From Methylacidiphilum caldifontis (GTDB lineage Bacteria > Verrucomicrobiota > Verrucomicrobiia > Methylacidiphilales > Methylacidiphilaceae), in NCBI RefSeq assembly GCF_017310505.1, contig NZ_CP065957.1, positions 248,001 through 312,000 on the forward strand: DNA of 64,000 bases. Direction: 5' to 3'. A program made the translations under genes and the position numbers. The notes below the pieces were generated by a model. It did not search any database. It was given only the letters and a program-made list of their open reading frames with translations, and was not told where the DNA came from. How positions within the stretch are numbered: the first letter of the stretch is position 1; each line of letters starts with the position of its first letter. Shown here piece by piece: positions 1 through 64,000 of the stretch.

Positions 1-302
1 TTATCTTGGCTAACATTCTCCATTCGGAAGGTGAAAAAAAGTCTCGAGTGCTTTTAAAGAAATTTTCGGAACTAACAACTTCTACCAGTCAAATCGCTAT
101 TATTGAATTTCTACCTAATCGACAAAGAACTTCTCCAGTGGAAGCTATCCTTTTTGGTCTTCGAATGCTTATCAATACAACAGAAGGAGGAATTTATTCT
201 GCCGAGGAATTCGAAGAATGGCTCAAAGAGGTTGGATTTAGCAAAATCTCTTACCATGATATCGGCTCTCATTCCCCTCTTCTCTTAGCATCAAAAAACT
301 AG
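1..302 (+). CDS. O-methyltransferase, C-terminal part (cut by window start)
   Basis: The reading frame is open from the first base and ends with TAG, so only the last ~100 residues are visible. They read as the end of a class I SAM-dependent O-methyltransferase of the hydroxyneurosporene/multi-substrate type: an 'NILH' segment after the lost SAM-binding core, a strand 'IAIIEFLP', a 'LFGLRMLINTTEGG' stretch and the closing 'EFEEWLKEVGF' helix. The true start is upstream; the TTG at position 6 is internal. The substrate cannot be inferred. Confidence 0.6.
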   Translation, partial: ILANILHSEGEKKSRVLLKKFSELTTSTSQIAIIEFLPNRQRTSPVEAILFGLRMLINTTEGGIYSAEEFEEWLKEVGFSKISYHDIGSHSPLLLASKN

Positions 303-334
303 GGGAAAAAAATTCTTATCAAAATAAAAAACCT

Positions 335-1754
335 TTAATACCACCATTGCCAAGAAACATTAAACATCCAGTTCATTCCATATTGAATCCCATTCCATGA
401 CTGATAAACAGGTTTAACAACCTGTGCAGTCAGAAAATTACCTTGAAAAGCACTTTCTGGATTAACACCCACTTTCTCAAAACCCTCTTTGGCAAAACCG
501 GGCATTCTCATATTAATCCCTAGGGCTGCACCCGCCCACTCTCCTCCTGTCCAAGCCGCAACAATATCAGGCATCGCAATAAAAGGAGCTGTTCGAATCG
601 AAAGTTCGTTTACAGGATTTGCACCATGGATTCCGCCTTGGTAAAAACCGACCCCACTAAAATTCAGTGAAGCCCAATCGGTGAAATTGTACGAAATCCA
701 ACCGTTACCCAAAAAAGAATTACCCCAAGCATATCCTTGAGAATTTGTGCCTACGGGAACTGTAGTATATCCTTGGACTCCCCAACCTAAATGCCGGTCT
801 TCGCTTTGGCCTAAGTAAGTTAGCGCTCCAATAAAAGCCGGAACTCCTAAACCCAACTGCATATCATAGGGGTAAACCCGATGCCCGGCCATGTCAGGCA
901 TAGTTTCATCGATGGAGCCCGTTGGGACGGAAAATCCGATATTCACCTGGAGTCGGTGTCTATGGAAGTCTAAAAGCTTGTAGATCCACTGAAAATTAAC
1001 ATCTCCCAGGCCCACAGCCTGCATAGACATCCTGCTCCCCGGTGACATGGGTTGCAGAGGTAAACCTCCCATCCCACCCATTCCACCCCCATCCCCATGC
1101 CTCCACCCATTCCGTGTGTCATATATCCACCCATAGGCAATCCAACCATATCCATCTGTTTATTCCATATGGGAAACATCGCCATGAACGTCAGATTGTC
1201 AGTGAGGCCCATCATCAGCATCGGCATATACTGTTCCATGAACATGGTCACATTTCCCATGGCAATAGGTTTTCCTGCATATCTAATAGCTTCTAGACCT
1301 GTTAGATTCATGGCAGAGCTACCCTGAAAATAATCTGGTCCCATATTCATATACATCCACCAAAACCCGATCATTGGTTGATATTTCCTATGCATGTGAG
1401 CTGTACCCATAAGCCCTGCAGGAGCGTCGCTGGCGGCAATCTTATCTGACCAAACTTCAGAAGAATCCAGATCTACTTTACTATTTTCCCAAGGCAATAA
1501 CAAAGAAGGCTCTCTGCCCAAAACCAAGGTTTCTTGGGCTACCGAAGTCGGAACAGGTTTTGTATCTAGTGGTTGATCTTTTTTATTAGACAATCTATTA
1601 AGCAGAGCATTTGAAGAGAGGTTCTCTAAATCTTGATTTTGTTCAGTATTATTTAATACTACCCCATCGGAGAAATTATATCCCGAATAGCTCTTTTCCA
1701 TAAAGCACGAAGAAAAAAAACAAAAGGAACAGAATATAAAAAGCTCTTTCTCAT
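335..1754 (-). pseudogene. Met-rich outer-membrane barrel protein, frameshifted (two homopolymer breaks)
   Basis: Two overlapping minus-strand frames (970-1701 and 335-1081) encode one protein. The first carries a Met/Gly-rich region ('MEQYMPMLMMG', 'LTFMAMFPIW', 'HGMGGGMGMG'). The second carries barrel strands with 'NIGFSVPTGSIDE' and 'YPYDMQLGLG'. The pattern is that of outer-membrane 'transporter' proteins of the phenol-degradation MetA-like family, often found with copper genes; that link is family knowledge, not shown here. One extra G in the G5 run at 1086-1090 rejoins the halves through a Gly-Met linker. One extra T in the run complementary to 1713-1720 would add a hydrophobic N-terminus starting at 1754 (M-R-K-S-F-L-Y-S). 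Either the gene is broken or phase-variable, or the sequence has homopolymer undercalls. It ends in the W-Q-W-W-Y typical of a barrel C-terminus. Confidence 0.65.
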
Positions 1755-2358
1755 TTTAAATATAGTGGGTTTACAGAAGATGGGAGGGCAAAGAACTGAA
1801 ATTTATTTCAAAAATTTTTGAATCGCTTCTATTTCTGGATCAACTTGGATCTGTTAAGGAGATCATATTTAAGAAAAAATTTTTTCTTCCAGATAAATAA
1901 AAGCTCGCAATCCGTGGTAGATAGCATCATGAAGAGAATTTTTTTTCTGCCTTCAATAAGACAAACCCGTAACGAAGATTGATCCAATCCTCTTTTAAAT
2001 CATCTTTTAAAGCTTCTTATAAGGGTTTGCCGTTCTTCCCAGAGTTGGGGTTTTCAAAAGGCAAAACCCTACAAAACTAAACAATGATTTCTTTAACAAT
2101 GTAAAAATATCTTCCGTGGCTCTCTTCAAACCTTCTATCAAGTTCATTAAAAATCAGTAGGATGAATCTATGGAAAAGAGAGAAAAAAATCTTAGACAGC
2201 AAAAAACTTTGGATCCCTTACTTTTTTCTAACTATGACTGACCTGCCCTAAAGATTGATTTAGAAAAAAAGAAGCATAAATAATGATGAGATCAGCGGAA
2301 GCTTGATTTCTCAAATGCCATCACTTATTTGAACAAAAAAAGGGCGTTGTAAGAAGTG
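1755..2358. other. Intergenic region with a stem-loop; no supported gene
   Basis: About 600 AT-rich bases contain no convincing ORF. A near-perfect inverted repeat, AGGGTTTGCC (2022-2031) with GGCAAAACCCT (2060-2070), could fold into a stem with one bulged base and a 28-base loop. On the minus strand near 1800-1950 a fragment reading 'HDAIYHGLRAF...' and then 'DPEIEAIQKFLK' with internal stops looks like a decayed small protein, which I cannot name. Confidence 0.35.
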
Positions 2359-3807
2359 TTAAAAATTTTGCTTTATAAATTCAATACCCCGTCTGCATAT
2401 TTCTTTTCCATACTCCGTCCACAATCCTGATCCCCAGTATCGAAAACAGCTTGTTTGGCTGACTAAAAGATAAAACAAGGCCTGCTTGTACCTCGGATCT
2501 AAAGAAGAGAGCCCTTTTCCTAAAACTTTTTCATAAAAAAGCCGACTCAATTGTGCCATGGGGCCAAGCAGCTCTCCATAGCCCCTTACCCATGAAATGT
2601 TGTTTGTCCAACTCCCTCCTTCCATGGAAAATCGGGGATTTTCTTTCCGTACTTTTTCAATCGTTTCAGTAAGCTTTTGAGTCCCACTGCCTGGCTCAAA
2701 GAACTGAAAAAGAACATGCTGAAAAATGGGTTGAATAGGGGGAAAATCTTCTTCTTTTATACCTGCTGCCTTTAGATAAGCTAAATATTCAGAGACATTC
2801 AAAAGAGGGAAAGGACTATCAGAACAGTTTCTAACTACTTCGAAATATTTAGGAGGAAATTCATTCATCATTACCCCACCGTTCTCCCCATCAGCAATCT
2901 GGGTAACTAATGGGGGAATAGATCGACCACAACATTCCATCCGATTAAGCCCTCGCGCCTCATACCAAGGCTGCATCTGTCCCACAAGTTTGGTATCTGA
3001 ACCCTGTGTTTTAATGATGGCTATAATTTCTGCTTTTTCTCCTTGGGAGTTTACACAAACAAGCCGGTGGGGTATATGTTTAAAAGATAAAGGTTTACCA
3101 TCGAGTTGTTCTACGGTATGTTCCTGGACTAAAACCCACTCATAACCGCAATCCCGCAAAGTCTTGACAAAATGGTAAGCCACGTCAGGATGGTTAGGAA
3201 GAGCCATTTCGGGTGGAGAAAATCCCCTTATTCTTGAGAGAGCTTCAATACCAAAAAGAGAAGCAAAATGATGTTGCCATGCCTGAACATGCAAACGGAA
3301 ATCCTGGATAGGGGTCGAAGGTGCAACGGGATGGCCCCAAGCTGTTCCCAGAAACTCTACACACTGTTTACATAAAGGATCGTTAGCCAGCTTATTAAGG
3401 CTATCTAAGATATCCCCGCTTGACATCAGCTCAAATCCAAAAAGCAATGTCCCTGAATAATCAAGCATAACCCGAGGCTTTTTAGATTCAGCCAAAAGCT
3501 CAGGAATAAATTGCCCCATACGCTTATAACACCATTGAAAAACTGGAGCATTATGATTATCACCTTCACCCAAATGCTCGAACATATATTGAAGATTGCT
3601 GATGATTCGAGCCGACTGCAGATCAACACCTCCGGCAGGAATCAAAGGCTGATGCATATGAAGGGCTATTGAAGCTCCACTTTTTATTCGTCCAAAATCT
3701 ATGCCTGTAGTTTCCCAATTGATCGATTCTTTTTTTTGAATGGCTTCTTTAATCTCCTCTTCTCTGCCACAGATATTGGGAAGATGATCAAGAAAAAAGT
3801 TGGGCAT
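2359..3807 (-). CDS. Glycoside hydrolase family 57 protein
   Basis: This is a 482-residue cytoplasmic protein with GH57 hallmarks: the region-1 motif H-M-H-Q-P at residues 50-54, a 'GTAWGHP' block (~154-160), 'GFSPPEMALP' with the probable catalytic nucleophile Glu200, and 'IADGENGG' with the probable acid/base Asp306. GH57 enzymes act on alpha-glucans (amylase, glucanotransferase, branching or galactosidase activities). The exact activity here cannot be read from the sequence. It is shorter than GH57 branching enzymes and resembles the uncharacterised forms of cyanobacteria and other bacteria. A role in glycogen turnover is an inference. It stands alone and starts with ATG. Confidence 0.85.
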   Translation of the reverse strand: MPNFFLDHLPNICGREEEIKEAIQKKESINWETTGIDFGRIKSGASIALHMHQPLIPAGGVDLQSARIISNLQYMFEHLGEGDNHNAPVFQWCYKRMGQFIPELLAESKKPRVMLDYSGTLLFGFELMSSGDILDSLNKLANDPLCKQCVEFLGTAWGHPVAPSTPIQDFRLHVQAWQHHFASLFGIEALSRIRGFSPPEMALPNHPDVAYHFVKTLRDCGYEWVLVQEHTVEQLDGKPLSFKHIPHRLVCVNSQGEKAEIIAIIKTQGSDTKLVGQMQPWYEARGLNRMECCGRSIPPLVTQIADGENGGVMMNEFPPKYFEVVRNCSDSPFPLLNVSEYLAYLKAAGIKEEDFPPIQPIFQHVLFQFFEPGSGTQKLTETIEKVRKENPRFSMEGGSWTNNISWVRGYGELLGPMAQLSRLFYEKVLGKGLSSLDPRYKQALFYLLVSQTSCFRYWGSGLWTEYGKEICRRGIEFIKQNF

Positions 3808-3928
3808 AAGTTTTTCCTTTTATTATTTTTAACTTTGGATGACCTGACATTTCAAATTCAACATCCGCATCCTTTCAAGTTAAAAGAGTTTTTCTTTATA
3901 ACAAATCAACCGTTCCATCAGACTTAAT

Positions 3929-4080
3929 CATTCCTGCTCATACAGGAACGAGGCTGACTTCATCGAGGCAGTTTCATGCATTTCTAGCAAACTGTGCTAG
4001 AGCCTTCTTTTCCACAGGTTTCACATCCGGCAGAACTCGCCGAAAGGCCGTTTGGAGTGGTCAGGTCATGGACCCGAAGA
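3929..4080 (-). mobile_element. Possible decayed IS200/IS605 right end and transposase tail
   Basis: This stretch is richer in GC than its flanks. On the minus strand it reads a broken tail with a C-E-T-C-G-K-like Cys pair, then a hairpin of the IS605 right-end kind: CATTCCTG (3929-3936), loop, CAGGAACG (3943-3950). A second perfect hairpin CTAGCA/TGCTAG lies at 3984-4000. No intact ORF remains. The assignment rests only on similarity in style to the clearer elements at 35.0-36.8 and 54.1-54.4 kb. Confidence 0.3.
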
Positions 4081-4146
4081 CTGGACATGTTCAAATTTTA
4101 TAGTAACGCACAACTCTGCGCAACTCTTTAACCAATAATCAAAGCT
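4081..4146 (+). repeat. Dispersed ~65-bp repeat, copy 1
   Basis: It begins CTGGACATG and ends GCAACTCTTT-A-ACCAA-TAAT-CAAAGCT. It matches positions 37045-37109 at both ends, with a diverged middle. Both copies sit at the edge of GC-rich transposon-like debris and shortly before a plus-strand gene. On the minus strand copy 2 reads an open 'ALIVGQRVADRYGFN' segment, so the repeat may be a remnant of a mobile-element gene. Confidence 0.5.
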
Positions 4147-4217
4147 CTTTTTCTTTTTATACAAAAAGTAAAACTTCATGTGTTTTATAAGTTACTGGTA
4201 TTCTCGTACTTACAACA

Positions 4218-4233
4218 TGGCATACTTTTTGCT
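4218..4233 (+). promoter_or_regulatory. Sigma-54 (-24/-12) promoter of tonB
   Basis: TGGCAT-ACTTT-TTGCT matches the RpoN consensus TGGCAC-N5-TTGCW, with the invariant GG and GC separated by ten bases. The predicted transcript start is near 4244, one to four bases before the two possible tonB ATG codons (4245 and 4248), so the message would be essentially leaderless. Three more sites of the same type occur in this window before nitrogen genes. Confidence 0.75.
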
Positions 4234-4244
4234 TTATATTTATA

Positions 4245-4943
4245 ATGATGGGAAAAATCGTTTATCAAATCGCCTGCTCCTTATCTAGAGACAAGCTTAT
4301 TTTTGGCATTTGTCTTTTTCTTGCTGCCAGTGTTCATGGGTTAATCGCCTTAGTCTCTCTTTCTCATAAAGATATAGCGGAAAAAACAGAAGGTCTATAT
4401 TCTACTCAAAGTGATTCTTCTTCTTTTGTTGATCTTGTCAGTGCTCCAGAATCTCCTTTTTTGACTTCCCCCTTATTGAAAAATGAAGAGCCAAAGATTT
4501 CCCTCCCTTCCCCCTCCATGCCTCAGAATCATACTGCTCCACTAACTCTAAATAAAACTCAAATTATTCAGAAAAAACAAGGGATACATTCCGAAGCTAA
4601 AGGTAACACACCCTGTTTAGCTCGGAAGGACTATAAAGAATACAATTTATCGACAAGCTTTCTTTCTCCTCCCCCCTATCCTTATGAAGCCAGACTCCAC
4701 CACATGGAAGGGACAGTTGTGATCATGCTCGATATTCGCCAAGGGAAGATCGTTTCTTCGAGGATTGTCCGTTCTTCCGGCCATAGCCTGCTTGATATTA
4801 CTGCCAAGCATTGGATCGATACCCATTGGAAATTTCCTTCGCATATAAGCCGAACTGTAATAGAATCTATTACTTTTGAACTTGAAAATTCTTCTCCACC
4901 TATTAATGAGAAATATTATCAAGCCAGTTATCTTCCTAGATAA
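4245..4943 (+). CDS. tonB: TonB-family energy transducer
   Basis: This 232-residue protein has TonB architecture. A short cytoplasmic N-terminus is followed by a membrane anchor (~residues 18-38, 'LIFGICLFLAASVHGLIALV'), a Pro/Ser-rich periplasmic spacer and a C-terminal TonB domain (~142-215). The domain has the conserved 'PPPYPYEAR' entry, 'GTVVIMLDI' and 'SSGHSLLDITAKHWI' with a following 'W-K-F-P'. TonB couples the inner-membrane proton gradient (with ExbB-ExbD, not in this window) to outer-membrane receptors. It is led by a sigma-54-type promoter and followed by two secreted proteins. Its likely client, by regulation, is the receptor of the nitrate operon at 16.4 kb; this is inference. 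Confidence 0.8.
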   Translation: MMGKIVYQIACSLSRDKLIFGICLFLAASVHGLIALVSLSHKDIAEKTEGLYSTQSDSSSFVDLVSAPESPFLTSPLLKNEEPKISLPSPSMPQNHTAPLTLNKTQIIQKKQGIHSEAKGNTPCLARKDYKEYNLSTSFLSPPPYPYEARLHHMEGTVVIMLDIRQGKIVSSRIVRSSGHSLLDITAKHWIDTHWKFPSHISRTVIESITFELENSSPPINEKYYQASYLPR

Positions 4944-5039
4944 AGAAATATTTTAGCTCTTTTTACTTTTCTTACAGTTTATATCTTTATTTTCTTATTG
5001 ATCAGCATCCTTTTTTCAATTATTGACCTATTCATTTAC

Positions 5040-5633
5040 ATGTCTTGGTTATTAAACTTACAGCTAGCAAGGCTTATCTTCCTTCTGCTCTTTTTTCTTT
5101 TATTACCTTGTTTTTTCTTTTTTAACTTAAACCAGCGGGCTGTTGCAGCACCCTTAAAAGAAAAAATGGGTTCTCTGGCTGAAAAAGAAACTACAAAATC
5201 AACTGAACCCGATAGAATGCTTCTGAAGGTCCAAAGACTTCGTTCTAAAGCAATTCAAAAAAAAGGGATCTGCCCTTCAAATCTTTGGGTCTACGGGAAA
5301 TTTGAAGCTCAAGATAGTCCTAAAGATGGACTAATCGTCTGTCTTATAGCTGGGGATCGGACAAAAAAGATTGTCGGCTCTTCAGGAATGGCGGTGGGAG
5401 CAGGGATCATATTTTGGCCTCTAATCGCTGTTCCCGCTTTTTTTAGCAGTCAACACCTAGATCATGTTATTTTTATTAACCACACCCATTGTCCTCCGAT
5501 TAAAAAAAAATCCCTTCTTTACATTTCACCTTCCTCTCCCGCAAAAGTTCTTGTCAACATGAAAACCGATGTCGGTTATCACTTGATGGAACTTGAACTC
5601 GTTTCTCCACCAGCGGTGATGTCAATGGACTAA
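5040..5633 (+). CDS. Secreted or membrane-anchored protein of unknown function
   Basis: I place the start at ATG 5040 (M-S-W-L-L-N) rather than the TTG at 4998, because it puts a strongly hydrophobic export segment (~residues 10-30, ending A-V-A-A-P) at the N-terminus. The mature part has a 'NLWVYGKFEAQD' block, a Gly-rich hydrophobic stretch ('GSSGMAVGAGIIFWPLIAVP'), an 'HTHC' sequence and a final 'SPAKVLVNM...LMELELVSPP'. The 'LW-YG' and 'PAKV...PP' blocks recur in the next gene, so the two appear paralogous. It lies 96 bases after tonB and 3 before the next gene, probably in one transcript. No known family was recognised. Confidence 0.65.
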   Translation: MSWLLNLQLARLIFLLLFFLLLPCFFFFNLNQRAVAAPLKEKMGSLAEKETTKSTEPDRMLLKVQRLRSKAIQKKGICPSNLWVYGKFEAQDSPKDGLIVCLIAGDRTKKIVGSSGMAVGAGIIFWPLIAVPAFFSSQHLDHVIFINHTHCPPIKKKSLLYISPSSPAKVLVNMKTDVGYHLMELELVSPPAVMSMD

Positions 5634-5636
5634 ATC

Positions 5637-6155
5637 ATGAAAAAAAGTCTTTTTTTTCTCTTGGGACTCTTCTTTTCTATGACTCTATGTTATTCTCTGG
5701 CTTCAGAAGCCTCTACAACGCTTAAAGAATATAAAAAATTAGGCTTTAGCAAAGAAAACTCACATTTAGTTCCTATTGAAGAAGTCCCTAAGTTAGCAAA
5801 CATACAAGGAGAGCTTCGAGAAAATCTCTGGTCTTATGGAGAACTTTCTTTTAAAGCAATTATCGCTCCTGAAGTCATTGAGGCCACACCGATTCACTCG
5901 AGTTTGGCTGATATTGAACCTCCTCCCAAAGACCAATCGAAAAAAGCTTCACAACAGTCAAAAACCTTTGTTTTGATCGTTAGTCCCAAAAAATCACTGA
6001 GCCAGCTTATAAAAAAAGCGCCAAAGATTTTCTCTATCTCTGCTACAACACCTGCAAAAGTTGCCGCTATTGCCCAAACTTTAGATAAAAATTTTATAAT
6101 TACTCTGGTCACGATCGAACCTCCTCATATTCCCTTAAGGCTAAGGCCACCTTGA
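5637..6155 (+). CDS. Secreted protein, paralogue of the preceding gene
   Basis: This 172-residue protein has a clear signal peptide (M-K-K-S then a hydrophobic core to about residue 23, cleavage near A-S-E-A). It shares with its upstream neighbour the motifs 'NLWSYGEL' and 'ISATTPAKV' and the 'ITLVTIEPP' ending, but lacks the internal hydrophobic segment. The function is unknown. Its place behind a TonB gene suggests an envelope role, perhaps as a periplasmic partner of TonB-dependent uptake. The spacing suggests translational coupling. Confidence 0.65.
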   Translation: MKKSLFFLLGLFFSMTLCYSLASEASTTLKEYKKLGFSKENSHLVPIEEVPKLANIQGELRENLWSYGELSFKAIIAPEVIEATPIHSSLADIEPPPKDQSKKASQQSKTFVLIVSPKKSLSQLIKKAPKIFSISATTPAKVAAIAQTLDKNFIITLVTIEPPHIPLRLRPP

Positions 6156-6742
6156 GGTTGAAGCCAAAGGGTTCTAAAGGAGCTATTGTTTTCCTCACCC
6201 GTGCTGTTCCCTTCCACTTTTATCTTTTCAGCCTCTCAGAAGGGGCTATCCCTCTTCTAGGGGCGACTGGCTAAAGCAACCTTAAAAGCGCATCAGAGAT
6301 CAACCAAGGCTTTCCTTCCTCCTCTTTTGTCGCTTGCTTTATCCACCTTATCGTTTATCCCTTCCGGATATTCTTCCGTGGACGCCGTGGACCCGGCTGA
6401 AGGAGATTCTGCTCGAGAGGTTTTGCCGCAAGTGCGGGACACCGCCCGATTGGGAACCCGGCTCAAGGTACTGTTCCGGGGCGGACGACTCCAGGTACCA
6501 GACTACCGTAGCAGATGGAGGCGAAGCGGGAGCGCCAAATGGCACCACCGTGGCAGCGTCGGCGGAGAACCCGCCGCCGATGCGTTGTGAACATGCCGGT
6601 TAACCGGAGAACGAAACGGCCAAGGCAATCCAGGGATTTACCATGAGTAAAACCATGGCAAAAAAGACGCGCTCAGACAAGCGTGAGCATGTTTAAGAAT
6701 GTTTTGAGGAACAGAAGGAACCTTTTAAAACATCTAGAATAT
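6156..6742. other. Gene-free region with a GC-rich relic (about 6360-6660)
   Basis: Composition changes sharply to GC-rich between about 6360 and 6640 and returns to AT-rich on both sides. One plus-strand frame here (6334-6603) encodes a Cys-containing stretch ('RFCRKCGTPPDWEPG') with no recognised family and poor coding character. Several hairpins occur: GGCGG-AGAAC-CCGCC near 6564, the perfect palindrome CCGGTTAACCGG near 6597-6608, and GCTCA/TGAGC near 6672. I read it as a remnant of a GC-rich mobile element, perhaps of the IS605 type seen elsewhere, but could not prove it. Confidence 0.4.
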
Positions 6743-7579
6743 CTATTTTTTATAAGTCAACACTCTACCCCATGTGCTTTTCGTTCCCCAAAGCCCAGAT
6801 CTTAGACATTCCAACTGCACGATCTGGCTATGGTCAACAAAAAGATTAACCTCTGGGCCATAATCCTTGACATACCAGGAAAAGACTTCCGGATCAGCCG
6901 CTTCAAACATGAGGGTTTCTAGCCCTAGTTGATCAATAAATTGCGCGACCACTTCTCTTCTCCATGGACTGACGTTTTCGGTTATTCCTTCTGATTCAAT
7001 CATAATGAGATAAGCCCCCGCTTCCAGAAGTCTTTTAGCTTGTTTTATTGCCCACTGTGGACTTTTTGTGCCTTCAGCAGCTAGCTCTTCGGATTTTGTT
7101 GCTCCTCCAGCTCCAAATTGGATACCCACTTCAGGTTTTGCTTTTAAACCCGCCTTTTGGACCTTTTCCACAAGCCGCAAAATATCGTCAAAAGGAATCG
7201 TAATAAAGCCGGCAGAAACTTCGATGATATCAAACCCTACTCTTTTGCATTCTTCAATGTATTTGTCTACCATATCTGGACCATAGGTCAGCACCCTTTC
7301 AATGAATCCTCCTGTAGAAACCCAAACGTTATAGGTATGGCAAAGGCTAATGATTTCTTTGAGAGCTCTTTTGGGCATGAGTGCAAAAGAACCGCCTGCA
7401 AACTTAAGGATGTCGATGTAGCTTCCAACCGTTTCAAGAATGTCTTCCAAGTAATGGATACCTAAAGGGGTATAATAAGGACCTCGGATTTCGGTAATCC
7501 CTACTCTTCTAGGCTTGGGTTTTCTTTCATTGAGAGGAATAAAACCAAAAGCACGTTCATTTTTTTGTTCGTCATTCAT
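6743..7579 (-). CDS. comA: Phosphosulfolactate synthase-like protein (ComA family)
   Basis: This 278-residue protein fits the ComA/HSA32 family. It has 'RGPYY' near the N-terminus, 'DILKFAGGSFALMP' (~57-70), 'STGGFIERVL', 'GFDIIEVSAGF', 'KPEVGIQFGAGGA' and 'LIMIESEGITENV', all barrel-strand ends of this TIM-barrel group. ComA adds sulfite to phosphoenolpyruvate to give phosphosulfolactate, the first step of one coenzyme M/sulfolactate route. No comB or comC lies nearby, so the real product in this organism is open. The LysR gene lies 78 bases upstream on the same strand and could be cotranscribed. Confidence 0.8.
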   Translation of the reverse strand: MNDEQKNERAFGFIPLNERKPKPRRVGITEIRGPYYTPLGIHYLEDILETVGSYIDILKFAGGSFALMPKRALKEIISLCHTYNVWVSTGGFIERVLTYGPDMVDKYIEECKRVGFDIIEVSAGFITIPFDDILRLVEKVQKAGLKAKPEVGIQFGAGGATKSEELAAEGTKSPQWAIKQAKRLLEAGAYLIMIESEGITENVSPWRREVVAQFIDQLGLETLMFEAADPEVFSWYVKDYGPEVNLFVDHSQIVQLECLRSGLWGTKSTWGRVLTYKK

Positions 7580-7657
7580 GAATTGCCCCTTTATCTTTTT
7601 AGTTTTTCTTAATTAAACTTCTCCTTTTTTAAAGCGCATTCCAAAAAAAAGAGAACT

Positions 7658-8569
7658 TTAGTTTATTTTCTTTGGAATAATCATCTTACAGAGCTCCAAA
7701 AAAGTATTCTCCAAAAGGCTAAGTTTTCTGCCTAGCCTATAGGCAAAAACCCATTTTCGGGTTATCGGCTCAGGAATCAAAGGAAGATTGATAAGTTTGC
7801 CTTTCTTCAGTTCTTCCTTAACAATCCAATTGGGAAGAACACCAATGCCTAGACCCATCTTAACCATTTCCTTAATCGCTGCGGTTTCGGCAAGCTCCAC
7901 GAAACTTTTTGGATAGAGGGATGACTCAGCAAAAGCCCTTTGAAGTATATGGAAAGTTGTATCATTCTTTGTTTTTATAAGGTAATGGGCCTGCTCAATC
8001 TCTTTTCTAGAAATTTCTTTTTTTCGTGTCCAGGGATGAAAGGAATTAACCAAAAAAAGGAGGTTATCCATCGAAAGTTCAATCATAGCTAGGCTTTCTA
8101 GGAAAGAGAGAGGTTTGATTGTAATCGCAAAGTCTACCTTTTTTTGATCAACCAGCTCTAAGGCAAGAGGGGAATCAGCTGGTTCGATAGCAAAAAGACA
8201 ATCGGGAAAACTTTCCTGAAATTCTCTATAAAGCTGAGGCACAAAATATTGGCAACTTAATGAACTTGTAGCAAAGACAATTTTTTTTGGCCCTTCCCGC
8301 TTCAAATTTTCGATGTCGATCCTAGCTTTTTCCATTCCCGCCAGTATTTCTTGAGCATAGCCTAAGAATTCCCTTCCAATAGTCGTAAGGGAGGGGTTCT
8401 TTCCCTCCCTGTCAAAAAGCCTGCAACCTATTTCCTCCTCAAGAGATTGAATCGATCGACTTATAGCCGGCTGACTCATATGCAAAGATTTCGCTGCTTT
8501 AGAGAAACTCTCGGATTGAGCAGCAATAACAAAAATATAGAGTAGGCGGCTGTCCAACGGATGATTCAT
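7658..8569 (-). CDS. LysR-family transcriptional regulator
   Basis: This 303-residue protein has an N-terminal winged helix-turn-helix (~residues 5-64: 'LYIFVIAAQSESFSKAAKSLHMSQPAISRSIQSLEEEIGCRLFDR' spans the motif) and the usual two-lobed effector domain (~90-295). Length and layout are standard. It is divergent from the NasS-like gene, with a 125-base shared promoter region holding a sigma-54-type site, so it may regulate nitrate assimilation, the downstream comA-like gene, or itself. Some LysR proteins (Cbl, NAC, CysB) act on nitrogen or sulfur genes, but the effector cannot be read from the sequence. Confidence 0.85.
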   Translation of the reverse strand: MNHPLDSRLLYIFVIAAQSESFSKAAKSLHMSQPAISRSIQSLEEEIGCRLFDREGKNPSLTTIGREFLGYAQEILAGMEKARIDIENLKREGPKKIVFATSSLSCQYFVPQLYREFQESFPDCLFAIEPADSPLALELVDQKKVDFAITIKPLSFLESLAMIELSMDNLLFLVNSFHPWTRKKEISRKEIEQAHYLIKTKNDTTFHILQRAFAESSLYPKSFVELAETAAIKEMVKMGLGIGVLPNWIVKEELKKGKLINLPLIPEPITRKWVFAYRLGRKLSLLENTFLELCKMIIPKKIN

Positions 8570-8633
8570 ACATTTTTATTATATGTTTTATTCAAATTAT
8601 AAATATCATGCAATAATAATCTGAAAAATCTTT

Positions 8634-8649
8634 TGGCACCAAAGCTGCT
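8634..8649 (+). promoter_or_regulatory. Sigma-54 (-24/-12) promoter of the NasS-like gene
   Basis: TGGCAC-CAAAG-CTGCT fits the RpoN consensus with the GG-N10-GC spacing intact; only the first T of TTGC is changed to C. The start site would be near 8660, leaving a ~35-base leader with a good ribosome site (AAGGAAGGA) before ATG 8695. Confidence 0.65.
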
Positions 8650-8694
8650 TGTTATCAAGAAAGCTCTTATTGGTCTGAAGCGATAAGGAAGGAA

Positions 8695-9747
8695 ATGTTG
8701 AGAACAAGATCAAAAATAACCATTGGCTATCTTCCTCTAATCGATTGTGCGCCGCTTGTGGTCGCTTTAGAGCGAGGGTTGTTTAAAAAGTGGGGTTTTG
8801 ATGTTTGCTTAAGTCCTGAACCAGGATGGGCGACGATACGAGATAAGATTGTATATGAAGAGCTTGATTTTGCACAGGCCGTTTGTGGATTGCCTCTTGT
8901 TCTTAACTACGGTTTACGTTCCATTCCCTATAAATGTACAAGTGCCATGGTCCTAAATCTCAACGGTAATGCGATCACTCTCTCAAAAAGGCTAAGCGAC
9001 GTTGAAGGGTGTAACCAGGAAGAAATAGCCCATGTTTTGAAAGCCAATAGCAATTATCCTCTTCTTTTTGGTGTTGCTTCTTTTTTTTCAAGCCACTACT
9101 TTCTTCTTCTACGCTGGCTTAAAAGAATAAAATTGGATCTACAAAAGGATGTCCGTGTTGTTGCTCTTCCTCCACCTCAAATGCCTATCCACTTAAAACA
9201 AGGGTTTATTGATGGCTACTGTGTAGGCGAGCCCTGGAATTCGGTTGCTGTTTTCGAAAAAACCGGAATCTGTGTGGCAACTAGCCTTGATCTTGCCTCG
9301 GGGCATCCAGAAAAGGTCCTGTTGGCTAATGAAAAGTATACGGAAAAGAAAAAAGAAGAACATGTGCGGCTTGTGAGTTGTTTAATCGAAGCTTGCCAGT
9401 GGACGGATAATCCTGCACATAGGGCTGAGCTTTTAGAAATGCTCTATTATGGCCACTGGATCAATCAGCCGCTTGAGATCATTCGTCATAGCCTTGTGGG
9501 CCCTTTTCGATTAGGTAAAAACACGTTTATTCCGGGTCGGGCTTTTCATGTTTTTAATGCCGAAAAGGCTAACCAACCTTCCAAAGAAAAGGAAAACTGG
9601 ATAATCAATGAAATGAAGGCAGCCAAGCTTCTTCCCGAACAATCTACAAATGGGATTAGCTTTTTTAGACTCTCTATCTATCTTGAAGCCTTAAAACTCT
9701 TAAGTTCAGAGGAGAAAAAGTCTTTTGTTCCATTCCCTCTGCTTTAA
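8695..9747 (+). CDS. Nitrate-binding NrtA/NasS-like protein without signal peptide
   Basis: This 350-residue protein resembles the periplasmic substrate-binding proteins NrtA/CmpA ('ITIGYLPLIDCAPLVVALERGLF', 'GYCVGEPWNSVAV' in the second lobe, 'VLLANEKYTE') but has neither a signal peptide nor a lipobox. That places it with NasS, the cytoplasmic nitrate/nitrite sensor that in other bacteria sequesters the antiterminator NasT. No NasT/ANTAR gene is nearby; a LysR gene sits opposite. It precedes the nitrate reductase operon by ~400 bases, has a sigma-54-type promoter, and starts after a clear ribosome site. No permease or ATPase genes accompany it, which argues against an ABC transporter. Confidence 0.75.
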   Translation: MLRTRSKITIGYLPLIDCAPLVVALERGLFKKWGFDVCLSPEPGWATIRDKIVYEELDFAQAVCGLPLVLNYGLRSIPYKCTSAMVLNLNGNAITLSKRLSDVEGCNQEEIAHVLKANSNYPLLFGVASFFSSHYFLLLRWLKRIKLDLQKDVRVVALPPPQMPIHLKQGFIDGYCVGEPWNSVAVFEKTGICVATSLDLASGHPEKVLLANEKYTEKKKEEHVRLVSCLIEACQWTDNPAHRAELLEMLYYGHWINQPLEIIRHSLVGPFRLGKNTFIPGRAFHVFNAEKANQPSKEKENWIINEMKAAKLLPEQSTNGISFFRLSIYLEALKLLSSEEKKSFVPFPLL

Positions 9748-9766
9748 AAGATTGCAATGCCATTTC

Positions 9767-10041
9767 TTAGTTATGATCAGAAGTCATTACTAAGGCAGCT
9801 ATCCCCTAGATTTTTGTCCAAGCTTGTCGTGCTTCTTCGCTAAAGTCTTGACCCAAATATTGCTGGATGGACTGAAGAAGGCAGGGTTAACAATGGGATA
9901 ATGGAAACTTTCGACCCCATATTCTTTATGACGCTTTCCTAGGTTTTGTAAATTAGGAATAAGCTCGTTCATATTGTTCAAGCCATCAACAAGAACGTAG
10001 CGACTCTTTTTAGAAATCCTATAAGCAATCAATAAATTCAA
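9767..10041 (-). pseudogene. Decayed globin gene fragment
   Basis: The minus strand reads a globin middle, 'ELIPNLQNLGKRHKEYGVESFHYPIV', with the E-helix and proximal-His region. After a frameshift near 9860 it continues 'QYLGQDFSEEARQAWTKI', a TAG where Tyr is expected, then 'GIAALVMTSD' and a stop at 9767. The N-terminal helices are missing. At least one frameshift and one nonsense change make it a pseudogene. It lies between the nitrate sensor and reductase genes, opposite to both, and is a single-domain relative of the intact globin-Roadblock gene at 19 kb. Confidence 0.75.
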
Positions 10042-10060
10042 AATCTATTAATATATATAT

Positions 10061-10079
10061 CTATACATTATATGCATAG
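10061..10079. promoter_or_regulatory. Palindromic operator candidate before nitrate reductase
   Basis: CTATACAT-TAT-ATGCATAG is a near-perfect inverted repeat (7 of 8 positions) in a very AT-rich 120-base stretch upstream of the reductase gene. ATGCAT-type sequences recur at 10165 and 10213. It could be a LysR or other regulator site. No sigma-54 element is present in this gap. Confidence 0.35.
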
Positions 10080-10163
10080 ATTATATGTATAAAATCTTTT
10101 ATAAATTTTTTTAAAAGATCATCTTTAAGTATCTTTTTTGCTTTCTTTATAAAACAAGAATAT

Positions 10164-12308
10164 ATGCATGCAAATATGATAAAAGATATATTATATGCAA
10201 ATAATGCATATACTCACTGTCCTTTTTGCGGTTTGCAGTGTGCCATAGAAATTGTTCAGACTGGAAAAGAGTTTGAAATTAAACCTAAATATTTTCCGAC
10301 AAACAAAGGACAAATCTGTGCTAAAGGTTGGAATGCAGGCGCATTAATTAACCATCCTGACCGTTTGCTCAATCCCCTTGTTCGCTACAATAAAAATGAA
10401 GGTTTTAAGTTTTCTTCCTGGGAAACAGCCATTGATCTCTGTGCAAAAAAATTATCTACAATCCGTGCCCAATGGGGAAGCGATTCGATCTTTGTTTATG
10501 GTAGTGGCAGTTTGTCCAATGAAAAAGCCTATCTTTTAGGAAAATTTGCTCGAGTTGTTCTGGGTACTTCTTTGATCGACTATAACGGCAGATATTGCAT
10601 GTCCTCAGCTTCTAAAGCCCTAGAAATGGCTTTGGGGATAGACCGAGGGCTATCCTTCCCTGTCGAATCCATAGCTCAGACCGATCTACTCATCGTTGTG
10701 GGAGCCAACCCCTTAGAAACGATGCCTCCTCTAAAAAGCCATATCGAAGAATTTAAAAAAAGAGGAAAAAAATGGGTTGTTATAGATCCCAGGTTTACTC
10801 TGACTGCACAACAGGCTGATATCCATCTTAAAATTAAGCCGGGCAGTGATCATATCCTCGCTAACGGCTTGCTCTGGCTACTTGTTCATCAGAATAAAGT
10901 CGATTGGTCTTATATTCGAAGCTACACTACAGGGTTTGAAGAAGTTTTAGATAGCCTTTATTCTTTCTGGCCCAGCCAAGTCGAAGCTCTTACAGGGATA
11001 TCTCAAGACTTGCTTCAGAAAACTGCTGAACTTTTGGGATCCCACTCCAATATCATTATTTTAACGGGAAGAGGTTGCGAACAACAGTCTCACGGAGTCG
11101 CTAACGTTCTTTCATATATAAATCTTTCTCTAGCTCTAGGACTTGTCGGAAAGCCTTACAGTGGATTTGGCACACTTACCGGCCAAGGGAACGGACAGGG
11201 GGCAAGAGAAATGGGACTAAAATCCAACCAACTTCCCGGTTGCCGGAGTAACTGGAATTTCAATGATCGGAATTTTATCGCCAAGCTCTGGCAGATCGAT
11301 CCCAAGACCCTTCCTCTTCCAGGAAAAACTATCACCGAAGTGATCGAAAACTCCGGAATGAATGGATCAATCAAAGCGATGATCGTTATGGGAGCCAATC
11401 CTCTGGTCTCTTCAGCTCATAACTCACGGCTAAAAGCGCTTTTTTCATCATTGGAATTCCTAGTCGTATGCGATTCATTTCTTTCTGAAACAGCAGCAGT
11501 AGCCGACATGGTTTTACCTTCGGCTCTTTGGGCCGAAGAAACCGCAACAGTGACCAACTTGGAAGGTCGCATTCTCCTTAGGCCAAAGATCTTAGCTGCC
11601 CCGACAAACGTTAAGACTGATCTTGAAATTATCCATCTGCTCGCTGAAAAGCTTGGTTTTGCTCAAGGGTTTCCACCCGATCCTTATAGCATATTTGAAG
11701 AAATACGTAGGGCTACAGCGGGAGCAAAAGCAGATTATTATGGTATAACCTATTCAAGGCTTGCCCGAGGTGAAGAGCTCTATTGGCCCTGTCCCTCTCT
11801 TTTTAGCCAAGGTCAAAAAGAACTATTCCTATCCAAACATTTTCCCACAGAAACCCGAAAAGCACAGTTTTACCCTGTTGCACTGCAGCCCCTTGTAGAA
11901 GAACCCGACTCTCAATATCCCTTTTTTTTAACAACCGGCAGAACCCTTTACCATTATCAGACCGCTGTTCAAACAAGACGACTTTTAAAACTCCACCAAA
12001 AAGAACCAACCCCGTTTGTCGAAATGCATGCCTCGGTTGGCCGGCAGCTGGGAATTAAAGAAGGACACTATGTCAAGGTCGAAACAAGAAGAGGAGTTGG
12101 CTACTACAAAGCTAAGTTCTCTAGCAAACAGCGTCTAGATACCCTTTTTGTTCCTTTTTACCCTCACGAAAAAGCTGAAGCAAACAGCCTAACGTTGCCC
12201 AACTTTGACCCCCTTTCTTACATGCCTTCTTTCAAGCTTTGTGCGGCACGAATCGAAGCCGTTGGTGAACCTCAACAACAATCTGATAACCAAAAAAAGG
12301 ATAAATGA
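10164..12308 (+). CDS. narB: Assimilatory nitrate reductase catalytic subunit
   Basis: This 714-residue molybdopterin oxidoreductase reduces nitrate to nitrite in the cytoplasm. An N-terminal [4Fe-4S] site is visible (Cys19, Cys22, Cys26, Cys52). The probable Mo ligand is Cys145 in 'NGRYCMSSAS'. 'VVGANPLETMPPL' and 'GANPLVSSAHNSR' bind the bis-MGD cofactor. A C-terminal MGD-binding barrel follows (~590-700, 'TTGRTLYHYQTAVQTRR'). The length matches cyanobacterial ferredoxin-dependent NarB; the C-terminal [2Fe-2S] extension of NasA is absent. Two starts are possible (ATG 10164 or 10176). Its stop overlaps the nirB start (ATGA), so the operon is translationally coupled. Confidence 0.9.
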   Translation: MHANMIKDILYANNAYTHCPFCGLQCAIEIVQTGKEFEIKPKYFPTNKGQICAKGWNAGALINHPDRLLNPLVRYNKNEGFKFSSWETAIDLCAKKLSTIRAQWGSDSIFVYGSGSLSNEKAYLLGKFARVVLGTSLIDYNGRYCMSSASKALEMALGIDRGLSFPVESIAQTDLLIVVGANPLETMPPLKSHIEEFKKRGKKWVVIDPRFTLTAQQADIHLKIKPGSDHILANGLLWLLVHQNKVDWSYIRSYTTGFEEVLDSLYSFWPSQVEALTGISQDLLQKTAELLGSHSNIIILTGRGCEQQSHGVANVLSYINLSLALGLVGKPYSGFGTLTGQGNGQGAREMGLKSNQLPGCRSNWNFNDRNFIAKLWQIDPKTLPLPGKTITEVIENSGMNGSIKAMIVMGANPLVSSAHNSRLKALFSSLEFLVVCDSFLSETAAVADMVLPSALWAEETATVTNLEGRILLRPKILAAPTNVKTDLEIIHLLAEKLGFAQGFPPDPYSIFEEIRRATAGAKADYYGITYSRLARGEELYWPCPSLFSQGQKELFLSKHFPTETRKAQFYPVALQPLVEEPDSQYPFFLTTGRTLYHYQTAVQTRRLLKLHQKEPTPFVEMHASVGRQLGIKEGHYVKVETRRGVGYYKAKFSSKQRLDTLFVPFYPHEKAEANSLTLPNFDPLSYMPSFKLCAARIEAVGEPQQQSDNQKKDK

Positions 12309-14749
12309 TGAAAAAAGAAAAACTGCTTGTGATTGGAGCGGGTATGGCCTCCGTCAGGTTCCTTGAAGAACTTGTCGAAGCTGGAGGGACTCAAAAATAC
12401 GAGATTACCCTGATCAGCAAGGAGAAAAATATCGGCTATAACCGCATTTTACTCTCTTCTCTTTTAGCCGGAGAAGTGGACTTCCAAGGATTGGATCTAA
12501 AAAGCCCTGCATGGTTTCAAGAAAAAAAGATTACTGTCAAAGCGGGCTCTGAAGCTGTACTTATCGATACTGGATCAAGGCAGCTATGGACAGACAAGGA
12601 AAAAATTCCCTACGATAAACTTTTCTTAGCTACAGGTAGCATTCCCTTTATTCCCCCTCTAACCGGTCTCTATGACGAAGCGGGAAAACGAATTCATGGT
12701 GTTTTTACTTTTAGGACTATTGATGATTGCCTGAATATTCTTGAGCATCTTTCCGGGGCAACAAAAGCGGTCGTTATTGGAGGTGGTCTTTTGGGCATAG
12801 AAGCTAGCTATGGCCTATGCAAAAAAGGGCTGCAAACCACTCTTGTTCATCTCATGGATCATTTGATGGAAAAACAGCTCGACAGCCTTGCAGGCTCTCT
12901 TTTGAAAAAAGAACTCGAAAAACTGGGTATCCAAGTATTGCTCAAAACAAAAACGCGTCAGCTCAAAAAGATCGGCAAAAAAATTAAAATCGAATTTGAA
13001 AATAACAAAGAGATTCTTGCCGACCTTGTTGTCATAGCTACCGGGATCGTTCCCAACTGTTCGTTAGCTAAGAAATCGGGCATTGCAGTGAACAAGGGCA
13101 TACTCGTCAATGCTCAAATGGAATCGGTTTCTCATCCAGGTATTTTTGCTGCAGGAGAATGTATTGAATTTGAAGGACAAACCTATGGATTAGTTAACGC
13201 GGCATGGCAGCAAGCGACGATTGCCGCTAAATCCCTTTTGGGTTCTTCCTTGTCATATCCTTACCGGGGAACCGTTCCTGTGGCTCGTTTAAAAGTAGCA
13301 GGTATCGATCTTCTTTCTTTTGGTCATATAGAAGCTGAACAAAACGAAGAAGTGGTCCTTTATACAGACTCAAAGCAAGCCCTCTATCGGAAAATATTAA
13401 TCGAAGGGGAAAAAATAACCGGGGGTATTTTTCTTGGATCATCCCAAAGAGCTTTAGAAATCCTTCATTTTTACGAAAAAAACCTTCCCCTACCCTGTTC
13501 TCCTGAAGAGTTCCTTATCGAGGAATCAACGGGCAGAAAAGATGAAGAAATAGAAAATAGACCCGATGACTTCCAGCTATGTAACTGCAACGGGGTGACT
13601 AAAAAAGAAATCATCGAACTGATTCAAAAGGGCTGCTCATCCCTTAAGGAGCTTATCACGATGAGTCGTGCAGGAACAGGTTGCGGGAGTTGTAAAACCC
13701 TTGTTCAAAGACTTTTTGAAAAAACAACGAAGAACACAACTGTTGATGACCCCTCTATTCATTACTACGTAAGCTCTATTCCTTTAAGCAAAAAAGAACT
13801 GATCGAGGAGATAAAAAAAAGGAAACTCCAGAGTGTTTCTGCCGTTTTTAATGCCTTTGCGGAAGGCAAAGAAGATGCTCATTCTAAACCTGCTCTAGCC
13901 AGTCTTCTTAAGATGGTCTGGGGCAAAGCTTATAAAGAAGAGCCCGATTCCCGATTCGTCAACGATCGGGTTCATGCCAATATTCAAAAAGATGGGACCT
14001 ATTCGGTTGTTCCCCGCATGTATGGGGGAATAACAACTGTCGAACAATTAAGAAAAATTGCTGATGTAGCCGAAAAGTACCATGTACCCATGATCAAAAT
14101 AACAGGTGGACAACGCATCGATCTTCTGGGTCTAAAAAAGGAGCAGTTACCAGCCGTATGGAAAGAGCTCGGAATGAGAAGTGGCCATGCATACACGAAA
14201 GCCTTTAGGACTTGTAAAAGCTGTGTTGGCACGGATTTTTGTCGATTTGGAGTAGGCGATTCAACTACTCTGGCGATCGCAATTGAGAAGAGGTTTCAAG
14301 GTATTGAATGCCCAGCAAAACTCAAGCTTGCTGTAAGTGGCTGTTCGAGGAATTGTGCAGAAGCCACAACTAAAGATATCGGTGCGGTTGCTATAGGCAT
14401 AGGATGGGAAATTTATGTCGGAGGAGCAGCCGGCTCCAAAGTAAGAGCAGGGGATCTTCTAGCGGTAGCCAAGGACCAACAAGAAGTGCTTAAGCTTATT
14501 GGTCGTTTTATTCAATATTACCGCGAAAATGCAAAATATGCTGAAAGAAGCTATGGCTTTGTAGAGCGGCTAGGGATTGAAAAGATAAGATCAGCTGTTG
14601 TTTCTCCTTCACCTGAAGAAGCGACTCGACTAGAGCAGGAAATAGAAAAAACGGTCGAGGCTTATGTTGATCCCTGGCAAGCTGCACAAAAAGAACAATT
14701 TCCACATCAATTTGAAGCTCTAGCTCAAGGCACAAACAACTTCTCTTAA
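12305..14749 (+). CDS. nirB: Assimilatory nitrite reductase large subunit
   Basis: This 814-residue protein reduces nitrite to ammonium with NAD(P)H. Domains in order: an FAD/NAD(P) oxidoreductase with 'VIGAGMASVRFLEEL' (~6-20) and a second dinucleotide fold 'VVIGGGLLGIEA' (~155-166); a BFD-like [2Fe-2S] domain (~424-465, C-N-C-N-G and T-G-C-G-S-C); and the sulfite/nitrite reductase siroheme-[4Fe-4S] module (~530-760). The module's ligands are in 'CKSCVGTDFC' and 'SGCSRNCAEA'. Two adjacent ATGs (12305, 12308) exist. nirD follows after 20 bases. Confidence 0.92.
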   Translation: MMKKEKLLVIGAGMASVRFLEELVEAGGTQKYEITLISKEKNIGYNRILLSSLLAGEVDFQGLDLKSPAWFQEKKITVKAGSEAVLIDTGSRQLWTDKEKIPYDKLFLATGSIPFIPPLTGLYDEAGKRIHGVFTFRTIDDCLNILEHLSGATKAVVIGGGLLGIEASYGLCKKGLQTTLVHLMDHLMEKQLDSLAGSLLKKELEKLGIQVLLKTKTRQLKKIGKKIKIEFENNKEILADLVVIATGIVPNCSLAKKSGIAVNKGILVNAQMESVSHPGIFAAGECIEFEGQTYGLVNAAWQQATIAAKSLLGSSLSYPYRGTVPVARLKVAGIDLLSFGHIEAEQNEEVVLYTDSKQALYRKILIEGEKITGGIFLGSSQRALEILHFYEKNLPLPCSPEEFLIEESTGRKDEEIENRPDDFQLCNCNGVTKKEIIELIQKGCSSLKELITMSRAGTGCGSCKTLVQRLFEKTTKNTTVDDPSIHYYVSSIPLSKKELIEEIKKRKLQSVSAVFNAFAEGKEDAHSKPALASLLKMVWGKAYKEEPDSRFVNDRVHANIQKDGTYSVVPRMYGGITTVEQLRKIADVAEKYHVPMIKITGGQRIDLLGLKKEQLPAVWKELGMRSGHAYTKAFRTCKSCVGTDFCRFGVGDSTTLAIAIEKRFQGIECPAKLKLAVSGCSRNCAEATTKDIGAVAIGIGWEIYVGGAAGSKVRAGDLLAVAKDQQEVLKLIGRFIQYYRENAKYAERSYGFVERLGIEKIRSAVVSPSPEEATRLEQEIEKTVEAYVDPWQAAQKEQFPHQFEALAQGTNNFS

Positions 14750-14769
14750 TCCCAAACGGAGTCATAAAA

Positions 14770-15138
14770 ATGAAATCCAATGGACAGATTCCTAAGAAAG
14801 GATTTCCCCTTTGCCCTTTAAACGAACTTGTTCCCTGTGTTGGTAGAACTTTTAAGCTAGGGGAACTAAAAATTTCTCTATTTAAAACAAGGTCAGACAA
14901 AACAGTGGCTGTGCAAGCCCTCTGCCCTCATCGTGGGGGACCCCTGAGTGAAGCCCTTTGCGATGAACAGGTTCTGATATGTCCTCTTCACGGCTACTCC
15001 TTTTCGCTAGAAACGGGCAACTGTACGATTTCGGATAAATACCAGCTCAAAACGTATCCTACTTTTGTGATTAACGGTTGGATCTATCTGGACTTATCCA
15101 CTTCTCCCAACCTTTTCTTATCAAATGATCAATCATGA
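14770..15138 (+). CDS. nirD: Nitrite reductase small subunit, Rieske type
   Basis: This 122-residue Rieske [2Fe-2S] protein has ligands Cys52-x-His54 ('CPHRGG') and Cys71-x2-His74 ('CPLHG'). True NirD proteins often lack these residues; their presence points to a ferredoxin-like small subunit that still carries a cluster. It would feed or stabilise NirB. Its stop overlaps the start of the next gene by ATGA. Confidence 0.85.
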   Translation: MKSNGQIPKKGFPLCPLNELVPCVGRTFKLGELKISLFKTRSDKTVAVQALCPHRGGPLSEALCDEQVLICPLHGYSFSLETGNCTISDKYQLKTYPTFVINGWIYLDLSTSPNLFLSNDQS

Positions 15139-16421
15139 AAAAAAGACTACTTATCTTTCTTCATAACAAGGCTATTTTAACACTCTGCTGCTCTTTTCTC
15201 TATTTTGACATCAGCTTTGCTATCTGGGTCATCCTGGGAGCTGTAGGCACTTTTATTTCCGCTGAAATTCGGCTTAATCCCGTTCAAAAAGGCCTTGTGG
15301 TCGCCCTTCCTATCCTCTCTGGAAGCCTTCTTCGGATTTTTTTTGGCATAGCGGAATCAGCCCTCGGAGGGAAAAAAACAGCCCTTATCGCTATGAGTTT
15401 AACAGCCATTCCCCTATTTTGGGGGGGATTATTTGCTCACAGTCTTAATGAAATTTATGGGATTGGGCTTCTTTTGGGTATTGCCGGTGCTAGTTTTGCC
15501 GTAGCCCTTCCTATGGCTAGCCGGTGGTTCCCACCTAAAAACCAGGGACTTGTCTTAGGCCTAACTGGGAGTGGAAACAGTGGAACTCTTCTTTGTACCT
15601 TTTTTGGTCCGCTCATTGCTCAGGCTTATAGCTGGCATGCTGTATTTGGTTTTTTTCTTATCCTCTTAGCGATTGTCTTTTTTGTCTTTTTTTTACTGGC
15701 CGAAGATGCTCCTGCTAACCATAGAGAAAAATTTAACATCCAAGCTATTTTCTTGACCCTTCAACAAAAGCGAGCCTGGTTGTTTGCCCTTTTATACAGC
15801 CTTTCCTTTGGAGGTTTTGTAGGTTTTTCTAACTACCTAGGATTTTTTTTAGTAGATGAATACAAGCTTGAAAAAGTCGATGCGGGAAAGATACAAACCC
15901 TGCTCATTGCTTCAGGAAGCCTTTTAAGACCACTTGGAGGTGCTTTGGCCGATAAGGTAGGGGGATCAAAACTGCTTTTTGTGCTGTTTGCCCTAGCTAC
16001 ATTGCTCGGTTCTCTTCTCTCTTTTTATTTTCCATTCCTAATCGAAATCACTCTTCTTTTCTTTTTGATGGGTTGCCTGGGTCTTGCCAATGGAGCGGTT
16101 TTCCAACTTGTAGGAACTCAGCTGGCTAACCAAATTGGCACAATATCGGGGGTTGTAGGAGCTGCTGGAGGCATGGGAGGATTCTTTTTGCCCATTTTAT
16201 TTGGGAAAATCAAGGAACATTCGGGATCATGTGCTACTGGATTTGGGCTCTTTTCATCTTTACTTTTTCTTGGAGGATGCCTAACCCTCTGTCTCGTTTT
16301 TTCGGAAAGAAAAAAGAAAATCTTAAGGATTGAAGTTACGGATAGTACAAAAAATTTTCCTTTCTCACTTCCCTTTTTGTTGAGCTCCCAAGACGAAGGC
16401 ACTGAAAAGAAAGAAAAATGA
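15135..16421 (+). CDS. narK: Nitrate/nitrite transporter of the major facilitator superfamily
   Basis: This 428-residue inner-membrane protein has about 12 membrane spans. Two nitrate-signature glycine motifs are visible: 'GLTGSGNSGTLL' (~136-147) in the fifth span region and 'GAAGGMGGFFLP' (~337-348) in the eleventh. A Gly/Lys loop 'ESALGGKKTALI' follows span 2, as in MFS proteins. It imports nitrate for the reductase encoded upstream. The gene is coupled on both sides by four-base ATGA overlaps (nirD before, TonB receptor after). Confidence 0.88.
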   Translation: MKKRLLIFLHNKAILTLCCSFLYFDISFAIWVILGAVGTFISAEIRLNPVQKGLVVALPILSGSLLRIFFGIAESALGGKKTALIAMSLTAIPLFWGGLFAHSLNEIYGIGLLLGIAGASFAVALPMASRWFPPKNQGLVLGLTGSGNSGTLLCTFFGPLIAQAYSWHAVFGFFLILLAIVFFVFFLLAEDAPANHREKFNIQAIFLTLQQKRAWLFALLYSLSFGGFVGFSNYLGFFLVDEYKLEKVDAGKIQTLLIASGSLLRPLGGALADKVGGSKLLFVLFALATLLGSLLSFYFPFLIEITLLFFLMGCLGLANGAVFQLVGTQLANQIGTISGVVGAAGGMGGFFLPILFGKIKEHSGSCATGFGLFSSLLFLGGCLTLCLVFSERKKKILRIEVTDSTKNFPFSLPFLLSSQDEGTEKKEK

Positions 16422-18835
16422 TAAAGACTAAAAGATTCTATTATTGGATCCTCTTTATTTTACCTTCCCTATATTGGGTTGGAACTTTTTCTTTAGCTGA
16501 AGATAATACCGAAGAAAGCCTCCCCGAAACAACTCTAAAGGTCAAAGGAAAAATACCTATAGAAAAAGATGAACAATCCTCTTTTTTACTTTCACCTGTC
16601 AAGCAGTTTGGACCAATAGATGTCTTAGACAGTCCAAGATCGGTCTTCATCATAGATAAGTCTCTTATTCAAGCAACAGGGATGGGTCTTCAACCCTTTT
16701 TAGACCCTCTTAGTATGACTTTTTTAGTTCCTTCAGCCTATTCTTCGGTCAACTACGGCTTAGGTATTGCCCCATTTTCAAGAGGCTATCCTTCTACCCC
16801 TTATATAAATGGTATTGAAATGAATGTCCAAAACGGGGCTTTCCAGGGGATACCCATGAACTGGAACATGATCGACTCTTTTGATTTTATAGAAGGCCCA
16901 GCTCAAGCTGTTTTTGGAGCTACCCAAACTAGTTCAGGAGTTACAAACTACCTGACCAAGCAGCCCTATTTCGATTCTTTTCGATCTTCAACCCAATTTA
17001 CCTTGGGGATGTATGAAAAGTACCTGTGGTTGGTAGATCTAGGAGGCCCGATCCGGCCGAATTTAGCCTACAGGCTTAGTTATCAGGGTATTGAGAATGG
17101 AAACTACTACCAATATGTACATAACGACCAACAAAATGTTTATTTTAGCCTCGGATTTCATCCTTCAGAAACTTATCGTGCTGATTTTATGGCTGATCTT
17201 GGAACCTATGATTATACCCCCCTTTTCATGTGGATGAATAGGCCAACTGAAGCATTGATCACAACTGGTCTTTATCCTACAGGTTCTTTGCCTTCTTCTT
17301 TGATCAACATTGGAACAGTAAACAATCCTCCTTTTTCTCTTTATGCCGGCCAACTTGAGCCGATAAGTCGTAGAATCCTTCTACAAAACCCTGAAGGCGG
17401 TGGCCGCGCAGTCCTTGGCATGCTTCAATTTGTTCAAAAAATCACAGTTAGTGACCAGCTTACTTTTTTGGATAACACCTTGTTATGGTACAACCGAGAA
17501 AATCTCTTGCAACCCCCTGTCTACTATTGTCTTTCCAGTGCTGGTGATTATGAAATTGGTCATCGTACAGAATGCCTTCTTGATCTCTATTTTAGCCAGA
17601 ATAATTTTCCTCTTACTCTACATGACCTCGTGGATAGTGGAATCGAATGGCACATTCAGAGAAACTTAGATTACGTGGCAAGTTCTTTTTTTGGTTCAAA
17701 TGCTTGGGATATGGTTTTAAGCCAGCCTATAAGCTGAAACATGAACAATTCTACTTTTTTTCGTCAAAATATTAAAAATCCCCATGCAAAGTTTGGCGGT
17801 CTATGGCCGATTCCTGGAGCCCCACAAGGTTATTTTTTTAATCCGTTAAACGGCTCGGCAGGTTCAACAGACTCTTTTTTTTATTCAATCGCCCCTTTTA
17901 TCCAGCAGCTGATCTCCCTTAACCCACATTTTGACCTTTCTTTAAGTCTAAGAGACACAACTTATTTTGTCCAAGCGACCACTCCGCCGGGAACACCATT
18001 CATTCTTTTCAAAGAACTATCAACCACACAATCCGATCCACTCATTACAGTAGGTCCAAGCTTTAAACCTCTAAAATGGTTAAATATATATTTTAGCTAT
18101 ACCCTGGAATATACAACCGATGCAGCGGTCCTTGGGGGTTATTCCCCTGTATTTGATTCCCAATCCTTTCACCAGCAGGATGTTCTTTATGAAGCGGGGA
18201 TTAAATGTAACCTTATCAAAAACAAGCTTTTTGTGAGCGGCGATATCTTTTCTCAAGGGCTATGGCTAGACAATATCGGTCTTAATCCTACAAAAACCAC
18301 TGTCAATGGAATTGAATTTAATGTTTCCTATTCCCCTTTTCAATACTTGCTCTTTCGGATCGGCTTTGCATACCAATATGGAAGCGAAAACTGGACAGAT
18401 GTCAGTCATGGTCCCCTAGAAACTCAAACATATTCAACCGATTATGCCCAGCTTTTCTCTTTAGCTCTCGATAACAATAGTGTTTTTCCTCCCGGTCTCT
18501 ATCCCTTCATTGGTTGGCCCAAAGAGCTTGTCGATGGCGTTATCAACTACAGTCCTACAACCGGTCTTGGCTTTACTCTTGGAGTCAGCTGGTTTAGCTC
18601 CCAATTTCTTGGTTATAACTATTCAACTACTATTCCTGCCGAGTTTATAATTCGCAGTCGGATCTATTATAATCTTCCTCATTGGCAGTTTGCTCTCTAT
18701 TTTTATAATGTTACAGACGAAAAGTATTGGCTACCTTTCGGTGTGGGCATACAATCAGCAAGAATATTTGACTACGCAAACATCGTCCCTGGAATGCCCT
18801 TTTGGATCCAAGGCAGTTTGAGCTATTTTTTTTAA
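16418..18835 (+). pseudogene. TonB-dependent outer-membrane receptor with in-frame TGA
   Basis: Codons 1-439 (to TGA at 17735-17737) and the frame after it (ATG 17741 to 18835) are in the same phase and together form an ~805-residue receptor. Visible parts: a signal peptide; a TonB-box-like 'ETTLKVKG'; a plug (~60-200) with 'DVLDSPRSVFIID', 'RGYPSTPYINGIE', 'EGPAQAVFGATQTSSGVTNY'; a long barrel; and a C-terminus ending in Phe. The TGA probably replaces a TGG Trp codon ('LSQPIS-stop-NMNNSTF'). The gene is coupled to narK by an ATGA overlap. The ligand is unknown; nitrate-linked uptake of a metal (Mo, Fe) chelate or a nitrogen compound is inference. It may be a recent null, a sequencing error, or two separate polypeptides. 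Confidence 0.8.
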
Positions 18836-18986
18836 GCTTTTTTCCCCCTTAGTTGATGGCCAATTATCATATGCATGTTATAAAATCTAATTGATAAGAT
18901 TAAGATCATCCTTGCAGAAAATTAAGCAATCTTATATATCTTTACCTGCAAAAATTATAATTGTTTTAACTCTAAAACCCCCTTTT

Positions 18987-19811
18987 ATGGCCCCTGAAGA
19001 AATCAAGTTGATTCAGAAAAGTTGGCTGCACGTTATCGACAAAGCTGATGAAGCGGGTCTACTCTTTTATAGAAGACTTTTTGATGTTGAACCTAAAGTA
19101 CGCCCTCTCTTTAAAGTAGATATCGAAAAGCAGGGCAGAAAACTTATGGATGTCCTGAATTGGATAGTTTTGAATCTTCAAGATGTCGATACCGCCCTAG
19201 ATGCAGCAAGGGAGTTAGCTCGTCGACATGTCAAATATGGGGTTAAAGTCGAGCATTATCCGTTGATTGGCCATACTCTCATATGGACGTTAAGAAAGAT
19301 GATGGGCTCTGAGTGGACAAGGCAACTTGAGCAGCTATGGACCGCCGCATATGAGGCTTTGTCCCAAATCATGGTCGAGGAACACAAAAAAGTCCAATCG
19401 TTCGAATATCTTACCCGGTATCTTGAACAGGAACTTTCCGAAGTGATCAACGGAGTGGTTGACGCTTTTCCTGAGCTCGTAGGGATTGCTATCTCAACCA
19501 CTCAAGGGGCAACAGTAAGCCGATGTTCTGCTGAGCTCTATTCTAACATTATCGGTTCAGTCGTCAGCTCAGCCCTTGGACATGCCCATCGGCTATGTGA
19601 AACAGCCGATGTGGGTCTCCTTGAAGAGATAAAGATCACAGGAAATCAACTGCATCTCTATGTTTGTCAAGTTGATAGGGATGCGGCCATAGGTATTTTA
19701 TATCCCCCTCAAACTACAGAAGGAATTATTACTCTTTTAATCCGTAGTGCCGCACAGAAAGTCAAGGCACTCATCTCTACATTTCGATTAAAAGAAATAA
19801 ACTCCCGCTAA
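18987..19811 (+). CDS. Globin fused to Roadblock/LC7-like domain
   Basis: I start at ATG 18987 (M-A-P-E-E-I), since the upstream extension to 18891 is not globin-like. Residues 1-135 are a globin: A helix 'IKLIQKSW', CD region 'KVRPLFK', E helix 'ARELARRHVKYGV', probable proximal His90 in 'VEHYPLIG', and a closing 'LWTAAYEALSQIM'. Residues ~150-265 form a Roadblock/LC7-type alpha-beta domain ('VDAFPELVGIAISTTQGATVSR', 'LYVCQVDRDAAIGIL'). This fusion is known to me as HGbRL of Methylacidiphilum infernorum, described as a putative globin-coupled sensor. Placed after the nitrate operon, it could sense NO or O2 or relay redox state; that is inference. Confidence 0.85.
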   Translation: MAPEEIKLIQKSWLHVIDKADEAGLLFYRRLFDVEPKVRPLFKVDIEKQGRKLMDVLNWIVLNLQDVDTALDAARELARRHVKYGVKVEHYPLIGHTLIWTLRKMMGSEWTRQLEQLWTAAYEALSQIMVEEHKKVQSFEYLTRYLEQELSEVINGVVDAFPELVGIAISTTQGATVSRCSAELYSNIIGSVVSSALGHAHRLCETADVGLLEEIKITGNQLHLYVCQVDRDAAIGILYPPQTTEGIITLLIRSAAQKVKALISTFRLKEINSR

Positions 19812-19825
19812 ATTATCCAAAGCTT

Positions 19826-20479
19826 ATGGAAAGAATTCTTGAAGAACAGCTCATGGCCGATCCTATTCAAGTGATGGCTTATGCCCAAGCCGACTTTTCC
19901 ATACCCCATCAAGCTGTAATCGATCGGTTCACAGATCTTTTCCCCCACTTTAAAGATGGAGTTGTACTTGACATGGGTTGTGGGACAGCGGACATTGCTA
20001 TTCGCTTTGCCAGGAGATATCCTCAAGCAAAAATAATTGGCGTGGACGGATCTTTAGCCATGCTTTCTGTCGCTCAAAAAAGAATAGACGAGAACCATCT
20101 TTGCTCTTCCATAAAACTTATACAAGGAATATTTCCCAACTGGACCTATCCCCATTTATTCGACGTCCTTATCAGTAACAGCTTGCTTCACCACCTTCCC
20201 TCTCCAAAAGAGTTATGGACATCCTTAAGAAAACACGCAAAACTTGGCTCTTGTGTCCTTATCATTGATCTGGTTAGACCTGAGTCAAAACAACAAGCTC
20301 ACTTTCTTACGGAAACCTACACCCAAGGAGCCCATCCTCTTTTAAAAAGAGATTTTTATAACTCTCTTCTGGCTTCCTTTACTCTTGAAGAAATAAAGCG
20401 CGAAATCGTTGCTGAAAAACTCCCATTTAGAGTTGAACAAATTTCTGATCGCCATCTCATGATCTATGGAATCTTTTAA
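19826..20479 (+). CDS. Class I SAM-dependent methyltransferase
   Basis: This 217-residue Rossmann methyltransferase has motif I 'VLDMGCGTADIAIRFA' (~48-63), the acidic strand-2 end 'IIGVDGS', and 'DVLISNSLLHHLP' (motif IV and post). The protein ends with a small lid region. The substrate is unknown. It starts 14 bases after the globin-Roadblock stop, so cotranscription is likely. Confidence 0.8.
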   Translation: MERILEEQLMADPIQVMAYAQADFSIPHQAVIDRFTDLFPHFKDGVVLDMGCGTADIAIRFARRYPQAKIIGVDGSLAMLSVAQKRIDENHLCSSIKLIQGIFPNWTYPHLFDVLISNSLLHHLPSPKELWTSLRKHAKLGSCVLIIDLVRPESKQQAHFLTETYTQGAHPLLKRDFYNSLLASFTLEEIKREIVAEKLPFRVEQISDRHLMIYGIF

Positions 20480-20488
20480 AACTAACTG

Positions 20489-20507
20489 CTATCTACCGGA
20501 TAGTTTT
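20489..20507 (+). terminator. Weak hairpin terminator after the methyltransferase
   Basis: CTATC-TACCG-GATAG followed by TTTT lies between the convergent methyltransferase and rlpA genes. The stem is only five base pairs, so the assignment is tentative. Confidence 0.35.
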
Positions 20508-20511
20508 CTTC

Positions 20512-20880
20512 TCAATAAGAAGGATATTTCAGGACTTTTAACTCTACGGGAACAACTCCCTCATCGATCATATATAGCTTTTCAGCTGCCGGTTTTGATA
20601 CATCAATAATCCTTCCTCGTACAAAAGGTCCTCGATCATCCACGCAAACAAGCACTCTTCTTTGGTTTCGCAAATTTTTTACTTCCACATAAGTTCCAAA
20701 AGGAAGGGTCCTATGTGCAGCCGTAAACCGATGTTCTTTCACATACTTTTTTCCCAAATGACCCGTTTCGGCATACCAAGAAGCCAACCCTCTTTGCCTT
20801 GTTTCGAAAACATCAAAAGGAAATGCTTTTTTAAGAAACGAAGATGTAAAAAGTGTAAAAAGAAAAAAGAAAAAAAACAT
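20512..20880 (-). CDS. rlpA: RlpA-like double-psi beta-barrel protein
   Basis: This short (122-residue) secreted protein has a hydrophobic signal segment (~1-20) and one RlpA domain (~28-118): 'GLASWYAETG', 'RFTAAHRTLPFGTYVEV', 'DRGPFVRGRIIDVSKPAAEKL'. Catalytic-type residues of the family (Asp in D-R-G-P and the upstream His) are present. RlpA proteins are lytic transglycosylases acting on peptidoglycan at the septum. The SPOR domain of the larger form is absent. The ribosome site lies in a strong leader hairpin (20881-20933). Confidence 0.85.
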   Translation of the reverse strand: MFFFFFLFTLFTSSFLKKAFPFDVFETRQRGLASWYAETGHLGKKYVKEHRFTAAHRTLPFGTYVEVKNLRNQRRVLVCVDDRGPFVRGRIIDVSKPAAEKLYMIDEGVVPVELKVLKYPSY

Positions 20881-20933
20881 GGCTATTCCTTTTATTAGAG
20901 ATAGAACTTCCTCTTCTAATATAAAAGGAAGCC
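20881..20933 (-). promoter_or_regulatory. 5' leader hairpin sequestering the rlpA ribosome site
   Basis: On the minus strand, immediately before the ATG, the arms GGC + TTCCTTTTAT + TAGA and TCTA + ATAAAAGGAA + GCC pair over about 17 bp with two small bulges. The Shine-Dalgarno AAAAGGA is fully inside the 3' arm. Such a fold would hold translation off until melted or bound, as in an RNA thermometer or a protein- or sRNA-controlled leader. It is seen only by base pairing. Confidence 0.55.
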
Positions 20934-21229
20934 AGAGTCAATACTTTTTCTTAAAATAAATAAAATCGCTGGATTATTAATATTATTTATAAACTTAATA
21001 TCAATAGGACAAATCAATAATTTTTAATTTTCGCACGTTCCCTCTTTTAATAAAAAAAGTTTAATATCTATATCTTTTTCATTACCAATGACATGTTAAA
21101 ATGCTTAGCCGATAGATAGGCCTATAGATCGTTTTATGAAGATCAAAAAGGAAAAGAGAAAAAATATTTTCCTCTTCTTCTTCACAAGAAAACAGTTGAT
21201 GAAATTTTGGATTTTGATATTGTAATGAC

Positions 21230-21670
21230 ATGCATCCCCTTCCCCATCATTACAAAGTGGAGAGTTCGGGAGGTCCTTTTGGAAATCTTATTGTAAAAGG
21301 GATTGAAGAAGATCTTCCCCCAATAGAAGTCAACGCTCCGGTCCAGTACGGAGGACCAAAAAATACCTGGTCACCCGAAACCCTTCTGCCTGCCGCATTG
21401 TCGAGTTGTTTAATCCTTACTTTTGACTCTGTTGCTGAAGCTAGCCATTTTAAATGGCACCGTATAGAATGCCAAGTCGATGGTACTTTAGACAGAAAAG
21501 ATGGAGTCAGGTATTTTGTCTATTTTGCCATGAAAGCTAAGCTTTTCGTCCCCCAGGGCACAGATAAACAAAAAGCCCAAAAGCTCTTACGCAAAGCCGA
21601 AGAAAACTGCTTAATTACCCAGTCTTTAAAGGGAGTAGTCCTCTTAGAAACTGAAATCATTGAAGAATAA
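21230..21670 (+). CDS. OsmC/Ohr-family peroxide-handling protein
   Basis: This 146-residue protein has the OsmC fold. The two reactive Cys are in 'SSCLILTFDSVAEA' (~63) and 'EENCLITQSL' (~126), the spacing typical of OsmC-like thiol peroxidases that reduce organic hydroperoxides. The N-terminal strand pair 'GPFGNLIVKGIEEDLPPIEV' is also typical. The ~350 bases upstream, beyond the rlpA leader, are AT-rich and hold only a short palindrome ATAGGCCTAT (21116-21125). Confidence 0.8.
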   Translation: MHPLPHHYKVESSGGPFGNLIVKGIEEDLPPIEVNAPVQYGGPKNTWSPETLLPAALSSCLILTFDSVAEASHFKWHRIECQVDGTLDRKDGVRYFVYFAMKAKLFVPQGTDKQKAQKLLRKAEENCLITQSLKGVVLLETEIIEE

Positions 21671-21742
21671 AGGCATACAAGATTACCTAATCCCTCTATT
21701 TGTAATAAATCTTTGTTTAGAAAACTATTTTTCTCTTTCTAA

Positions 21743-21985
21743 TCAATGAGAGCAACCGCAGCCGCCTCCACAACCACAGCTTGAAGAAACTTTGGGTTGT
21801 GAAGCTTTTCCTTGATCCTTATTCGAGCTGAATATTCCCATACCCCCTGTAATCACCCTCTGTATAGGCTCTCCGGTCTGAGGATGATGAGTTAGTGGGG
21901 CGTCATGAATGCTCTGTTCAATTTCATAACGCTTTACTTCTCCTCCCTCTTGAGAAGGAATGGTTTCATAGACATAGGTGATCAT
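21743..21985 (-). CDS. Small FmdB-like zinc-ribbon family protein lacking its N-terminal Cys pairs
   Basis: This 80-residue protein matches the planctomycete/verrucomicrobial zinc-ribbon family by 'YVYETIP', 'RYEIEQSIHDAPLTHHPQTGEPIQRVITGG' and a Gly/Cys-rich tail. The tail (S-C-G-C-G-G-G-C-G-C-S-H) holds all its Cys and could bind a metal. The usual N-terminal CxxC is missing. The function is unknown. Confidence 0.65.
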   Translation of the reverse strand: MITYVYETIPSQEGGEVKRYEIEQSIHDAPLTHHPQTGEPIQRVITGGMGIFSSNKDQGKASQPKVSSSCGCGGGCGCSH

Positions 21986-22068
21986 ACGGTTTTTCCCTTC
22001 CTCCTTTCTCTATTATATCTCAATTAGATAACTCAATCTCAAATAATCTAAAGCTAAAATAGCTGATT

Positions 22069-22974
22069 TTATGAAAGGTGCAACAACACTTCTTTGGGGT
22101 CTGGCAAAGAACTCATGGTTCCCTTGCGCGTGCAAGCCAAAGCACCTGAAACAACAGCAGCCTTGAGAGCTTTCACCAAAGTCTTTCCCATCACAAGCCA
22201 ACTCGTAAATGTTCCTAAAAAAGCATCTCCAGCTCCAGAACTATCTACTACCTGGACTAGAGGAGGTCGAACATGTCTACTTTGTCCTCCCCGTTCAAAG
22301 ACAAAGGCTCCTTGCGGTCCGGCTGTGACAACCAACACTGAAATACCACACTGGAAAAAAAAGGATTTGGTTTTTTCCTTTTCTTCCAGCAAAGAAGAGA
22401 CCGCTGCAAGCTTACAACACTCAGTTTCGTTAAGCACTAAGTAATCAGTTAAAGAAAAAACCTTACTTAGGCCTTCAAAACAAGGTGAAGGATTTAAAAT
22501 CGTTTTGCTTCCCCGCTTCTTGGCATATTCAAAAGCGGCTTCAACGACTTGAAGAGGTACCTCGAGTTGGGCTAAAAGATAATCAGCCGAAGATAAGTCC
22601 GCCATATTCCCAAGGACTTGGTCGGTTACAAGATCTAAATTAGCTCCTGGAGCAACAGTGATCCGGTTATCTCCCTTTTTATCAATCTCAATCCATGCCA
22701 TTCCTGTAGGATGTTTTTCTGAGACAGCAATAAGGGAAACATCCAGCCCATAATGCTGAAGTTTTTGACAAACAGTCTTTCCCCAAGCATCTTTACCCAC
22801 ACAACTTATAAATTTTGGTTTTACGTTCCAAAGAGCAGCCGCCACAGCTTGGTTTGCCCCTTTGCCGCCGACAGCTATTGCAGACTCCCTAGCTAGGATG
22901 GTTTCTCCGACTTTAGGAAAACTCTCTACCCTGACGGTCAAATCAATGTTGCAGCTTCCTACAATCCAGAGCAT
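22069..22974 (-). CDS. rbsK: Ribokinase-type PfkB sugar kinase
   Basis: This 301-residue PfkB kinase has the N-terminal signature 'VGGKGANQAVAAA' (~33-45), the substrate lid, and the C-terminal 'SSGAGDAFLGTF' (~243-254) with the catalytic base Asp and anion hole. The family phosphorylates ribose at O5. Specificity between ribose and related sugars or nucleosides is not certain. It starts 16 bases after the YjbQ stop on the same strand, suggesting a two-gene unit. Confidence 0.85.
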   Translation of the reverse strand: MLWIVGSCNIDLTVRVESFPKVGETILARESAIAVGGKGANQAVAAALWNVKPKFISCVGKDAWGKTVCQKLQHYGLDVSLIAVSEKHPTGMAWIEIDKKGDNRITVAPGANLDLVTDQVLGNMADLSSADYLLAQLEVPLQVVEAAFEYAKKRGSKTILNPSPCFEGLSKVFSLTDYLVLNETECCKLAAVSSLLEEKEKTKSFFFQCGISVLVVTAGPQGAFVFERGGQSRHVRPPLVQVVDSSGAGDAFLGTFTSWLVMGKTLVKALKAAVVSGALACTRKGTMSSLPDPKEVLLHLS

Positions 22975-22990
22975 TTATGATCCTTTTAAT

Positions 22991-23419
22991 TTAACCAATG
23001 GGCATAAAAGAGAGCTGGATTTTCCTTATCCTTGGTCCATCAAATTCACAAAGAAAAACTCCCTGCCAGGTACCAAGCTTTAATCTTGCGCCGATAACAT
23101 TACAATGCAAGGAGTTTCCTAAAAGAGCCGATTTTACATGAGCCGCAGTATTACCTTCGGTATGCTGATAAGTCGAATCCTCCCAAGGGATCATTTTATC
23201 CAAAACATAAAGGATGTCTTTCTGAACATCCGGATCGGCATCTTCTTGAATAATGACCGCAGCCGTAGTATGAGGCACAAAAACGTGCAATAGACCATCA
23301 GTCCAACCCATTTTTTGGATTTCTTTTTCAATCAGTTCACTTATACTGACTAACTGTGAATGTTTATGGGTTCTGACTTCAAACTCACTAAAAAATTTAG
23401 ACTCTTTAGCCTCCATCAT
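22991..23419 (-). CDS. yjbQ: YjbQ/UPF0047 family protein
   Basis: This 142-residue protein carries the family signature 'HVFVPHTTAAVIIQEDADPDV', 'HTEGNTAAHVKSALLG' and 'LGTWQGVFLCEFDGPR'. The family has weak thiamine-phosphate synthase activity in E. coli and a conserved metal-like His/Glu cluster; its main role is unsettled. It is divergent from the PII-like gene, with the sigma-54-type site between them. Confidence 0.85.
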   Translation of the reverse strand: MMEAKESKFFSEFEVRTHKHSQLVSISELIEKEIQKMGWTDGLLHVFVPHTTAAVIIQEDADPDVQKDILYVLDKMIPWEDSTYQHTEGNTAAHVKSALLGNSLHCNVIGARLKLGTWQGVFLCEFDGPRIRKIQLSFMPIG

Positions 23420-23452
23420 CTTTCATTCTCCTAGTCTCTTCAATTCTATTTT

Positions 23453-23468
23453 TGGCATATTTTTTGCT
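23453..23468 (+). promoter_or_regulatory. Sigma-54 (-24/-12) promoter of the PII-like gene
   Basis: TGGCAT-ATTTT-TTGCT matches the RpoN consensus with GG-N10-GC spacing. The start site would be near 23479, 26 bases before the ATG. The gene has no clear Shine-Dalgarno sequence. Confidence 0.75.
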
Positions 23469-23504
23469 TTTAATTGTTTACAACCCATTCAAACTTTCCC
23501 TTTT

Positions 23505-23885
23505 ATGGATTCCTTCTACAAAATTGAAGTGATCGTCAAGCCCTTTAAACTTGGGGAAATAAGAAAAAACTTATGTACTGAGGATATCCTTTCCATGTCT
23601 ATATATAAGGTTAAGGGATTGGATGAAGAAGAAAACAGAATCGAAAAATACAAGGGAGATGAATATTTTCCTGTGTTGAAGACACATTATAAGCTTGAAA
23701 TATTCGTCAAAAAAAGGAACCTCAAAAAAGTCCTTTTCTCCCTAAGTCATTCTATAAGCACAGAAAAAAACTCTTCTAGTCAGCTATCTATTCTTGCTGT
23801 CGCTGCTGTACAGGAGCTCTCTGAAACTGCCTTTTCAATTCCTCAAAGCAAGCATATGCTCATCAACTTCTTCCTTTTATTTTAA
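23505..23885 (+). CDS. Degenerate PII-like signalling protein
   Basis: This 126-residue protein starts like a PII protein: 'KIEVIVKPFKLGEIRKNL', 'IYKVKGLDE', then a T-loop with 'KYKGDEYFPVLKTHYKLEIFV', in which the Tyr of 'GDEY' aligns with the uridylylated Tyr51. The second half departs: the B-loop T-G-x-x-G-D-G-K is replaced by 'TEKNSSSQ' and the C-terminal R-T-G-E is absent, so ATP/2-oxoglutarate binding of the usual kind is doubtful. It could be a PII variant that titrates or modulates GlnB, AmtB or GlnD, or a decaying copy. The sigma-54-type promoter favours a nitrogen role. Its end overlaps the convergent hydrolase gene by nine bases. Confidence 0.7.
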   Translation: MDSFYKIEVIVKPFKLGEIRKNLCTEDILSMSIYKVKGLDEEENRIEKYKGDEYFPVLKTHYKLEIFVKKRNLKKVLFSLSHSISTEKNSSSQLSILAVAAVQELSETAFSIPQSKHMLINFFLLF

Positions 23886-24407
23886 GATAGCAAGAAATTC
23901 TTTAAAAAGGTCTCCTTCAGCCTTTTCAATCATTTCCCAACCCACCGCCTCCACAGAACTGATCAAGACCTTGTCCTGTCTCATCTCTTCAATACCCAAC
24001 TGGTGATCAAGTTTATTTCTAGAGCTAACCGCATCCCCAAGGACATAAGGAGTTCGTTCTTTGACCCTCAAATCATAGACTGTTTGTCGAACACAAATAT
24101 GGGTTTCTACTCCACTAATAAGGATAACCTTAGGCAACTCTGGAGGCAGGAAGGGAACCGCAGAAAAGGTATTTTTCCAAATTCTTGGTGTATCCCCGAC
24201 CAACTCAAGAATTTCTTTACAAGTCAAGCCCAGTTTCTCGGGTAGCTGCTCCGTAATATACACAGGTAAAGAAAAAAGCTTAGCCAGTTTCACCAGTTGG
24301 ACCGCTTTATGTACTACTCTATCTCGATCTTCAATAACAGACAGGAGCTTTTCTTGGAGATCAATGAGTAAAACCCCCGTTTTCTGGATATCTATGCGCC
24401 AATTCAT
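23877..24407 (-). CDS. Isochorismatase-family cysteine hydrolase
   Basis: This 176-residue protein has catalytic triad positions visible: Asp in 'GVLLIDLQEKL' (~16), Lys in 'IWKNTFSA' (~79) and the nucleophile Cys in 'ISGVETHICVRQT' (~105). These enzymes hydrolyse amides or vinyl ethers (nicotinamidase, isochorismatase, YcaC types). The short form with V-E-T-H-I-C-V resembles the YcaC/ISOC group. The substrate is unknown. Confidence 0.82.
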   Translation of the reverse strand: MNWRIDIQKTGVLLIDLQEKLLSVIEDRDRVVHKAVQLVKLAKLFSLPVYITEQLPEKLGLTCKEILELVGDTPRIWKNTFSAVPFLPPELPKVILISGVETHICVRQTVYDLRVKERTPYVLGDAVSSRNKLDHQLGIEEMRQDKVLISSVEAVGWEMIEKAEGDLFKEFLAILK

Positions 24408-24467
24408 TCTTCTTATATCTATTGGGTTATCCTTTTTTTAACAACCTTTTTTTAAGCTAGTTATTCT

Positions 24468-25745
24468 TTATTCTTCCAAGGCAACTAGGTCCGAATAACT
24501 TTCTCTTTTTCGTATTAATTGTATCTGATTACCCTTGATGAGAACTTCTGCAGGTCTAAGCCGAGAGTTGTAATTGGAAGCCATGGAAAACCCATATGCA
24601 CCCGCACTGAGCACAGCCAAGTACTCTCCAGCCCTAAATTCAGGCAGACGTCTGTCGAGGGCAAGATAATCGGAAGATTCACAAACAGGACCCACCACGT
24701 CCACAACTTCAAGGGGTCGATTAGGCTGTTCCTTCAATGGAAGTATCTGATGATGGGCTTCATAAAAAGCTGGTCTGACCAAGTCATTCATCGCTGCATC
24801 AACGATCACAAACTTTTTGGAAACCCCTTTTTTGACATAAATCACCTGGCTTACTAATATACCCGCATTGCCAACGAGCACTCTGCCAGGTTCCACCAAG
24901 ATTTTCATCCCCAACGGCTTAATCAGCGGAATAATCGCATTAGCATAGCGATTTAAGGTCAATAGCTCATTTCTTTCCTGCCACCAAGCGTGATCTCCAC
25001 TTTCGAGCGCCTTATCGTAGACAATACCAATACCACCCCCAATATCAAAAAACTCAGCCCCAAATCTTTTCTTCATTTTTTCAACCAAGGGAATGACCCG
25101 CTGGATCGCCTGAAGAAATGGTTCTACAGATTGAATCTGGGATCCAATGTGTATCTGTACCCCCTTGAGAAAAACGTTCCGCAGCTTTAAACTTTTTTCT
25201 AAAATATCTTCAACCTGACAAAATGAGATACCAAATTTATTGAGATCAGTTCCCGTCGTAATCTTGGCGTGGGTCAAAGCAGAGACATCTGGATTAATCC
25301 GAAAAGCCACAGGGGCCTTAACTGACAATCGAGCAGCTATCTTGTCAATCTGATAGAGTTCTTCTTCACTTTCTACAATAAAACTATAAATACCAGCCTT
25401 GATTGCTTCTTCAATTTCGCTCTGGGTTTTCCCTACGCCCGCAAAAGTACATTTCTGAGGATCGGCTCCCACCCGAAGAACACGGTAGAGTTCCCCACCA
25501 CTGACAAGATCAAAACCGCTTCCCAAGTTAACCAACTGCTTTAAAATCCATTGGTTAGAATTGGCTTTAACCGCATAACAGATCAAGTGATCAACAGCTT
25601 CAAGGGCATGATCAAACCTCGTATAATGATCGATTATTGTCTGCGCTGAATAAACATAAAGGGGTGTCCCATAGCGTTCAACAAGACTTCGGACCGGAAC
25701 ATCCTCGACATAAAGTTCTGAATCCTTGTAATAAAAATGATGCAT
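24468..25745 (-). CDS. lysA: Diaminopimelate decarboxylase
   Basis: This 425-residue fold-type III PLP enzyme catalyses the last step of lysine synthesis. The PLP Lys is in 'ICYAVKANSN' (~55-64). A glycine-rich phosphate loop is seen as 'FFDIGGGIGI', the 'EPGRVLVGNAGI' motif follows, and the active-site Cys-Glu is 'GPVCESSDYLA'. Length and motifs are standard. It sits after a terminator of nrdB and is followed by the hydrolase gene. Confidence 0.93.
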   Translation of the reverse strand: MHHFYYKDSELYVEDVPVRSLVERYGTPLYVYSAQTIIDHYTRFDHALEAVDHLICYAVKANSNQWILKQLVNLGSGFDLVSGGELYRVLRVGADPQKCTFAGVGKTQSEIEEAIKAGIYSFIVESEEELYQIDKIAARLSVKAPVAFRINPDVSALTHAKITTGTDLNKFGISFCQVEDILEKSLKLRNVFLKGVQIHIGSQIQSVEPFLQAIQRVIPLVEKMKKRFGAEFFDIGGGIGIVYDKALESGDHAWWQERNELLTLNRYANAIIPLIKPLGMKILVEPGRVLVGNAGILVSQVIYVKKGVSKKFVIVDAAMNDLVRPAFYEAHHQILPLKEQPNRPLEVVDVVGPVCESSDYLALDRRLPEFRAGEYLAVLSAGAYGFSMASNYNSRLRPAEVLIKGNQIQLIRKRESYSDLVALEE

Positions 25746-25800
25746 ATATTTTTTTATAAAAACTATAAAAATATGCTCTTTTTCCTTAGGGAAAAGGAAA

Positions 25801-25821
25801 TAAAAAAGATAGAGCTATCTT
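25801..25821 (-). terminator. Rho-independent terminator after nrdB
   Basis: On the minus strand AAGATA-GCTC-TATCTT is followed by TTTTTTA, three bases past the nrdB stop. It separates the ribonucleotide reductase genes from lysA. Confidence 0.7.
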
Positions 25822-25823
25822 CT

Positions 25824-26885
25824 TTACCAGCTTAACACCGCCCCAGATTGATATTCGGTTACTCGAGTTTCAAAGAAATTTTTTTCTTTGACAAGATCCA
25901 TAACCTCGCTCATCCATGGAAAAGGATTCTTAGACCCATACCTGGCCTTAAAGCCAATCCTTTCCAATCTCCGATCCGCAATGTATTCTACATAATCCTT
26001 AAAAAGAGCACTGTTTAACCCAAGGATACCCCGGGGAAGGCAATCTTTCGCATAGGCATATTCGAGAACTACCGCCTGTTCGATCATCTCCTGAATTTCT
26101 TTTTGAAATTGTGGAGTCCAAATATCTGGATTTTCTTCCTTTATCCCATTAATCAGGTCTATGCCAAAATTAAGATGTATGGTTTCATCCCTTAAAATGT
26201 ACTGAAACTGCTCTCCAATTCCCGTCATCTTATTTTGCCTGTGGAAAGATAATATCATGGCAAAACCACTGTAGAAGAAAATCCCTTCCATAATGACATA
26301 AAAGCCAACCAAGTTCTTTACAAACTTCTGGATATTTTCTACGCTTTCTGTGTTAAAACCTTCGCGCAGGATATCTTCGGTCAAAATCATCTCAAATTGG
26401 TCTTTTTTAGAGATCGAGTTGACTTCATGATACATGTTAAAGACTTCTCTCTCGTCTAACCCTAAGGATTCCACTATGTAAAGAAAAGCATGGGTATGGA
26501 CAGCTTCTTCATAGGCCTGTCTAAGCAAGTATTGCCGAGCTTCGGCATTTGTGACAAATTTAAATATCGCAAGCACAATGTTGTTACCTACAAGACTTTC
26601 TCCGGTGGCAAAAAAACCGAGATTTCTCATGATCACTAGTCTTTCGTCACTGGTAAGCCGGTCGGATTTCCATAGTTCCACATCTCTCTGCATGGGAACT
26701 TCAGAAGGAAGCCAGTTGTTGGCACATCCATTGAGATAGTGTTCCCATGCCCACTTATACTTCAGGGGCATCAACTGGTTAACATCAACGGCTTTGCAGT
26801 TAATCAACCTTTTTTCCTGCACATTGATTCTCTTGGTGAGGTCATAGGGTTGAGAAGCTCCTCCAGAACAACAGCTCATAATCAA
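25824..26885 (-). CDS. nrdB: Ribonucleoside-diphosphate reductase small subunit, class Ic type
   Basis: This 353-residue protein carries the dinuclear metal site. The first ligand is Glu96 in '[10 protein letters not shown]' (Asp in class Ia). Glu127 and His130 follow in '[12 protein letters not shown]', and the second set is in '[11 protein letters not shown]' and '[10 protein letters not shown]'. The radical Tyr position (four after His130) is Phe134. Glu plus Phe is the pattern of Chlamydia class Ic R2, which uses a Mn(IV)/Fe(III) centre instead of a Tyr radical. The region also reads very like the chlamydial protein. It follows nrdA by 33 bases. Confidence 0.9.
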
Positions 26886-26918
26886 TTTTCTCCTTTTTTA
26901 AAATTTTAGTATAAAAAC

Positions 26919-29762
26919 TTACTGACAGCTTTCACATTCTGAATCCAGGGAGCAAGCGCTTTTTTCTTTTCCTTCCCTTTCCACTTTTATGTTTGCCGAA
27001 GGGCTTCGGCTTTTCATCCATCGCGGTTGAATACCACGCACATTTATATCTAAAGTCGATTTTTCTACGCTCGTCGCTGCCCTTGACCTGAGATAATAGG
27101 TGGTTTTTAACCCCTTTTTCCAACACAAGATATACATCTGGGATATTTTCCAACCACTCGGTTCATCCACATAAAGATTAAGAGATTGTCCCATATCGAT
27201 CCATTTTTGCCTGCGGCTTGCACACTCAATTAAATAATAAGGATCGATTTCAAAAGCGGTTGCATATAGCTCCTTGAGTTCCTGGGGAATACGCTCAATG
27301 GGTTTGACCGATCCATCATAATACTTTAAGTCATCCACCATTTCCTGGTCCCAAAGGTTGAGCTTCTTTAGATCTTCTACCAAATAGGGATTAATGCTGA
27401 TAAAATCTCCGGAAAGATTCGATTTCACATAAAGGTTCTTATAACTGGGTTCTATCGATTGACTAACACCGGTAATATTTGAAATTGTGGCCGTAGGAGC
27501 GATCGCTAGCAGACAGCTATTTCTTAACCCCTGTTCCTTGATTTTTTGCCTTACGAAGTCCCAATCCTTTGTCTTGGTTCTGTCTACCTCAACAAATCCC
27601 CCCCTTTGCTCTTCTAAAAGATCGAGAGTATCTAAGGGAAGGAGCCCCCTGTCCCACTTAGATCCCTTAAAAGTAGAATAAGCTCCTCTTTCTTTTGCTA
27701 GTTCACAAGAAGAAAGAATAGCATAGTAAGCCACAGTTTCCATCAGCCGATCGGCAAGTTCGATCGCTTTTTCGCTGCCGTAAGGAACTCTTTTAATGTA
27801 AAGGAGGTCTTGAAAACCCATTATCCCTAAGCCCACGGGTCTATGCCTAAGATTGGAATTACGAGCCTCAGGAATCGGATAAAAATTGATATCAATAACG
27901 TTATCAAGCATCCGTATGGCGATACGGATCGTTTCCTGGAGTTTTTGCTCATCCATTTCTCCCTGTTCATCAAGATGAGCAGGAAGATTAATCGATCCTA
28001 GATTACAAACGGCTACTTCTTCAGCACTCGTATTCAAAAGAATTTCGGTACACAGATTAGAACTGTTAATCACCCCAACATGATCTTGAGGAGAACGGAT
28101 GTTAGAAGGATCTTTGAAAGTAATCCAGGGATGGCCGGTCTCAAAAAGAAGGGTAAGCATTTTTCTCCAAAGATCGGTAGCTGAAACCCTCTTAAAAAGT
28201 TTGATCTCTCCTCTGTCTGCCTTCTCTTCATACTCGATGTATCTTTTTTCAAAAGCTTTACCGTAGAGATGGTGAAGATCAGGTACATCACTTGGGCTAA
28301 ATAGGGTCCAGCTCCCGTTTTGTAAGACCCTTTTCATGAAAAGGTCAGGGATCCAGTTTGCGGTATTCATGTCATGGGTACGGCGCCTTTCATCACCCGT
28401 ATTTTTCCGCAGTTCAAGAAAATCTTCTATGTCCAGATGCCAGGTTTCAAGATAAGCACACAGAGCTCCTTTTCTTTTTCCACCCTGATTGACAGCCACG
28501 GCTGTATCGTTGGCTACTTTCAAAAAAGGGATTACTCCCTGGCTTTTGCCATTTGTGCCGCGAATTAAAGAGCCAGTAGCCCGAACATTAGTCCAATCGT
28601 TTCCTAACCCTCCCGCCCACTTAGAAAGCCGTGCATTATCAGAAATAACCTTAAAGATCCCATCTAAGTCGTCTTCAACGGTTAATAAATAGCAGGAACT
28701 AAGCTGAGGATGAATAGTGGCTGAGTTGAAGAGGGTTGGGGTAGAAGACATAAAAAGAAAACGGGATAGAATATCGTAAAAGCGGATCGCCCACAACTCC
28801 TTATCCGTTTTCTCATTCAGAGCAAGCCCCATGGCCACCCGCATCCAGAAATATTGGGGTGTTTCAATCCTTCTTTCTTCATGGTGGAGCAGATACCTAT
28901 CGTAGAGAATCTGAAGGCCAAGGTAGCTAAACTGCCTATCCCTTTCTAACCTCAGTGCCTGAGCTAATTTATTAAGGTCGAACTCCAGTAAACGAGGACT
29001 TAGCCTACCTATTTTTACTCCAAACTGAACGTAGGTAGGAAAGTAGGCTTTATGGTACTCGGCCGTTTCATGAATACTAGGCACATGCAAAAGAGCTTCT
29101 TCATAAATCTTTCCCAGCATCAGCCGAGCAGCAACGTAAGTATAAGCGGGTTCCTTTTCCACCCAGCTTCTTGCCGTAAGAATCATCGCTTGGAGGATCT
29201 CTTCTTCTTTGATTTGATCATAAAGAGCGCGTACCGTCTCTTCAGCAAGTTCTCTCCAAGAACAACGATCTTCAAGACCTCGGCATGCCTCCATCAGCGT
29301 GCGGTGGATCCAAGCTAGATCCAAGGGTGTAGTCCTGCCCTTTTTATCGATCATGTGGATAGAGACTCCATCCATGTTCTGAATAGTCCTTGCCTTACCC
29401 CGTTCAGCCCGGTAAAGAATGTAACGCTTGGCTACGGTATGATAGCCAAGCTCCATAAGCGTGAGCTCTACAAGATCCTGAATCCGTTCTACTTCAAGTC
29501 TCTCTCCACGATGAGCAAGAGCGGTCGATTTGGACACAACAGAGGCAGTAATTTCATCGATCGCCGCAATGTCCTCGGCTGAAAGAGATTCGGTAGGGGT
29601 TTTTTTCCTATCAGCCCGAAACGCTTTTTCAACCGCCGCATGTATACGGTGAGGATCGAAAGGCACTACACGACCATCTCTTTTGACTATGAAAAGTTCA
29701 GAAAGACCACCGTCAAACTCACTAAAAAAAAGTTGCTGAGAATTCATAGTGCCTTCCTTCAA
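26919..29762 (-). CDS. nrdA: Ribonucleoside-diphosphate reductase large subunit with two ATP cones
   Basis: This 947-residue protein reduces ribonucleotides to deoxyribonucleotides. Two ATP-cone regions (~22-115 and ~130-225) precede the catalytic barrel, which explains the length. Active-site thiols are recognisable in 'SSCYLL', 'SNLCTEI' and 'AVCNLGSIN', the radical-path Tyr pair in '[10 protein letters not shown]', and the C-terminal redox Cys pair in 'SECESCQ'. Two starts are possible (29762 or Met6). Duplicated cones suggest overall activity control by dATP/ATP. Palindromes upstream may be NrdR sites. Confidence 0.93.
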
Positions 29763-29763
29763 T

Positions 29764-29779
29764 CCACATCATCCTGTGG
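29764..29779. promoter_or_regulatory. NrdR-box-like palindrome upstream of nrdA
   Basis: CCACA-TCATCC-TGTGG is a 16-base inverted repeat starting two bases before the nrdA start codon. Its size and position fit an NrdR-type repressor site, though the core differs from the usual ACAC-TATAT-GTGT form. Confidence 0.35.
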
Positions 29780-29829
29780 GTTAATAATATAATTTAATTT
29801 AGCCATTTTTGATTATCATTTCCTTTATT

Positions 29830-29850
29830 AAATCCATATAATGTGGATTT
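29830..29850. promoter_or_regulatory. Second palindrome between nrdA and amtB
   Basis: AAATCCA-TATAATG-TGGATTT is a perfect 7-bp inverted repeat 51 bases beyond the first palindrome. It could pair with it as a tandem operator for nrdA or serve the divergent amtB. Confidence 0.35.
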
Positions 29851-29934
29851 AATAATGAGAAAATACAATATATTGTGTTATACAAATTTTGAGGATTTAA
29901 AACAACCAAAAAATCCTTTTATTCTTCAAATAAT

Positions 29935-29950
29935 TGGCATTGTATTTGCT
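29935..29950 (+). promoter_or_regulatory. Sigma-54 (-24/-12) promoter of amtB
   Basis: TGGCAT-TGTAT-TTGCT is a full match to the RpoN consensus. The start site would fall at about 29961, inside the longest possible ORF, so the amtB start must be ATG 29963 or later, giving a nearly leaderless message. Confidence 0.75.
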
Positions 29951-29962
29951 TTAAGTGTTTTG

Positions 29963-31498
29963 ATGAAAAATCCAACTTCTACTCTCATTATTGATCGAAG
30001 TCGCCCAAAATTGGAAGCTTTTATTTTTTTAGGAATCCTATCTGCAGTTATCCTTATCGCTTTGGGAATCTCCTTTTCGAACAAACAACCAGCTACAGCA
30101 GTTGCACAACCCAACTCTACCTCTCCTCCTACTTTAGAGCAACGGGTTGCAGGTCTTGAGGCCTACGTGACCAATGCTGATCCTTCGGGAAGCAAAATTG
30201 CAGGAAGCCCAGGTCCAGGACACAATGCCTGGCTTTTAACTTCAACCGCATTTGTCCTTTTTATGACTCTTCCCGGTCTTGCTCTCTTTTATGGTGGGCT
30301 AGTACGCTCCAAAAACATTCTTTCTGTTCTTGCCCAATGTTTTGGAATTACTGGACTTGTCACGGTACTGTGGTGGGCAATAGGCTATAGCTTGGTCTTT
30401 GGGACAAACCTTTCAGGTAGCCCTCTTGGTTATTTCTTGGGTGGGACCGAATATTTCTTCCTCAAAGGAGTAGATTCTGCACCCAATACAAATTATTCCT
30501 TTTGGGTTTCTCAAAATGTTTTCTGCATGTTTCAGATGATGTTCGCTGTCATTACCCCAGCATTGATTATGGGAGGTATTGCAGAAAGAATGAAATATTC
30601 AGCTGTACTCATTTTCATCACTCTTTGGATGCTTTTTGTTTACTTTCCTCAAGCGCATATGGTCTGGGGCGCAAGCGGCCTAATGAATGGAGTCTTTAAT
30701 GCGGGAGCAAAGATTCCTGCGATCGATTTTGCAGGAGGTACCGTCGTGCATATGACTTCGGGCTGGTCCGCTCTTATCCTAGCTCTCCTTCTTGGAAAAA
30801 GAAAAGGTCTGGGAACCGAACCTATGATTCCTAACAACATGGCTTATTGCATGACAGGGGCCGCGATTCTCTGGATCGGGTGGTATGGGTTTAACGCGGG
30901 CAGTGCGGTTGCCGCTGATGGGATCGCTGCCAACGCTTTCTTAACAACCACCATCGCCACAGCGGTTGCTTCGCTTACGTGGCCCATGCTTGAATATACC
31001 ATTAAAGGTACTCCAACAGTTCTGGGCTTTTCAACAGGTGCGGTAGCAGGTCTTGTGGCCATAACCCCTGCTTGCGGCTTCGTTAATACCACAGGAGCGG
31101 TGATTATCGGTCTTTCTGCGGGAATAATTCCCTATTTCGCTTGCTCAGTGCTCAAGCCGCTCCTTAAATATGACGATGCACTCGATGCTTTCGGGGTTCA
31201 TGGGGTTGGAGGTATGCTTGGTGCTTTTTTAACTGGCATTTTTGTTAATCCAGCAGTAAACGCTAACTTGCTCAGTGAAGCGGTCGCCAAGAAAAATGGG
31301 CTGGCTGCCGCAATCGGTAGCGGTACTCTGTGGATAGCCCAGCTCAAAGCTATACTGATCACCATCGTCATCGCTACCACTGCTTCGCTCATCATTGGTT
31401 TTATCGTCAAAGCTCTTGTCGGGCTACGAGTCAATGAAGAAGTTGAGCAACAGGGACTGGACATCATAGAACATGGAGAACAGGGCTATTCGATCTAA
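29963..31498 (+). CDS. amtB: Ammonium transporter
   Basis: This inner-membrane Amt/Rh protein has about 11 spans after an export segment. The frame is open to a GTG at 29843, but the sigma-54-type promoter at 29935-29950 lies within that extension, so I choose ATG 29963 (M-K-N-P-T-S), giving 511 residues. Conserved features: 'GPGHNAWLLTSTAFVLFMTLPGLALFYGGLVRSKN' spans the first channel helix, the pore His of 'GGTVVHMTSG', and the second pore His of 'FGVHGVGGMLG'. A ~45-residue Pro/Ser-rich insert precedes the channel. No glnK gene is adjacent; the PII-like gene is 6 kb away. A strong terminator follows. Confidence 0.9.
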   Translation: MKNPTSTLIIDRSRPKLEAFIFLGILSAVILIALGISFSNKQPATAVAQPNSTSPPTLEQRVAGLEAYVTNADPSGSKIAGSPGPGHNAWLLTSTAFVLFMTLPGLALFYGGLVRSKNILSVLAQCFGITGLVTVLWWAIGYSLVFGTNLSGSPLGYFLGGTEYFFLKGVDSAPNTNYSFWVSQNVFCMFQMMFAVITPALIMGGIAERMKYSAVLIFITLWMLFVYFPQAHMVWGASGLMNGVFNAGAKIPAIDFAGGTVVHMTSGWSALILALLLGKRKGLGTEPMIPNNMAYCMTGAAILWIGWYGFNAGSAVAADGIAANAFLTTTIATAVASLTWPMLEYTIKGTPTVLGFSTGAVAGLVAITPACGFVNTTGAVIIGLSAGIIPYFACSVLKPLLKYDDALDAFGVHGVGGMLGAFLTGIFVNPAVNANLLSEAVAKKNGLAAAIGSGTLWIAQLKAILITIVIATTASLIIGFIVKALVGLRVNEEVEQQGLDIIEHGEQGYSI

Positions 31499-31528
31499 TA
31501 TCTAATAGAATACTACCTCCTGAGATAA

Positions 31529-31559
31529 AAAAGCTTCAGAGAAACTCTGAAGCTTTTTT
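31529..31559 (+). terminator. Rho-independent terminator after amtB
   Basis: A perfect 13-bp stem (AAAAGCTTCAGAG / CTCTGAAGCTTTT) with an AAA loop runs into a T tract. It ends amtB transcription. Confidence 0.9.
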
Positions 31560-31657
31560 GTTTTCTTTCGTTTAAAAAAAAGATTGATCCTCACCCCTCA
31601 TTTAGGATAGTCTAAAACTCAATCCATTTAACAACTCTTACAAAAGGATATAACATC

Positions 31658-31933
31658 ATGCCTAGATATGTCATTGAAAGAGAAATTCCTGGTGCCGGAA
31701 ACTTATCTGCAGAACAACTCGCGCAAATTTCTGCCAAGTCCTGTTCTATTTTAGACCAAATGGGCCCCCAAATTCAATGGATAGAAAGCTACGTCACAGG
31801 GGATAAGATTTATTGTATTTATATCGCTCCAAATGAACAGGCGATCCGCGAACATGCAGAAAAAGGAGGATTTCCGGCAAACCGGATAGCTGAAATTAAA
31901 AACATCATATCTCCTTTTTCAGCGAAGCAATAG
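31658..31933 (+). CDS. DUF4242 small protein
   Basis: This 91-residue protein matches the DUF4242 (SCO4226-like, nickel-binding ferredoxin-fold) family: 'YVIEREIPGAGNLSAEQL', 'IQWIESYVTGDKIYCIYIAPNEQAIREHAEKGGFPANRI'. A good ribosome site (AAAAGGA) precedes the ATG. The role is unknown; metal binding is only a family precedent. Confidence 0.8.
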   Translation: MPRYVIEREIPGAGNLSAEQLAQISAKSCSILDQMGPQIQWIESYVTGDKIYCIYIAPNEQAIREHAEKGGFPANRIAEIKNIISPFSAKQ

Positions 31934-31966
31934 GACAAAGCTCTATTTTATACATTAGTAAACTTT

Positions 31967-32263
31967 TTAGCTTTTACAGCAGAGCAGAGCTTTTTTTTGG
32001 CCTTGGCCTTTTTTGATGTGTTTTTGGCTTTTCTCAACAGCAAAAGAGGATTTTTGTTCTTGAACATTGGGCAAATAGGCAAGCTCTTTCATATGCACTT
32101 TGCCTTCGGGAACAATCACTTTTTCTGCTCCAAGTACGGGCAGAATAGTTAGCCGATATCCCTTTGTAGTGAGCATCACATCCGCCTTAAGAGATAAAGG
32201 TCCCAAAATCACAAAACAAGACAAGGCCGAAAAAAGGAGAGCTCTTTGCACTCGTTTTTTCAT
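31967..32263 (-). CDS. Small secreted protein of unknown function
   Basis: This 98-residue protein has a signal peptide (~1-27, cleavage near L-K-A-D-V). A short hydrophilic part includes 'KGYRLTILPVLGAEKVIVPEGKVH' and a Lys/Gln-rich tail ending C-C-K-S. No family was recognised. The adjacent Cys pair at the end could bind a metal or form a disulfide. Confidence 0.5.
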   Translation of the reverse strand: MKKRVQRALLFSALSCFVILGPLSLKADVMLTTKGYRLTILPVLGAEKVIVPEGKVHMKELAYLPNVQEQKSSFAVEKSQKHIKKGQGQKKALLCCKS

Positions 32264-32329
32264 AGAAAATAATATAAGGCAAAGAATATATTCATCAATA
32301 AGAAATAATTGTAAAAAGATTCAAGCTTT

Positions 32330-32851
32330 TCATCTCCCTTTCTCTACTGGATAACCTTTCCGGATCCAATCCTGTGCAAAATCATGGGGAATAAATAAAA
32401 TTTTAAGATTGTTAAAGTGTAGCTCTTTTAGTGTATTAAAAGCGGGCCGGATATTAGGACATTGGTTCCATGGACAGCAACCACAGTAAAGAATAATAAG
32501 CTTTTCTTTAGGAAACCCTTCTGTGCTTTTCTTTAAAGTCTCTATCCCTTCGGGATCCTTTCCCGGTCCAACATAGATTGAACCCGGAATATGTCCTGCT
32601 TTATAAAGAAAAGAAAAGCCCACATGGATGAGAATGAAGTCGGTTTTATCCATTTTCTGTTTTAAAGCATCAGCCAGTGATTGAGTACTCATCACGTCTT
32701 CTTTTTTCCAAGGATCGGTAGAACCAATTTCAAGCTCTTCACTTTCAGAACTAAAAATATCCTTTTTTACTGTTTCTCCATAACTAAAAGGACTAAGAAC
32801 AGCTAAATAAAAAAGAATAAGTGTAAGCTTGAAACTTTTTTTCTCTTTCAA
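32330..32851 (-). CDS. Periplasmic rhodanese-like protein
   Basis: This 173-residue protein has an N-terminal signal peptide (~1-24) and one rhodanese domain (~55-170): 'FILIHVGFSFLYKAGHIPGSIYVGPG' and the active loop 'ILYCGCCPWNQCPN', in which the first Cys is the likely sulfur-accepting residue and extra Cys residues surround it. Such Cys-rich loops suggest sulfane-sulfur or metal handling in the periplasm. It is divergent from the PEBP gene. Confidence 0.75.
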   Translation of the reverse strand: MKEKKSFKLTLILFYLAVLSPFSYGETVKKDIFSSESEELEIGSTDPWKKEDVMSTQSLADALKQKMDKTDFILIHVGFSFLYKAGHIPGSIYVGPGKDPEGIETLKKSTEGFPKEKLIILYCGCCPWNQCPNIRPAFNTLKELHFNNLKILFIPHDFAQDWIRKGYPVEKGR

Positions 32852-32920
32852 ATTTCTTTCTCCTTATCGCATACTATACAAGCTTCTTGATTTTCCAACC
32901 CTAAAAAGTTATAAAAGACC

Positions 32921-33436
32921 ATGACCGCAAAGTGGTTATTTCTTTTCCCTTTTCTCTTTTTTTTTATATTCAATATAAACAAAGGGATCTCAATGAAGTT
33001 ATCTTCGCCTGATTTTGAAAAGGGTAAGCCCCTTCCCCCGTTTTGTGCTTACCATTCAGAAAACCGCTCTCCTGAACTTAGGTTTGAAGATGTACCAGAA
33101 CAAACCAAATCCTTAGCTCTGATTATGGATGATCCTGATGCACCTCGAGGAACATGGGTACACTGGGTTTTATGGAACATTCCCGCTGAAACCCGAGTGA
33201 TTAAGAAAGGAGAAATCCCATCAGGAGCCGTTGCGGGAAGAAATGACTTTGGTAATACCCAATTTGACGGTCCCGCTCCACCTTCGGGTGTTCACCGGTA
33301 CTATTTTAGGGTCTATGCTCTCGATACCTTACTCCAACTGCCTAGAGGATCAACGAAAGCGGAGTTACTCAAAAAAATGCATGGTCATGTTTTAGCCTCG
33401 GCAGAGCTTATGGGAACGTTTTCCGCTTCCCACTAA
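32921..33436 (+). CDS. YbhB/YbcL-type phosphatidylethanolamine-binding protein
   Basis: This 171-residue protein has a hydrophobic leader (~1-22) and a PEBP/Raf-kinase-inhibitor-like fold: 'SLALIMDDPDAPRGTWVHWVLWNIP' and 'YDGPAPPSG'-like 'FDGPAPPSGVHRYYFRVYALD', which are the ligand-pocket motifs. Internal Met25 (M-K-L-S-S-P-D-F) could be an alternative cytoplasmic start. The function is unknown. Confidence 0.82.
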   Translation: MTAKWLFLFPFLFFFIFNINKGISMKLSSPDFEKGKPLPPFCAYHSENRSPELRFEDVPEQTKSLALIMDDPDAPRGTWVHWVLWNIPAETRVIKKGEIPSGAVAGRNDFGNTQFDGPAPPSGVHRYYFRVYALDTLLQLPRGSTKAELLKKMHGHVLASAELMGTFSASH

Positions 33437-33461
33437 CGAAGATATATAACCTACCCGACCT

Positions 33462-34724
33462 ATGATCCCTTTTTTCCCAAAAGCTTCACTTTACCTTATT
33501 CTTTTTTTGGTCTGCACAGATTTCTCCTTTGGTAAAATACAAGTCAAACCTATTATTCCTAAAAAAATTGCTATTAACTTAGAACAACTGCCTCAAGCTG
33601 AAGTCAATGGTTCAAACAACTGGCCTAAGGTAGTTCCTCCACCGGCAAATGCTGTTCTCTATCTTCCTGAAGGTTTTACAGTCAATATCTTTGCCAAGGA
33701 GCTAGACAATCCCCGTTGGCTTGCTTTAACCCCTTCTGGAGACGTTCTCGTAGCCGAATCCTACTCGGGAAGAATCAAACTGCTAAAGGATACAAACAAG
33801 GACGGCCAGGCCGATCAGATCACCCTTTTTGGGGATGTATCCAATGGATTACATCTGCCTTTTGGCATGGCTTTTAACAAAGATACTTTTTATGTCGCCA
33901 ATACCGATGGAGTTCTTTCCTTCCCTTATAAAGTAGGACAAAAGAAGCTCGAAGGAAGAGGAAGAAAACTACTCTCTCTTCCGGGGGGCGGAAACCATTG
34001 GAGCCGGACTTTAGCTTTATCCCCCGATGGCCAATCACTGTTTATCACGGTGGGTTCCAAAACCAATGTCGATGAAGACCCTCCTCCTCGTGCTTCAATC
34101 CTTCTCTATAAACTTAATACAAAAAGCTATGAATCCTATGCTACTGGCCTGAGAAACCCCGTGGGATTAGCATTTCATCCCCTGACTTCAGTTCTTTATA
34201 CAACGGTAAACGAAAGAGATTGGCTTGGAGATGAACTTGTCCCTGATTATCTAACCCAGGTCGAAAAAGGCGATTTTTATGGATGGCCTTACTGTTACTT
34301 ATCCCCCCAGTTTATCGATCCACGGTGGAAGAACAAAATTAAGGGCACAAAAGCTGAAGAGTTTATCAAATCCACAAAAAAACCCGATGTTCTTTTTGAA
34401 AGCCATTCTGCAGCATTAGGCTTAGCCTTTGCTCCACCGGATGCTCCTTTGCCCGAACATTATAAAAATGGGGCTTTTGTGGCCCTCCATGGTTCCTGGA
34501 ACCGAAAACCGGCTACCGGCTACAAGATCGTTTTTGTTCCTTTTGGGGAAAATCACAAGCCTAAAGGCTATTACGAGGATTTTATGACCGGTTTTCTGCT
34601 CAATCCATATCCATCGAAAACTTGGGGAAGACCCGCAGGACTGATCTTTCTTCCGGATGGAAGTCTACTACTTGCCGATGATGGAAACAATGTGATCTAC
34701 CGGATTAGCTACAAGGGCCATTAG
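33462..34724 (+). CDS. PQQ-dependent sugar dehydrogenase-like protein (sorbosone dehydrogenase family)
   Basis: This 420-residue secreted six-bladed propeller protein has a signal peptide (~1-24), then 'FTVNIFAKELDNPRWLALTPSGDVLVAES' , 'GNHWSRTLALSPDGQSLFITVGS', 'ATGLRNPVGLAFHPL', 'ERDWLGDELVPDYLT' and 'ALHGSWNRKPATGYKIVFVPF'. These are the metal- and PQQ-pocket motifs of the soluble glucose/sorbosone dehydrogenase group. It probably oxidises a sugar or other alcohol in the periplasm with PQQ, a cofactor methanotrophs make for methanol dehydrogenase. The substrate is unknown. It starts 25 bases after the PEBP gene. Confidence 0.8.
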   Translation: MIPFFPKASLYLILFLVCTDFSFGKIQVKPIIPKKIAINLEQLPQAEVNGSNNWPKVVPPPANAVLYLPEGFTVNIFAKELDNPRWLALTPSGDVLVAESYSGRIKLLKDTNKDGQADQITLFGDVSNGLHLPFGMAFNKDTFYVANTDGVLSFPYKVGQKKLEGRGRKLLSLPGGGNHWSRTLALSPDGQSLFITVGSKTNVDEDPPPRASILLYKLNTKSYESYATGLRNPVGLAFHPLTSVLYTTVNERDWLGDELVPDYLTQVEKGDFYGWPYCYLSPQFIDPRWKNKIKGTKAEEFIKSTKKPDVLFESHSAALGLAFAPPDAPLPEHYKNGAFVALHGSWNRKPATGYKIVFVPFGENHKPKGYYEDFMTGFLLNPYPSKTWGRPAGLIFLPDGSLLLADDGNNVIYRISYKGH

Positions 34725-35009
34725 GGCATATTTCTAAATTTTTAAAACAAAAGGTTCATCTTCATGCGGTAAAAAATAAAAACAAAGAGTGAGTTCTGTT
34801 CCTTACCCTTGTCATGTAACTGTTCTTGCAACGAGAACCGTTGGAACCAAAGTCTTTCCTTGAGCTTATCCCAAAACCATTAATGGGTTTATTGATGATC
34901 ATGCTCTTAATAAAGAGCTTTTAAGCCCTCTGTGTATCACTCCAAATCGCCCGAATAATTTACCGTCCAATGTGTTCTACATTGACGATGTAGGATAAGC
35001 CTACATTAC
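34725..35009. other. Intergenic tract with decayed reading frame before the IS element
   Basis: A 45-codon frame without a start codon (34864-34998) reads '...NGFIDDHALNKELLSPLC' and 'NLPSNVFYIDDVG', which looks coding-derived but matches nothing I recognise. A perfect hairpin TGTAGG-ATAAG-CCTACA (34989-35005) immediately precedes a TTAC (35006-35009), the tetranucleotide next to which IS200/IS605 elements commonly insert. Confidence 0.35.
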
Positions 35010-35095
35010 TACCCAAGCCTACGCCGCAGTGCTCCACCTATAATCGGGCGACGATTGAGGTGGTGGTGAAGCGGCGCTATCGTCCGTCAGGGCGA

Positions 35096-35551
35096 TCAGT
35101 CCGGCATGTTTTGTCTCTCGATGTATTGTTTCAGGACTGCAGGCGGGGCGCCACCCACGGTGATGATGCAGTAGCTGCGGCTCCAGAAGACAGGCTCTTG
35201 ACAATAGAACTTCCGCAGATGCTCGGAGAACTCCTTGCAGATCAGCCTGGAAGTGACGGTCTTGAGGTTGTTGACCAGAGCGGAGGGCGCGGTTTTTGGT
35301 GTCAGCTCCAACAGGATATGGACATGATCGGCCTCTCCATTGAATTCCAAAAATTCTCCGCCCCACTTGGCCACGGTGCTGCGGGTTATCTCTTCCAGCC
35401 GTTCCAGCATGGAGGCGGTGATGCACTTGCGGCGGTACTTGGTGACAAGAACCAAATGGTATTGAAGTTTGAAAACACAGTAGTATAGACCTATCGATTG
35501 TATCCCACCCTGCGCCAGATCAAGGCGCTGGAGTGGTTGCGCTGGGTGCAT
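35096..35551 (-). CDS. tnpA: IS200/IS605 HUH (Y1) transposase TnpA
   Basis: Homology starts at 'YYCVFKLQYHLVLVTKYRRK' and ends at 'VLKQYIERQNMPD'. The HUH pair is in 'ADHVHILLEL' and the catalytic Tyr in 'LKQYIERQ'. The conserved region is ~133 residues, the usual size. No good start codon lies exactly at the family start: the nearest ATG is 35551, giving ~20 extra residues that overlap tnpB antisense, so the real start is uncertain. It cuts and joins single-stranded element ends. Confidence 0.8.
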   Translation of the reverse strand: MHPAQPLQRLDLAQGGIQSIGLYYCVFKLQYHLVLVTKYRRKCITASMLERLEEITRSTVAKWGGEFLEFNGEADHVHILLELTPKTAPSALVNNLKTVTSRLICKEFSEHLRKFYCQEPVFWSRSYCIITVGGAPPAVLKQYIERQNMPD

Positions 35552-36718
35552 TGCCTGCTGTGGAACAGGGCGATGGATGAACGGCGCAGGGGCTGGATTC
35601 AGCAGCAAAAATCCCTGTCTTTCTCCGATCAGTGCAAAGCATTGACCGACTGGCGGGCCCAATCGCCCTTGCTTCGGTCGGTCAACGCCCAATCCGAACA
35701 GCTGACGTTAAAGCGCCTGGATCTAGCCTTCCGGCACTTCTTCGGCCGGGTGAAGAACGGTGAGGAGCCGGGGTTTCCCCGCTTCAAGCCGCTGCATCGT
35801 TTCGAAGGATGGGGTTACAAGACCCACGGAGATGGCTAGCGCTTGCTTTCTGGTCCTGGGATGAAACACGGCAAGTTGCGCCTCTCTGGCGTAGGCGAGC
35901 TGCGCATCCGAGGCAAGGCCCGGAGGGTTGACGCGCCCAAAACCTGCGAGATTCTGCACCGCCGCGGCACATGGTACGCCTCGGTTACGGTGGAGCGCGA
36001 GCCCAAGAGATTACATGGGGAACGGATCGGTGGCCTGGATTGGGGTGTGGAAACGTTCGCCACCCTGGCCACGCCGGAAGGGGTGGAGCGGATCGAAAAT
36101 CCCCGGCATTTGCAGCGCTCTCTAGAACGAATCGGCGCCGTACAAAAACGCATCTGCCGCAAGGAGGAAGAGGCGAAAAAGGCCAGCGGCAAGATGAAAG
36201 GCTTTCCCCTCTCCAACCGTCTGAGGAAGGAATACGCCCTTTTGGGCAGGTTGCATGAGAAGGTGACCAACCAGCGCCAGGATTTTCTCCACCAGACCAG
36301 CGCTTGGCTTGTGGCCACCTTTGCGGTTTTGGGGCTGGAGCAGTTGAACATTCGTGGGATGACGGCCTTGGGCGGCGCGTACAAGAGAGGCTTAAACCGC
36401 GGCATTTTCGATGCCGCAGCCGGCATGTTCCATCAGATGCTCAGGTACAAAGCGCAAGAGGCTGGTGGCTGGGCGATGGAGGCAGATAGCCGCAAGCTTA
36501 AGCCCAGCCAGCGCTGCCAGCTGTGCGGCAGGCTGGAGAAAAAGCCCTTGTCGCAGCGCTGGCATGATTGTCCTTGTGGCGCATCTTGTTCAGGTGATGA
36601 GAACGCCGCCAAGCTGCTTTTGAGCTGGGTCATGAAACAGATTGGTGGCCGGGAACCGGCCAAGGCGTTGAGGGAGGTAAGACCGGCAAGCCTTCCAGGC
36701 AACCCGGCACTCCCGTAG
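35498..36718 (+). pseudogene. tnpB: TnpB RNA-guided nuclease with in-frame TAG
   Basis: One frame covers the whole protein but is interrupted by TAG at 35837-35839, after 'GWGYKTHGDG', where Trp (TGG) is usual. Downstream the RuvC catalytic residues are present: 'GLDWGVETFATL' (RuvC-I Asp), 'LGLEQLNIRGM' (RuvC-II Glu), the zinc-finger Cys in 'CQLCG...CPCG' and 'SGDENAAKLLL' (RuvC-III Asp). The start is TTG 35498; the homologous N-terminus 'TYRLYPT' extends three codons upstream without a start. Restoring the Trp codon would give a plausible full-length ~400-residue nuclease, so this is a recent lesion, a sequencing error, or a gene producing an internal product. Confidence 0.78.
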
Positions 36719-36727
36719 AAGCGCGAA

Positions 36728-36764
36728 ACTCACGCCATACCATCAGGTTGGCGGGAGTAGTTCA
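36728..36764 (+). other. Right-end hairpin of the IS605 element, omega-RNA 3' scaffold
   Basis: ACTCACGCCA (36728-36737) pairs with TGGCGGGAGT (36749-36758) with one A-G mismatch, followed by AGTTCA. In TnpB systems the right end forms the 3' part of the omega RNA and the guide is the flanking DNA just outside it. The guide here would start at 36765. Confidence 0.6.
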
Positions 36765-37232
36765 TAAAGCAAGACAATTGAAGCTTCCATCTTTTTCTAT
36801 ATCATCTTATATAAGACCAGTACTTGATATCTTTCGCTTTTAACAGCTTTTCAATCTACCAATTTGTCTTTGTCCCATTAAAACCTCTCTAAAGAGAATC
36901 ACCTTTATTGGACTCCACGACCCTTAAGGTCGTAGCGGCTGCGAGCGCTCATCCAGCAACAGCTGTCTTTCGCGCTCCCATCGACACAATATATGTGTCA
37001 AGACGACAAGCACTTCGGCGGATTCATGGATCATAACGAGCTTTCTGGACATGATAAAATTGTATTGAAACCGTATCTATCCGCAACTCTTTGACCAACA
37101 ATTAAAGCTTTTTAGGCAAGTTTAAAGGCTATATACTCCATTTTCCATTTTCAAACTCCTCTTGCCTCCAACAAAAAATAAAAGGATATTTCATGTATTG
37201 ACATAAGTATTCAACACATTTTTATTCTTATC
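36765..37232. other. Intergenic region with transposon-like debris and a promoter candidate
   Basis: No gene is seen in about 470 bases. It contains a GC-richer patch (36900-37030) with the perfect hairpin ACGACC-CTTAA-GGTCGT (36917-36933), in the style of an IS605 right end read on the minus strand. It also holds dispersed repeat copy 2 (37045-37109) and a possible sigma-70 -35 box TTGACA at 37198-37203 with TATTCT at 37223-37228, just before the small gene that follows. Confidence 0.4.
37045..37109 (+). repeat. Dispersed ~65-bp repeat, copy 2
   Basis: Pairs with 4081-4146. Both share CTGGACATG at the left and CGCAACTCTTT-ACCAA-AAAGCT at the right. Read on the minus strand, this copy is open as 'ALIVGQRVADRYGFNTILSC', while the other copy has stops, suggesting a decaying protein-coding ancestor. 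Confidence 0.5.
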
Positions 37233-37409
37233 ATGAAAGTATTGAAAATTCTTCTTGTTGTCTTAGCTTTTGTGCTTCTCTTTTTTGCTCCCCATTTAAC
37301 CCATCTTTTTGAGAGAACGCAACGCAAAGCCGTAGAAACACAAGCTATCAAAAAGGGATTAGAAAGACTCCAAAAGGAACAAGCCAATCAAAACACCCCG
37401 TCCCATTAA
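37233..37409 (+). CDS. Small single-span membrane protein (58 residues)
   Basis: The ORF begins M-K-V-L-K, followed by a 16-18-residue hydrophobic segment (ILLVVLAFVLLFFAP) and a charged helix rich in Lys/Gln/Glu ('ERTQRKAVETQAIKKGLERL'), ending T-P-S-H. The layout, one signal/anchor plus a basic amphipathic tail, and a promoter-like sequence just upstream support a real small gene. No family was recognised. Confidence 0.5.
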   Translation: MKVLKILLVVLAFVLLFFAPHLTHLFERTQRKAVETQAIKKGLERLQKEQANQNTPSH

Positions 37410-37598
37410 ATGCTTTGGAGGTTTTCTTCCTTTAGTTTTATACTCTTTGTTGCTTTCTAGAGGGCCACATTCTTAATGTCGTTGTTAGTGTAATAGCTCA
37501 AATGAGATTTAAATTCATTTCAGCCATTCTTCAATCTTCTATAGTGGAACTGCACGCCAAAAAAGCAAAGTCGAAGAAGAAAATACAAACATATTATT

Positions 37599-38645
37599 TT
37601 AAAAATTATACCGAATTCCCCCAAGGGCCATGTTAAAAGACTGGGGATATTTAATTAACATTGAATCTCCATTAGTACGCAAGTAAGAAAACTCCGTATT
37701 CTTAATCCAAAGAATTTTGTATTCAATAAAAGCGCTCCAATGATCAGTAAAGTTGTATTGGACTCCCGCTATCCCTTGTCCTACAAAGGCTCCCTGAGAA
37801 TAACTATGACCGGTCAGTAGATTTAGCCCATTTGGAGCAATCATATTAGTCCCTGAAGAAGCAAGATAAGCTCCTCCTATACCTCCTCCCAAGTAAGGGA
37901 CAATCTTTGTTGGGTTGACAAATCGAATTAACCCATCGACAACGAAAATGCCCATGTTCAGCTGAGAACTAAACCCATAAGGAATGTTGGTCGATTTTGT
38001 CCCGGATATTCCTCCTACCAAGGTTGAAGAGATATTTTCTTGTCCAATATAATAGGCTTCAAATTGTGCTGCAGGCTGTAGCCAATATTTTCCTTGAGAA
38101 TCCATCTTGTAGCCCGAAAAGTTGTAACCCACCTGGATCCCGCCAACGCCTGCGGTATCTCCATGGGATTGACCCCCAGCAGAAAACAATGGAGGCGAAC
38201 TTAATGCACTGATGCCGTTGCTCATGGGAAAAGCGGCTCCCCCAAAAATCCCAAAATAAATACCAGTTTTAGGTCCCAAAACTTCTTCTTTATGAAGTTC
38301 TTTAGGATTTTTACTTTCTTTCTGCTCTTTTATTTCCGAGCTCCGTGTTCCTTCCGTTGCCGCACCTCCTTCAATCTCCCCCGTTGTACTTGATGAAGAA
38401 TTAGTTGATGAAGTTTCAATAGTGGAAGTTGAAGAAGAACTACTCGATTGTGAAGAAACATCCTGAGGACTTACAGCATCCCCTTCAGATTGGGTTACAG
38501 CAGAGGGGCTAGAATCGATGACTGGCATCTCCTGTCCGTAGAGGTAAAAGCAAAAAAAACAGGTTGGGGAAAGAGCCAAAAACACTTTTTTAAACGCAGC
38601 CCACAACCATCGTTTATTTCTAAAATTCAAGTAAAAAAACCTCAT
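37599..38645 (-). CDS. Outer-membrane beta-barrel protein with Ser/Thr-rich linker
   Basis: This 348-residue protein has a hydrophobic signal (~18-38), a low-complexity Ser/Thr/Glu linker (~45-120) and a C-terminal OmpA/OMP-type barrel (~127-348). The barrel has alternating strands such as 'YFGIFGGAAFPM', 'GGIQVGYNFSGY' and 'FIEYKILWIK', and the terminal aromatic signature 'LGGIRYNF'. It resembles small outer-membrane barrel porins or surface proteins; the function is unknown. Upstream (38646-39004) only a hairpin TTGATT-CTCA-AATCAA (38676-38691) is visible in the gap before the oxidase genes. Confidence 0.65.
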   Translation of the reverse strand: MRFFYLNFRNKRWLWAAFKKVFLALSPTCFFCFYLYGQEMPVIDSSPSAVTQSEGDAVSPQDVSSQSSSSSSTSTIETSSTNSSSSTTGEIEGGAATEGTRSSEIKEQKESKNPKELHKEEVLGPKTGIYFGIFGGAAFPMSNGISALSSPPLFSAGGQSHGDTAGVGGIQVGYNFSGYKMDSQGKYWLQPAAQFEAYYIGQENISSTLVGGISGTKSTNIPYGFSSQLNMGIFVVDGLIRFVNPTKIVPYLGGGIGGAYLASSGTNMIAPNGLNLLTGHSYSQGAFVGQGIAGVQYNFTDHWSAFIEYKILWIKNTEFSYLRTNGDSMLIKYPQSFNMALGGIRYNF

Positions 38646-39004
38646 AATAACCTCTAATGATCGTTTTACTGACGTTTGATTCTCAAATCAAGCAACCGCT
38701 TTTCCTTTTTTATCTTTCTACTTATGCAAGCATAAAGTAGACCCCTTTATTCCCCTTTTTCTCAAAATCATTTTCCGCCTTTTCTCATAGCAAATTTTGT
38801 AATCCCTAGCACGTTACATTTTTGTTACATTTTATGTTTTCCGCATATCTGATTACAAAAGCATTGGGATGGTATTCATATTTTTTTTCTTCAAAACAAG
38901 GGCTTAAAAACCCTAAAAAGACAACTTTTATTTCTAAGAGGAAGCTACATAAACAACAAGGCTTTTATTCTAAAAGAGAAAGAACTCGCTTGATCTTTTT
39001 AACC

Positions 39005-40690
39005 TTAAAAACCCTGGAAAGGGGGAGCCGTTAATTTTGGTGGAATATGGGTAAGTAAAAAGGGGCCATAAACCAAGGCAATTAGGACAAAGGAAAGTAA
39101 AACCCAATAGGAAAGCCTATCGAGAATAAGTTGCCAGCCTGAAGGAGCTGCACCGAGATAGGTTTCTGTAAAGGGCATATCCGGATAGGTTACGGTTTGT
39201 TTTTTTTGCACTAGAGTAACGAATATGACGAGGAAAAAGAGGACGCAAGATATAAACATGATCGTTCCTCCAATTCCGGTGAGTGCTCCAGCAAGTTTCC
39301 AACCTGGTAACGGTTCATAGTTGATGATAGCCATAGCTGTTCTTCTGGGCATTCCCAGAATTCCTCCAGATATCTCTCCACGGGCAAATATCATGACACC
39401 AAGAAAATAAATCCACGGTTGCCATTTCGCCACTCCTTTAAGAGCCAATGGCTTACCCGTTAGGTAGGGAATAAGCCAATAGGCTATGCCAAAGTAGGAG
39501 AGAGTGACAGCTGAACCTAAAGTAAGGTGAAAATGACCAGGTACAAAAGTGGTATTATGGGTTAAAAGATTCATGTTATAGCTTGCGTTCATGATCCCTG
39601 TGATTCCACCAGGTAGAAAAGCGATCATCGCCAGCACTTGGGCACTCACGGTGGGATTAGCCCAAGGCAGTTTCCAAAACCAACCCAGTATTCCCTTTCC
39701 CCCATTGGCCCTGCCTCCAATTTCAAGAGCATACATAATGGAAAAGGCCGTAAGAAGGCTGGGGAAAGCGATTCCGAAAGTGAGTATAAGAACCGCTATT
39801 TTGTAATAGTTACCTACTCCAGGATCGGTGTATTGATGGTGAAAACCTACAGGGACCAAGACAACAAAAAGGATAAAAGCGATTCGGGCTAGAGAATCGC
39901 TAAAAAGCTTTCCTCCTACCATTCTTGGAATAAATATATACCAGGAAACATAGGCTGGAAGTAGCCAATAGTAAACGATCTGGTGTCCTGTATACCAGAA
40001 CAACACTCTACTCAGAAGAGGGTCAGAACCGGGAAGAAGATTTAATGACCAGGGCAGTAAAAGGAATAGATCCTCAGCTGCAGCACCCAAGGATGAAATA
40101 TCCCACATGATGTAGGTCATGATCGAAACATAAGCCATTAGGGGTATACGCTCTCCTTTATGTTCTTTTCTCCATGCAGCAAGAGCCATAAGCTGGGCAG
40201 CAGAAATAAGCCAAGTACTTACAACTGCCAAGGCGATGCCTAAATAAAAAGCCCAGTGGGCACGCAAAGGAGGATAAAAGGTATAAAGCACGCTTGCTTT
40301 ACCAACAAATATGGGAATACCCGCAAAGAGAGTGCCTAATACAAGTAAAATAAAAGAAAGAGCTAAAATTTTTGAGTTAAGATTCCGGCCTAAACCTCTA
40401 GCCGTTGTCAAAGCAAGCCAACCGTTAGCTTCAGCAAAAGTGAATATAAAGGCATTGAGTACACCATGAGCGGTCAATCCTTCATAATAAGTTTTCATGC
40501 CGGGCAAAAAACTAAAAAGACTAATGCCCGCATAATTGAGCCCCTGAACAAACCCTTGAAAAACCCCAAATGCAAGAGCTGCAAACCCAAAAAGGATAGA
40601 TAGCAGTATCCACCTGTGGTTATCTGGAGAAAGTTTAAACTCCTTGGGATTCTCAACAACTTGAGTCTGGACCTGAAAAATAGTGCTCAT
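39005..40690 (-). CDS. cbaA: ba3-type (family B) cytochrome oxidase subunit I
   Basis: This 561-residue heme-copper oxidase subunit has about 13 spans. The low-spin heme His is in 'TAHGVLNAFIF', CuB His and cross-linked Tyr in 'GHQIVYYWLLPAY', the CuB His pair in 'GFHHQYTDPG', and heme ligands in 'FVPGHFHLTLG'. The pattern and length are of the B (ba3) family, which reduces O2 at low concentrations with reduced proton pumping. It is the last gene of a four-gene operon. Such high-affinity oxidases suit hot, low-oxygen habitats. Confidence 0.9.
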   Translation of the reverse strand: MSTIFQVQTQVVENPKEFKLSPDNHRWILLSILFGFAALAFGVFQGFVQGLNYAGISLFSFLPGMKTYYEGLTAHGVLNAFIFTFAEANGWLALTTARGLGRNLNSKILALSFILLVLGTLFAGIPIFVGKASVLYTFYPPLRAHWAFYLGIALAVVSTWLISAAQLMALAAWRKEHKGERIPLMAYVSIMTYIMWDISSLGAAAEDLFLLLPWSLNLLPGSDPLLSRVLFWYTGHQIVYYWLLPAYVSWYIFIPRMVGGKLFSDSLARIAFILFVVLVPVGFHHQYTDPGVGNYYKIAVLILTFGIAFPSLLTAFSIMYALEIGGRANGGKGILGWFWKLPWANPTVSAQVLAMIAFLPGGITGIMNASYNMNLLTHNTTFVPGHFHLTLGSAVTLSYFGIAYWLIPYLTGKPLALKGVAKWQPWIYFLGVMIFARGEISGGILGMPRRTAMAIINYEPLPGWKLAGALTGIGGTIMFISCVLFFLVIFVTLVQKKQTVTYPDMPFTETYLGAAPSGWQLILDRLSYWVLLSFVLIALVYGPFLLTHIPPKLTAPPFQGF

Positions 40691-40706
40691 GGGCTCTTTT
40701 CCTTTC

Positions 40707-41189
40707 TTATTTTACCGTTATTGTGCCTGTCATCAGGTGGTGAAGCGTTCCGCAATATTCATGACAGATGATCCGATATTCTCCAGCCTTATTAAACTTA
40801 TGCCTAAGAACAGAAATCTGGCCTGGCAAAAGCATCATATTGACATCGGTCCCTGGAATGTAAAAACCATGATCGATGTCTAGGCTGGTCCCATAAAAAG
40901 TTACATCAGCTCCCAAAGGCAACTCTATAGAAGGGGGATTAAACATCCATGCTTGGCCAATGACCACTACCTTGTATTGACCTGGCCCCACTTCTTGAAT
41001 TCCAGGCTGATTAAAAGGAGGAGTGCGCATGACGGCAGAGACTAATGACTCGCCAGGATTAGGAACAATTTGACCGGAATCCGTGGGTACTCTTACTGCT
41101 AAAGCTAGTGACGCATAAATAATAGCAACGATAAAAGCTATAAGTATACTTATAGAAAGCCAGACATAAATTTTTTCTAGTTTCTCCAT
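40707..41189 (-). CDS. cbaB: ba3-type oxidase subunit II (CuA)
   Basis: I start at ATG 41189 (M-E-K-L-E-K) because AAAGGAGGTGA lies just before it, not at 41216. The result is 160 residues with one N-terminal membrane anchor and a periplasmic cupredoxin domain. CuA ligands are visible: His in 'LDIDHGFYIP' and the cluster 'CHEYCGTLHHLM' with two Cys, His and Met. It passes electrons from cytochrome c to subunit I. Confidence 0.9.
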   Translation of the reverse strand: MEKLEKIYVWLSISILIAFIVAIIYASLALAVRVPTDSGQIVPNPGESLVSAVMRTPPFNQPGIQEVGPGQYKVVVIGQAWMFNPPSIELPLGADVTFYGTSLDIDHGFYIPGTDVNMMLLPGQISVLRHKFNKAGEYRIICHEYCGTLHHLMTGTITVK

Positions 41190-41193
41190 CTGC

Positions 41194-41349
41194 TCACCTC
41201 CTTTGAACCATCTCAAAATACATAAAAAGCCACATGCCTGCGAGAACCGCCAGATAAAGGATTAAAACAAAAAGAGTGCCTACCGGAGGAGGAAGCTTTT
41301 TTTCTACCCTTTGTTTTTCCTTTTGGGGTCCGAGCTGAGCTTCACTCAT
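41194..41349 (-). CDS. ba3-type oxidase small subunit (IIa-like), 51 residues
   Basis: ATG 41349 to TGA 41194 encodes a 51-residue protein with a charged N-terminus ('KEKQRVEKKLPPP') and one membrane span ('GTLFVLILYLAVLAGMWLFMYF'). Its stop codon lies within the ribosome site of the subunit II gene, so the two are coupled. Position and topology match the single-helix subunit IIa of ba3 oxidases. It has its own ribosome site (AAGGAGGG). Confidence 0.7.
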   Translation of the reverse strand: MSEAQLGPQKEKQRVEKKLPPPVGTLFVLILYLAVLAGMWLFMYFEMVQRR

Positions 41350-41371
41350 AATTCCCTCCTTGGGTCTAAAT

Positions 41372-41626
41372 TCACTGATCGGTTTGTTCGGGTACTAAAC
41401 AGCGTAATTGTTTAGAAAAAAACAGGGCAACAACCACAAAAACTCCAAGCCAAAGCAGAGCAATGAGACCATCTTCAGGTCTACCTAACCCTTCAAGAAA
41501 AGCATTCAATGCGCCCCAACCCAGAAAGGAGACAAGGCTAAGGGCAATAAAATAAAACAGAACCGTTCCGGTTAGGCCTTGAGGACATTCCTTCTCTGAA
41601 TGAGAAATCATATCCTGATTTGTCAT
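41372..41626 (-). CDS. Small two-span membrane protein in the oxidase operon
   Basis: This 84-residue protein has two hydrophobic spans (~22-45 and ~54-72) and a short soluble start with one Cys. It is the first gene of the operon, preceded by AAAGGA. It may be an assembly factor or accessory subunit; no family was recognised. The 286-base gap before rpsA holds no gene. Confidence 0.6.
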   Translation of the reverse strand: MTNQDMISHSEKECPQGLTGTVLFYFIALSLVSFLGWGALNAFLEGLGRPEDGLIALLWLGVFVVVALFFSKQLRCLVPEQTDQ

Positions 41627-41913
41627 GATATGTCCTTTTTTTTTCCAATTTTACATATTTATTTAAGCATTACAGTAAAATAAAAAAAGGAAAAAACAAT
41701 GCTCTAGATAACCAATAAAAAAATAGAGGGTTCCCCTATTGATGAATTAACATAAGATCCTAAAGAATAGGTTCTAAGGATACGGCCCGTTATCTTAGCC
41801 AAACTCAAAGCATCTTAACAATAAAAGATGCCCTTTAATTAAGGGTTTCCTCTAATGAAAAGATCACCGGAAAAAACCTTTTCAATGTTTTGAAAAGGAA
41901 AAGAAAACAAAGA

Positions 41914-43590
41914 TTAGCTTTTCTTTTTAGATTCACCAGGCCGATAGTCTTCTTCAGCCTTACTAAAAGCATCTTCGAGAGAACCTAACTCTTCGGCCGG
42001 TCTACTGAACTCCATCCGTTCTCTTTCTTTTTCAAGCTGTTCAGCCGTATAATTAAGGGCTTTGATCGATAGACCAATTCGGCGCTCTTCTTTATCAATT
42101 TTAATAATCCTGGCACTAACCTCCTGCCCCACTTTCAACACATCTTTGACTTTAGCTACCCGTTCCGCACTGATCTGGGAGATGTGCACAAGGCCATCGA
42201 TCTCATCGGCAAGCTGAATAAAAGCTCCAAAACTGGCTATTTTACTGACTTTTCCACTTACCACATCTCCCACCTTGTATTTCTTTTCAATCTCTTTCCA
42301 TGGATCTTCGGTTAACTGTTTGATTCCAAGAAGGATCTTTTGATTCGTTTTATCTATCTCCAACACTTTCGCCTCGATCTGTTCCCCTTTTTTCAGAACT
42401 TCTGAAGGATGGTTAATTTTTCTGGTCCAGGAGAGGTCATTAACATGGATAAATCCATCTAGCCCATTTTCCAATTCGATATAAGCCCCATAGGCTGAAA
42501 AATTCTTGACCTTGCCTTTAATAAGAGAACCAGGTGGATAAGTTTCAGAAGCTTTTTCCCAGGGATTTACTTCCAAGGCTTTCAGACTCAAGGAAAGTTT
42601 CTGTTCTTCTTTATTTAAGTCCAGAACAACCGCCTCGACTTCCTGCCCCATGGAAAGCACTTCGTTAGGCCTGGTTATTTTTTGAGTCCAGGATATTTCA
42701 GAAATATGGATTAACCCCTCTATACCGGGTTCAAGTTCTATAAACGCTCCATAAGGAGCCAAATTAACAACCTTTCCTTTGACCTTAGTTCCTACAGGAT
42801 ACTTTTCTTCTATTTTTTCCCACGGATTAGGAGTTTTTTGTTTGAGTCCTAGGGAAACCCTTTCCTTCTCCCTGTCTACATCGATAACGACTACTTCGAT
42901 CTGCTGTCCCACTTTGAGAATCTCTGAAGGATGATTAATTCTTCCCCAACTCATGTCCGTAATATGGATAAGACCGTCTATCCCATCCAAATCAATGAAA
43001 GCTCCAAAATCGGTGACATTTTTAACCACACCCTTAACAAGATCTCCCACATTAACTTTCTCTAAAAATTGAAGTCGCTTTTGATTTCTTTCTGCTTCTA
43101 CAATCTCCCTTCTCGATAACACTACATTTTTTCTTTCTTCACTGATTTTTACGATCTTACAAGTCAGTGTTGCCCCTTCATATTCTTTCAAATTTTTGGG
43201 GGGCACAATATCGATCTGAGAAGCAGGTAAAAAGGCTTCTACCCCAATATTCAACATTAATCCCCCTTTGACCACCTGTTTCACCTTACCGGTAATCGTC
43301 CCTCCTTCTTCAAAAGTTTTCAGAATTTTATCCCAATTCTGTTTTTGTGCAGCTTTTTGCCTGGAAAGAACAACCATCCCCTCTTCATTTTCTAAACTCT
43401 CAAGTAAAACTTCAACTTCTTGCCCTATCTGTACAGAATCGGGTTCTTCAAACTCACTTAATGGAACTATCCCTTCGGATTTATATCCAATATCTATCAC
43501 CGCTTCCTTAGGGGTTTTGTCCACAACTATACCTTTGACAATATTTCCCTCAACAAAATCTGGGATCGATGCTAAAGTCATTTCCGCCAT
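41914..43590 (-). CDS. rpsA: 30S ribosomal protein S1
   Basis: This 558-residue protein has six S1 RNA-binding repeats (~13-80, 98-162, 183-251, 268-338, 355-425, 442-510), each with the 'GxV..V...GAFIxL..G..GLIHIS' pattern, for example 'GVVKNVTDFGAFIDLDGIDGLIHI'. It recruits mRNA to the ribosome. Length and repeat number match the standard long form. A good ribosome site (GAGGAG) precedes ATG 43590. Confidence 0.95.
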   Translation of the reverse strand: MAEMTLASIPDFVEGNIVKGIVVDKTPKEAVIDIGYKSEGIVPLSEFEEPDSVQIGQEVEVLLESLENEEGMVVLSRQKAAQKQNWDKILKTFEEGGTITGKVKQVVKGGLMLNIGVEAFLPASQIDIVPPKNLKEYEGATLTCKIVKISEERKNVVLSRREIVEAERNQKRLQFLEKVNVGDLVKGVVKNVTDFGAFIDLDGIDGLIHITDMSWGRINHPSEILKVGQQIEVVVIDVDREKERVSLGLKQKTPNPWEKIEEKYPVGTKVKGKVVNLAPYGAFIELEPGIEGLIHISEISWTQKITRPNEVLSMGQEVEAVVLDLNKEEQKLSLSLKALEVNPWEKASETYPPGSLIKGKVKNFSAYGAYIELENGLDGFIHVNDLSWTRKINHPSEVLKKGEQIEAKVLEIDKTNQKILLGIKQLTEDPWKEIEKKYKVGDVVSGKVSKIASFGAFIQLADEIDGLVHISQISAERVAKVKDVLKVGQEVSARIIKIDKEERRIGLSIKALNYTAEQLEKERERMEFSRPAEELGSLEDAFSKAEEDYRPGESKKKS

Positions 43591-43712
43591 TGTTTCTCCT
43601 CTTTTCTTTTTTAAGTTCCAGTGTAGCTTTTGAAAAAATAATCTCTCTACATTCTACAAAAAGGGAATACTGATGAAACAACACATTGAATTTGCGGATA
43701 GAGTCAAAAAAA

Positions 43713-43853
43713 TCAAGAGAATGGATCTGCCTTTTTCTCCCTTATACATTTATCACATCCACAACCGCCGGCTCCCTTTTTTTTATAAACCTTTATTAAA
43801 TATGCTAAAGCTAAAAACACAATAATAACCGTTACAATACTTTGCCAATTCAT
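43713..43853 (-). CDS. FeoB-associated Cys-rich membrane protein (46 residues)
   Basis: It is too short for usual ORF lists: M-N-W-Q-S, one span ('IVTVIIVFLALAYLIKVY'), then a basic stretch and 'GCGCDKC'. This matches the small FeoB-associated Cys-rich protein family found directly downstream of feoB. The Cys cluster probably binds iron during export of Fe2+ from FeoB; the role is unproven. The gene begins 32 bases after the feoB stop. Confidence 0.75.
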   Translation of the reverse strand: MNWQSIVTVIIVFLALAYLIKVYKKKGAGGCGCDKCIREKKADPFS

Positions 43854-43885
43854 TCAAAATTTCCCACCTAATATCCAATATTTAT

Positions 43886-46003
43886 TTAGCTAAAACCTAA
43901 TAATAAACCTAATTGATAAAATATAAAAGAACAAATATAAGCAAAGGAAGTCATATAGGCAAATTGAAATGCTGCCCATTTCCATGAGCCAGTCTCCCTT
44001 CTCACTACGGCTACCGTACTCAAACATTGCAAGGAAAAAGCAAAATAAATCATCAAGGAAAGGCAACTTAAGGGGCTAAATACCTTTCTGCCGTCGGGCC
44101 ACAAGTCGTTACTCATAGCCTGAGTTAAAGGGAGAATATCTTCCTTGGTTTCCTCCCCAGTGTAGATTATTCCCATGGTACTGACAAACATTTCTCTTGC
44201 AGCCTGAGCACTTAACAAACCTACCCCAATCTTCCAATTAAATCCCAAAGGTTTAATGACCGGTTCTATGAAATGACCGATGTTTGCTGCAAAACTATGA
44301 GCAAGAGCTTGGGAAGAACTTTCCCCTTGAAGCCTAGGATGAGAGGTAAGAAACCATAGCAAAATGGAAACTGAAACGATAATCGTTCCCGCTCTTTTAA
44401 GAAAAGCTAAAGATCGCTCATACATCTGTAAACCGATAGATTTAATCGAAGGCCTTCGGTAAGGAGGAAGTTCTAAAAGCAAAAAAGGGCGTCTGCCTTT
44501 AAAAAAAGTATTTTTAAAAACCCAAGCGAAGAAAAATGCACCCCCAATACCCAAAAAATAAAGGAAGAAAATAGTCAGAGAACTCCATAGCACAGGATGA
44601 GCACTTCCAGAAAAGAGTATTCCACACATCAACACATAAACAGGCAATCGAGCCGAACAACTTGCAAAAGGAGCAATAAGTATAGTCAAAAGCCTATCCT
44701 TGGGATTATCAATGGTTCTTGCAGAAAGTATTCCTGGAATCGCACAGGCATGACTACTTAGTATAGGCAAAAAGGATTTTCCATGAAGACCAACGGCATT
44801 CATGAGTTTGTCCATCAAGAAGGCAGCCCTAGCCATATAGCCCGTGTCTTCTAAAAGACCGATAAAGAAAAATAGGACCAATATTTGGGGTAAAAACACA
44901 ACCACATTGCCAACTCCCCCAATAATTCCTTGGCAAATAAGATCTCTCAACTCTCCAGGAGGAAAAAATTCTTGGAATTTCTGAGCGATTTTTCTGATAC
45001 TCTCGTCAATCCAATCTTTAGGATAAGATCCCATGCCAAAAACGGCCAGAAACATCAGTCCCATAGCTAAAGAAAAAATCAACCATCCCCAAAAGGGATG
45101 AGCCACATAGCGATCGATCATATCACTAAACCCCCTCGATAGCTGCCCACCTTTCTTGACAGTTCCTTTGAGCAGATTTTGAAGGGCATTATATCTTTTC
45201 CTTACAACAAGATCTCTCCAGCTCGGATTGATTTTCTCGATTTTTTCTTGGGATGATTTTACGGTTTCAGCTAGAAAATCGAGCTGAAATAACTTGGCCG
45301 CTTCTACGGGATCTGGAGAAATCAAAATCAAAACGAGGACCATCCTTTCAACTGGTTTTCTGTTGTGCAACTGAAGAAGGCCTTCTAAGATTACAATTTC
45401 TTCTTCTATAAAATCAGGATAATTCAAAACAAAGGGCTTCGAACGCGCCATCTCTTTTGTTAATACGGTCTTTAAGGGCACAGTGCCGCTCTTTGTATTA
45501 GCTTGACAGGGAACCACCGGACAGTTAAGCCGCTGAGAAAGAGCCTTGAAATCAACCTCCCATCCCTTGGCTGCAAGTTCATCGATCATATTAAGAGCCA
45601 CGATTACGGGAATGTCTAGTTCAAGGATCTGACTGACAAGATAAAGACTTCTTTCGAGGTTTGTTGCATCTACAATGCAGATAACCGCATCGGGTTTAGG
45701 AGTATCTTCCCTTAGTCCCAAAAGAACTTCGGTGGTTATTTTTTCGTCTGGGGAGTTGGGCAGAAGGCTATAAGTTCCAGGAAGATCGATCAGTTGACAC
45801 TTTTCTCCATGCAAGTTATAAAAAAATCCGACTTTTTTTTCGATAGTGACTCCAGGATAATTGGCAATTTTTTGTCTTAATCCCGTCAACGCATTAAAAA
45901 GAGTTGTTTTCCCGCAATTAGGATTACCTACAAGGGCGAAGGTAAAAGGCTTACTTGCCGATTTAGTATTAAATGCATTCTCGTCTTTTTTCAACAAAGC
46001 CAT
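43886..46003 (-). CDS. feoB: Ferrous iron transport protein B
   Basis: This 705-residue protein has an N-terminal GTPase (G1 'GNPNCGKTTLFN' ~26-37, G3 'DLPGTYSL', G4 'NMID'), a helical GDI-like spacer, and a polytopic membrane channel ('GLLEDTGYMARAAFLMDKLM', 'SSHACAIPGILSARTI' with the Cys-containing pore motif). It imports Fe2+. The acidophilic lifestyle, with soluble Fe2+, fits. FeoA lies just upstream. Confidence 0.93.
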   Translation of the reverse strand: MALLKKDENAFNTKSASKPFTFALVGNPNCGKTTLFNALTGLRQKIANYPGVTIEKKVGFFYNLHGEKCQLIDLPGTYSLLPNSPDEKITTEVLLGLREDTPKPDAVICIVDATNLERSLYLVSQILELDIPVIVALNMIDELAAKGWEVDFKALSQRLNCPVVPCQANTKSGTVPLKTVLTKEMARSKPFVLNYPDFIEEEIVILEGLLQLHNRKPVERMVLVLILISPDPVEAAKLFQLDFLAETVKSSQEKIEKINPSWRDLVVRKRYNALQNLLKGTVKKGGQLSRGFSDMIDRYVAHPFWGWLIFSLAMGLMFLAVFGMGSYPKDWIDESIRKIAQKFQEFFPPGELRDLICQGIIGGVGNVVVFLPQILVLFFFIGLLEDTGYMARAAFLMDKLMNAVGLHGKSFLPILSSHACAIPGILSARTIDNPKDRLLTILIAPFASCSARLPVYVLMCGILFSGSAHPVLWSSLTIFFLYFLGIGGAFFFAWVFKNTFFKGRRPFLLLELPPYRRPSIKSIGLQMYERSLAFLKRAGTIIVSVSILLWFLTSHPRLQGESSSQALAHSFAANIGHFIEPVIKPLGFNWKIGVGLLSAQAAREMFVSTMGIIYTGEETKEDILPLTQAMSNDLWPDGRKVFSPLSCLSLMIYFAFSLQCLSTVAVVRRETGSWKWAAFQFAYMTSFAYICSFIFYQLGLLLGFS

Positions 46004-46070
46004 AGAAATAATTCATGAATTAATAAGTAAAAATTTTTTAATGGTTGCATTTGGAATATCAACAGACTCC

Positions 46071-46346
46071 CTACAGTGCTGAATCCTTCTTAGCCGCGGT
46101 AACAAAAATTCTTTTGGCTAACCACTTGTTTAATCCCAACTTTGAACCACAAACAAGGCACACAGTCATCGCTCCATGTGCTATCTTGACCACTTCAGCT
46201 TTTTCACAAAAACCCAACTCTCTTAACCGGTGGCATTCTACCGCATTTCCTTCTATAGAATGGACATAAAAGATAGAACCGACTCGAGCTTCGGCCAAAG
46301 AAATTGCACTTTTTCGTTCAGCCTTTCCGTTTTTCTTCACAATCAT
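46071..46346 (-). CDS. feoA: Ferrous iron transport protein A (SH3-like)
   Basis: This 91-residue protein has the FeoA SH3-type fold: 'LAEARVGSIFYVHSIEGNAVECHRLRELGFCEKAEVVKIAHGAMTVCLVCGSKLGLNKWLAKRI' spans ~16-82. It modulates FeoB. 67 bases separate it from feoB on the same strand. The short upstream gap to plsC suggests one run. Confidence 0.87.
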   Translation of the reverse strand: MIVKKNGKAERKSAISLAEARVGSIFYVHSIEGNAVECHRLRELGFCEKAEVVKIAHGAMTVCLVCGSKLGLNKWLAKRIFVTAAKKDSAL

Positions 46347-46378
46347 GAAATTATAGTACTAATATTGTAAATTTTTAT

Positions 46379-47026
46379 TTACACAAGCAAATCCTTTTGA
46401 GCCATTCCCAATTTATAATCAATATTGAGAGAAGCAATTTTGCTTATCATCTCATCGGCCACACTCTGATAATAGGCTTTTTTAGAAAGTCCAGCAGGAC
46501 AGTCTATTGGCTTATAAGCCTGGCCTATAACAACCCTGATCGGATAAGGCTTGGGAAACTTTGCTGTCCTTGGAAAAGCCTCAAAAGAGCCAAATATTCT
46601 AAGGGGCAGTATCGGCACTTTAGCTTTTACAGCGATGTAGCCTACCCCAGGAGCAGCTTTTTGTAATGCCCCAGATGGACTCCTTGTCCCCTCTGGGAAG
46701 ATGAGAATGGATTTTCCCTTTTCAAAAAGATCCAAAATCAACTTGAAAGAACCCACTTCAGGCTTATCTCGGTCTAAGGGAATGGTATTTAAATAACTGA
46801 TGAGTTTTCCAAAGACTTGATGATTAAAAAGGGTTTTTCGGCCAACAAAATAGATCTCTTTTTTAAAAGCACATCCTACAATTGGGGGATCAAGATAGCT
46901 ACAATGATTGGCTACGATCAACACGGGGTAGGAAGGAATGTTTTGTTGGCCATAAACTTTAAAATCGCAAAAAAGCTTTAAAAACCCCAAAGTCAAAGCT
47001 CGAGCAATAGCGTAACCTTTTTTCAC
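46379..47026 (-). CDS. plsC: 1-acyl-glycerol-3-phosphate acyltransferase
   Basis: This 215-residue protein has the acyltransferase H-x4-D motif 'NHCSYLDPP' (~35-43) and the phosphate-binding 'FPEGTRS' (~110-116), with an N-terminal hydrophobic helix. It makes phosphatidic acid. It follows the cytidylate kinase part of aroA-cmk, as in the common cmk-plsC gene pair, with feoAB placed between it and rpsA. Confidence 0.88.
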   Translation of the reverse strand: MKKGYAIARALTLGFLKLFCDFKVYGQQNIPSYPVLIVANHCSYLDPPIVGCAFKKEIYFVGRKTLFNHQVFGKLISYLNTIPLDRDKPEVGSFKLILDLFEKGKSILIFPEGTRSPSGALQKAAPGVGYIAVKAKVPILPLRIFGSFEAFPRTAKFPKPYPIRVVIGQAYKPIDCPAGLSKKAYYQSVADEMISKIASLNIDYKLGMAQKDLLV

Positions 47027-47083
47027 AACTGATCAGCCTGTCCAAAAAAAAGAGAAAGCTAAAGAGAAAAATTATATAAAATT

Positions 47084-49162
47084 TTATGCTTTTGATTTTG
47101 TTATGGGTAATCCCTTTTTCCAGAGAACATCGAGAATTTTGTCTACTACCTTTTCAATAGAAAGCTTTGTAGTGTCTAACCTTACCGCATCGGCAGGACA
47201 AAGAAGTGGAGCTGAACTTCTTGATTGATCCAACCTATCCCTTTTCTCCACATCATCCTTTTCTCCCTGTTTTTCTCTCCTTTTTTCCCTTTCTTCCAAC
47301 TGTGCATCAAGGAAAAACTTGTAGGGGCTTTCAGGGAAGACGACCGATCCCATATCTCTTCCTTCTACGACCAGCGGGGTTTGGTAGGCAAGTTCTCTTT
47401 GAAAGGGCAACAACCACTCCCTGATTCTCGCATAAGAAGCAACAATCGAAACTGCTGCATTGACTTCGGCCGATCGTAGGTCAGTTTTTTCGTCTGGCAC
47501 CCTCTCGTCCAGAATAACTGTGGCTTTGTAAAAAGAATCTATTTTTTGGATAGCGCATCGCAGTTTTAATCTACTGCAAGCTTCAACAACCTTTTCTTCA
47601 TCATGAACGTCATAGCCCAGAGATAAAATTCTCCAGGTCACTGCTCGATAAAGAGCCCCCGTATTGAAATAGGTAAATCCCAAGGCTTTGGCGATCTCTT
47701 GGGCTACGGTGCTTTTTCCAGAAGCCGTAGTACCATCAATGGTAATGACGGGATAAGGAATCTCTTTTTTCTTCACCGGCTCTAATTTATCGGCCCCCGT
47801 CAACCTTTCTATAAAGCCTCTGATTTTTTTGTTAGGCTCCTCAATCCAGTCTTTAGAAAAAGAATGGGTTAACGCATTTAAGTCTTGCTCAAAACCAGGA
47901 TATGAAGTGCTGATGCAATCAACATCATCAATCCTTGAAGCTCTGCTTGCTCTCAGGGCCAATATAGCGAAAGCCATAGCGATGCGGTGATCCCCAAAGC
48001 TTTCGACTCTGGCAGGTTGCACAAAATCCCTTCCTTGAATTCTCATCCCATCAACAAGCTCTTCAACCTCTACTCCAAATGCTCTCAAGTTAGTGACAAT
48101 GGCTTTGATCCTATCTGTTTCTTTAACTCTCAGCTCCTGGGCATTCCTTATTTCTGTAACACCTTCGGCTAAAGCTCCAACAACCGCCAAAATGGGAAGT
48201 TCATCGATAACCCCCACGATCTCATCCCCTTCAATCACCGTCCCTTTTAATTTATTTCCCCGAATCCAGAGACTGCCTATAGGCTCTCCTTTCATATCAG
48301 ATTCCACAAACTCCTCTATTTGCGCACCCATTCTCAAAAGAATTTTAATAAGCCCCGTACGCGTAGGGTTTAGTCCCACAGATCGCACCCTTAGTTCCGA
48401 GTTTGGCAGAGCAGCAGCAGCTCCAATCCAAAAAGCAGCTGAAGAAAAATCTCCAGGAACGACGATATCCGCTGATTCCAATTTCATTCCTCCATGAAGA
48501 ACAATATGCCCATTTTCCCTAAGAGTACGCACCCCAAATTGCTCGAATAGCCTTTCGGTATGATCACGACTCGGTACAGACTCGATAACCCGCGTAATTC
48601 CAGAAGCAAAGAGCCCAGCAAAAAGGATACAAGACTTAACTTGGGCACTTGGGATCGGCAACTTATACTCAATGCCTTTAAGTGAGGAAGGCTCAATAAA
48701 AAGAGGTGGAGTATTTCCTTCTCCCTCTGCACGAATTTTAGCTCCCATTAAACGGAGAGGTTCAATAATTCGATGCATCGGTCTTCGGGATAGGGATCGG
48801 TCTCCAACAAGTCTAGAATAAAAGGGTTGGGCAGAAAGAATACCTGCCAAGAGTCTCATCATTGTTCCCGAATTACCACAATCGAGAGCTTCAAAGGGTG
48901 GGTCAAGTATTCCTGATTTTCCTTCGACAAAGAGGGTGGTTTTACCCTCTTTTTCAACCCTTACTCCCATTGCTTCAAAAGCCTTAAGCGTACAAAGGCA
49001 ATCTTCGGAGGGAAGAAAATGACGTATCTTACTTTTGCCCCTAGCCAAAGAGGCGAGCATAATGGCCCTATGACTTATACTTTTGTCTCCAGGAACCTCT
49101 ATTTCTCCTTTAATTACAGGACAGGGCTCTACTATTAAATAGGAAGGTGTACCAGAAGCCAT
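47084..49162 (-). CDS. aroA-cmk: Fused EPSP synthase and cytidylate kinase
   Basis: This 692-residue protein joins two enzymes. Residues ~1-440 are 5-enolpyruvylshikimate-3-phosphate synthase ('PGDKSISHRAIMLA' ~24, 'DCGNSGTMMRLLAG', 'FGDHRIAMAFAILA'). Residues ~468-690 are CMP kinase, with P-loop 'DGTTASGKSTVAQEIA' and the 'VVEGRDMGSVVFP' nucleotide-site motif. The first serves aromatic amino acid synthesis and the second pyrimidine salvage; no shared pathway explains the fusion beyond gene order. Such fusions occur in other bacteria. Confidence 0.93.
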   Translation of the reverse strand: MASGTPSYLIVEPCPVIKGEIEVPGDKSISHRAIMLASLARGKSKIRHFLPSEDCLCTLKAFEAMGVRVEKEGKTTLFVEGKSGILDPPFEALDCGNSGTMMRLLAGILSAQPFYSRLVGDRSLSRRPMHRIIEPLRLMGAKIRAEGEGNTPPLFIEPSSLKGIEYKLPIPSAQVKSCILFAGLFASGITRVIESVPSRDHTERLFEQFGVRTLRENGHIVLHGGMKLESADIVVPGDFSSAAFWIGAAAALPNSELRVRSVGLNPTRTGLIKILLRMGAQIEEFVESDMKGEPIGSLWIRGNKLKGTVIEGDEIVGVIDELPILAVVGALAEGVTEIRNAQELRVKETDRIKAIVTNLRAFGVEVEELVDGMRIQGRDFVQPARVESFGDHRIAMAFAILALRASRASRIDDVDCISTSYPGFEQDLNALTHSFSKDWIEEPNKKIRGFIERLTGADKLEPVKKKEIPYPVITIDGTTASGKSTVAQEIAKALGFTYFNTGALYRAVTWRILSLGYDVHDEEKVVEACSRLKLRCAIQKIDSFYKATVILDERVPDEKTDLRSAEVNAAVSIVASYARIREWLLPFQRELAYQTPLVVEGRDMGSVVFPESPYKFFLDAQLEEREKRREKQGEKDDVEKRDRLDQSRSSAPLLCPADAVRLDTTKLSIEKVVDKILDVLWKKGLPITKSKA

Positions 49163-49169
49163 CGTTAAT

Positions 49170-49226
49170 CCCTACTCTTTTTCATTCAATGAGCTTGTGT
49201 TAGATAGTTAGCCACAAAGAGTAGGG
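49170..49226 (-). promoter_or_regulatory. Stem-loop between sucD and aroA-cmk
   Basis: CCCTACTCTTT (49170-49180) and AAAGAGTAGGG (49216-49226) form a perfect 11-bp stem with a 35-base loop. It starts just after the sucD stop, and its 3' arm contains the GTAGGG that would be the aroA-cmk ribosome site. No T tract follows, so it is not a simple terminator; it may attenuate translation or protect sucCD mRNA. Confidence 0.5.
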
Positions 49227-49227
49227 T

Positions 49228-50127
49228 TTACAAAATCATTTTTTTTAAATTCCACTGCTCAATCGCCTCATAAACTCCTTTACCTATTTCAGAAACTGAA
49301 GGGATTACTTTTATACCTGCCTCCCTAAAGGCTTCAAGTTTAGCCTCTACCGTTCCGGATTGGCCAAGAATAATCGCTCCGGCATGTCCCATTCTTTTTC
49401 CCGATGGAGCTGTCAGTCCCGCCACAAAAGCAGCTACAGGTTTTTTGGGATTTTCCTTAATCCACTGTGCGGCTTGCTGCTCTTCCATACCCCCAATTTC
49501 CCCAATAATAAGCACAGCTTCCGTTTGAGGATCTTCCCAGAACATTTCAACGACTTCCCTAATAGACAAACCATGAATAGGATCTCCCCCTATCCCCACA
49601 CAACTACTCTGCCCTAAGCCCAACCGGCTAATCTGCCATACCGCTTCATAAGTTAAAGTGCCGCTTCGAGAGACAATCCCTACTTTTCCTGGTCTATGGA
49701 TATATCCAGGCATTATTCCCGCTTTGGACTCTCCAGGCGTAATCACTCCAGGACAGTTGGGACCCACAAGTTTTATTTTTCTTGGAGATATCCATCTTTT
49801 AACTTTTGCCATGTCCTGCAGGGGTATGCCTTCGGTAATGCAAATGATCAGGTCCATTTGAGAGCTGACCGCTTCCATAATCGCGTCAACCGCAAATGGA
49901 GCGGGCACAAAAATGAGAGAAACATTACAACCGGTCTTTTCTTTAGCTTCTTTAAGTGTATCAAAAAGAGGAACAACCTGATCAAAAACCCCTCCCCCTT
50001 TACCCGGTGTTATGCCCGCTGTGATCTTTGTCCCATATTCCATGCATAGCCGCGCATGAAAACTCCCGTACTTACCCGTAATGCCTTGAACGGCCACTCT
50101 ATCTGTTTTTTTAAGTAAAATAGCCAT
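49228..50127 (-). CDS. sucD: Succinyl-CoA ligase alpha subunit
   Basis: This 299-residue protein has a CoA-binding domain ('GITGKYGSFHARLCMEYGT'), 'GPNCPGVITPGE', and the phosphohistidine loop 'GKRMGHAGAIILG' (~His 246). With SucC it interconverts succinyl-CoA and succinate in the TCA cycle with NTP formation. sucC ends 5 bases upstream. Confidence 0.94.
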   Translation of the reverse strand: MAILLKKTDRVAVQGITGKYGSFHARLCMEYGTKITAGITPGKGGGVFDQVVPLFDTLKEAKEKTGCNVSLIFVPAPFAVDAIMEAVSSQMDLIICITEGIPLQDMAKVKRWISPRKIKLVGPNCPGVITPGESKAGIMPGYIHRPGKVGIVSRSGTLTYEAVWQISRLGLGQSSCVGIGGDPIHGLSIREVVEMFWEDPQTEAVLIIGEIGGMEEQQAAQWIKENPKKPVAAFVAGLTAPSGKRMGHAGAIILGQSGTVEAKLEAFREAGIKVIPSVSEIGKGVYEAIEQWNLKKMIL

Positions 50128-50132
50128 AAGAG

Positions 50133-51317
50133 TTACTTTTCAACAAGATTAACCGCTTTTTTTGCCGCCTCCTCGAGATCTTCAGCAAAGACATATTGAA
50201 GAGAAGATTTTTCTAATATCTCTTTGCCTTCCTTAACCCGAGTTCCCTCTAGTCTAATGACCAGAGGAACATGGAGCGGCTGTTTTTTTGTTGCCTCTAC
50301 AATAGCTTCTGCAATAAGATCGCAGCGCATAATGCCGCCAAAAATATTGATCAAAATAACCTTCAAGTTGGGATGAGACAATAAAACCCGAAAAGCCTTT
50401 TCCACTTGGTTTTGATCTGCCCCTCCCCCAACATCTAGGAAATTAGCGGGCCTGCCGCCGAAACGAGCAAGAATATCCATCGTGGCCATGGCTAGCCCTG
50501 CCCCGTTAACTAGGCATCCAATCTGTCCATCCAATCCCACGTAATTGACCCCATGGCTCAGGGCTTCTAATTCTTGAGAATCGTATACGGTTTCAAATCG
50601 GTAAGTTGAAAGCCCATCATGGCGAAAAAGACTATTATCATCGATAGAGATCTTGGCATCCAATGCCCAAAACCGATTTTCCCTATCAATAGCCAATGGA
50701 TTAATTTCGCAGAGCGTGGCATCGTGCTTTATAAAAGCTTGAAAAAGAGATTTGAGGATTTTTGAAAAATCAACCAGACTCTTACTCTTAAAGCCAAGCT
50801 GCGCTCCAAATTCTCGCAATTGAAAATCCCATAACGGCTGGTCCAGTAAAAAAGTCTTTTTAACAAAAGCTTGAGGGTTTTCCAGGGCGATCCTTTCAAT
50901 CTCAACACCACCCAAACGACTTCCCATCACCCAGATAGCCGCTTCACTATAGCTATAGGTTAAGGAAAGATAGATCTCTTCGACAATGTTAACCGATTCA
51001 GTAACGATTACTTTTCTTACCGGTTGACCTACTGGACCCGTCTGCGCTGTGACAAGAATTCCTCCTAACATTTTTGCAGCTACTTCTCTTACTTCCTCCG
51101 TAGTCTTGCAAATTTTAACCCCTCCTTCATATCCATCGGCAAATCTCCCTTTTCCCCTTCCTCCTGCCGCTATCTGTGCCTTAACCACAAGAGGAGTTTT
51201 ATTAAGTTTTACAGCAACATCAAAAGCTTCATCAGGACTGGATGCAACCCCAAATTGGGGAACAGGCACTCCTTCCCTGGCCAAAATCTCTTTTGCAACG
51301 TATTCCAATAAGTTCAT
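50133..51317 (-). CDS. sucC: Succinyl-CoA ligase beta subunit
   Basis: This 394-residue ATP-grasp protein has 'LVVKAQIAAGGRGKGRF' (~41-57), 'EINPLAIDRENRFWALDAKISIDDN', 'GLAMATMDIL' and 'FLDVGGGADQNQVEKAF', and 'INIFGGIMRCDLIAEAI'. It binds NTP and forms the heterotetramer with SucD. It starts only 10 bases after the unknown ATP-grasp-like gene, suggesting cotranscription. Confidence 0.94.
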   Translation of the reverse strand: MNLLEYVAKEILAREGVPVPQFGVASSPDEAFDVAVKLNKTPLVVKAQIAAGGRGKGRFADGYEGGVKICKTTEEVREVAAKMLGGILVTAQTGPVGQPVRKVIVTESVNIVEEIYLSLTYSYSEAAIWVMGSRLGGVEIERIALENPQAFVKKTFLLDQPLWDFQLREFGAQLGFKSKSLVDFSKILKSLFQAFIKHDATLCEINPLAIDRENRFWALDAKISIDDNSLFRHDGLSTYRFETVYDSQELEALSHGVNYVGLDGQIGCLVNGAGLAMATMDILARFGGRPANFLDVGGGADQNQVEKAFRVLLSHPNLKVILINIFGGIMRCDLIAEAIVEATKKQPLHVPLVIRLEGTRVKEGKEILEKSSLQYVFAEDLEEAAKKAVNLVEK

Positions 51318-51327
51318 AAAAGCATTC

Positions 51328-52638
51328 TTAACCGACTTCTACTTTCTCATTGCATTGTTCTTTTTTACTTTCCCCACATGGAGCTGAAGAAGCAGGAACA
51401 AGGATCGCTTCTTTCATTCCATGAATGATTTTTTTGTCTGCAGGACAGATCGTAACAAGGACTCCACACAGCTGGACAACTGAACCATAGACAAAATAAT
51501 AAGGGGATACTCTGGCTCGTCCTTGCATCTCGACTATCTTGTCAGCCTCGACATAAGGATGCTGGACAAGTTTTCCACGGACAAATTTTTGCATTATCCA
51601 TGGATGATGGTCAAAATCTAACAGGGCCAATGAAATCTTTTCCCGCCACTGGGATGAGGGCATATCAGAACCGATATATACACCTCTTGAACCCCATGCT
51701 AAAGGGCTAAATCCAGAAACTTTTAATACCAACTCTCTTTGAGATTGGCTAAAAGCAGCCACCTCATCCCAGCTTTGAATTTCAAGGCCAGGAATCACGG
51801 CGTTATAAGGAAGAGGGGTCGGATCAACTACCCATGTATAGGGGATGAGCTTTTGCAAAAAGAGCATCCCCTTTTCACTTAAATATCTTTTCCAAAAATC
51901 AGATAAAGGTTTTAACCAAAAAAGAGCCAAAAGCAATTTCTCTTCTAAGTAAGGTTTTAAGGGGGGGCTAACCACATGTTTATCTGGAGAATAACTGGTC
52001 CGCAGGGTATCTAATTTTTCCCAATCAAAGCATTCGAAAAACCGGTAAACGGGTTCAGAATCAAATGTAAAGCTTTCAGCATGACGCATTCTTTCCAAGC
52101 CCACCAGGTATTCAAATTCGGGCCAATATGTCATTGCCTCTTCCGAAACGACAACAACACCTTCTGGAAAAATTGTCTTAAAACCCTGTTTCATCCCTTC
52201 CCTTCCTCCAATCAAAGGTTCACCCCATTGCCCATAAGTCTCTTGCAACCAAGCGGTCAACCCTATGCCTCCTGGTACGCTATCAAGCTCGCAGAGAGCA
52301 AAACCCTCTTCAGTCAATATAAGATCAGGCCGAATAACCCGTGGAAGAGCGTTCTTTAACTTTTCGTTTCGAGAGACTTCGACAAGCTCTTTTGGTTTTC
52401 CTTTGTCTAGAAGTTCATGCACAAAAGAGGGCTGCTTTCCCCGAACGCTTAATCTATAAAGAAGATCAGCTGCTTCATAAAATTTTTGAAGATAGCTACC
52501 TAAACGGTTGAGAATATCTACGTAACGGTCTTCCAACCTAAAGCTAAATGGGCTTATTCTCCACTCCTTGTCTTTAAACAACCCCGAATAGGGAATATGA
52601 GTGCGAATATGCTCTATTTTTTGAAAAATGGAGTTCAA
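51328..52638 (-). CDS. Unknown protein, ATP-grasp-like, upstream of sucCD
   Basis: This 436-residue cytoplasmic protein shows 'RPDLILTEEGFALCELDSVPGGIGLTAWLQETYG' in the first third, reminiscent of the metal-binding acidic turn of glutathionylspermidine-synthase-like ATP-grasp enzymes. Later it has 'LVLKVSGFSPLAWGSRGVYIG' and 'PWIMQKFVRGKLV', which read like ATP-grasp nucleotide-binding strands. The tail is Cys/Ser-rich. I do not know the reaction; peptide-like ligation is possible. The placement 10 bases before sucC is unusual. It is not a known TCA-cycle component. Confidence 0.6.
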   Translation of the reverse strand: MNSIFQKIEHIRTHIPYSGLFKDKEWRISPFSFRLEDRYVDILNRLGSYLQKFYEAADLLYRLSVRGKQPSFVHELLDKGKPKELVEVSRNEKLKNALPRVIRPDLILTEEGFALCELDSVPGGIGLTAWLQETYGQWGEPLIGGREGMKQGFKTIFPEGVVVVSEEAMTYWPEFEYLVGLERMRHAESFTFDSEPVYRFFECFDWEKLDTLRTSYSPDKHVVSPPLKPYLEEKLLLALFWLKPLSDFWKRYLSEKGMLFLQKLIPYTWVVDPTPLPYNAVIPGLEIQSWDEVAAFSQSQRELVLKVSGFSPLAWGSRGVYIGSDMPSSQWREKISLALLDFDHHPWIMQKFVRGKLVQHPYVEADKIVEMQGRARVSPYYFVYGSVVQLCGVLVTICPADKKIIHGMKEAILVPASSAPCGESKKEQCNEKVEVG

Positions 52639-52828
52639 GGGACCTTTCCTATAAATAAGAAGTTTTAATTCAATTCAAAGAAAAATCGAAGTCAATAAAT
52701 AATTTTAAAAATATGAACAAAATTTTTAATTTTTAAATTATAAAAAAACCACTTTATTTAAAAAAACATTTATGTCATGAGAATAGTTCATCAATTTGTC
52801 TTAGCCTAATTAATATACAATTTTTGAC

Positions 52829-53761
52829 ATGGAAGAAGTCATCATTATAGGATCAGGATGTGCGGGTTGGACAGCTGCAATCTATCTTGCTCGTGCAAGG
52901 CTTTCCCCTCTACTTGTCACGGGAGCTGAACCTGGGGGATTATTGACCACAACAACAATTGTAGAGAATTACCCCGGATTTCCTGCCGGCATACTGGGGC
53001 CAGAACTGATGTCTGCCATGAGTAAACAGGCTGAAAGATTTGGCACACGAGTGAAATACTTATCGGTTGTCAGTGGAGTCGAGTTCAACCAAAAGATAAA
53101 AAGGGTTAAAATCGACGAGGAATGGTTTGAAACAAAGGCGGTGGTTATCGCGGTGGGGGCTCGCCCAAGAAAACTTGGTGTTCCGGGAGAGGCTGAACTT
53201 GAAAACAAAGGGATAAGTTTTTGTGCAACTTGCGATGGAGCCTTACCCGTTTTTAGAAATCAACCCCTCGTCGTTGTTGGAGGTGGAGATTCAGCTTGTG
53301 AAGAGGCTCTTTATTTAACACGATTTGCCTCAACCGTTTATCTCATTCATAGAAGGGATACCCTGAGGGCATCGCCCATAATGGCTGAAAGAGTAATCAA
53401 CGAACCGAAAATAAAACCAATCTGGAACAGTGTCGTTGAGGAGATACTCGATCCTAAAGAAGATAAAGTTAGAGCTGTAAATCTTAGGAATCTCAAAGAT
53501 GGCAGCAAAAAAAGCTTGGAGTGTCGAGGAGTCTTTGTAGCCATAGGTCATGTCCCTAACACGCAGATATTTGAAGGACAAATAGAACTTGATGACCGTA
53601 AGTTGATTAAAATTACCCAGGGCACAAAAACGAGCGTTCCTGGAGTATTTGCATGCGGAGATTGCGTGGATGGCATTTATAGACAGGCCGTAACTGCTGC
53701 GGGTATGGGATGCATGGCAGCGCTTGACGCAGAAAGATATCTTAGGGATATAAAAAATTAA
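52829..53761 (+). CDS. trxB: Thioredoxin reductase
   Basis: This 310-residue low-molecular-weight flavoprotein has FAD motif 'IIGSGCAGWTAAIYLARA' (~6-23), redox disulfide 'CATCDGA' (~133), NADPH motif 'VVVGGGDSACEEALYL' (~149-164) and 'GVFACGDCVDGIYRQAVTAAGMGCMAA'. It reduces thioredoxin with NADPH, supporting ribonucleotide and sulfoxide reduction. Confidence 0.93.
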   Translation: MEEVIIIGSGCAGWTAAIYLARARLSPLLVTGAEPGGLLTTTTIVENYPGFPAGILGPELMSAMSKQAERFGTRVKYLSVVSGVEFNQKIKRVKIDEEWFETKAVVIAVGARPRKLGVPGEAELENKGISFCATCDGALPVFRNQPLVVVGGGDSACEEALYLTRFASTVYLIHRRDTLRASPIMAERVINEPKIKPIWNSVVEEILDPKEDKVRAVNLRNLKDGSKKSLECRGVFVAIGHVPNTQIFEGQIELDDRKLIKITQGTKTSVPGVFACGDCVDGIYRQAVTAAGMGCMAALDAERYLRDIKN

Positions 53762-53816
53762 AAGTCGCAAGATAAAGGATACCGTAGCCAAAAATTATCA
53801 AAATAGAGAGGGCTTT

Positions 53817-53868
53817 TTTAGAGCTAAAAATTTTTAGAGAAGTGTGAATTTCATTGGACAGCTCTAAA
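53817..53868. repeat. Inverted repeat TTTAGAGCT/AGCTCTAAA
   Basis: Perfect 9-bp arms at 53817-53825 and 53860-53868, with a 34-base loop. It lies 56 bases after the trxB stop. Confidence 0.5.
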
Positions 53869-53908
53869 GTAAAACGATTAATTTACAAGAAGACTTCTCC
53901 CCAAAGCA

Positions 53909-53939
53909 TCTTCGAATAAGTTGACTAAATATTCGAAGA
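53909..53939. repeat. Inverted repeat TCTTCGAATA/TATTCGAAGA
   Basis: Perfect 10-bp arms at 53909-53918 and 53930-53939, with an 11-base spacer. It could be a hairpin or a protein-binding dyad; no T tract follows. Confidence 0.55.
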
Positions 53940-54074
53940 CAATTAAAGGGTTCGTTCCTTTTATGCGGGACTGAGAATATTCAGCTGGGTAAAGAACTAT
54001 GCTTAGAGACTTAGATTTAGTATCCAGCTTTTTTAAAGCGAATTAGAAATAGAAAACAAATAGAAAACAAAAAG

Positions 54075-54334
54075 ATGGGCTCAAAAAAAGAGGAATCTGA
54101 TACGTTCTTGGGCTACAAGCTCCACGGGTTGGGGGGCTGGCTGGGGACCGTACCGGCCCCGTACACGAGCCAGACTTGTCCGGTGCCGGAATGCGGACAT
54201 GTGAGCCAAGCGAATCGGCCGAGGAAACGACATTCCGGTGCGAGAGGTGCGGGTATGAAGGCCATGCCAACACAGTGGGAGCGATGAACATATTAAGGGC
54301 TGGACTGGCCCGGATCGCCTGTTCTCCGGTGTAG
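54075..54334 (+). pseudogene. tnpB: TnpB C-terminal remnant (zinc finger and RuvC-III)
   Basis: The first frame reads 'YTSQTCPVPECGHVSQANR', the standard first half of the TnpB zinc finger. After a one-base shift near 54215 it continues 'TTFRCERCGYEGHANTVGAMNILRAGL' to TAG 54332-54334, the second Cys pair and the RuvC-III region. In the RuvC-III segment Asn stands where Asp is usual. The N-terminal ~80% of TnpB is missing. Only this GC-rich tail and the RNA part downstream survive. Confidence 0.8.
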
Positions 54335-54430
54335 CGCCGGGGAGTCGGTTGTTCGACCGATCCAAGGGGTGCAACAAGGCCCCTGGTGGCAGGAAGGAAT
54401 CCTCCGCCTTCAGGCGGGGGAGGAGGTCAA
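54324..54430 (+). ncRNA. Omega-RNA-like scaffold of the TnpB relic
   Basis: Four hairpins follow in sequence: CTCCGG/CCGGGGAG (54324-54344), TCGGT-ACCGA (54345-54360), AGGGG-CCCCT (54365-54384), and CCTCCGCC-TTCA-GGCGG..GGAGG (54401-54424), ending GGTCAA at 54425-54430. This is the right-end/omega-RNA architecture of IS200/IS605 elements. The guide would be the host sequence starting at about 54431. All predicted stems are intact although the protein gene is not. Confidence 0.55.
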
Positions 54431-54575
54431 CAGAGAATATATAAAGAAGAATAAAAAGTTTTTATCTAAGAAGAAGATAGAATCGATAATGAGATTGTCA
54501 GCTAGGTGATAAAACCAAGTTGTTTATGGGTTTTAACGCTCAAGCGATTAAATGATAAATGGAGGTATTAACGGA

Positions 54576-55907
54576 ATGGCCAACCATCTACTCGATCAAA
54601 AATCATTAAGCTGTGTCGTTGAAGATATCGAAGGGTGCAGGAAAAGGCTAAAGATCGAAATTCCTTTTGAGGAAACCCTCCCTGAAAGAGAAAAGATCGT
54701 CCAGGATTTTGTTAAAAAATCGAAAATTGCTGGATTTAGAATAGGCAAAGCTCCCAGAGAAATCGTCGAAAAAATATATAAAAAAGAAATTGAAAGAGAG
54801 ACTGAGAGTCATCTTTTAAAACACGTCTACGAAAAAGCAATAAAGGAAAATGCTTTGGAAGTAGTCAATTTAATAGGAATTGAATCTATTCATTACATAG
54901 AGGGTGAGCCTTTTTCCTTTTCGGTAATAGTGGATATCAAACCGCAAATTACTTTGCCTAATTATATAAATATTGCTGTCCCTAAAGGGAATACTGAAAT
55001 AAAGCCAGAAGAGATCGATCAAACCGTAGAATCGATCATAGAATCAAAAGCATCATTTGTGGATGTGAAAGATAGAACCGTCGCGACTGGGGATTTTGTA
55101 GTGATCAGCTATTCAGGCAGCCTTGAAAACAAGCCACTTTCAGAACTTATTCCTAATGCAGGAGTACTGGCTAAAGGAGAAAACCAATGGGTCATGATTA
55201 AAGAGGGGGTTTTTATTCCGGGCTTCACTGACCAACTTATTGGAATGGAAACTGGCCAAAGTAAAACCTTTACGATCGTTTTTCCCCAAAACTGGTTTCT
55301 AGAACCTTTGAGAGCTAAAGAGGTCCAATATACGGTCAACCTTAAAGCCATAAAATCCAAAGTTCTGCCCCTGCTTACCGATGAACTTACCCGGGAAATT
55401 TCCGGACTCGATAAAAAACAGTTCATGGAAGCTGTAGAAAAATCGATTAAAGAAAATAAAGAGGCCCATGCACGTAACCTCCAAAAACTTAAAATTATCG
55501 ACTATCTCTTGGCCTCTGCTGATTTTGCTCTTCCAGAATCAGAAGTAGAGAAAGAAGCTGAATGGATCTTTAGAAAAGCAATTACTGAAAGCCAGGAAAA
55601 GGGAACACCGATAGCCGTACTTGAAGAAAAAAAAGAAGAGATTTACGAAAAATCCCTCAATCAAGCAAGACGAAAAACCAAATTACATTTTCTTCTTGAA
55701 GAAATAGCAAAAAAAGAAAACATTTCCGTTACAAAAGAAGATTTATCGGTGGCTATCAACGAAATGGCTTATAGGGAGAGAATAGAGCCTCAAAAACTCA
55801 TTAAAAAACTATCTACAGATCAGGTCAACAGCCTCATGAATCAAGTTTTTTTTCAGAAAGTTTTGGATTTTCTTTTAGAAAAAGCGAAAATTGAAAATTA
55901 TGAATAG
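54576..55907 (+). CDS. tig: Trigger factor chaperone
   Basis: I start at ATG 54576 (M-A-N-H-L-L) because GGAGG precedes it; ATG 54552 is also in frame. The N-terminal ribosome-binding domain has the signature '[12 protein letters not shown]'. The FKBP-like PPIase domain (~150-240) has '[14 protein letters not shown]', and the C-terminal chaperone helices follow. It assists nascent-chain folding. Its stop overlaps the clpP start region, giving the usual tig-clpP-clpX operon. Confidence 0.92.
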
Positions 55908-56550
55908 TCCGATTATTTCTCAGGTTATCCCCATGGTTGTCGAACAAACAGGACGTGGGGAAAGAGGCTACGATATATTCTCAAGACTGCTTAAGGATAG
56001 GATCGTCTTTATAGGAACTCCTATTGATGATAATATAGCCAATCTTGTGATCGCTCAACTGCTCTTTCTCCAAATGGAAGATCCTAAAAAAGACATTAAT
56101 GTCTATATCCATTCCCCGGGGGGTTATGTAACAGCAGGAATGGCTATCTATGACACGATCCAATTTTTAAGCTGTGATGTCAATACATACTGTATTGGGC
56201 AGGCGGCAAGTATGGCTGCGGTACTTCTTGCTGCGGGTACAAAAGGTAAGCGGTTCGCTTTGCCAAATGCCCGGATCATGATTCATCAACCTCTTGGTGG
56301 AGCCCAAGGTCAAGCTTCTGATATCAGTATCCAGGCCCAAGAGATCTTAAGAACCAAAAGACTGCTTAACGAAATTCTGGCCTACCATACTAAGCAGCCC
56401 TTGGAAAGAATAGAAAAAGACACCGACCGGGATTTCTTTATGTCGGCCGAAGATGCAAAAGCTTACGGAATAATTGATGAAGTGGTAAAAACTAAAATTA
56501 TGCTTAGACCTGTACCTCAACCCCAGATTATTATGGGTAACGGTAATTAA
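55900..56550 (+). CDS. clpP: ATP-dependent Clp protease proteolytic subunit
   Basis: This 216-residue serine protease starts at ATG 55900 (M-N-S-P-I-I), overlapping tig by 8 bases. The catalytic Ser is in '[14 protein letters not shown]', His in '[11 protein letters not shown]', and Asp in '[13 protein letters not shown]'. The unit forms the ClpP tetradecamer chambers used with ClpX. Confidence 0.95.
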
Positions 56551-56563
56551 AAAGAAGAGGATT

Positions 56564-57826
56564 ATGGCTAGATCTGTCCATATCACCATGTGTTCTTTTT
56601 GCGGAAGAAGCCAAGCTGAGGTCCGCAAACTGATTTCTGGCCCTGGAGTCTACATATGCGATGCCTGCGTGGAAGTCTGCCATAGTATACTTGAAAGAGA
56701 GCTTCGTGAAGAGCCAGTTAAAAATCGTGCAAAACCCAAAATACCAAAACCAGTTGAAATTTTTTCGCAACTTGAAGACTACGTTATAGGCCAACTTAAG
56801 GCTAAAAAGGTCTTATCCGTTGCCGTTCATAATCATTATAAAAGAATTTTCAGCAGTGAGTTGACCGATCTTTCCTCTTTAAATCAAGTCAAGGATGTCG
56901 AAATCGAAAAAACCAATATTCTTCTTGTCGGCCCCACGGGCTCCGGGAAGACCCTGCTTGCAAAAACCATTGCTCGATTCCTTGATGTGCCTTTCTGTAT
57001 TGCTGATGCCACATCTCTTACCGAAGCGGGCTATGTTGGAGAGGATGTCGAAAGCATTCTTCTTCGATTGCTTCAAAACGCTAATTTTGACGTTAAAAAA
57101 GCCGAAATGGGGATCGTTTATATTGATGAAATCGATAAAATCTCTAGAAAATCAGATAGTCCTTCAATCACAAGGGATGTTTCTGGTGAAGGGGTACAGC
57201 AAGCTCTCCTTAAAATGCTAGAAGGTACGATTTGCAATGTTCCCCCTCAAGGAGGAAGAAAGCATCCCCATCAGGAGTTCATAAGAATTAACACCGAAAA
57301 CATTCTTTTTATTTGCGGTGGAGCATTTATAGGTCTTGACAAAATCATTGCACGACGGAGAGGAAAACAGGTCCTTGGATTTAAACACTCTTCTGAAATC
57401 GAAAATTCACAAGCGGAAGAAACGGTAGAAATTGAGCCTGAAGATCTTATTGCCTACGGCATGATTCCCGAATTTGTTGGGAGATTTCCAGTCATCACTT
57501 CCCTCGCGGAACTGACTGAAGATGAACTGGTGAAAATTCTTACCGAACCCAAAAACGCTATAATAAAGCAGTATATCAAGCTTTTTGCCCTGGATCATAT
57601 TAAGCTTAATTTTGCAAAAGAAGCTATCCGTTTCTTTGCTCAAGAGGCGAAAAAGAAAAAAACGGGAGCACGGGCCTTAAAAAACATGATCGAAAAGGTC
57701 ATGCTTGACATCATGTTTGATCTGCCCTCTCGGACAGACATCGAAGAGGTGATCGTTTCACGGCCTGTAGCAGAAGGAAAAAAAGCTCCAATTTTAAAAA
57801 GAAGACAGGAAAAAGAGGCGGCCTAA
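56564..57826 (+). CDS. clpX: ATP-dependent Clp protease ATP-binding subunit
   Basis: This 420-residue AAA+ unfoldase has an N-terminal zinc domain ('[11 protein letters not shown]...[10 protein letters not shown]'), Walker A 'GPTGSGKT', pore loop 'GYVGEDVE', Walker B '[11 protein letters not shown]' and sensor '[13 protein letters not shown]'. It delivers unfolded substrates to ClpP. It follows clpP by 13 bases. Confidence 0.95.
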
Positions 57827-57884
57827 GTCAGTAAGTTTCTCTCAGTGTGTTTGTTGTTTATAGCAACTCTTTGCCCTAATATTT

Positions 57885-58982
57885 ATGAAAGGCAGGCCTT
57901 TAAAAAAAACCCCCAGGGTTGTCGTAGCAATGAGTGGTGGGGTTGATTCAACGGTAGCTGCTTACCTCTTAAAAAAAGAAGGATTTGAAGTCATAGGGAT
58001 TACTTTGAAAGTTTGGTCAGATTCTTGCATGCACCGCTCCGCAGAAAAATGCTGTGGCCCCGATGCGATCAATGACGCACGAAATATGGCAGCTCTGATA
58101 GGCATACCTCATTATGTCCTTGACGAAGCCGATTACTTCGAAAAAGAGGTTATTAGTTATTTTATTAATGAATATAGTCTTGGGAGAACGCCTAATCCCT
58201 GTGTAAAATGTAACGAAAAGGTGAAATTTGGCAGACTCTGGGCAAGGGTCCAATCCTGGGATGTCGACTATATCTCAACGGGTCATTATGCAGTTGTCGA
58301 AAACCAGGACAATAATCCAAGACTTAAAAAAGCCAAAGACAAAACAAGAGACCAATCTTACTTTCTTTTTTCTCTCTCTCCAAGCCAGCTTTCCAGGATG
58401 ATTACTCCTCTTGGGAACCTGGAAAAAAAGGAAGTAAGAGCCATAGCTAAGGAAGCTGGCTTGAAGGTATGGAACAAAGAAGAGAGCCGAGAAATTTGCT
58501 TTGTTCCAGGTAAAAATTACATGGAGTTCATTAAAGAAAAAACAGCTTTGGTAAAGAGGCTGTCCGGTCCCATTCTTAATGAAGAAGGGATGATCATTGG
58601 AAAACATCAAGGGATTGAAAACTACACCGTGGGACAAAGAAAAGGGCTTCCTGGGGGACAAGGACAGCCCTTATATGTCATCGATATCGATCCCCAATCC
58701 AAGAGCATTCGAGCTGGAGGGTTGAAAAGCCTTTATAAAACTCATTGTTTTGCATCTCAAGCCCATTGGATTGAAAAAGAAATTGAAAGTCCGCGCCAGG
58801 TCACTGTAAAACTTCGCTATAATTATCCTGAAGTTAATGCTGTTTTAACCCTTTTAGAGAAAGATCGATTCCGGTTGGATTTTGAAACCCCTCAACCCGG
58901 CATATCTCCTGGACAAGCTGCCGTGTGTTATGATGGAGAGATTGTGCTTGGAGGAGGATGGATAGAAAGACAAGGCCTTTGA
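57885..58982 (+). CDS. mnmA: tRNA 2-thiouridylase
   Basis: This 365-residue protein thiolates U34 of tRNA-Lys, Glu and Gln. The ATP PP-loop is 'AMSGGVDSTVAAYLL', the tRNA-binding and nucleophile Cys are in 'TPNPCVKCNEKVKFG', and the sulfur-transfer Cys is in 'REICFVPGKNY'. The C-terminal barrel is complete. It has a short leader and precedes cutA. Confidence 0.92.
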   Translation: MKGRPLKKTPRVVVAMSGGVDSTVAAYLLKKEGFEVIGITLKVWSDSCMHRSAEKCCGPDAINDARNMAALIGIPHYVLDEADYFEKEVISYFINEYSLGRTPNPCVKCNEKVKFGRLWARVQSWDVDYISTGHYAVVENQDNNPRLKKAKDKTRDQSYFLFSLSPSQLSRMITPLGNLEKKEVRAIAKEAGLKVWNKEESREICFVPGKNYMEFIKEKTALVKRLSGPILNEEGMIIGKHQGIENYTVGQRKGLPGGQGQPLYVIDIDPQSKSIRAGGLKSLYKTHCFASQAHWIEKEIESPRQVTVKLRYNYPEVNAVLTLLEKDRFRLDFETPQPGISPGQAAVCYDGEIVLGGGWIERQGL

Positions 58983-59001
58983 GATTTCAAAGTTATTGAT
59001 T

Positions 59002-59316
59002 ATGGAACCTCAAATTATCTTGATTAGCTGCGCCTCTATTGAGGAAGGCCAAAAAATAGCCAAAAGGCTTCTTGATGAAAGACTTGCTAGTTGTGTAAAC
59101 GTCATTCCCCAAATTTATTCGTATTACTGGTGGGAGAATAAGCAAGAGGAAGCGCAAGAGATACTTCTGATCGTTAAAACTTCAAAGGAAAAATGGGATA
59201 AGCTGGTGATGACCGTAAAAGCAAACCATAGTTATCAATGTCCAGAAATAATAAGCCTTGAACCTTCCCAAGTTTTTCATCCTTATCTCAGCTGGTGGCA
59301 AAATGAACTCAAATAA
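59002..59316 (+). CDS. cutA: CutA1 divalent-ion tolerance protein
   Basis: I start at ATG 59002 (M-E-P-Q-I-I); a TTG at 58996 is also open. This 104-residue ferredoxin-fold protein has 'ASCVNVIPQIYSYYWWENK' and 'EILLIVKTSKEKW', the family core. CutA trimers are linked to copper tolerance and, in some lineages, to nitrogen or protein quality control; the role is poorly defined. Confidence 0.85.
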   Translation: MEPQIILISCASIEEGQKIAKRLLDERLASCVNVIPQIYSYYWWENKQEEAQEILLIVKTSKEKWDKLVMTVKANHSYQCPEIISLEPSQVFHPYLSWWQNELK

Positions 59317-59375
59317 GAGAGAGCTTTTTAGTCAGCTTATCCTTTGACTTTCCCTATTCATCCTCTTTGCCCAGT

Positions 59376-59987
59376 TCATTCAGGTTCTATCAGTTTTGGA
59401 GTGATTTTTGTAGACAAATATTTTTCCAGTTCGATCTCTTCTTTAGGAAGCAGCGGAGGAAGTTTATAATTCTTCGGAAGGATTTTGAGCCTCTTTGCGG
59501 CTTCAATAAATTCAGGAGTATAAAAATAGACATTTCTATGTTTTGCAATGTTGTCTGCAACCCATTTTGAAGCTTCCTTCATCCCCATGGCATCGACTTT
59601 GTGCATCAGATTAACTTTTTCAATTTTTACAGCAATATCCCATGGTATACCCATATTGGTTAAAGGGGGAATGGGAAACTCCTCATTTTTATCTTCCTTA
59701 TAAAGAAGATAAACTTTGTTCTCTATTTTCTTTAGGTAGTAACTCACCGTAGAATGAGGGCTATGAGGATCATCAAACTTCTCTAAAATGTAATATATCG
59801 CCCCGTCTTCGGCTTTTTGTTTTTGGAGAAGGACAACGGGTTTGTCATCAAAAAGAGCTCTCCATATTTTAGGACTGAATTCAAAGGGAGCCGTAACATA
59901 TTCAATGGGGGCATGCTCTATGGCTTTCAACTCAAAGGTAAGGAAAAACAAAGCGATCCAACAGAAACTAAACACAAAGCTGGACAT
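59376..59987 (-). CDS. Secreted protein of unknown function
   Basis: This 203-residue protein has a signal peptide (~1-22, cleavage near L-K-A-I-E). The mature part has a Lys/Glu-rich fold-like middle ('VSYYLKKIENKVYLLYKED') and a C-terminal 'YTPEFIEAAKRLKILPKNYKLPPLLPK'. No domain was recognised. It is convergent with cutA. Confidence 0.55.
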   Translation of the reverse strand: MSSFVFSFCWIALFFLTFELKAIEHAPIEYVTAPFEFSPKIWRALFDDKPVVLLQKQKAEDGAIYYILEKFDDPHSPHSTVSYYLKKIENKVYLLYKEDKNEEFPIPPLTNMGIPWDIAVKIEKVNLMHKVDAMGMKEASKWVADNIAKHRNVYFYTPEFIEAAKRLKILPKNYKLPPLLPKEEIELEKYLSTKITPKLIEPE

Positions 59988-60008
59988 TGTACGAATAAAA
60001 CTCCAAGC

Positions 60009-61190
60009 TTATCTTCTAATACAGCTATTAGGCAAATGGTGTTTTTCTAAATAATTTTGATGGTATTCCTCAGCCGGATAAAAGGATCCAGCCTGAACAA
60101 TAGCGGTAAGAACCTTTTTGGGATAGAGTTTTTTTTCTAGGTTTTCTTTGGACAGAAGTGCTTGTCTTTGCTGTTCATCATTGTAATAAAATATCATCGG
60201 CCGATATTGAGGTCCAATATCCGGTCCTTGCCCCTTGTCATTTGTCGGATCATGTATTTGCCAAAAATGCTCTAAAAGCTTGCTATAGCTTACAACCGTA
60301 GGATCATAAAGAAGATAAACGGTCTCAACATGACCAGTTTTGCCGCTACAGACCTCCTCATATGTAGGGAAAGGAACGGTTCCTCCCGCATAACCTGAAA
60401 TAGCCCAAGCCACCCCCTCCACTTTTTTGAAATAATCTTGAATACCCCAAAAACATCCTCCAGCAAAAGCAGCCTGGACAAGCTTTTTGCCGTCTGTTGT
60501 TGTCTTATCAAAAAAAGACTGCGGGCTAAAAACGAGCGAAGCAGAATTAACGCAATAACGAAGCCCAGTAGGTTTAGGCCCATCCTCAAACACATGACCC
60601 AAGTGGGCACCGCATCGTGCACAGAGTATTTCGGTACGGATCATGCCCAAAGAAAGATCAACCCTTTCAATAATATTTTCTTTTGCTACGGGAGCAAAAA
60701 AACTGGGCCATCCTGTACCCGAATGAAACTTAGTTGATGAAGAAAAAAGGGGAAGACCACATGAAGAACACCTATAAATCCCTTTTTGCTTATGATCAAC
60801 CAGATCCCCACAAAAGGGAGCTTCGGTGCCCGCTCTTCGAGTAATGCGGAATATTTCTGCCCCAAGTAAATAACGCCAGCGAGCATCGTCAAACTCAACT
60901 CTTTGGGATGGCAGTGGACCTACAAGCTTTCCATCCATATCAATAAAATAAAGCTGCACTTTTTGCTCCTTTGCATCTTTAAAAAGCATCTTAAAGCCCC
61001 ATACTGATCCTCCCAAAAAAATAATAAAAATTAAAATAACAAAGAATGGAATTTTTCCTCTTTTTTCATTTGGAAATAAATTCATTATTTTTATCTTTAT
61101 CCATTCCATACTCATGTATAAAAAACATACACCAAATAAAAATATGAAACAGTTTCTATTTTTTCCGTTGACGATGTGTTTATACACCAT
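60009..61190 (-). CDS. msrBA: Membrane-anchored MsrB-MsrA methionine sulfoxide reductase fusion
   Basis: The frame is 393 residues from ATG 61190; internal Met26, Met28 or Met36 are possible starts that still keep the membrane segment (~48-66). Domain order is MsrB (~75-222) with zinc Cys141, Cys144, Cys190, Cys193 and catalytic Cys213 in 'RYCVNSASL', then MsrA (~236-393) with catalytic Cys246 in 'GGCFWGIQDYF'. It repairs both epimers of methionine sulfoxide in periplasmic proteins. Anchoring suits an acidic, oxidative environment and the Met-rich outer-membrane proteins of this organism. Confidence 0.88.
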   Translation of the reverse strand: MVYKHIVNGKNRNCFIFLFGVCFLYMSMEWIKIKIMNLFPNEKRGKIPFFVILIFIIFLGGSVWGFKMLFKDAKEQKVQLYFIDMDGKLVGPLPSQRVEFDDARWRYLLGAEIFRITRRAGTEAPFCGDLVDHKQKGIYRCSSCGLPLFSSSTKFHSGTGWPSFFAPVAKENIIERVDLSLGMIRTEILCARCGAHLGHVFEDGPKPTGLRYCVNSASLVFSPQSFFDKTTTDGKKLVQAAFAGGCFWGIQDYFKKVEGVAWAISGYAGGTVPFPTYEEVCSGKTGHVETVYLLYDPTVVSYSKLLEHFWQIHDPTNDKGQGPDIGPQYRPMIFYYNDEQQRQALLSKENLEKKLYPKKVLTAIVQAGSFYPAEEYHQNYLEKHHLPNSCIRR

Positions 61191-61233
61191 TTAAACTAAA
61201 CTTGTCATCGATTAAGGCAATTGGAGGTAAATA

Positions 61234-62277
61234 ATGCCAAAAGTCGCAATCAATGGATTTGGAAGAATTGGCCGATTAATATTAAGGTCAATGGCTGAAC
61301 AAAAGCTACTCAAGGAGTTGCCTGTAGTTGCGGTTAATGACATCGTTTCAGCCGATAACCTTGCATATCTTTTAAAGTATGACACCAACTATGGGAGACT
61401 GCCGGTTGAGGTAAAAAGCGCAAAATCTAAAGATTCTTTGCAAGAAGATGATCTTTTAATCGTCGATGGCCAGGTAATCCAATGTCTGGCTATCAAAGAA
61501 GGACCTGCAGCAATGCCCTGGAAGGAACTAGGGGTGGACATTGTTTTTGAATCGACTGGATTGTTTACTGCGGCAAACAAAGCGATAGGACACATAAAGT
61601 CTGGGGCAAAAAAAGTGATTATCACAGCCCCTGGAAAAGAAGCGGATATTACCGTAGTCATGGGGGTCAATCATGAACAGCTTGATCTAGCTAAACACAC
61701 CATCATTTCCAACGCCAGTTGCACGACAAATTGTCTTACACCTTTAGTCCACGTGCTGCTAAAAGAAGGCCTGGGGATTGAAGAAGGGCTAATGACTACT
61801 GTTCATAGTTATACCGCCTCTCAAAGACTTCAAGACGGTCCTTCAAAAAAAGACTGGAAAGGAGGTAGAGCTGCTGAAGGCAACATTATCCCTGCCACGA
61901 CCGGAGCAGCCAAGGCAACGACTCTAGTCATTCCCGAACTTAAAGGAAAGCTAACGGGTATGTCTTTTAGAGTGCCAACCCCCACTGTTTCTGTTGTTGA
62001 TCTTACCGTCAGGACTGAAAAGGAAACCAGCTATTCAGAAATTTGCGCCCTCATGAAAAAAGCGAGCACTACTTATCTTGAGGGAATACTTGGATATACG
62101 GATGAGCAAGTGGTCTCGAGAGATTTTCTTAAGGATTCCCATTCGAGCATTTTTGATGCAACTTCGGGCATTGGTTTAAATAGCCGCTTTTATAAATTGA
62201 TCGCTTGGTATGATAACGAATGGGGATATTCTTGTAGGTGCGTCGATCTTGCAAGATATATTGCTTGCCGAATCTAA
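61234..62277 (+). CDS. gapA: Glyceraldehyde-3-phosphate dehydrogenase
   Basis: This 347-residue NAD(P)-dependent enzyme has '[10 protein letters not shown]' nucleotide motif, catalytic Cys in '[12 protein letters not shown]' (~165), 'HSYTAS' and the C-terminal '[11 protein letters not shown]'. It starts after a good ribosome site (TTGGAGG). With pgk and tpiA it forms the lower glycolysis/gluconeogenesis cluster, also used in the Calvin cycle that some Methylacidiphilum run. Confidence 0.94.
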
Positions 62278-62346
62278 ATAGCAACCGTTATTCTTTAACG
62301 TACAAAACTGCGTTGTCTTTATACGTAACAAAAGAAAGGATATGTT

Positions 62347-63561
62347 GTGAAAATTTCCATCCGCGATATCCCTCTAAAAGGCAAGAGAGTCTTGGTCAGA
62401 GTTGACTATAATGTCCCTCTTGAACTGGATAAAGCGACAAACAGCTATGTCGTGACCGATCAGACGCGAATTTTAGAAACTCTGGATACATTAAAATATC
62501 TGATCGATCAGGATGCAAAAATTATCTTGATCAGCCATCTTGGTCGGCCAAAAGGGAAAAAAAACACGAAGGAAAGCCTAGCCCCTGTTGCTCCCCTCCT
62601 CAGTGGTCTTTTGGGAACAAAGGTGAAATTTATTGGGGATTGTATTGGCCCGGAGGTTGACAAAGAAAAGGAAAGTCTTAAGGAAGGAGAAGTGCTCCTC
62701 TTAGAAAACACAAGATTTTATGCAGGGGAAGAAAAAAACGATCCAGAGTTTGCAAAAGCCCTTGCTTCTCATATCGACGTTTATGTCAATGATGCTTTTG
62801 GTTCAGCTCATAGAGCTCATGCCTCAACCGAAGGAGTTTGTCATTTTGTAAAACAAAAGGCTATTGGATTTCTGATGGAAAAAGAGCTCAAATATCTTGG
62901 AGAAGAGCTAAAGGATCCTCAAAGGCCTTTTGTAGTCATACTTGGTGGAGCTAAAGTTTCAGATAAGATTGAGGTTATAAATAAGCTTCTTGAAAAAGCA
63001 GACTGCCTGCTTATTGGGGGGGCGATGGCTTACACCTTCCTATTGACTATGGGACATAAAGTGGGCAAATCTCTGGTCGAAACCGATAAGAAAGCTGTTG
63101 CCCAGGAAGCTTTGGAAAAAGCCAAAGAAAGAAAGGTTAAGTTCTTGCTGCCCATTGACCATCTTGTAGCTGAATCAATTGACTTTGAGCAGAAAATAGC
63201 TAAGACTCTTGAGTTTACTGCTGCAATAGACATCCCAGAACAGAGACTTGGTGTGGATATTGGTCCCCAAACCATGGAGGCATACAGAAAAGAAATTATA
63301 ACAGCCAAAACTCTTTTATGGAATGGACCGATGGGGATATTTGAGATTCCTGGCTGCGAGAAAGGCACTTTTTCAATTGCCAAGAGCATTGCTGAAAATC
63401 CTTCAGCTGTAAGCATAGTGGCTGGAGGAGACTCTATTAAAGCCTTGCACCGCAGTGGATTATCTGATAAGGTGAGTTTCATATCTACAGGTGGTGGTGC
63501 TACCCTAGATTTTCTAAAAGGAAAAGTACTGCCCGGTATAGAATCAATACCAGATAAATAA
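62347..63561 (+). CDS. pgk: Phosphoglycerate kinase
   Basis: This 404-residue enzyme starts with GTG (62347). 'RVLVRVDYNVPLE', 'LISHLGRPKG', 'NDAFGSAHRAHAST', 'ILGGAKVSDKIEVI' and 'GGDSIKALHRSG' are the substrate- and ATP-binding motifs. Its stop overlaps the tpiA start by one base (TAATG). Confidence 0.94.
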   Translation: MKISIRDIPLKGKRVLVRVDYNVPLELDKATNSYVVTDQTRILETLDTLKYLIDQDAKIILISHLGRPKGKKNTKESLAPVAPLLSGLLGTKVKFIGDCIGPEVDKEKESLKEGEVLLLENTRFYAGEEKNDPEFAKALASHIDVYVNDAFGSAHRAHASTEGVCHFVKQKAIGFLMEKELKYLGEELKDPQRPFVVILGGAKVSDKIEVINKLLEKADCLLIGGAMAYTFLLTMGHKVGKSLVETDKKAVAQEALEKAKERKVKFLLPIDHLVAESIDFEQKIAKTLEFTAAIDIPEQRLGVDIGPQTMEAYRKEIITAKTLLWNGPMGIFEIPGCEKGTFSIAKSIAENPSAVSIVAGGDSIKALHRSGLSDKVSFISTGGGATLDFLKGKVLPGIESIPDK

Positions 63562-64000
63562 TGCTTTTCATGAACGTTCGAAAAAAAATAATAGCCGGAA
63601 ACTGGAAGATGAACAAAACGGTTTCCGAGGCAAAAGCTTTTGTCCATGTCCTTCTGAAAGAGTTAGAGGAATACTCCGCAGCAGATGTCGTGATTTGTCC
63701 TCCTTTTACAGCTCTCCAAGCGATCTGTGACCTGCTTAGCCAATCTTCATCTCATGTTCGACTGGGAGCTCAAAATTTGTTTCCTGCTTCTCATGGACCC
63801 TATACAGGAGAAATTTCGCCTTGGATGCTTAGGGAATTTTTCTGCCACTACGTTATCGTGGGGCATTCGGAAAGAAGGATACATCTTGGAGAGACCGATC
63901 TTTTCATCAACAAAAAGGTCAAAGCCGCCCTATCGGCTTCACTTCATCCCATACTCTGTATTGGAGAAAATTTAGAAGAACGCCAGCAGGGACTTTGGAA
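63561..64000 (+). CDS. tpiA: Triosephosphate isomerase, N-terminal part (cut by window end)
   Basis: Starting at ATG 63561 (M-L-F-M-N-V) or ATG 63570, the frame is open to the last base. 'KIIAGNWKMNKT' carries catalytic Lys, 'ICPPFTAL' and 'LGAQNLFP' follow, and 'IVGHSERR' is the catalytic His motif. About 146 residues are visible of the usual ~250. The catalytic Glu lies beyond the window. It was not listed as a closed ORF because it has no stop in the window. Confidence 0.9.
   Translation, partial: MLFMNVRKKIIAGNWKMNKTVSEAKAFVHVLLKELEEYSAADVVICPPFTALQAICDLLSQSSSHVRLGAQNLFPASHGPYTGEISPWMLREFFCHYVIVGHSERRIHLGETDLFINKKVKAALSASLHPILCIGENLEERQQGLW

Follow-up and report, generated by a model that had tools for sequence, protein, structure and literature searches.

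The window analysed here, a stretch of 64,000 nt of the Methylacidiphilum caldifontis chromosome (a single contig of 2,254,698 bases), carries a nitrate assimilation operon that runs into a gene for a TonB-dependent receptor. As the preliminary description stated, genes of the nasC, nirB, nirD and narK types precede the receptor; all lie on the plus strand, and the nitrate reductase, NirB, NirD and the nitrate transporter form one tight cluster. Its first member is an assimilatory nitrate reductase at 10164–12308, which scores 706 bits, below the equivalog cut-off of 1100 for the model; NasC-type is a better name for the protein than NarB. It is followed by nirB, the large subunit of nitrite reductase (12305–14749; TIGR02374 at 773.8 bits, above the cut-off), a nirD-type Rieske subunit of the same enzyme (14770–15138; profile matches) and a narK-type nitrate/nitrite MFS transporter (15135–16421; TIGR00886 at 249.5 bits, below the cut-off of 311.7). 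Upstream of nasC, profile matches identify an NMT1-like, nitrate-sensor-like substrate-binding protein (8695–9747, plus strand), which we infer to be NasS-like, and a profile match together with synteny identifies a divergent LysR-type regulator (7658–8569, minus strand). A search for ANTAR (NasS/NasT antitermination) gave no match, but the control likewise gave none. Scans of the operon for sigma-70 promoters and terminators returned counts near those of shuffled sequence. Two globin loci lie among or beside these genes. Between the nitrate-sensor-like gene and nasC lies a decayed remnant (9776–10041, minus strand) with an internal stop, a missing N terminus and two frames, at a place where M. 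infernorum has an intact globin of 133 aa. Directly 3′ of the receptor, a globin gene at 18891–19811 carries a C-terminal part that may be Roadblock-like (Robl_LC7 below the cut-off), and the stretch 5′ of it looks conserved in five Methylacidiphilum species.

Conservation was assessed in five Methylacidiphilum genomes, those of the window species and four congeners; one congener is Methylacidiphilum sp. Yel, and the others (G002, G003 and G004) we take to be M. infernorum V4, M. fumariolicum SolV and M. kamchatkense Kam1. The gene order nasC–nirB–nirD–narK–receptor is common to all five genomes and belongs to a longer syntenic block, also present in all five, that runs from a GH57-like gene through tonB, two genes of no known family, a ComA-like gene, the LysR-type regulator and the nitrate-sensor-like gene to nasC, and from the receptor on to a globin and a methyltransferase. 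The receptor had been said to overlap narK by ATGA, and the overlap is indeed found at 16418–16421 on the plus strand, where the start of the receptor frame overlaps the stop of narK. The adjacency proposed for a search in relatives recurs in 5/5 Methylacidiphilum genomes, ATGA overlap included; the refuting outcome named beforehand, its lack in every relative, therefore did not occur. In Kam1, a frameshift or an assembly error breaks nasC into two frames close to the C terminus. As an outgroup we used four genomes of the sister genus, taken to be Methylacidimicrobium; the two longest stretches are informative, and the other two are short contigs. The order in those two stretches is sensor–nasC–nirB–nirD–globin–narK, with a globin inside the cluster between nirD and narK, and no receptor adjoins narK. 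The nas cluster has been published as conserved among Kam1, SolV and V4, in a main text that describes it without the receptor (PMC6688271).

The receptor frame (16418–18835, plus strand) had been taken as one gene, a reading that has to be revised: an in-frame TGA at 17735–17737 splits it into ORFs of 439 and 364 aa. The 5′ part (16418–17737) comprises the signal peptide region, the plug and the initial portion of the barrel, and ends at the premature stop; the 3′ part (17741–18835) holds the remaining barrel and no signal peptide. Read through the stop, the receptor has 805 aa. All four congeners have TGG (Trp) at codon 440, from which the TGA differs by a single G-to-A change. The frame is intact in three of these four (SolV, V4 and Kam1). 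In strain Yel, a run of A close to the N terminus of the receptor contains a frameshift, which may be either genuine or introduced in assembly. Between M. fumariolicum and M. kamchatkense the receptor displays a dN/dS of 0.163, indicating purifying selection comparable to that on the neighbouring genes. Its own-branch dN in the window species (0.071 vs 0.064 in M. infernorum) is not raised, which indicates a recent loss; on this ground we rejected an old pseudogene.

The same features would also be expected if the stop were an error of sequencing or assembly and the receptor intact in the living organism: apart from a single substitution, the 805 codons show neither decay nor acceleration. We consider such an error unlikely, and rank it as less likely than a recent break. 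In a comparison of 295 genes (104,593 codons) with M. infernorum, the receptor TGA was the sole convincing interior stop, as judged by reading the matches. The remaining raw matches look like spurious antisense or upstream-extended ORFs, and we rejected widespread sequencing error. Further, three of the approximately 15 TonB-dependent receptor genes in the genome, including the one in the nas operon, carry Trp-to-stop changes: a receptor at chromosome position 571807 has TGA where three congeners have TGG, and another at 2015907–2018180 has TAG at the position of an invariant Trp771. The stops are enriched in receptor genes (Fisher p ~0.001, a post hoc test in which receptor codons were estimated as 15 × 800), and the sequence contexts of the three changes share no obvious motif. 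The two additional cases point to preferential loss of receptors rather than random error, suggesting that receptors have been repeatedly and recently lost in this genome.

A premature stop could also leave a working product if it were read through, or if the 3′ half were re-initiated at an ATG, so that a full or split receptor is still made. The next ATG does lie 3 bases after the stop, and the 3′ half is free of decay. On the other hand, all congeners have TGG at codon 440, no Rfam element is present in the region 3800–20500, and the 3′ half, lacking a signal peptide, could not reach the outer membrane alone. Cooperation of the halves is thus very improbable, and we rejected it on the missing signal peptide and the TGG of the relatives. 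Since the change of Trp440 to TGA leaves part of a barrel, the receptor copy in the window genome is probably non-functional. We regard the anatomy of the operon together with the recent loss of its receptor as highly probable.

Pfam has no match in the window receptor itself, and the Plug domain is found in 21 of the 26 aligned family members. In a profile search, the plug half of the receptor matches the plug regions of solved receptors, pyochelin- and ferrioxamine-type among them. An AlphaFold model of the read-through protein (pLDDT 70.9, pTM 0.76) superposes on the solved receptors Fiu, FoxA, FptA and the enantio-pyochelin receptor with Z of 33–36 over 584–611 residues. The modelled protein is a genuine TonB-dependent receptor, with a predicted fold nearest to ferric-siderophore receptors, but the fold similarity does not establish its cargo. 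It is not a FoxA ferrioxamine B equivalog, as it scores 19.4 bits against the curated cut-off of 1300. Residues 37–44 (ETTLKVKG) look somewhat like a TonB box by eye, and the intact congeners retain a KVKG core. In the tree, a long stem leads to a single clade, with full support, that unites all five nas receptors.

The tonB gene reported at 4.2 kb is confirmed by a TonB_C match of 37.4 bits (cut-off 24.6) at 4245–4943 on the plus strand. The gene is a divergent tonB, and of the nine TonB_C matches that the genome contains this is one of the weaker. No exbB or exbD lies beside it, and ExbD genes occur only elsewhere in the genome. On its 3′ side are two conserved, probably exported proteins of no known family (4998–5633 and 5637–6155, plus strand), both present in the five Methylacidiphilum species and without a Pfam match; the first has distant relatives inside longer proteins elsewhere in Methylacidiphilum genomes. 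Upstream of tonB is a sigma-54-type site, TGGCATACTTTTTGCT (4218–4233, plus strand). The pattern TGGCAY-N5-YTGCW has four exact matches in the window vs 0.26 expected, and 0 of 100 shuffles reach four. The others, likewise on the plus strand, are TGGCACCAAAGCTGCT before the nitrate-sensor-like gene (8634–8649), TGGCATATTTTTTGCT before a PII-type gene at 23505–23885 (23453–23468) and TGGCATTGTATTTGCT at 29935–29950. The last of these falls within the longest ORF of the ammonium transporter gene amtB (29843–31498, plus strand) and 5′ of its conserved domain; as this domain starts at residue 129, translation probably begins farther downstream.

The site before tonB is conserved in 5/5 species as TGGCAT-N5-YTGCT, with GG and GC at −24 and −12 and correct spacing, while the flanks have diverged; all five species also keep the site before the nitrate-sensor-like gene. 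Across 452 kb of the window genome there are six matches to the pattern, and every one lies at a gene's 5′ end: tonB, the nitrate-sensor-like gene, amtB, two PII genes and a gene for a small outer-membrane-like protein. Five of the six sites in 418 kb of the M. infernorum genome precede matching genes. The genome contains one Sigma54_DBD match (rpoN, 196.6 bits). A scan for NtrC enhancers gave nothing above shuffles, with an enterobacterial consensus that may not apply here. The claim that tonB has a sigma-54-type promoter like those of ammonium and nitrate-sensor genes is therefore borne out by equivalent sites at amtB and the nitrate-sensor-like gene, and holds well: the predicted promoter stands out as a conserved footprint and is one of a small set of promoters related to nitrogen. 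Because so little sequence separates the site from the listed tonB ATG, the transcript would be nearly leaderless in the window genome. Another member of the set, at chromosome position 226932, precedes the gene for the 234-aa outer-membrane-like protein and is also found in M. infernorum (1073249); this protein is a candidate further member of a nitrogen-limitation regulon. No sigma-54-type site occurs before nasC or the receptor, which leaves a common switch with tonB unsupported.

Published expression data from SolV touch parts of this set. The nas genes are up 9- to 45-fold on nitrate, and the receptor and tonB are not among the genes in the expression tables consulted (PMC5623727). In N2-fixing cells, amtB rises from 343 to 1143 RPKM and the nitrate-binding-protein gene from 28 to 117 RPKM, increases of about three- to four-fold, and tonB is not reported (PMC3404531). 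The rise of these two genes is consistent with a nitrogen-limitation regulon. Our literature search found no account of a receptor in a nitrate operon or of a sigma-54-controlled tonB, and the receptor goes unnamed in the Methylacidiphilum papers searched.

Taken together, these observations make a nitrogen-linked route of metal-chelate import plausible for the genus Methylacidiphilum. A siderophore-type TonB-dependent receptor would have become the gene after narK in the nas operon, a placement that would probably lead to its expression during growth on nitrate. It would most likely serve in active uptake of a metal chelate across the outer membrane, iron first and molybdenum second, and the metal would supply NasC (Mo, Fe-S) and NirB (siroheme, Fe-S); this class of cargo is suggested by the fold and by the metal needs of the two enzymes. 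Energy would come from TonB, for which the upstream gene behind a predicted nitrogen-limitation (sigma-54) promoter is one candidate and others in the genome are further ones. In the window genome the receptor would then have been inactivated recently by the change of Trp440 (TGG) to TGA. Co-transcription with the operon, the partnership of tonB and receptor, and the cargo are steps that we infer. In the acid conditions under which Methylacidiphilum grows, iron dissolves fairly well, which counts against an iron-chelate role, and the nas operon of the sister genus, lacking the receptor, counts against a role in nitrate use. The loss in the window species and the frameshift in Yel suggest that cells can do without the receptor, at least in certain conditions. 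For the anatomy, the recent loss and the metal-chelate role as one reading, we put the chances as evenly balanced.

The main rival is that a member of a large receptor family, one that expands and contracts, landed behind narK as a passenger, with a cargo unrelated to nitrogen and a place in the operon that means little for its function. We take this possibility seriously without favouring it. Receptor genes are numerous in these genomes (about 15 here and at least 19 TonB-like paralogues in V4, PMC2474590), three of those in the window genome bear Trp-to-stop changes, and the sister genus has no receptor beside narK; yet a mere passenger sits poorly with retention of the same place and the same ATGA overlap in 5/5 species under purifying selection equal to that on the neighbours. 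A stricter form of the metal-chelate reading, in which the nas-encoded receptor and the sigma-54-controlled TonB constitute a nitrogen-dedicated route importing a molybdenum (or iron) chelate for nitrate reductase, we think improbable. Such a route, if true, would be a dedicated outer-membrane importer for molybdenum supply. More generally, a nitrogen-linked role in metal-chelate import would tie active outer-membrane metal uptake to the nitrogen source in an extreme acidophile, and an orphan group of receptors would gain a testable cargo class. As the receptor is broken in the window strain, functional work belongs in SolV, V4 or Kam1.

Among known systems, bacterial nas operons likewise keep nitrate reductase, NirB, NirD and a NarK-type transporter tightly together, with a nitrate-sensor-like protein upstream; the TonB-dependent receptor overlapping narK sets Methylacidiphilum apart. 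With ferric-siderophore receptors (the enantio-pyochelin receptor, FptA, FoxA and Fiu) the window receptor shares the plug-and-barrel fold over nearly the whole model, but it has only ~15% identity to them, sits in a nitrate operon and is broken. The closest parallel on the side of energy supply is offered by TonB2 and TonB4 of Anabaena sp. PCC 7120, TonB-like proteins linked to nitrogen metabolism, whose mutants show reduced nitrogenase activity and a changed metal content (PMC8597729). Unlike in Anabaena, the link in Methylacidiphilum is a conserved, predicted sigma-54-type promoter.
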